From a virus, in the IMG/VR virus record IMGVR_UViG_3300036785_000613, positions 1 to 21,263 of that record: 21,263 bases of DNA; one strand, 5' to 3'. Both the position numbers and the translations under genes were made by a program. Of this stretch, positions 1 through 21,263 are shown piece after piece (within the stretch, counting starts at the first letter, position 1; every line of letters begins with the position of its first letter). The notes beneath the pieces are model-generated. The model did no database searches, was not told the origin of the DNA, and saw only the letters and a list, made by a program, of their open reading frames with translations.

Positions 1-929
1 CCACCTCTGATTGGGTTCAGATGGATGTGAAACGGGGAGGCAAGACTCTGGCACCCTTTATTCTGCCCCTAGAGGGACAGGTTATAGGTCGAAGGATTCC
101 CTATATGCGAACGATGGTGGAGGCACCTACCATTGCTCCAGCAAGGGTGATTACTCTTCGAGATGCTATTCGTCCTGGTTTTGGGGAAACCATGTATGAT
201 TATTTCTCCCCCGAGCAGAGGGTGGCGAATATGTTTGCAGAGGACTCCCTCGATATGGATGAGGAGATTGGTCGAACGGAGGAGTGGATGTGTTCCTCCA
301 TAATGTTCACGGGTAAGTTTCAATATTCTGTTCGAACCAAGACTCCAATTACGGTGGATTATAATTTCACCAACATTACGGCGGTACCTAAACCCTGGAC
401 CGATCCAACGGCCCTACCCTTGAATGATTTGCAATTAGCCCAGCAGGGGTTGAATGGTAATGGTTATTCTGGTAATGTGGCTATTTATGGTACCAAAGCT
501 TGGGCGGCTCTATGGAACAATCCCAGTGTTAAGGAGTTAATGAAGAATTTGTCCGGTTTGACTCCTATCAGTAGTTACACCCTGGGTCAGAGCATTCCAG
601 TGGGTACCCAAAGAGCACCGTCCTTCTCTTATCCTGTTATGGAGAATTGGATCTATAGTGCTACCTATATGGAGGGAGGAGTGGCAAAACCCTATGTGCC
701 GGAGGATAAGGTACTTATAGGTAGTAGCGATGTAAGAAATCGCATTATCTATGCCTTGGTTACCCAGATTGAGCAATCAGATGGGGAGTTTCATAGTTAC
801 TCCTCTGATCGGGTACCTAAGGTGGAATGTAATGTAAATAAGAATCTTTACATGTACACCGTAACCTCCCGTCCTGTGCCTATGCCTCAGGATCTGCTAT
901 CCTGGACAGTTTTGGACGGGGTTGTTTAG
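1..929 (+). CDS. Major capsid protein, lambda gpE type (5' end cut off)
   Basis: The frame is open to the left edge (first whole codon at base 3) and ends with TAG at 927-929, so about 308 C-terminal residues are present and the true start lies outside. The product would be the shell-forming subunit of the icosahedral head. Seen: a DVKRGGKTLAPF block near the left end, followed by a stretch rich in Pro, Ile and Arg ending RPGFGE, then a long beta-rich body with a GYSGNVAIYGTKAWAALW segment. The DVKRGG..LAPF opening and overall length match the phage capsid E family (usually 330-350 residues), so roughly 30 residues are missing. The ATG at 21 is internal, because coding similarity runs straight through it from further left. 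Its position just before adaptor and tail genes agrees with the lambda order E-FI-FII-Z-U. The family call is from pattern recognition. Confidence 0.85.
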   Translation, partial: TSDWVQMDVKRGGKTLAPFILPLEGQVIGRRIPYMRTMVEAPTIAPARVITLRDAIRPGFGETMYDYFSPEQRVANMFAEDSLDMDEEIGRTEEWMCSSIMFTGKFQYSVRTKTPITVDYNFTNITAVPKPWTDPTALPLNDLQLAQQGLNGNGYSGNVAIYGTKAWAALWNNPSVKELMKNLSGLTPISSYTLGQSIPVGTQRAPSFSYPVMENWIYSATYMEGGVAKPYVPEDKVLIGSSDVRNRIIYALVTQIEQSDGEFHSYSSDRVPKVECNVNKNLYMYTVTSRPVPMPQDLLSWTVLDGVV

Positions 930-935
930 AACTTT

Positions 936-1199
936 ATGGCAAGCGTAAAACTAAGAACCAACATGATAATTGCGGGGGCCTTCTACAAGTTTGGCACCAT
1001 TATTGACGAGCAGAAGGTGCCCCCGCAGTACCGGAAAAGGAAATACATACTGCGTGAAGGAGAGATAGATTATAGGGAAAAAGAACGTGAACAGCAAATG
1101 GCTATGGCAGAAAGGGAAATGGAGGAACTTAATAAAGGGGAGGACCTCCTAGTGGATGAAGGGGAGGATAATAAGGTAAGGAGGATAGGAAGACGATGA
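936..1199 (+). CDS. Small hypothetical protein with charged C-terminal helix
   Basis: 87 residues, not recognised. The first 45 residues look like a small compact domain (SVKLRTNMIIAGAFYKFGTI); the rest is a strongly charged, probably helical tail rich in Glu, Arg and Lys. It starts 6 bases after the capsid stop with no convincing Shine-Dalgarno site (upstream bases TAGAACTTT). It overlaps the next gene by ATGA at 1196-1199, so the two are probably translationally coupled. By position it occupies the place of lambda FI, between capsid and adaptor, but FI is longer and I see no direct similarity. A minor head or neck role is inferred only from location. Confidence 0.6.
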   Translation: MASVKLRTNMIIAGAFYKFGTIIDEQKVPPQYRKRKYILREGEIDYREKEREQQMAMAEREMEELNKGEDLLVDEGEDNKVRRIGRR

Positions 1200-1582
1200 T
1201 ACCAGAGCCCCCTCGGAAGTATGGGTTGCGAGATCAATATGAGGAGGACTTTATAATGGTCTTTGCCGAGAGGGCGGAGTTTGCTTGTTGGAAGGAGTTT
1301 GAGATAACGGAGAATAAGCAACCCAAGGTATTTGCAGATAGTGTGGTTTGGGATACCGAAGCTCTAAAGAAACGAATGATAGTACAACAACAGGGAGTTT
1401 ACCTGGGTAGTGTATTACTTTTCATTTTGAAGAGATGGTTTATGGTGGAGCCCAAACCTGGAGATATATTGTGGGAACACGTCCAACAGGGAGATAGGGT
1501 AATTAGGGAGGGATGGAGAGTTATGGATGTGACCGATTCTGAATATGTGTATGAGATAGGTTTAGATGAGTTATCAGCCTAG
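1196..1582 (+). CDS. Probable head-tail adaptor / head completion protein
   Basis: 128 residues. The ATG overlaps the upstream stop (ATGA), with GGAGG at 1181-1185 and AGGA at 1187-1190 upstream. The C-terminal half has the layout of small beta-barrel neck proteins: a hydrophobic strand (VYLGSVLLFILKRWF), then EPKPGDILWEHVQQGDRVIREGWRVMDV, i.e. a 'G-D-x-(hydrophobic)...G-W-x-V' pattern often seen in head-closure and adaptor proteins, ending in short strands. In lambda the equivalent slot holds FII, which joins head to tail. The role is inferred from size, fold-like pattern and position between capsid and a gpZ-like gene; no diagnostic catalytic motif is expected. Confidence 0.5.
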   Translation: MIPEPPRKYGLRDQYEEDFIMVFAERAEFACWKEFEITENKQPKVFADSVVWDTEALKKRMIVQQQGVYLGSVLLFILKRWFMVEPKPGDILWEHVQQGDRVIREGWRVMDVTDSEYVYEIGLDELSA

Positions 1583-1591
1583 GAGGTAAAA

Positions 1592-2212
1592 ATGTTATTA
1601 ATGGGAGTAGTTCCTCTAGGGTTTAAGGAGGCCGAAAAAGCATTGGAGGGTATCAAGAATGGATATCCTCGGGCAGCAAAGAATGCCATTAATGTGGGAT
1701 TACAGAAGGGTAAGGATACCGCAGTGGAGGCCATTACACATCGATATGTAATGTCTAATTCCAAGGTTAAGCAGGGTATAAAGGTAGAAAAGGCTTCCCT
1801 TAATAATCTAAAGGGAAATTTAGATATTAATGGGGAGATGCAAAGGATAGATCAATTTCGTCCTAAGATTAGATATATTAGGGGATCTAGGGGTCCCAAG
1901 AGACAGCTGGTTAGTGTTACCATTATACGGGGGCAGACCAAGGTTGTAAAGGGAGCTTTTAAGATACCGGATGGAAGAGTTATGGAAAGGAGGCAAAAAG
2001 ATAGGTTTCCGATATTTCCCGTTTCCACCATAGGTATTGCTCATATGGCGGGGCATCATGAGGTGGCACCAAAAATACAAAAAGCTATTAACTCCACAAT
2101 TTCTTCTCAGTTAAATAGTAATGTTAAAAAAGCCCAACAACAGCAGGCAAAAATTAATGCCCAAACAAGGGCTTTGGCAAGGAAAAAACTTATCCCTAGG
2201 GAGGTCAAATGA
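1592..2212 (+). CDS. Lambda gpZ-like minor tail protein
   Basis: 206 residues, starting after a strong AGGAGGT at 1581-1587 that overlaps the upstream TAG stop (1580-1582). Residues about 8-60 resemble the start of phage minor tail protein Z: an amphipathic helix in which many residues are Ala/Asn (GYPRAAKNAINVGLQKGKDT), then ITHRY and a 'S.SKVKQGI.V.KA' stretch. A middle 'F.P...' segment (IDQFRPK), a KGAF motif and a late hydrophobic P-x-F-P-x-S-T-I-G-I-A motif follow, in the order usual for that family. The C-terminus is a Gln/Lys-rich helix. In lambda, gpZ acts in tail completion before head joining. The ATGA overlap at 2209-2212 couples it to the next gene, again the lambda order (Z then U). 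Confidence 0.65.
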   Translation: MLLMGVVPLGFKEAEKALEGIKNGYPRAAKNAINVGLQKGKDTAVEAITHRYVMSNSKVKQGIKVEKASLNNLKGNLDINGEMQRIDQFRPKIRYIRGSRGPKRQLVSVTIIRGQTKVVKGAFKIPDGRVMERRQKDRFPIFPVSTIGIAHMAGHHEVAPKIQKAINSTISSQLNSNVKKAQQQQAKINAQTRALARKKLIPREVK

Positions 2213-2856
2213 CCATCTTCGAATTGGAGGATGCCCTGGTGGAGTTCTTTATCCAAAATACTCGGGACTATTTATTGCGTTCTAATCCGGAATCGGAATT
2301 AACCACTCCTCCCGCGGTTTGGAGTGGATTTATACCCCGTAATCAGGTGGGTGCGATTGTACCGGGAGATATTTCCACCTATCCCTGTATTATCATTAAT
2401 TCTCGACGAGGTAGTACCGAGGTAAATGGTTCCGATAGTGGTCAAGATACCGTGCAGGTGGAGGTTATAATGGGTGCCTTTGATGACGCCCTGGATCAGC
2501 AAGGTTATCGAGATGCTCTTAACTTCGTACAACGAATGAGAGATAGGCTGATAAACATTAGTATAATTAGACAAAGATTTCCTCTACTACAACCTCTTAA
2601 ATGGGAGGTTAATCGTTTTTATGGAGGAGAGGGTACGAACTATTTTCCCTATTTCTTTGCGGAGATGTTACTTATGTTTGCTCTACCGATTCCTGTCAGC
2701 CAGTATGATGTGGACTATGCTACGGGTGAAACTACTCCCGGTATATACAATGAATTTCCCATTCCTAGTGGAGCACAACCAAAGGCTAATTTTGAAATGC
2801 GAGGAGCTCCGGAGATGCCTCATGGCTACACTGTAAAAGACGAAGATAGAATTTAA
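2209..2856 (+). CDS. Probable tail terminator / tail completion protein
   Basis: 215 residues. It starts on an ATGA overlap with the gpZ-like gene and has AGGGAGG at 2198-2204, four bases before the ATG. Visible: an N-terminal helix (TIFELEDALVEFF), a GDISTYPCIIINSRRGS segment in which a Tyr-Pro precedes a hydrophobic strand, then a strand, a helix and a strand (VQVEVIMGAFDD, then YRDALNFVQRMRDRLIN). This layout is typical of the terminator proteins that cap the tail tube at the neck (lambda gpU position). The C-terminal 60 residues are acidic and proline-rich and look like an extension. The TAA stop at 2854-2856 lies inside repeat copy 1. Role by synteny and pattern only. Confidence 0.5.
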   Translation: MTIFELEDALVEFFIQNTRDYLLRSNPESELTTPPAVWSGFIPRNQVGAIVPGDISTYPCIIINSRRGSTEVNGSDSGQDTVQVEVIMGAFDDALDQQGYRDALNFVQRMRDRLINISIIRQRFPLLQPLKWEVNRFYGGEGTNYFPYFFAEMLLMFALPIPVSQYDVDYATGETTPGIYNEFPIPSGAQPKANFEMRGAPEMPHGYTVKDEDRI

Positions 2857-2872
2857 TAACCATTATTAAATT
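2850..2872. repeat. Stop-hairpin-start element, copy 1
   Basis: Perfect inverted repeat AATTTAATAA / TTATTAAATT, 10 bp on each side of a CCA centre (2860-2862); the longest stem of the seven copies. The upstream stop is in the left arm as in-frame TAA TAA (2854-2859). An ATG occurs 2 bases after the 19-base core (2873), as in the other copies, but here it opens only a five-codon ORF. Confidence 0.9.
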
Positions 2873-2890
2873 ATGCAAAGGATTGTATGA
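2873..2890 (+). other. Possible five-codon upstream ORF
   Basis: ATG CAA AGG ATT GTA TGA. The ATG sits exactly where the other repeat copies place a gene start. Its TGA (2888-2890) overlaps the ATG of the next gene (2887-2889) as ATGA. It could be a leader peptide ORF coupling translation, or the remnant of a gene start moved by a small indel. Unproven. Confidence 0.3.
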
Positions 2891-3144
2891 AAATGGATGC
2901 CAACTACATTTACATAGGTCCCAATTCTCCTCCCTTAGGACTACAGCAATGGAACCTATCCTTTGATCCGGAACCCCCCTTTACTATGAAACCCTTTATA
3001 GAGGCTAACCCCCTATTAAGATGTCTTTATATTCCCACGGAGGGTTTAGGGTTGGCTAGGAAAAATTTAAAGACCAATCCACAAAGTGTGGAGAGTTTGG
3101 CATATAAAGCTTTCGCTAGTATTATTAGTAAACTACCAAGATAG
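2887..3144 (+). CDS. Small hypothetical protein before the sheath gene
   Basis: 85 residues, not recognised with confidence. It begins with a beta-strand-like YIYIGPNSPPLGL followed by a Pro-rich stretch, then LRCLYIPTEGL and a basic helical end. AAAGGA at 2877-2882 gives a plausible ribosome binding site, unlike genes that start directly at the other repeat copies. The spacing to the sheath start at 3158 is 13 bases. Small proteins with a 'GP...LGL' start occur near neck and sheath genes in other myophages, but no function is claimed. Confidence 0.55.
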   Translation: MKMDANYIYIGPNSPPLGLQQWNLSFDPEPPFTMKPFIEANPLLRCLYIPTEGLGLARKNLKTNPQSVESLAYKAFASIISKLPR

Positions 3145-3157
3145 AAAGAAACGCAGA

Positions 3158-4666
3158 ATGGCAGTCTCAACATATAAACATGGCGTAACCTGGAAAGATG
3201 TAGCAACTTCCATTGTTTCGCCTATTACCGCAGATAGCGGAATTCCCGTTGCCACTGGAGCGGCACCGGTATTTATGGCGGATAGTCCAGCACCCTTAAA
3301 TATCCCTCGAATCTATCATAGTTTCGAGGAGGCAGTAGCGGAGATGGGATTTAGTAGTGATTTCAGGGCTTATCCCCTATGTGAGGTGATGTATAATTAC
3401 TTCGTATTACGTAATGTGGGTCCCATTATTTTAAATAATATATTGGATCCAAACGATAGTAGTTTTTGGGGAACACCCGTTGATGATCCCTATACCTTTA
3501 CTACTCCCTCCATTACAGTGGGTCCCAACATTCCTAAATCCTCGGTATCTGTTAAGGATGAAGCGGGTACCATTACCTATGTTTTGGGTACGGATTATGT
3601 ATTGAGTTATGATTCAAAGGGTAATTTGGTGGTTACTCAACTTCCTGCGATGGCGGGAGGAAACATTCCTCTGGGAGCAAATGTAAAGATAGATTATACC
3701 CCTCTTGATCCTAGTTTGATAACTAAGGTTGAAGTTATAGGAGGGGTTGATCAGACCACGGGCAAGGCTACCGGTATACAAGCGGTGGATGATGTATTCC
3801 CTGCTTTGGGTATTGTACCCGGTATTCTGTTGACTCCTGGTTGGGCTCAGATTCCGGAGGTCGCAGCGGTCCTAGCTTCCAAGTCGGATAATATTAATGG
3901 TTGTTTCAGATGTACCGCCTATGTAGATATTGATTCCACCGCGGTAATTAAGGCACAGGATGTATATGCCTGGAAGCAGGCTAACAATTATGTGGATCAT
4001 CGATTAATCGATTGTTGGCCTAGGGTCGCAATTGATGATACCCAAAGTTGGTTGTCCACTCAGGCAGCGGCTTTAACGGAATGGGTGGATCAGTCTAATG
4101 ATGATATTCCCTATGAGTCTCCTTCCAATAAGAACCTGAAGATGAATAAGACCATCGCGGGGCCACTAGATGCTCCCGTTGATCTATTCTTTGGTAAGGG
4201 TAGTGCAGATATGTTAAATGGACAGGGAATTGTTACCGCCATTAATTGGATTGGAGGTTGGAAACTATGGGGTAATAATACCTCGGTTTATCCGAGTAGT
4301 AGTGATCCCAAGGATCGATGGATTAGTGTTCGAAGGTCTACGGATTGGTTGGGTAATACGATTGTGTTAACCATTTACCAATTTGTGGATAAGCCCGGTA
4401 ATCGGAGGTTGATTGATGCGGTAATTGACTCCCTGAACATCTGGCTCAATAGTTTGGTGAGTAGTGGGGTTTCCCTAGGTGCAAGGGTGGAATTTCGACA
4501 AAGCGAGAATAGTGATGCGGACCTGTTGAATGGGCATTATACCTTCCATGTCTTTGAGGCCTTCCCCACTCCCGCAGAATGGATTGAGTTCTTGATTGAA
4601 TTCGATATAACCTACCTACAGGCTTTGTTTGTTTCCTCGCAGTCACAAACACCCCTGGCAGCTTAA
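3158..4666 (+). CDS. FI: Contractile tail sheath protein (P2 FI type)
   Basis: 502 residues with the start taken at 3158 (MAVSTYKHGV). The frame is open back to 3086, but those 24 extra residues overlap the upstream gene and do not look like a sheath N-terminus. The product forms the outer contractile tube. Seen: an N-terminal arm (YKHGVTWKDV), the early nucleotide-fold-like part with YHSFEEAVAEMGF, and a C-terminal domain of the sheath type (LIDAVIDSLNIWLNSLVSSG, then GARVEF and a long amphipathic end with EFDITYLQALF). Between about residues 118 and 188 there is an extra beta-rich segment (VLGTDYVLSYDSKGNLVV...KIDYTPLDPS), which makes the protein about 100 residues longer than P2 FI and probably forms a surface domain. 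The tube gene follows, as in P2. Confidence 0.9.
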   Translation: MAVSTYKHGVTWKDVATSIVSPITADSGIPVATGAAPVFMADSPAPLNIPRIYHSFEEAVAEMGFSSDFRAYPLCEVMYNYFVLRNVGPIILNNILDPNDSSFWGTPVDDPYTFTTPSITVGPNIPKSSVSVKDEAGTITYVLGTDYVLSYDSKGNLVVTQLPAMAGGNIPLGANVKIDYTPLDPSLITKVEVIGGVDQTTGKATGIQAVDDVFPALGIVPGILLTPGWAQIPEVAAVLASKSDNINGCFRCTAYVDIDSTAVIKAQDVYAWKQANNYVDHRLIDCWPRVAIDDTQSWLSTQAAALTEWVDQSNDDIPYESPSNKNLKMNKTIAGPLDAPVDLFFGKGSADMLNGQGIVTAINWIGGWKLWGNNTSVYPSSSDPKDRWISVRRSTDWLGNTIVLTIYQFVDKPGNRRLIDAVIDSLNIWLNSLVSSGVSLGARVEFRQSENSDADLLNGHYTFHVFEAFPTPAEWIEFLIEFDITYLQALFVSSQSQTPLAA

Positions 4667-4680
4667 TGGAGGATTGATTT

Positions 4681-5199
4681 ATGCCAATGGTTCCGAATCA
4701 GGTTAACAACTATAGTGTCTGGTATCAGGGTAATAGGTTTATAGGTATGGCAGATTGTACCTTACCCAACCTTGCTAACATGACAGATGAATTGAAGGGA
4801 GCAGGATTGGGGGGTGCTATTAACTTCCCCGTTGCTGCTCATTACAATGACTGGGCATTAACTATGAACTTTCATACCATTACTCGGGAGGGAGTACAGT
4901 TGATGCGTCAGGATGGATTGAAGATTGAGGCTCGGGCGGGTATGCAATATCTGGATACCGGTCCCCATAAACTATATATAGGGGCATGGAGATTTGTGAT
5001 GGCCATCTTACCTCGAGGTTTTGATCTGGGTAAGTTGGAGGTGGGAACCAAAGAAACGAATGCCATTGAGGTGGGGGTTACCTACATCAAGGCTTTGTTG
5101 GATGGGGAAGAGATGTTCGAGAAGGATAAAATTAACCTAATTGATAGAGTGTTGGGCGTAGATTACGCGGCAGCGATAAGAAGCGCCATTGGAATATGA
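4681..5199 (+). CDS. FII: Tail tube protein (P2 FII type)
   Basis: 172 residues, the usual size of the P2 FII family, with GGAGGA at 4668-4673 seven bases before the ATG. It forms the inner tube through which DNA passes. Seen: the family-like opening in which a 'VNNYSVWYQGNRFIGMADC' segment is followed by TLPNLANMTDELKGAGLGG, the typical 'P.L....e...G.G..G' pattern. A beta-rich middle, then EVGVTYIKALLDGEEMFEKD near the end, match the 'Y.k...dG.e..eiD' strand of the family. It overlaps the chaperone gene by ATGA at 5196-5199, as tightly coupled tube-chaperone genes often do. Confidence 0.93.
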   Translation: MPMVPNQVNNYSVWYQGNRFIGMADCTLPNLANMTDELKGAGLGGAINFPVAAHYNDWALTMNFHTITREGVQLMRQDGLKIEARAGMQYLDTGPHKLYIGAWRFVMAILPRGFDLGKLEVGTKETNAIEVGVTYIKALLDGEEMFEKDKINLIDRVLGVDYAAAIRSAIGI

Positions 5200-5513
5200 T
5201 AGTTAAACTTACAGAACCACAGCAGATAAATGGCTCAGAGATAACTGAGATTGACCTGAAGATTGAAAAGCTAAAGGGCAAGGTATTGTTGGAGTTGGCC
5301 GCAGGGTATAGGAAGTATAATAGGGAATATACTCCCGTCCTGGAATTGGATAGGGGATTCCAGGCATTTGTGGCAGGAAGTGTATGTGGAATTAACCCCG
5401 AGGATTTGGGGGAACTACTGGCTCCTGATTTTGTGGAGGTTTGTACTACAGTACAAAATTTTTTGTTAAAATCGGCGCCAGCGGTGGCAACTCCTCCTGT
5501 ATTGAAGTCCTAA
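5196..5513 (+). CDS. E: Tail assembly chaperone E (zero-frame product)
   Basis: 105 residues. It opens as phage tail chaperones of the P2 gpE family do (VKLTEPQQINGSEITEIDL, i.e. 'L..P....G.ei.el.l..lk'), followed by a helical body (LKGKVLLELAAGYRKYN) and a short disordered end. The family binds the tape measure during tail assembly and is absent from virions. It lies between tube and tape measure, the standard location. A slippery heptamer T TTT TTG at 5459-5465, in the zero frame, allows a -1 shift into E'; if used, the product is the first 90 residues plus about 69 more. The stop at 5511-5513 overlaps an ATG (TAATG) in the E' frame. Confidence 0.85.
   Translation: MIVKLTEPQQINGSEITEIDLKIEKLKGKVLLELAAGYRKYNREYTPVLELDRGFQAFVAGSVCGINPEDLGELLAPDFVEVCTTVQNFLLKSAPAVATPPVLKS
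5459..5465 (+). promoter_or_regulatory. Programmed -1 frameshift slippery site (T TTT TTG)
   Basis: Zero-frame codons here are AAT TTT TTG TTA AAA. T_TTT_TTG fits X XXY YYZ, and A_AAT_TTT (5456-5462), overlapping it, fits as well. T TTT TTG is, to my knowledge, the heptamer used in the P2 E/E' genes. A short GCCA/TGGC stem at 5477-5488, 12 bases downstream, may help but is only 4 bp. The -1 frame is open from here to 5674. Confidence 0.8.
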
Positions 5514-5674
5514 TGAGATTAATTCTAACCATGGCTAGGGTTTTTAACACCCCCATTAATGTCTGGTTGGATATGGAATTACCTAGACTATTTGAATGGG
5601 TAATCATTGCAGATGAGATGAGGCAGGAGGAAATGCAAAGGAATAATATGCAGATGGTGGGACCCGGGCTTTAA
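5465..5674 (+). CDS. Tail assembly chaperone extension E' (-1 frame)
   Basis: The -1-frame extension of E, counted from the first codon after the slip (GTT at 5465) to TAA at 5672-5674, 69 residues. Its core, NVWLDMELPRLFEWVIIADE followed by MRQEEMQRNN, is the amphipathic helical pattern with conserved Trp seen in chaperone C-terminal extensions. A minor E-E' fusion of about 159 residues would be expected, similar in size to P2 E+E'. An alternative is separate translation from ATG 5513, which overlaps the E stop (TAATG) in the same frame and would give 53 residues. The stop lies in repeat copy 2. Confidence 0.75.
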   Translation, partial: VKIGASGGNSSCIEVLMRLILTMARVFNTPINVWLDMELPRLFEWVIIADEMRQEEMQRNNMQMVGPGL

Positions 5675-5688
5675 TAACCATTATTAAT
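5670..5688. repeat. Stop-hairpin-start element, copy 2
   Basis: TTTAATAACCATTATTAAT, 7-bp arms (5671-5677 / 5681-5687) around CCA. It provides in-frame TAA TAA for E' (5672-5677). The tape measure ATG is at 5691, two bases after the core; no Shine-Dalgarno site can fit at the normal distance. Confidence 0.9.
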
Positions 5689-5690
5689 TT

Positions 5691-8315
5691 ATGGCTGCTC
5701 CAGCGGAAGTTTTTGATACTGTCTTTAAAATCGGGGCCGTCTTTACGGGTGAGGCGGCCTTTGATAGGGCAAATAATGCGGTATCCCTATTAGAGAAGCA
5801 TGGTTTGTTGGCAGGGATGTCCCTAAAAAAGATGGTAGCTGCTGTAGGGGGAATGGCAGCAGGGGTATTTACGGTTTCCAAGATTACCGGTTATATTAAT
5901 AGTTCCGTGGCTGCTGCTAGAAATGCAAAGGCAGCCTATGAGGGGGTAGGAGAATCCCTAAAGAAAATACCCCAGATGCAAAAGCTGGGAGATACCGTTA
6001 TTACTGCTACCAAGGGTAAGTTAAAGGATTTAGCGGAGCAAATGCAGAAAACGGGGCTAGTAGCTTCCGAGTCCCTAATGGGTGCCTTTTCAAAGTTATT
6101 AGACCAGGGAATGTCTCCTCACAGGATAAAGGAGGTATCTGGAGCATTTGAGGATTTGGTAATTAGGGTAAAGGGGGTAGGAGCTACCGCGGAGGATGTA
6201 GCCTCGGTAGCTGATCAACTAGGGGGAGCTATTAAGGCGGGTGGAAAGGTGGGGGCAGATGCCCTAATTTCTCTGGGAGTTATTACCGAGGAGCAGAGGG
6301 GTAAGTTCGAATCTCTTAGTGATGGTAATAAGAGATATAACTATGTCCTGGGGCAGATGAATACCAAGGTAGGGGATACTGCAGAGGCAATGAAGACCTG
6401 GGCAGGATCACAACAGCGATTTAAGCTGGCCTTCAAGGATGTCTCTGTAGCCATTGGAACTCCCTTCATGGCAGCTCAGGATAAGATATCCGAGGCTTTA
6501 GTCAAGATTCAGGGTAAGCTACTTGAGAATACCACCAAGATTTCGGAATCGATTACTCCCGTTATTTCTAAGTATGCTGAAAAAGCTACTGATTTCTTTA
6601 TTAAATTAATTGAGGGTTCCGATAAGTGGGCTCCCAAGTTGGATGATATAGGTAAAACGGTTGAAAAGGTTTTTGGTTACTTTGAAAAACATCCAGAGTT
6701 GACGGGAGATATTGCCAAGGCGGTAGCGGTCTTGGTGGGTATTAAGGGAACCGCTATGGCAGTGAAACCGATAGGAGATTTAGTTAAGGGTATATCCGAT
6801 TTGTCAGGGGGAATGAAGTTAGTATTTGTATGGGGACCCAAGATTGGTACCGCGCTTACCGCTGCCTTTACTGCAATGGGACCCGCGGGTTGGATTACCC
6901 TGGCTATTGGGGGGTTTATTGCCCTCCTGGTTTTGATAATTACGCATTGGAAGGAGATAACCGAATGGATTGGAAAGGCATTTACCGCGGTCAAGGAGTT
7001 CTTTGGATATGCAGCAAAGGTAGTTAATCCCTTTAGTCCCGAATCTCAGAAAGCTACGGGTGAGGCGGTACAGTCCACTCGTCAAGCTACGATGGCTCCC
7101 GCAGCGATTAGTGATGCTAATAGATTGATTAAGGCAAGGGAGGAGGATGCGAAGCTAGGACCTACCCATCATGAACATTTCCAAGCTTTGAAGAAGGTAA
7201 TAGAAGCGGAGCATGCAGCTAAGAAAACTCAGGCTGAAAACACTACCGCGGTAAAGGATTCCACAGATGCTCTTTATGGTAAGTCTCCCGGCTTTATTCC
7301 AGGGCTAAGGACTTCCATTGCCTCACTTGCTAAATTTGAGACTTCCCTGGGTCAGGCAAATGCTAGTGTGTCAACCTTTAGTAGTTCCATGGGAGGGATG
7401 TCTTTAGGAGCAGGAGGTATGCCAGGAATGGGAGGAGGGATGTCCTTAGGAGGAGGAGGAGCAGGAGGTGCTATGGGAGGCATAGGAAGCATGGGAGGTA
7501 TACAGGTTACCCATTATGGCTATGAGAAAAAGGGACAGAAGGATTGGGATCCCAATAGTGCCGCAGGAATTGGAGCCTATAATAATAAGCTAGTAGCGGG
7601 ATATGATGTTGCTCTAAATAGAATGAGTGCCGCTAAATTGGGAATTAACTATGATAAGGATTTGGGCAAAACCTTTGCCTATGGAGGTAAAACCTGGAGG
7701 TATGGAGATCGAACAGCGGAGTGGTTACCCAACCCTCGATTTGATGTTTATGATCCGGGAGGTAATTTAGTTAGAGGACAACATGGAGGTCTAGTAAATA
7801 AACCTTCCCTGGCTTTATTGGGGGAGAAGATACCTGAGATGACTATACCCTTGGAAGCTACTCCTAAAAGTAGAGGGTTGGTAGGAGCTGCTGCGGAGAA
7901 AACGGGTATGGCACCCTCAATGTTAGAAAGTGCATTAAAAGCTATTGGTATTAATCTGGGTAAAATTAATATAGGCTCCGTTAATTTAGGTAAGGTATTT
8001 AGAGAATGGTCCCCGGGACCGGCAGGTACGGCGGAACAATTTGGCAAGGCGGAACAGGAAATTTTCCGTAGAATGGAAGGTCAGGGTTCTATGAAAACTG
8101 CTGCTGATAGAATAGGTAGAGAAGGAACAAGGGGTAGGGAGTCAGGTCCCATACACCTTTCGATGAGTTCTCCTATTACCATTAATGGGGTACCCGCAGG
8201 GGAGGAGGGTAGAATTACCAAGGAAGTACAAAAGGCTATGCAAGATCCCGTTAAACAATTGTTGGATCAATTAAAGAAAGCCAAGTCTCAGGAACAACGT
8301 TTAAGCTACGCATAA
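5691..8315 (+). CDS. T: Tape measure protein (gpT-like) with internal hydrolase-like domain
   Basis: 874 residues, the longest product, in the standard slot after the chaperone. It sets tail length and crosses the cell envelope during DNA ejection. Order of parts: Ala/Gly-rich N-terminal hydrophobic stretch (about 45-65), long helical part with repeated Lys/Glu/Ala (70-390), a transmembrane-like segment at about 396-418 (GWITLAIGGFIALLVLIITH) followed by W-rich helices, a Gly/Met-rich linker at about 566-604 (runs such as GGMPGMGGGM), then a compact segment at about 606-690 beginning VTHYGYE and ending RFDVYDPGG, and a GGLVNKPSLALLGE..PEMTIPLE motif common at tape measure C-termini. The 606-690 block resembles double-psi beta-barrel (RlpA/3D-like) murein-active domains; this is inference. 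It starts directly at repeat copy 2. Confidence 0.9.
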   Translation: MAAPAEVFDTVFKIGAVFTGEAAFDRANNAVSLLEKHGLLAGMSLKKMVAAVGGMAAGVFTVSKITGYINSSVAAARNAKAAYEGVGESLKKIPQMQKLGDTVITATKGKLKDLAEQMQKTGLVASESLMGAFSKLLDQGMSPHRIKEVSGAFEDLVIRVKGVGATAEDVASVADQLGGAIKAGGKVGADALISLGVITEEQRGKFESLSDGNKRYNYVLGQMNTKVGDTAEAMKTWAGSQQRFKLAFKDVSVAIGTPFMAAQDKISEALVKIQGKLLENTTKISESITPVISKYAEKATDFFIKLIEGSDKWAPKLDDIGKTVEKVFGYFEKHPELTGDIAKAVAVLVGIKGTAMAVKPIGDLVKGISDLSGGMKLVFVWGPKIGTALTAAFTAMGPAGWITLAIGGFIALLVLIITHWKEITEWIGKAFTAVKEFFGYAAKVVNPFSPESQKATGEAVQSTRQATMAPAAISDANRLIKAREEDAKLGPTHHEHFQALKKVIEAEHAAKKTQAENTTAVKDSTDALYGKSPGFIPGLRTSIASLAKFETSLGQANASVSTFSSSMGGMSLGAGGMPGMGGGMSLGGGGAGGAMGGIGSMGGIQVTHYGYEKKGQKDWDPNSAAGIGAYNNKLVAGYDVALNRMSAAKLGINYDKDLGKTFAYGGKTWRYGDRTAEWLPNPRFDVYDPGGNLVRGQHGGLVNKPSLALLGEKIPEMTIPLEATPKSRGLVGAAAEKTGMAPSMLESALKAIGINLGKINIGSVNLGKVFREWSPGPAGTAEQFGKAEQEIFRRMEGQGSMKTAADRIGREGTRGRESGPIHLSMSSPITINGVPAGEEGRITKEVQKAMQDPVKQLLDQLKKAKSQEQRLSYA

Positions 8316-8316
8316 T

Positions 8317-8568
8317 ATGCCTGACTATACTGCCAAGACCTCAGGGTATAAGACCATACAAAATGATATGTGGGATATCATTAGTCTAAGGGAATATGGG
8401 GATGAGCATGCTATGAACTGGCTACAGGACCACAATTTTGATTTAAGATTTATCGATGCCTTTGCTGCCAGTGTATTGGTGGTGATTCCTCAAAAGGTAA
8501 ATGTACAATATAATTTAAAGAGTGGAGTTCCTCTGCCTTCCTTGGATCAACTATTACCATGGCGTTAG
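8317..8568 (+). CDS. X: Tail protein X, LysM domain
   Basis: 83 residues, starting one base after the tape measure stop (CATAATATG). It is essentially one LysM-like fold: TAKTSGYKTIQNDMWDII matches the 'Y.t..GDtwd.IA' opening, a YG.E......D.N segment follows, and ...VLVVIP closes it. This is the pattern of the P2 gpX family, a small baseplate-hub protein that binds at the tube end, often between tape measure and hub genes. Its C-terminal 20 residues (PLPSLDQLLPW) are an extension. It overlaps the hub gene by ten bases (8559-8568), so the two are probably coupled. Confidence 0.85.
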   Translation: MPDYTAKTSGYKTIQNDMWDIISLREYGDEHAMNWLQDHNFDLRFIDAFAASVLVVIPQKVNVQYNLKSGVPLPSLDQLLPWR

Positions 8569-9728
8569 GTCTTTCACTTCCTGTTCCCGTTTTGGTAGCT
8601 AGACAAGCTAGACCCTCCTTGATAGTGGGAGGGGTGGATATTCTAATGGGTTTGGCTGCTCAAAATATTTTATCCTTTTGTTATACTGATAATACCAGTG
8701 ACCAGGCAGATGATCTTTCGATTTCAATTGCTGACCCTTATAGGATTTGGATGCAAAGGTATTTACCTAAGAAGGGAATAGAAATTCAGGCCTCCATTAT
8801 ACTTAGTAATTGGAATGGTCCAGGAGATAATAGGTCTCTTAGGTGTGGTACCTTTTATGTGGATAATGTGGGAATTAGTGGACCTCCTAATGTGGTTAAT
8901 ATGAGGGGAACCTCCATTCCCATTAATACCGGTTTAAAGACAGAGAAGCGTACCAAGAGTTGGGAGAATCAGGATTTAAAATCCATCGCAGGAGGAATAG
9001 CGGGGCAAAATGGTTTAACCCTAGTTTATGATGCAAAGGATAATCCTACGGTAAAGAGAACGGATCAGATGGAGAAGGCGGACATCCAGTATATTAGGGA
9101 GAGAGCAAAGGATAATTCTCTTAGTGTCAAGATTCATGATAAGAAATTGGTAATTTATAGTGAGCAGGAGTATGAAGCTAAGTTGGCTGCCTTTTTCCTG
9201 GTAGATGGTCAAAGTAATATTCTTAGATATGACTTTAATTCAAAGGTGGATGACACCTATGATAGTGCGGAAAATAGTTATGTTAATCCGGAGACGGGCA
9301 AATTAACCACCACCACCTTTACTCCTAACAAACCTCCCGAGGGAACGGGTAGCAAACTTAATGTTAATGAAAGGGTGGATGTTGATAAGGATGGAATGCC
9401 CGAGTATGGACAAAAGTCGGGACAGAGGGATCTACCTAAATATGACTATACCAATGATGCTGCCGCACAGAATAATGGTAAGGGAGAAAAAATTCAGGAA
9501 AGAAGCGAACAGAAATGTAAGAGTAAATTAAGGGAGAAGAATAAAAGAGAAAGACAGTGTTCCATAGCAACTCATGGCAATATTAACTACCTATCAGGTA
9601 TAACATTTCAGTTGATGAAATTTGGTATCTTTGATGGTAAGTGGTTTGCCGAGTCAACAATACATGAAATTTCAGAAGGGGGTTACACTACCCAATTAAG
9701 ACTAAGAACAGCATTAGAAGGTTACTAA
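8559..9728 (+). CDS. D: Baseplate hub protein (P2 gpD type)
   Basis: 389 residues. It forms the hub at the distal tube end on which the spike sits. Family hallmarks seen: ILSFCYTDNTSDQADDLSIS ('l.yTD..sg.aDdL.i.l.D') followed by a 'LPKKGIEIQASI' strand, FYVDNVGISGPPNVVNMRGTS, and a GLKTEKRTKSWENQDLKSIA ('r.rt..w...tL..i') segment. Residues about 270-340 are a Lys/Asp/Asn-rich, low-hydrophobicity stretch with a DVDKDGMPE loop (274-282) that looks like a calcium-binding DxDxDG motif. The C-terminal beta segment (WFAESTIHEISEGGYTTQL) matches the closing strand of the family. Start at 8559 overlaps gene X. Confidence 0.88.
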   Translation: MALGLSLPVPVLVARQARPSLIVGGVDILMGLAAQNILSFCYTDNTSDQADDLSISIADPYRIWMQRYLPKKGIEIQASIILSNWNGPGDNRSLRCGTFYVDNVGISGPPNVVNMRGTSIPINTGLKTEKRTKSWENQDLKSIAGGIAGQNGLTLVYDAKDNPTVKRTDQMEKADIQYIRERAKDNSLSVKIHDKKLVIYSEQEYEAKLAAFFLVDGQSNILRYDFNSKVDDTYDSAENSYVNPETGKLTTTTFTPNKPPEGTGSKLNVNERVDVDKDGMPEYGQKSGQRDLPKYDYTNDAAAQNNGKGEKIQERSEQKCKSKLREKNKRERQCSIATHGNINYLSGITFQLMKFGIFDGKWFAESTIHEISEGGYTTQLRLRTALEGY

Positions 9729-9730
9729 TT

Positions 9731-9898
9731 ATGAGCTATCAAGACAGTATTTACACCACCGCAGGTAATATGGGAAAGTCAGGAGTTAGAGCCCGAAGGC
9801 AACATGTAAGACAACAGGCATTAGAAAAAGCACTTAGGGAATTGGCATTACCCGCTCCTAATCCGATTACCCCTAAAAAATCTGAGGCTACCGTTTAA
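9731..9898 (+). CDS. Tiny basic hypothetical protein (55 residues)
   Basis: An ATG 2 bases after the hub stop opens 55 codons ending at TAA 9896-9898, which is in repeat copy 3. It starts MSYQDSIYTTAGNMGKSGVR; the middle is a strongly basic helix (ARRQHVRQQALEKALREL) and the end is Pro-rich. The snug fit between two genes and a stop supplied by the repeat support it as real. Not recognised; a minor baseplate or assembly factor is a guess from location. Confidence 0.6.
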   Translation: MSYQDSIYTTAGNMGKSGVRARRQHVRQQALEKALRELALPAPNPITPKKSEATV

Positions 9899-9912
9899 TA
9901 ACCATTATTAAA
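9894..9912. repeat. Stop-hairpin-start element, copy 3
   Basis: TTTAATAACCATTATTAAA, perfect 8-bp arms around CCA (9902-9904). Left arm carries the upstream stop as TAA TAA (9896-9901). The last A is the first base of the next ATG (9912). Confidence 0.92.
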
Positions 9913-10088
9913 TGATTTCAACATTAATAGCATTGTTGATAGTAGGGTTAATTCTATACCTGATTTGGTTTATTTGTGGGATGTTTATTAAGGGACAACC
10001 TCTTCAGGTTATCGGAATTATTCTAGGGCTAATATTTCTGTTATATGCATTGAATACATTGGGAGTGTTTGGGGTACATATTCGCTAA
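9912..10088 (+). CDS. Small two-helix membrane protein
   Basis: 58 residues, starting on the last base of repeat copy 3 and overlapping the spike gene by TAATG at 10086-10090. Two hydrophobic segments are obvious: about residues 3-25 (STLIALLIVGLILYLIWFI) and about 32-55 (VIGIILGLIFLLYALNTLGV), joined by a short polar loop with FIKGQPLQ. This is the size and topology of a family of tiny phage membrane proteins and of some small holins. Placement between hub and spike rather than by an endolysin argues against assuming holin; a role in envelope passage, or simply an early-located holin, are both possible. No signal peptide cleavage site is evident. Confidence 0.7.
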   Translation: MISTLIALLIVGLILYLIWFICGMFIKGQPLQVIGIILGLIFLLYALNTLGVFGVHIR

Positions 10089-10717
10089 TGGACTATGATA
10101 GTGACAGTGTGTTCCCGGTTAATAAGACGGGGAGAGATTCCGAGATAAGGAATCTTTTGAGACATGGTAAGGTTACGGAGGTATTATGTGATGAGACCCA
10201 AACCTGTGTTAGGGTACAATGGTTGGATAAGAAGGGATTGATTAGTAAGCCCTTACCGGTACTACAGTTTGGTAGTCGAAGTACCAGTGCCTTTTGGTGC
10301 CCCAAGGTAACGGATGATGTAACGGTACAAATGTTGCCTAATGGGAGTGAGGATGGGTTTGTTATCGGTACTTTTTATAATACTGGAAATCCTCCTCCCA
10401 TTAAGGATCCTGATACTCGACACATTACCTATGCTGATGGAACCACCATGGAATACCGGGAGAGTTTGGCTGCGATCATCAAGGACGGAGTGCAGGTCAG
10501 GGCGGGTAGGCAGGGACAACTAACCATTAATTCACCAAATCCCATTAGTATTATCTGTGGTAACTGTACCATCAAGGCATCGATCATTACCCTGGATGCA
10601 CCAGATACCAAGATTACGGGAATGCTTTGGGTGGATGACATCAAGCCTTACCAGAAATCGGAGACCACCGCTCATCCCCATGTTAAGAATGCGGATGGTA
10701 GTGGTAATGGATCATGA
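10088..10717 (+). CDS. V: Baseplate spike protein (P2 gpV type)
   Basis: 209 residues. It is the central membrane-piercing spike. N-terminal OB-fold-like part: VTEVLCDETQTCVRVQWLD, then 'FGSRSTSAFWCPKVTDDV' and a GSEDGFVIGTFYN strand (the gpV/gp45 family 'Vrv.......w.p.vGd.v.vl...GdpdgGvvlGs'). From about residue 110 a beta-helical part shows short repeats (DGTTMEYRES, then NPISIICGNCTIKASIITLD and APDTKITG). The C-terminus has HPH at 196-198 followed by a Gly/Asn/Ser-rich end, resembling the His-x-His iron site at the P2 spike tip. It is coupled on both sides: TAATG upstream, ATGA downstream. Following hub D rather than lying next to W is a change from P2 order. Confidence 0.88.
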   Translation: MDYDSDSVFPVNKTGRDSEIRNLLRHGKVTEVLCDETQTCVRVQWLDKKGLISKPLPVLQFGSRSTSAFWCPKVTDDVTVQMLPNGSEDGFVIGTFYNTGNPPPIKDPDTRHITYADGTTMEYRESLAAIIKDGVQVRAGRQGQLTINSPNPISIICGNCTIKASIITLDAPDTKITGMLWVDDIKPYQKSETTAHPHVKNADGSGNGS

Positions 10718-10959
10718 AATTTGTATTAAAAAACAGAGGGTATATGTGGGCATTACAGGAGATTGGTAAGATTATGGCAAACAAAGAGGTGTTAGATTTA
10801 TATCATGAATATTTGGAGGAAACTGAGGGGGATAAAATGGCCGCAGCAATTTTGGCATTGGCCAGTATTCGTCAACAGACGGAGAAGGCGATTGAGTTGG
10901 CAACAGAGAAACAACCAACGGTAGGTAGTTTCGGAACCCTGGATCATGGTAGCAAATAA
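10714..10959 (+). CDS. Small helical protein between spike and gpU
   Basis: 81 residues from the ATGA overlap with the spike gene; later in-frame ATGs at 10744 and 10774 are possible starts, but the overlap is the coupling pattern used throughout this region. Mostly helical: MANKEVLDLYHEYLEETEGD followed by an Ala/Leu-rich helix (AAAILALASIRQQTEKAIEL) and a loose Gly/Ser end. Not recognised. Stop TAA at 10957-10959 lies inside repeat copy 4. Confidence 0.55.
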   Translation: MKFVLKNRGYMWALQEIGKIMANKEVLDLYHEYLEETEGDKMAAAILALASIRQQTEKAIELATEKQPTVGSFGTLDHGSK

Positions 10960-10973
10960 TAACCATTATTAAA
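10957..10973. repeat. Stop-hairpin-start element, copy 4
   Basis: TAATAACCATTATTAAA; 6-bp arms (10957-10962 / 10966-10971) around CCA. The left edge differs from the other copies (AATAATAA instead of TTTAATAA), but the TAA TAA stop and the overlap with the next ATG (10973) are kept. Confidence 0.85.
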
Positions 10974-11380
10974 TGATAGGTACGTTTGGAGTTTTGATGT
11001 TCGAGTGTAGTAGGAGAAGGATACATACCTTCTCTGATTTGACGGTTAATAATACCAACAGGTTTGCCGAGCATCAGGTACATTTGCAAATGCCCATTTT
11101 GGAGTTTGTGGGCCCTGGTTTGACGGAGGTGGGATTTCGAATGAACTTCAATACGGAGTGGGGTAGCGAACCCACCGCATCCTTGCTTATTTTAAGAACC
11201 TATGTGAAAAGTGGTTTTGTTGCTCCCCTATTGGTGGGTATGCGTCCCGTAACCCTAGGGTTTAATATGTTTGTTTGTGTGGGAGTGGGAGAGGAACACA
11301 AATGGTTTAATAATAAGGGAAGATTGTTTGGTGCTGCGGTAGATGTACAGTTAAAGGAATATCGGGTATTATTGGTATGA
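10973..11380 (+). CDS. U: Tail protein U (P2 gpU type)
   Basis: 135 residues, starting on the last A of repeat copy 4. It opens MIGTFGVLMFECSRRRIHTF, then FAEHQVHLQMPILEFVGPGL and a 'GFRMNFNTEWG' strand, the P2 gpU pattern ('w.eh.....p.lef.G.gl..i.f...l'). A helix (TASLLILRTYVKSG), PLLVGMRP, and FGAAVDVQLKEY close the domain as in the family. In P2, gpU is needed for tail completion near the tape measure and hub. Here it sits after the spike and directly before the W domain protein, joined to it by ATGA at 11377-11380. Confidence 0.85.
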   Translation: MIGTFGVLMFECSRRRIHTFSDLTVNNTNRFAEHQVHLQMPILEFVGPGLTEVGFRMNFNTEWGSEPTASLLILRTYVKSGFVAPLLVGMRPVTLGFNMFVCVGVGEEHKWFNNKGRLFGAAVDVQLKEYRVLLV

Positions 11381-13218
11381 GTCAATCATTAGATACTTTG
11401 GATTTGATTACCCCTCCCAGAAGGGATATACAGGTATCGCCCGCGAGGATTGACTCCTCCGTTCTGGGAGCATTACAGGTAACCACCCCTGAGGGTAGAT
11501 ATGTCTTGAGTCAGGATATTGACTTTGGAGCAACAGGGGTGGAGGAGGTTTTTCAGAATGTTAAGTATATTCTATTAACGGAATATTTTAGTGTTCCTCT
11601 GGATCGAGAGTTTGGTATGGATTTCACTATGGTGGATAAACCCATACCCATTGCGGAAGCAATGCTAACCCAGGAGATTGCCATAAAGATTTCCCTATAT
11701 GAACCTCGGTGTCAATTCACGGAAATCAATTTCGAGGGTAAAGGTATTGAGGGTAAGTTAAATCCCCTGGTGACCATTAATATCCTATCCACCGATGAGT
11801 TACTTAGTCGTTACCCCACACCCGTTACTCCCTCCACAGAGCAAATAGCGATAGCTACCGTTTACGCGGAGGAGTATCCAAACTTTCTAGATTTCTTGGG
11901 CTCCCTTACAAAGGGTCCTGAGGGACCTCCCGGATTAGCCGCCACCGTTGATTGTGGAGAGACCTATACGGGAGATCCCGGAACTCGGGCGATGGTTGAG
12001 AATGTAGGAGATCTACACAATGCAATCTTTGAGTTTACCATACCTCGGGGTGATCAAGGTGTCATTGGACCACATGGAGTGCCTGCCTATACGTTCTCGA
12101 TAGCTGATTTTACTATTCCCGCTATAGGTGAAACCGTAGTCATAGATGTGGAGGATGTCTCTTGGGCGACCACTGGCGAGTTCCTCTGGGTAGAGGGAGC
12201 CGAAAGGAATGAGGCGGGTAGTCTTAAGATAGTGGGTATTGACATTGTTAATAATCGGCTTACCTTAGAAAATCCTATAGCTACGGAGGTTATAACAGAG
12301 GCTCCTATTGACGGTAAGATTTATGGTAGACAAGATGCTAGTTGGACAGAGGTAGGAAAAGAAGATACAGGCACCTATAATCTAGGACATTATGCGAATC
12401 CAGCTAATCCATTGTATGCGGATATGACTGTGGGAGCTAACTTTACTGTTAGTGTAGAGGGAAAGTTAGTAGAAGTTAGTTTCTATAAAACAGCGGGAGA
12501 GGCATCTTTTGTTAACCATGCTTTTATTTTATGGGATACTAATATGGTTCCTTTATGGAATCATCCTCCAGATAGTGATCCCGCGGTGGAAGGATGGATT
12601 ACCCATAAACTACCTGTTCCGATTCCCTTAACTGCGGGAACCTATATATTAGGTATTCATGTTAATGAACATCCACGAGATACAACTTGTCTGCCCTATA
12701 CGGATGGTCCTTTAACAGAAAATTATGGTTGCTGGATTGAGGGGAATGGTTTCCCTAATAATAATACATTAGATCATTTTGGTCTTGATTTAGTATTCGA
12801 AGTAGGAGTGAAGGATGTAATTGCTCCTGATTCTATTACTACAGCAATGATTCAGGATGGAGCTGTAACAGGGGCTAAGATTGCTGATGGAACAATTACT
12901 GATATTAATTTAGCAGAGGGAGTGACTAAAGCTAACTTGGGGTTTACACCGTTGAACAAAGCAGGCGATTCGATGACGGGAAACTTATCCGTTAATCATC
13001 CTAGTAGAATATATATAAAAAGTGATCTTGGATTGTCTAGTGGTTCATATGCCTCAGCCAAGTTACTGCTTGAAACTACCGTTGGAAATGCAGCAGTAAG
13101 ACCGGGAATTGGTTTTCATCTACCGGGTAATGTTGGTGCATATTTATATCTTGATACAGATGGCAAAATGAAATTTATAGATAGTTCGGGAACAATTCAC
13201 ACAATTACTTCGACTTAA
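11377..13218 (+). CDS. W: Baseplate wedge (gp25/W) domain fused to fibre-like extension
   Basis: 613 residues in one open frame. Residues about 50-150 are a gp25/gpW lysozyme-like wedge domain: VEEVFQNVKYILLTEYFSVP, LDREFGMDF, MLTQEIAIKISLYEPRC and 'I.......G....G.L.P.V.I.I'. Normal family members stop near here (100-160 residues). This one continues with short collagen-like bits (GPEGPPG at about 180; RGDQGVIGPHGVP at about 224-236), a beta domain (237-320) shared with the next fibre protein, a DUF4082-like jelly-roll segment (about 335-475), a TGAKIADGTITDINLAEGV helix-turn linker (about 500), a LNKAGDSMTGNLSV fibre motif, and a beta tip. Predicted role: wedge component that itself carries a receptor-binding arm. 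Codon use appears more AT-rich after about 12,360, which suggests acquisition of the extension. Confidence 0.85.
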   Translation: MSQSLDTLDLITPPRRDIQVSPARIDSSVLGALQVTTPEGRYVLSQDIDFGATGVEEVFQNVKYILLTEYFSVPLDREFGMDFTMVDKPIPIAEAMLTQEIAIKISLYEPRCQFTEINFEGKGIEGKLNPLVTINILSTDELLSRYPTPVTPSTEQIAIATVYAEEYPNFLDFLGSLTKGPEGPPGLAATVDCGETYTGDPGTRAMVENVGDLHNAIFEFTIPRGDQGVIGPHGVPAYTFSIADFTIPAIGETVVIDVEDVSWATTGEFLWVEGAERNEAGSLKIVGIDIVNNRLTLENPIATEVITEAPIDGKIYGRQDASWTEVGKEDTGTYNLGHYANPANPLYADMTVGANFTVSVEGKLVEVSFYKTAGEASFVNHAFILWDTNMVPLWNHPPDSDPAVEGWITHKLPVPIPLTAGTYILGIHVNEHPRDTTCLPYTDGPLTENYGCWIEGNGFPNNNTLDHFGLDLVFEVGVKDVIAPDSITTAMIQDGAVTGAKIADGTITDINLAEGVTKANLGFTPLNKAGDSMTGNLSVNHPSRIYIKSDLGLSSGSYASAKLLLETTVGNAAVRPGIGFHLPGNVGAYLYLDTDGKMKFIDSSGTIHTITST

Positions 13219-13224
13219 TAAAAT

Positions 13225-13467
13225 ATGAATGAACGAATCAGAGTAGATAGTTTTCAGGTTGTCCATTTCAAGGACCTCTTCATTAATGAGAGTAATGGAG
13301 ATAAAATAGAAAAGGAGGTTATAATTCTCTATGCTCTAGGGGAGGATGGAATCATTTACGAGATGTTGGGTGGAAAATGGCTACCCATACCTATCACTCC
13401 TGAAAACCTTCGAGAGATGCCTCAGCCTCCTCCAGAGGTATTAGCTAAACTTCAACAAAGAAAATGA
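13225..13467 (+). CDS. Small hypothetical protein in fibre island
   Basis: 80 residues. Beta-rich first half (VDSFQVVHFKDLFIN, EVIILYALGEDGIIYEML) with GGKWLPI, then a Pro-rich basic tail. The 'YAL.EDG.IYE...GKW.P' pattern resembles small one-domain proteins next to tail fibre genes, but no function is known to me. The upstream stop is TAATAA (13216-13221), which looks like half of the intergenic repeat. ATGA overlap (13464-13467) couples it to the S74 fibre gene. Confidence 0.55.
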   Translation: MNERIRVDSFQVVHFKDLFINESNGDKIEKEVIILYALGEDGIIYEMLGGKWLPIPITPENLREMPQPPPEVLAKLQQRK

Positions 13468-14837
13468 GCATTCCAGGGGTCATCGTTAGAGGAGGTAGTC
13501 TAATCACTCCGGGTGGTGATCAGGGTGTGCCTGGTGCACCCAGCACCGTGCCGGGTCCTCAGGGCGATAACGCCTACACCTTGAGTAGTCAGGATTTCAC
13601 TGTTCCTGATGTAGGACTCTCTGCGGACCTAACAGTAGAAGATAGTGATTGGATTGCGGTGGGGCAGATGGTTTATCTAGCTAATGGCGCAGGGCCAGAA
13701 GAGGCGCAGGCTTTTAAGGTGACTGCGAAGAATGGAAATGTGGTTACCCTCTGGTGTCCTGAGCCTCCTGGAGTTGCTGAGATTCCCCTTGCTGATTCTA
13801 CTGAAGATGGGTTGATGAGACGAGTCAGCGGGCTAACTACTGATTTTGTAAATGGTACCAATAGTTGTACTAATCTGGTAAATGCGTTGACAGGAGCTTA
13901 CCTGCCGCTCTCAGGCGGAACGTTGACGGGTAGTCTTTCTTGCTTAGGTCTTACTTCCGGTAGTCATACAGTCAATGGGAATCTCCAATGCAATGGAGCC
14001 ATGACTTGCACGAGTGACCTAAGGTGTGGAAACAATCTCTATTTTGCAAATACTCAGTGGCGTTTCGGTTTTGATCCATCCAATGGCAGAATTCACTACT
14101 GGAGTTTTGATAATCGAGCATTGTTTTACTATGACCCTCCTGGAAACCAGTTAGTTATCAGTGGTCACTGCAATGTATCAGGTAATGTTTATGCGGCAGC
14201 GGGAGTTTTTAATACGACAGGAAGTTTTGCAGGTGTCTTAACCTGTTCCACTGATTGTAACATTAGTGGAAATCTAAACGTATGGGGTGGTACAGGGTAT
14301 TTTGGAGGCATTGTTTCTGCGGGTTTGGATGGTTTACGCACTCCTGTTGGAATGCAGAATCGTATCAGTTTCCATTGGAATGGGGCTAACATTTTTGGCA
14401 ATATTGATTCGGCTATTGGCTGGCGTCAGCTAGATTTCACTAGTGATGCAAGGTTAAAGGAGGATATTGCAGCCTCTACCTTCGATTGCTTGGATATAGT
14501 TCTCAGATTACCCCTCCAACAGTTTCGCTGGAAGCCAACTATAAAACCCGAGGATAGTCCTGTTCGAGATGTGGGAGACAAAAGAACTCGAATGCAAGCT
14601 AGGGATGGTAGAACTCCCTTGATTCCGGTGGGCTTTGTTGCCCAACTGTTGTATCAAGTTTTCCCTGAGGCAGTGTGTAAGGGAGATGATGGGGAGGCAG
14701 AACCTAGTCAGAGATTCAACTGGGATGTGGATAAGAATACCATGCTGGCTACCTTAACGGGTGCTATTCAACAGCTTAGTGCCAAGGTGGAATCCCTCGA
14801 AGCCCGAGTGATGGAACTGGAAGGGAGTCCCATCTGA
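13464..14837 (+). CDS. Tail fibre with S74 self-cleaving intramolecular chaperone
   Basis: 457 residues. N-terminus IVRGGSLITPGGDQGVPGAP is shared in pattern with the next fibre and probably anchors it in the virion. Then a short collagen-like VPGPQGD, a beta domain (about 36-110) also present in the wedge-fusion protein, a repeated GTLTGSLS / SGNV.A / SGNLNV beta-strand shaft (about 150-290), and at 327 the S74 start SDARLKEDI. S327 and K332 have the five-residue spacing of the Ser-Lys dyad known from Myrf and endosialidase chaperone domains, so autocleavage before S327 should release a chaperone of about 131 residues after trimerisation. The end is a coiled coil (IQQLSAKVESLEARVMELEG). It overlaps the neighbours by ATGA and TGATG. 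Confidence 0.88.
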   Translation: MSIPGVIVRGGSLITPGGDQGVPGAPSTVPGPQGDNAYTLSSQDFTVPDVGLSADLTVEDSDWIAVGQMVYLANGAGPEEAQAFKVTAKNGNVVTLWCPEPPGVAEIPLADSTEDGLMRRVSGLTTDFVNGTNSCTNLVNALTGAYLPLSGGTLTGSLSCLGLTSGSHTVNGNLQCNGAMTCTSDLRCGNNLYFANTQWRFGFDPSNGRIHYWSFDNRALFYYDPPGNQLVISGHCNVSGNVYAAAGVFNTTGSFAGVLTCSTDCNISGNLNVWGGTGYFGGIVSAGLDGLRTPVGMQNRISFHWNGANIFGNIDSAIGWRQLDFTSDARLKEDIAASTFDCLDIVLRLPLQQFRWKPTIKPEDSPVRDVGDKRTRMQARDGRTPLIPVGFVAQLLYQVFPEAVCKGDDGEAEPSQRFNWDVDKNTMLATLTGAIQQLSAKVESLEARVMELEGSPI

Positions 14838-15967
14838 TGCCTGTTACCGTTCTAGCAGGCAGTTTGGTAACTCCCGGTGGAAAGCAAGGACCTGAAGGAA
14901 TACCTGGACCACCTGGAGGACCTCCGGGACCTCAGGGTGATAAGGGTGACAAGGGTGATAAGGGAGATAAGGGTGATAAGGGAGATATTGGAGATACCGG
15001 AGCAGATTCCACGGTACCAGGACCTCAGGGTGACAAGGGAGATAAGGGGGATAAAGGTGATACCGGAGATACGGGAGCGGATTCTACGGTACCCGGACCA
15101 CCGGGATATGATGGCAATCCCGTGGGAGCCGTTATTATGTGGCCTACCAGCATTGCTCCTTTATACTATCTAAGTTGTGATGGTAGTGAAAAGCTAATAG
15201 TAGACTATCCTGAGCTGGCTGGTGTGTTAGGAGAAATCTATGGTGTAGCTAGTGATGCTAGTTTATTTAAACTGCCTGACTTTAGGAGTAGGACAGCAGT
15301 TGGTATGGGACAGGGACCGGGAGGATTAACCGATAGGGTAATAGGGATAAGAGGAGGCGAGGAAACCAATGTATTAACCGCAGCTACGATGCCTCCTCAC
15401 AGCCATACAATTACCATCTTTGATCCTACTCATTCCCATACGATCACTATCTATGATGGTTCGCATAGTCATCTTATGGATCACTGGCATCCTATTCCCG
15501 GCAACCAGTTCTGGCATAGTCATACCGTGGGCGATCCTACTCATTGGCACTACATGCAAAACAGCCAGCCCATCAATTATGGAGATGCTGGTCTAATAGC
15601 AGGACCATACCAACAACTTTATACCCTGAATGCCGGAGGTTATCGGTACTGGGAAGGATGGACTCAATATGCAGGAGCAGGAATAGTGGTCAACGGAGTT
15701 TATTGCCCGGCAGGTAGTACCACCTGGGCTAGTTCAGCTAGTGCTGATTGGAATCGAACTGGTACGACGACTGCCAATATTACTGCGCAGGCAGGGGGTA
15801 AAGCAACATCAATATCGGCAACCTCCGCTTCGGTTGGAGGGGGAGAAGCACATAACAATATGCCTCCATTCATCGTCCAAAACTACGTTATTAAGGCACT
15901 AGGAGGACAGTCAGAACTTCAAATTCTTCGAAATGAAATTATGGAGTTAAAGAAACTATTACTATGA
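14837..15967 (+). CDS. Collagen-like tail fibre with HxH-rich collar tip
   Basis: 376 residues. Residues 18-93 are Gly-X-Y repeats rich in GDK triplets with two copies of GDTGADSTVPGP (52-63 and 77-88). From 97 a phage tail-collar domain begins (VGAVIMWPTSIAPLYYLSCD, then PELAGVLGEIYG, FKLPDFRSRTAVGMG). After TAATMPPHSH there is a His-rich part with four HSH and two HWH triplets, then a Gly/Ser-rich section and the typical closing NNMPPFIVQNYVIKA. The last 20 residues are a leucine-zipper-like helix. Known collar and T4 gp37 tips use HxH to bind iron along a trimer axis; the same is inferred here. It is probably the receptor-contacting short fibre. It starts on the upstream TGATG overlap. Confidence 0.88.
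   Translation: MPVTVLAGSLVTPGGKQGPEGIPGPPGGPPGPQGDKGDKGDKGDKGDKGDIGDTGADSTVPGPQGDKGDKGDKGDTGDTGADSTVPGPPGYDGNPVGAVIMWPTSIAPLYYLSCDGSEKLIVDYPELAGVLGEIYGVASDASLFKLPDFRSRTAVGMGQGPGGLTDRVIGIRGGEETNVLTAATMPPHSHTITIFDPTHSHTITIYDGSHSHLMDHWHPIPGNQFWHSHTVGDPTHWHYMQNSQPINYGDAGLIAGPYQQLYTLNAGGYRYWEGWTQYAGAGIVVNGVYCPAGSTTWASSASADWNRTGTTTANITAQAGGKATSISATSASVGGGEAHNNMPPFIVQNYVIKALGGQSELQILRNEIMELKKLLL
14936..14980 (+). repeat. Tandem 9-base repeat coding (Gly-Asp-Lys)5
   Basis: Five consecutive GGN-GAY-AAG units; three more follow at 15029-15055 inside a second, 75-base-displaced copy of the surrounding segment (14990-15025 vs 15065-15100). Unit gain or loss keeps the frame. Confidence 0.9.
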
Positions 15968-16329
15968 GTATATATACAACAACGTATAAAATGAGGTATG
16001 CTATTCCTAGCTTACAACAGCAAATAGAAGTAGCAGTTATGCATTCGGCGGAGGATATTCATAATGAAGATCCTGCAACACCTGATCACGAGAATAGAAT
16101 GTTATGGGCTAACTGGGCTACTAAAAATTCTAGCATGGCTTGGATACCCTTCTCGTGGCCCGTGTCATTTAATCCTACCATTATTGCTGCTGTTGAGGCA
16201 GATCCCACGGGAGCTTCTATACTAGATGCTGATGTACAGTTTGCAGTTAATTCAGTATTACCTATTGTGTTAGCTGATTGGTTAGCTAATCCTCCCTCCG
16301 GAGCAATCTCTTCCGCAATGAGAAAGTAA
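15964..16329 (+). CDS. Small conserved-type phage protein of unknown function
   Basis: 121 residues from an ATGA overlap with the collar fibre. It has the layout of a small family I have seen beside tail fibre genes: an N-terminal helix (YAIPSLQQQIEVAVMHSAED) followed by 'NE.P.TPDHENRMLWA', a segment of hydrophobic residues around FNPTIIAAVEA, and DADVQFAVNSVLP near the end. These match a recurring pattern (NE-P-T-x-NH-x-NR...W-A ... D-x-x-x-Q-F-x-V-N-S). No function is established that I know of. A structural adaptor or fibre accessory role is inferred from location. Confidence 0.6.
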   Translation: MSIYTTTYKMRYAIPSLQQQIEVAVMHSAEDIHNEDPATPDHENRMLWANWATKNSSMAWIPFSWPVSFNPTIIAAVEADPTGASILDADVQFAVNSVLPIVLADWLANPPSGAISSAMRK

Positions 16330-16331
16330 TT

Positions 16332-16574
16332 ATGCACCTTAATACCTTATTTCGAAAAGACTCAGTAGAGTTAAACTCTTATCTAGCTAAGCATCCAATA
16401 GGAAGGACCATGGTAGCCTCAGATGGATCCAAAACTTGGACCGTTAAGGATGTTGTGTTCAAAACTGATTTACCTCCAGATCCAGAGATGGGTGATATGG
16501 TTATGGTACAGGTGATTTTAGAGAGTCCTGATGCGCCAGAAGCCACACGATCAACGATAGCGCCCCCAATTTAA
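16332..16574 (+). CDS. Small hypothetical protein at end of fibre island
   Basis: 80 residues, two bases after the previous stop (AGTAATTATG). Contains a central beta-like stretch (TMVASDGSKTWTVKDVVF) and a second strand (DMVMVQVILES), flanked by a polar N-terminus and a Pro-ending C-terminus. Not recognised. Its stop TAA (16572-16574) is the left arm of repeat copy 5. Confidence 0.55.
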   Translation: MHLNTLFRKDSVELNSYLAKHPIGRTMVASDGSKTWTVKDVVFKTDLPPDPEMGDMVMVQVILESPDAPEATRSTIAPPI

Positions 16575-16589
16575 TAACCATTATTAAAT
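16569..16589. repeat. Stop-hairpin-start element, copy 5
   Basis: ATTTAATAACCATTATTAAA plus a closing T; 9-bp arms around CCA (16578-16580). Tandem in-frame stop TAA TAA (16572-16577); the next ATG (16588) overlaps the right arm. Confidence 0.92.
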
Positions 16590-17775
16590 GAGTACCGCAC
16601 AATTACCTCTATTCAATTTTGATTCCTCCATTGTCCCGGACATAGACTTCTGTGTTAAGGATGCCTCTCAAATTGAATCAGATATGATTAGTAATTATGA
16701 GGGAGCCTTTCTTCTATTAACCCAGATGGCTATGACCCTGGGGCGAGGTGATCCCCGTAGATTATTCCTATTAACCATTGCCTATCAAATAGTGGTACAG
16801 CGTTCCATCGTAGACTCGACGGGTAAGGAGAACCTACTCAAATATTCACATGGGGGTAATCTGGAAAACATTGGAGCGATGTATGGAGAGCGAGCAAAGC
16901 GAATTAAGGCAACCTTCGCAACCGTTACCCTGGAATTTAGGGTAGCTAACACCATTACCACCGATTGTCCCATACCCGAGGGAACCCTGGTACAAAGTGG
17001 GAATGCACTTCAATTTGCAACAGTGGTACCTTCCAATATTCAGGCGGGTACCCTAACCACCACAGTTAAAGCCAAAGCAGTAGCATCGGGTGAGAAGTAT
17101 AATCATCTGGTTCCCGGACAGATTAATCAGTTAGTTAGTTGGAATAGTCCCTTTCTGGTTAATGCCGTTAATATTACCACCAGTGGAGGAGGAGCTAGTG
17201 TTGAGTCAGATGATCATTTGCGAGCTAGAATCTGGTTTACTCCGGAATCCTTTTCCACCGCGGGACCCAAGGAAGCATATATGTATTGGGCGGGTAGTGC
17301 AAATCCCAGCATTATCGATGTTAGTGTTTGGAGTGCTCCCGAGGTTGCGGGACAGGTATATGTTTATCCCCTAATGACTAATGGTCAGTTACCTGATCAG
17401 GAGGTAATAGATCAGGTATATGCCAAGTGCAATGCCGATGATATTAGACCCCTGACTGATCAACTATTTGTACAAGCTCCCACTGCCTCGGGTTTTGTAG
17501 CTACCGTAGAGTTTTGGATAGACAAAGCCAATGCTCGATTTGAGGATAGCTTACGAGATGCGGTTTACAAAGCTTATGAAGATTGGATACTTTGGCAATC
17601 ATCAAAGATAGGTTTGGATATTAATCCCTCAAAGTTGGATCAGATGATGGTGGATGCGGGAGCTAAACGTACCAACATTATTAGTCCTGTCTTCACAGTA
17701 ATTGATGCAAAACATTTAGCTATATGTGATATTCCCAACTCACTATGTACCTATAAAGGATTGGAGGAGAAATAA
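16588..17775 (+). CDS. J: Baseplate wedge protein J
   Basis: 395 residues (P2 gpJ is about 300). It starts on repeat copy 5. The central part is typical of the baseplate J family: LEFRVANTITTDCPIPEGTL (strand with 'ip.Gt'), QAGTLTTTVKAKAVASGEKY ('...v.A...G...N'), then TTSGGGASVESDDHLRARI ('t.GGaD.EsDe.lR.Ri') and 'STAGPKEAYMYWAG', SIIDVSVWSAPEVAGQVYVY, RPLTDQLFVQAP. The N-terminal 100 residues are mainly helical (LLLTQMAMTLGRGDPRRLFL), longer than in P2. The product joins wedges at the baseplate periphery with W and I. W lies about 5 kb upstream, separated by the fibre genes. Confidence 0.9.
   Translation: MSTAQLPLFNFDSSIVPDIDFCVKDASQIESDMISNYEGAFLLLTQMAMTLGRGDPRRLFLLTIAYQIVVQRSIVDSTGKENLLKYSHGGNLENIGAMYGERAKRIKATFATVTLEFRVANTITTDCPIPEGTLVQSGNALQFATVVPSNIQAGTLTTTVKAKAVASGEKYNHLVPGQINQLVSWNSPFLVNAVNITTSGGGASVESDDHLRARIWFTPESFSTAGPKEAYMYWAGSANPSIIDVSVWSAPEVAGQVYVYPLMTNGQLPDQEVIDQVYAKCNADDIRPLTDQLFVQAPTASGFVATVEFWIDKANARFEDSLRDAVYKAYEDWILWQSSKIGLDINPSKLDQMMVDAGAKRTNIISPVFTVIDAKHLAICDIPNSLCTYKGLEEK
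17763..17769 (+). promoter_or_regulatory. Ribosome binding site fixing start at 17777
   Basis: GGAGGAG, seven bases before ATG 17777. The frame is open upstream to 17726, but that start lies within gene J and has no comparable site, so 17777 is chosen. Confidence 0.75.
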
Positions 17776-17776
17776 A

Positions 17777-18175
17777 ATGGCCCTGAAAGAAGACCTAGAT
17801 GCTATTCGAGCCTCAATCGAGGAACTAAGTAAACGCATGACCGCATTAGAGGAAAGGTGGAAACCACCTCCAATGATGTCAACTCCCTTTGGGCCTGATG
17901 ATCCCGAGTTTCAGCAGGGTCAGGGTAATACTCTCGTTACTACCCCTAGGGATGATAGTTTTTCTCATCCTGATGATCCATTGGGAATTATGCCGGTGGT
18001 GGAGGGAAAACAGCTACCTTCATTTAAGATACCTCCTAAGCCTTCTAAGGGTGGAGGATTCGTTCTTCCCTCTGAACTACAGTCTGTTTTATATCCCCTA
18101 ACTCCTCCCGCTGAAATGCCACCTCGACCCAAAGAACTACCTTTGTTTGTAAAGATACTTAGCCCCGATGTTTAA
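17777..18175 (+). CDS. Coiled-coil / proline-rich protein between J and I
   Basis: 132 residues with start at 17777, one base after the J stop. The first 30 residues form a clear heptad helix (LDAIRASIEELSKRMTALEE). The remainder is low-complexity, Pro/Gly/Asp-rich (PFGPDDPEFQQGQGNTLV, LPSFKIPPKPSKGGGFVLPS, TPPAEMPPRPKELPLFVK) and probably extended. It overlaps gpI by 8 bases. In P2, I directly follows J, so this is an inserted gene. A trimeric or dimeric linker in the wedge is a guess from structure; not recognised. Confidence 0.65.
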   Translation: MALKEDLDAIRASIEELSKRMTALEERWKPPPMMSTPFGPDDPEFQQGQGNTLVTTPRDDSFSHPDDPLGIMPVVEGKQLPSFKIPPKPSKGGGFVLPSELQSVLYPLTPPAEMPPRPKELPLFVKILSPDV

Positions 18176-18725
18176 AACCATAGATATAGTTCCCTCCAGC
18201 CTTCGAGATGATCCCCAGGTGCAGGCTATGTGTGTGGCACTCGATGAGGAGTTGAAGGAGGTTTATAATTGTATTCCCTCGATCTGCTTCATACCCTTTA
18301 TTAAACAGTTAGAGCCTCCCTTATTGGATATCTTAGGTTGGCAATTTCATGTAGACGTTTGGGCGGGTTGGGATGTTACCCTAGATAATGAAACCAAACG
18401 AGAGTTGATTCTACAGTCCATTCAATGGCATGCTAAGAAGGGTACCAAGTGGGCGGTGGAGCAGGTATTACAAACGGTATTTAAGACGGGTAGAGTAACG
18501 GAATGGTATGAGTATGGTGGAAGACCTTATTTCTTTAGAATCACTACCGACGAGGATATTGTCGATATTACCAAAATGTTAAGGGTATTGGATGCCGTTT
18601 ATGCCCTTAAGAATGAGAGGAGTTGGTTGGATGAGTTTATTAGGACGAGGGTACAGGGTCAACTCCTGTTTGTAGGTATGGTCGTTACCCATCAAATCAC
18701 CACCAGAATCCGAATGGCTAAATAA
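18168..18725 (+). CDS. I: Baseplate wedge protein I (tail protein I)
   Basis: 185 residues. Family features are clear: VPSSLRDDPQVQAMCVALDE ('lP.sl..d....a...ald.el') followed by PPLLDILGWQFHVDVW ('p..lLd.LA.q..vd.w'), KRELILQSIQWHAKKGTKWA ('kr..i......H..kGT..Av'), VTEWYEYGGRPYFFRI. P2 gpI binds J and the fibre H at the baseplate edge; the next gene here is a fibre, in keeping with J-I-H order. Its stop is TAA at 18723-18725 in repeat copy 6. Confidence 0.92.
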   Translation: MFKTIDIVPSSLRDDPQVQAMCVALDEELKEVYNCIPSICFIPFIKQLEPPLLDILGWQFHVDVWAGWDVTLDNETKRELILQSIQWHAKKGTKWAVEQVLQTVFKTGRVTEWYEYGGRPYFFRITTDEDIVDITKMLRVLDAVYALKNERSWLDEFIRTRVQGQLLFVGMVVTHQITTRIRMAK

Positions 18726-18738
18726 TAATGGTTATTAA
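18722..18738. repeat. Stop-hairpin-start element, copy 6 (inverted)
   Basis: Reads ATAATAATGGTTATTAA on +, i.e. the reverse complement of the other copies with TGG instead of CCA at the centre (18729-18731); 6-bp arms. It still gives in-frame TAA TAA (18723-18728) to the upstream gene; the next ATG (18742) follows after three to four bases. Confidence 0.88.
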
Positions 18739-18741
18739 TCT

Positions 18742-20676
18742 ATGTCTAACTTTAAAAATCAGCAGTTAACGGATGTGGGCTGGGATGCCCTGTCCGTAGC
18801 TCTGGGAGGGGGTCGTATAACCTTCTTCAAAATGCAGGCCGGTGATGGAAATATTGTCGCTGATGGCGCAATTCCTCCCATGGTAGGTTTGGTTAATCCC
18901 AAGACAGATATTGGAATTCATAAGTATGAAATTGACGATCATGGTCAGATTACCCTTTATGGAAACATTGCTAGTTCCACCCTTCCCACCGGATTCACCT
19001 TTCGGGAGTTAGGTATCTTTGTTTCTGTGGAACCTCCTGAAGCGGGAGTGGGAGGTACTCCCATGCCTCCCTCCATAGTGGTGACGCCTCCCACCGATAC
19101 CGCACCTGACATACCGGATCCAACGACCGGTACCGCGATCATGTACTCGTACTGTAACTCCTATACCTACTCGGATTATATTCCAGGAAGTGGAGAAACT
19201 ACGGATGTGGTTAATACCATTCAGGTAACGGTTAAGATTGACAAGGCTGCCAATATCGAGGTTATCATTACCGAGGGACAACAGCTCTCACTCGAGAATA
19301 TTGGTCCCCCTAGCGTGGGCGCGGGTCCCTGGAGTCATACCCAGGCTAATGTTGCTTATATAAAACGATTAGTTGCGGGACCCATGACCGAGATTAGTGA
19401 GGATGCCAACACCATTAAGATAGGTCAGAAACAACTTTCCTTTAGTGCGATCCTATATGTTGCATTGGGTAATCCAAATGTGGCTCCTCACTTTTCCAGT
19501 ATTTGGAACGCGATGTACTGGTTGTCTCAATATATTTTGGGACCTGGAGTTACTATATGGATTAGAGTTTATCCCGGGGTCTACTGGCAGAATTGGTGCG
19601 TTTACATGGATCATGTTAACGGCCAACAGATAGTTATTGAGGGAGTGGGCTCAGATGGACAGCCAGATGGAGATTCCTATTTCTCGGGGGTTAGTGCAAT
19701 CTCAGGAGGTCCCTGGGGTTGGTATGTAACCTTGTCAGGATGCACCAACATGAGAAACATTCGTCCCGGTAGTTGGCTGAATGTTTGGCATGGAGGGGGA
19801 TCACGATATTTGAGTAGTGCCTTGTTGGGAGGGTTTTTTCCGGTGCATGCTGTGGCGGGAAATACGGTGACAGTTATCATCCCCTGGGCAGAAGGAAGTT
19901 GGCCTAGCTTGGAGGGATTCGGAGGGGGATACTTTAGTGTCGTCAATGTTCTTCTGGGTATTACAGTTGCGGGCCAATATGGAGCAGTTATTGGTAATCA
20001 TGGAATTGGACAATTCAGAAATATTGGTATTTACAATGGAGCACCTCGACGGGACAATTGGTGTGTTAATGGTTTTGGGATCTTTGGTCCCTCCAATATT
20101 TATCGATGTGGAGTCTACGGATTCTTTAACAACCGAGGAGAGAACGGAGGGTTTGCTATTGTATCTTATGGCACCGCGCTTTACTATTGTAGTTCCACCC
20201 TCAATTCGACAGGTATGATTGTTTGTGGCGATGGTACCGCTGCTTGCTGTTATTGCTCCTTCTGTCATAATGGAATAATGGGAATCTGGACCCAGGGAGG
20301 CACCACTTACTCACATCGAGGTTATGTCTTTGTTGCCGGGAATGGTTACGCTTACCATGGAGCAGCACTGCTGGTTGCGGTGAGATCCATTTTCATTAGT
20401 CAGGGTGCAATTGAGGGAGCCTACTATACCGGTAATTGGTGGTCTGTTTATAATGCGACATATGGTATGTATATGACTCACCAGAGTGAGTATATTCAAA
20501 GCTCTGTAAATGATTCCCTAACTATGGTTTACAATGGTAGAATAGGAACTACTGATCAACTTGATCTAGCAATTCAGGGACTCTCAGTTTGTAATTCAGC
20601 CTCGATCTATGGTAGCCGTAGATTCAACATCCCCGTTAATCGTTTGTCTTGGGATGGTTGTATAATCTATGGCTAA
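18742..20676 (+). CDS. Large tail fibre: tail-collar-type anchor plus beta-helix body
   Basis: 644 residues. Residues 1-190 resemble phage fibre anchors of the tail-collar (DUF3751-like, P2 H-like) type: FKNQQLTDVGWDALSVALGG, FFKMQAGDG, FTFRELGIF, then TIQVTVKIDKAANIEVIITE; a Pro/Thr-rich insertion (about 95-130) interrupts it. From about 240 a long Gly/Tyr/Trp/Asn-rich body with repeating short strands (GVTIWIRVYPGVYWQNWCVY, then QIVIEGVGS and so on) looks like a right-handed beta-helix of the tailspike kind. Near 480-510 there is a Cys cluster (CGDGTAACCYCSFC). It follows gpI, as H does in P2. Enzymatic activity on host surface polysaccharide is possible; no catalytic residues can be named. 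No fibre-assembly chaperone gene (gpG-like) follows. Confidence 0.85.
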   Translation: MSNFKNQQLTDVGWDALSVALGGGRITFFKMQAGDGNIVADGAIPPMVGLVNPKTDIGIHKYEIDDHGQITLYGNIASSTLPTGFTFRELGIFVSVEPPEAGVGGTPMPPSIVVTPPTDTAPDIPDPTTGTAIMYSYCNSYTYSDYIPGSGETTDVVNTIQVTVKIDKAANIEVIITEGQQLSLENIGPPSVGAGPWSHTQANVAYIKRLVAGPMTEISEDANTIKIGQKQLSFSAILYVALGNPNVAPHFSSIWNAMYWLSQYILGPGVTIWIRVYPGVYWQNWCVYMDHVNGQQIVIEGVGSDGQPDGDSYFSGVSAISGGPWGWYVTLSGCTNMRNIRPGSWLNVWHGGGSRYLSSALLGGFFPVHAVAGNTVTVIIPWAEGSWPSLEGFGGGYFSVVNVLLGITVAGQYGAVIGNHGIGQFRNIGIYNGAPRRDNWCVNGFGIFGPSNIYRCGVYGFFNNRGENGGFAIVSYGTALYYCSSTLNSTGMIVCGDGTAACCYCSFCHNGIMGIWTQGGTTYSHRGYVFVAGNGYAYHGAALLVAVRSIFISQGAIEGAYYTGNWWSVYNATYGMYMTHQSEYIQSSVNDSLTMVYNGRIGTTDQLDLAIQGLSVCNSASIYGSRRFNIPVNRLSWDGCIIYG

Positions 20677-20678
20677 AA

Positions 20679-21263: not shown

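Follow-up and report, generated by a model that had tools for sequence, protein, structure and literature searches.

A gp25/gpW-type sheath initiator continued in frame by a collagen-like, fiber-type arm in an IMG/VR virus and its relatives

An exceptionally long homolog of the sheath initiator gp25/gpW is encoded by the plus strand at 11377-13218 of the window, as we call the whole 21,263-nt stretch of viral DNA that was analyzed. Its gp25/gpW domain is followed in the same frame by a linker, a collagen-like stalk, and several fiber modules. At a probability of about 65%, we consider the protein to be a gp25/W sheath initiator that has a fiber of the neighboring cassette fused to its C-terminus and doubles as an anchor or adhesin. 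It is still debated by which path host contact reaches the contractile sheath, and a sheath initiator covalently linked to a fiber would cut that path to one protein.

A Single Uninterrupted Frame

The open reading frame runs without interruption from the ATG at 11377 to the stop at 13216-13218 and encodes 613 aa, at exactly the coordinates proposed in a first-pass annotation made from the sequence alone. The unusual length that this annotation pointed out is borne out by comparison, since about 470 residues lie downstream of the gp25 domain, compared with 0–10 residues past the domain in 72 measurable relatives. Given the base composition of the window, about 470 extra open codons would be expected by chance with a probability of about 1e-13. 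The search for the same fusion that the annotation had recommended was also productive, as the architecture was matched in seven further IMG/VR contigs (L001, L008, L009, L010, L011, L012, and L013; L010 and L005 are one and the same contig) and is thus conserved across eight phages, which make up a small, uncultured group with contractile tails.

The sequence is single and comes from a metagenomic contig, so that an assembly error or a stop codon lost in one contig might be suspected, and a missed stop near codon 160 was what the first-pass annotation itself had feared. However, the seven other contigs carry in-frame arms and share the junction, while their gp25 domains are 65–77% identical to that of the window. 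This excludes that just one contig lost its stop or was wrongly assembled, and we regard such a reading as already refuted, its remaining chance being virtually nil.

The gp25/gpW Domain

The sheath-initiator domain occupies residues 45–140 (11509-11796, plus strand). Residues 52–137 matched phrog_43 ("baseplate wedge subunit") with an E-value of 2.9e-17, while the score against the Pfam family GPW_gp25 (PF04965) was 13.1 bits, under the cut-off of 27.2. The bare gp25 of L008 is likewise under this cut-off (15.8 bits), indicating that both belong to a subgroup far from the Pfam model. The domain of the window is 47% identical to the gp25 of KLER1-1, and the gp25 core residues are retained in every armed copy.

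Residues 1–300 were modeled with AlphaFold from an alignment of 66 rows, from which three rows of annotated phage records had been left out. The pLDDT was about 80–96 per ten-residue block at residues 50–140, and the VIA comparison of the model gave Z-scores of 10.3 with PA0617 of pyocin R2, 9.3 with T4 gp25, and 9.1 with XM1 gp15 over 91–95 residues. The wedge domain suggested in the first-pass annotation, and the likeness to gp25 that it expected of a structure prediction, are both in agreement with these results.

Composition of the Arm

As judged from sequence, the arm is made of fiber modules shared with known fibers. It begins with a linker (residues 141–179; 11797-11913, plus strand) of the pattern TPS...P.F..F...L, which resembles the linker of the armed relatives and contains short predicted helices at residues 154–159 and 170–178, with low to middling model confidence. 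Two Gly-X-Y runs flanking a fiber module of about 36 residues follow (11914-12084, plus strand; phrog_32311 and phrog_21765). These runs are short (three triplets at residues 180–188 and four at residues 225–236), while up to 14 triplets are found in L013, and the stalk with its module is 39–41% identical to fibers of Gordonia, Eggerthella, and Stenotrophomonas phages. The next part is a fiber-type beta domain (residues 237–300; 12085-12276, plus strand) with a pLDDT of about 74–94 per block from residue 241 onward. A similar domain is present in the separate fiber of the window at 13464-14837 and in fibers of L008 and L009, and the region also matches Nodularia and Gordonia phages. The linker and beta domain alone, used as a query, retrieved no new loci.

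Residues 346–463 (12412-12765, plus strand) form a DUF4082 domain (PF13313; E-value 3.2e-7, 30.9 bits, above the cut-off of 28.4). The protein ends with a fiber tip (residues 482–613; 12820-13215, plus strand), which is 40% identical over 111 aa to a stand-alone fiber of L009 (7655 to the contig end); the C-terminal part also matches distal tail fiber proteins of Thermus phages. The first-pass annotation had described an in-frame, fiber-like extension made of collagen-like bits, a beta domain, a DUF4082-like jelly roll, and a fiber tip, and all of these parts were recovered.

Armed Relatives and the Exchange of Tips

In IMG/VR, 135 relatives were confirmed in a profile search for gp25, and frames were measured in 81 sequences, namely the best 80 of the 135 and L006. 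Seven of the 81 extend 132–553 residues past the gp25 domain and the other 74 extend 0–10 residues; two of the latter (L035 and L086) run off the end of their contigs and cannot be judged, which leaves the 72 measurable relatives lacking an arm. L035, which is 71% identical, may belong with the armed group. No relative was found in the bacterial genomes that were scanned. The armed proteins group in a single clade of our phylogenetic tree (support 100/99), which also includes the bare copy of L008. This contig has two adjacent gp25 genes, one bare (152 aa, 3414-3872) and one armed (409 aa, 3869-5098), a pair that offers a natural handle on the number of arms.

In the armed relatives the gp25 domain is followed by a linker and then by Gly-X-Y runs, while the ends of the arms differ. 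The window has a DUF4082 domain and a tip, L001 ends in a collar domain, and L010 has another long tip; collagen is repeated in L013, and the arms of L009, L011, and L012 are short stubs. The tips are also found on separate fibers of sister phages: the L010 arm is 41.5% identical over 491 aa to an L009 fiber (4699-6153), and 78% identity over 215 aa is shared by the L001 arm and an L005 fiber (2739-4139). Because the tips vary between phages and recur on the fibers of sister phages, the arm appears to be a fiber gene of the neighboring cassette joined to W. The simplest history suggested by these sequences is that W was joined with the next fiber gene and that the tips were then exchanged. Tips that alternate between the fused and the free state would show how baseplates acquire adhesins.

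Gene Neighborhood

The baseplate, tail, and fiber genes given with coordinates in this paragraph lie on the plus strand. A gpV-like baseplate spike protein (10088-10717; phrog_6142, E-value 1.6e-10) is followed by a P2 GpU-like tail protein (10973-11380; PF06995, E-value 2.4e-15), which overlaps the start of W by 4 bases. The order X-D-V-U-W in the window is that of phages with a W of 101–106 aa, such as KLER1-1, Pd_22F, and HFM1, in which the order is X-D-V-U-W-J-I-fiber and J directly follows W. In the window, a fiber cassette (13225-16574) is inserted between W and J. It encodes a separate tail fiber (13464-14837; PF13884, E-value 1.6e-11), which opens with collagen-like sequence and also contains the shared beta domain and an S74 chaperone, and a separate collagen-like collar fiber (14837-15967; PF07484 and PF01391). 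Downstream are the baseplate J protein (16588-17775; PF04865, E-value 1.1e-45), a Tail_P2_I baseplate protein (18168-18725; PF09684, E-value 2.9e-22), and a conventional tail fiber in the H position (18742-20676; phrog_7037, E-value 3.1e-20). The sheath proteins of the window and of Vibrio phage X29 share about 43% identity.

Several side observations were made in the window and in other contigs. A 121-aa gene at 15964-16329 resembles, by eye, the ORF that follows the fiber gene of L012 (7012 to the contig end). The start of a GpU-like gene was found at 6001-6081 of L007 (85% over 27 residues), on the strand opposite to the otherwise different phage genes of this contig, which could be chimeric. 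A 17-base motif, TTAATAACCATTATTAA, is repeated at gene boundaries of the window (2853, 5671, 9895, 16571, and 20680, plus strand) and occurs with one mismatch at 10956 (plus strand) and 18722 (minus strand); at up to three mismatches there are 13 matches, with same-site matches on the opposite strand counted, compared with 0.3 expected. The motif lies immediately before GpU and J, so that U, the armed W, and the fiber cassette stand between two copies. It is possibly a promoter or operator, and L011 is the one other locus in which an exact copy was found. A check for internal starts, from which a fiber might be translated separately, showed only weak Shine-Dalgarno-like strings inside the W ORF, and few are present at real starts as well; most of the tail gene starts checked in the window have no such string, a scarcity that may hint at the type of host.

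Proposed Function and Alternative Explanations

In XM1, six copies of the gp25 homolog sit atop the core bundle of the wedge and abut the first sheath ring (PMC10457771), as do those of the Mu baseplate (PMC11915804), and the Pa193 homolog occupies the same site in six copies, with only residues 2–109 built (PMC11042391). The XM1 whose structure was solved infects V. harveyi and V. rotiferianus and was not equated with a V. parahaemolyticus record that bears this name. By homology to these three structures only, six copies of the armed W would be expected; the outward, receptor-binding-type arms that the first-pass annotation predicted, six per baseplate if the protein is expressed whole, are conjectural. 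The fold, the gene position, and the absence of another copy from the window suggest that the N-terminal domain would sit on each wedge and seed the first sheath ring. No density was seen for the seven C-terminal residues of XM1 gp15 (PMC10457771), making it plausible that a C-terminal extension leaves the wedge, and the homologous wedge protein of phage Milano is disulfide-bonded to the tail spike (PMC10811340). The linker would exit the wedge bearing the collagen-like stalk and the exchangeable beta domains, which would either adhere to the host surface or serve as anchors for the other collagen-type fibers of the cassette. Speculatively, an adhesin covalently attached to a protein between wedge and sheath would place host contact one step from the trigger of contraction.

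Collagen-like stalks normally trimerize and need three chains. Collagen trimers would by implication fit six separate gp25 monomers poorly, and the arms may form two trimers, be three in number, or remain single. Binding is not the function of every arm, as those of L009, L011, and L012 are short and have no recognizable receptor-binding tip. It is a doubtful extension of our reading that each armed gp25 bears or docks a fiber, as an adhesion anchor through which receptor contact is covalently passed to the first sheath ring, with the bare and armed pair of L008 setting the number of arms (e.g., three of six, giving one trimer).

The arm might instead be mainly an adaptor, the helix and collagen stalk of which docks the downstream collagen-type fibers, with fused tips as occasional passengers. 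The short-armed L009, L011, and L012 retain the linker and stalk and have no long tip, their next gene, within a few bases, encodes a collagen-like fiber with nearly no N-terminal anchor, and the window fibers at 13464 and 14837 also begin almost directly with Gly-X-Y. However, the long arms of the window, L001, L010, and L013 are at odds with this role, and the H-position fiber keeps its own usual N-terminus, so we consider it possible but on the whole unlikely. It is improbable that the protein is made whole and then cut, giving a virion with an ordinary gp25 and a free fiber. Proteolytic maturation is common among phage structural proteins and the linker is predicted to be flexible, but no site for a protease was recognized, relatives conserve the linker, and the separate bare gp25 gene of L008 would be needless if cutting supplied bare gp25.

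That same bare gene, adjoining the armed one, is what favors regarding the armed copy as a paralog that only carries a fiber and does not initiate the sheath, the true gp25 being elsewhere in the genome. We hold this to be very improbable, since the gp25 core is intact in all armed copies and, apart from L008, the other armed contigs, which are fragments, have one gp25 each in the usual place after U. No second gp25 was found within the window, itself a fragment. Because the window has the armed copy alone, this copy would also have to start the sheath, unless the genome encodes a further gp25 beyond the fragment. A sheath initiator that doubles as an anchor or adhesin is the reading we prefer.

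Comparison with Known Sheath Initiators

Members of the gp25/gpW family (T4 gp25, P2 W, Mu gp46, XM1 gp15, and pyocin R2 PA0617) have in common with the window W the fold, the place after V and U, and the sequence core QN, VPLDR.FG, and YEPR. They are about 100–150 aa long and have no fiber, whereas the window W continues far past this domain. In the literature searched, we came across no account of a sheath initiator joined in this way to collagen-type, exchangeable fibers. A gp25-type protein joined to another domain is known from the SPO1-like BW1-BW4 fusion, A511 gp102 (PMC10811340), although the partner there is a LysM structural domain and not an adhesin. In siphophages, the evolved Dit is a structural tail-tip protein described as having gained carbohydrate-binding modules (PMC10688798, PMC9128512), on a scaffold unrelated to gp25 and in non-contractile tails. 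KPP12 ORF32 (L098:5208-5990; 260 aa), with a sheath-initiator domain and a low-complexity tail, was dropped as a precedent, because 394 bases aligned with near-identical Pbunaviruses where 393 were expected, suggesting a one-base frame difference particular to KPP12.

Elongated sheath initiators already exist in sequenced phages. The architecture that the first-pass annotation called unusual is so in its length and fiber arm, but it is not unique, as extended gp25-like proteins occur in cultured phages of Vequintavirus and Barbavirus. Vequintavirus RudolfGeigy bas52_0023 (238 aa) is gp25-like with a C-terminal extension, and tail fiber genes follow its gene; its extension is far shorter than the window arm, and no fiber tip was recognized in it. 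A viral fold search pointed to a 437-aa protein of Rheinheimera phages, of which Barbavirus gp114 (Rheinheimera phage Barba1A, 441 aa) is, by length, likely the counterpart. Like the window W, gp114 has a gp25-like N-terminus (phrog_120, E-value 2e-21, residues 1–107), continued by about 330 residues, and its gene lies between those of the spike and J. It differs in belonging to another gp25 family and in having no collagen or fiber tip, and its extension, with weak Ig/fn3-like matches (E-value about 0.1), is likely of independent origin. As Barbavirus has been cultured, it is a testable parallel to the armed W.
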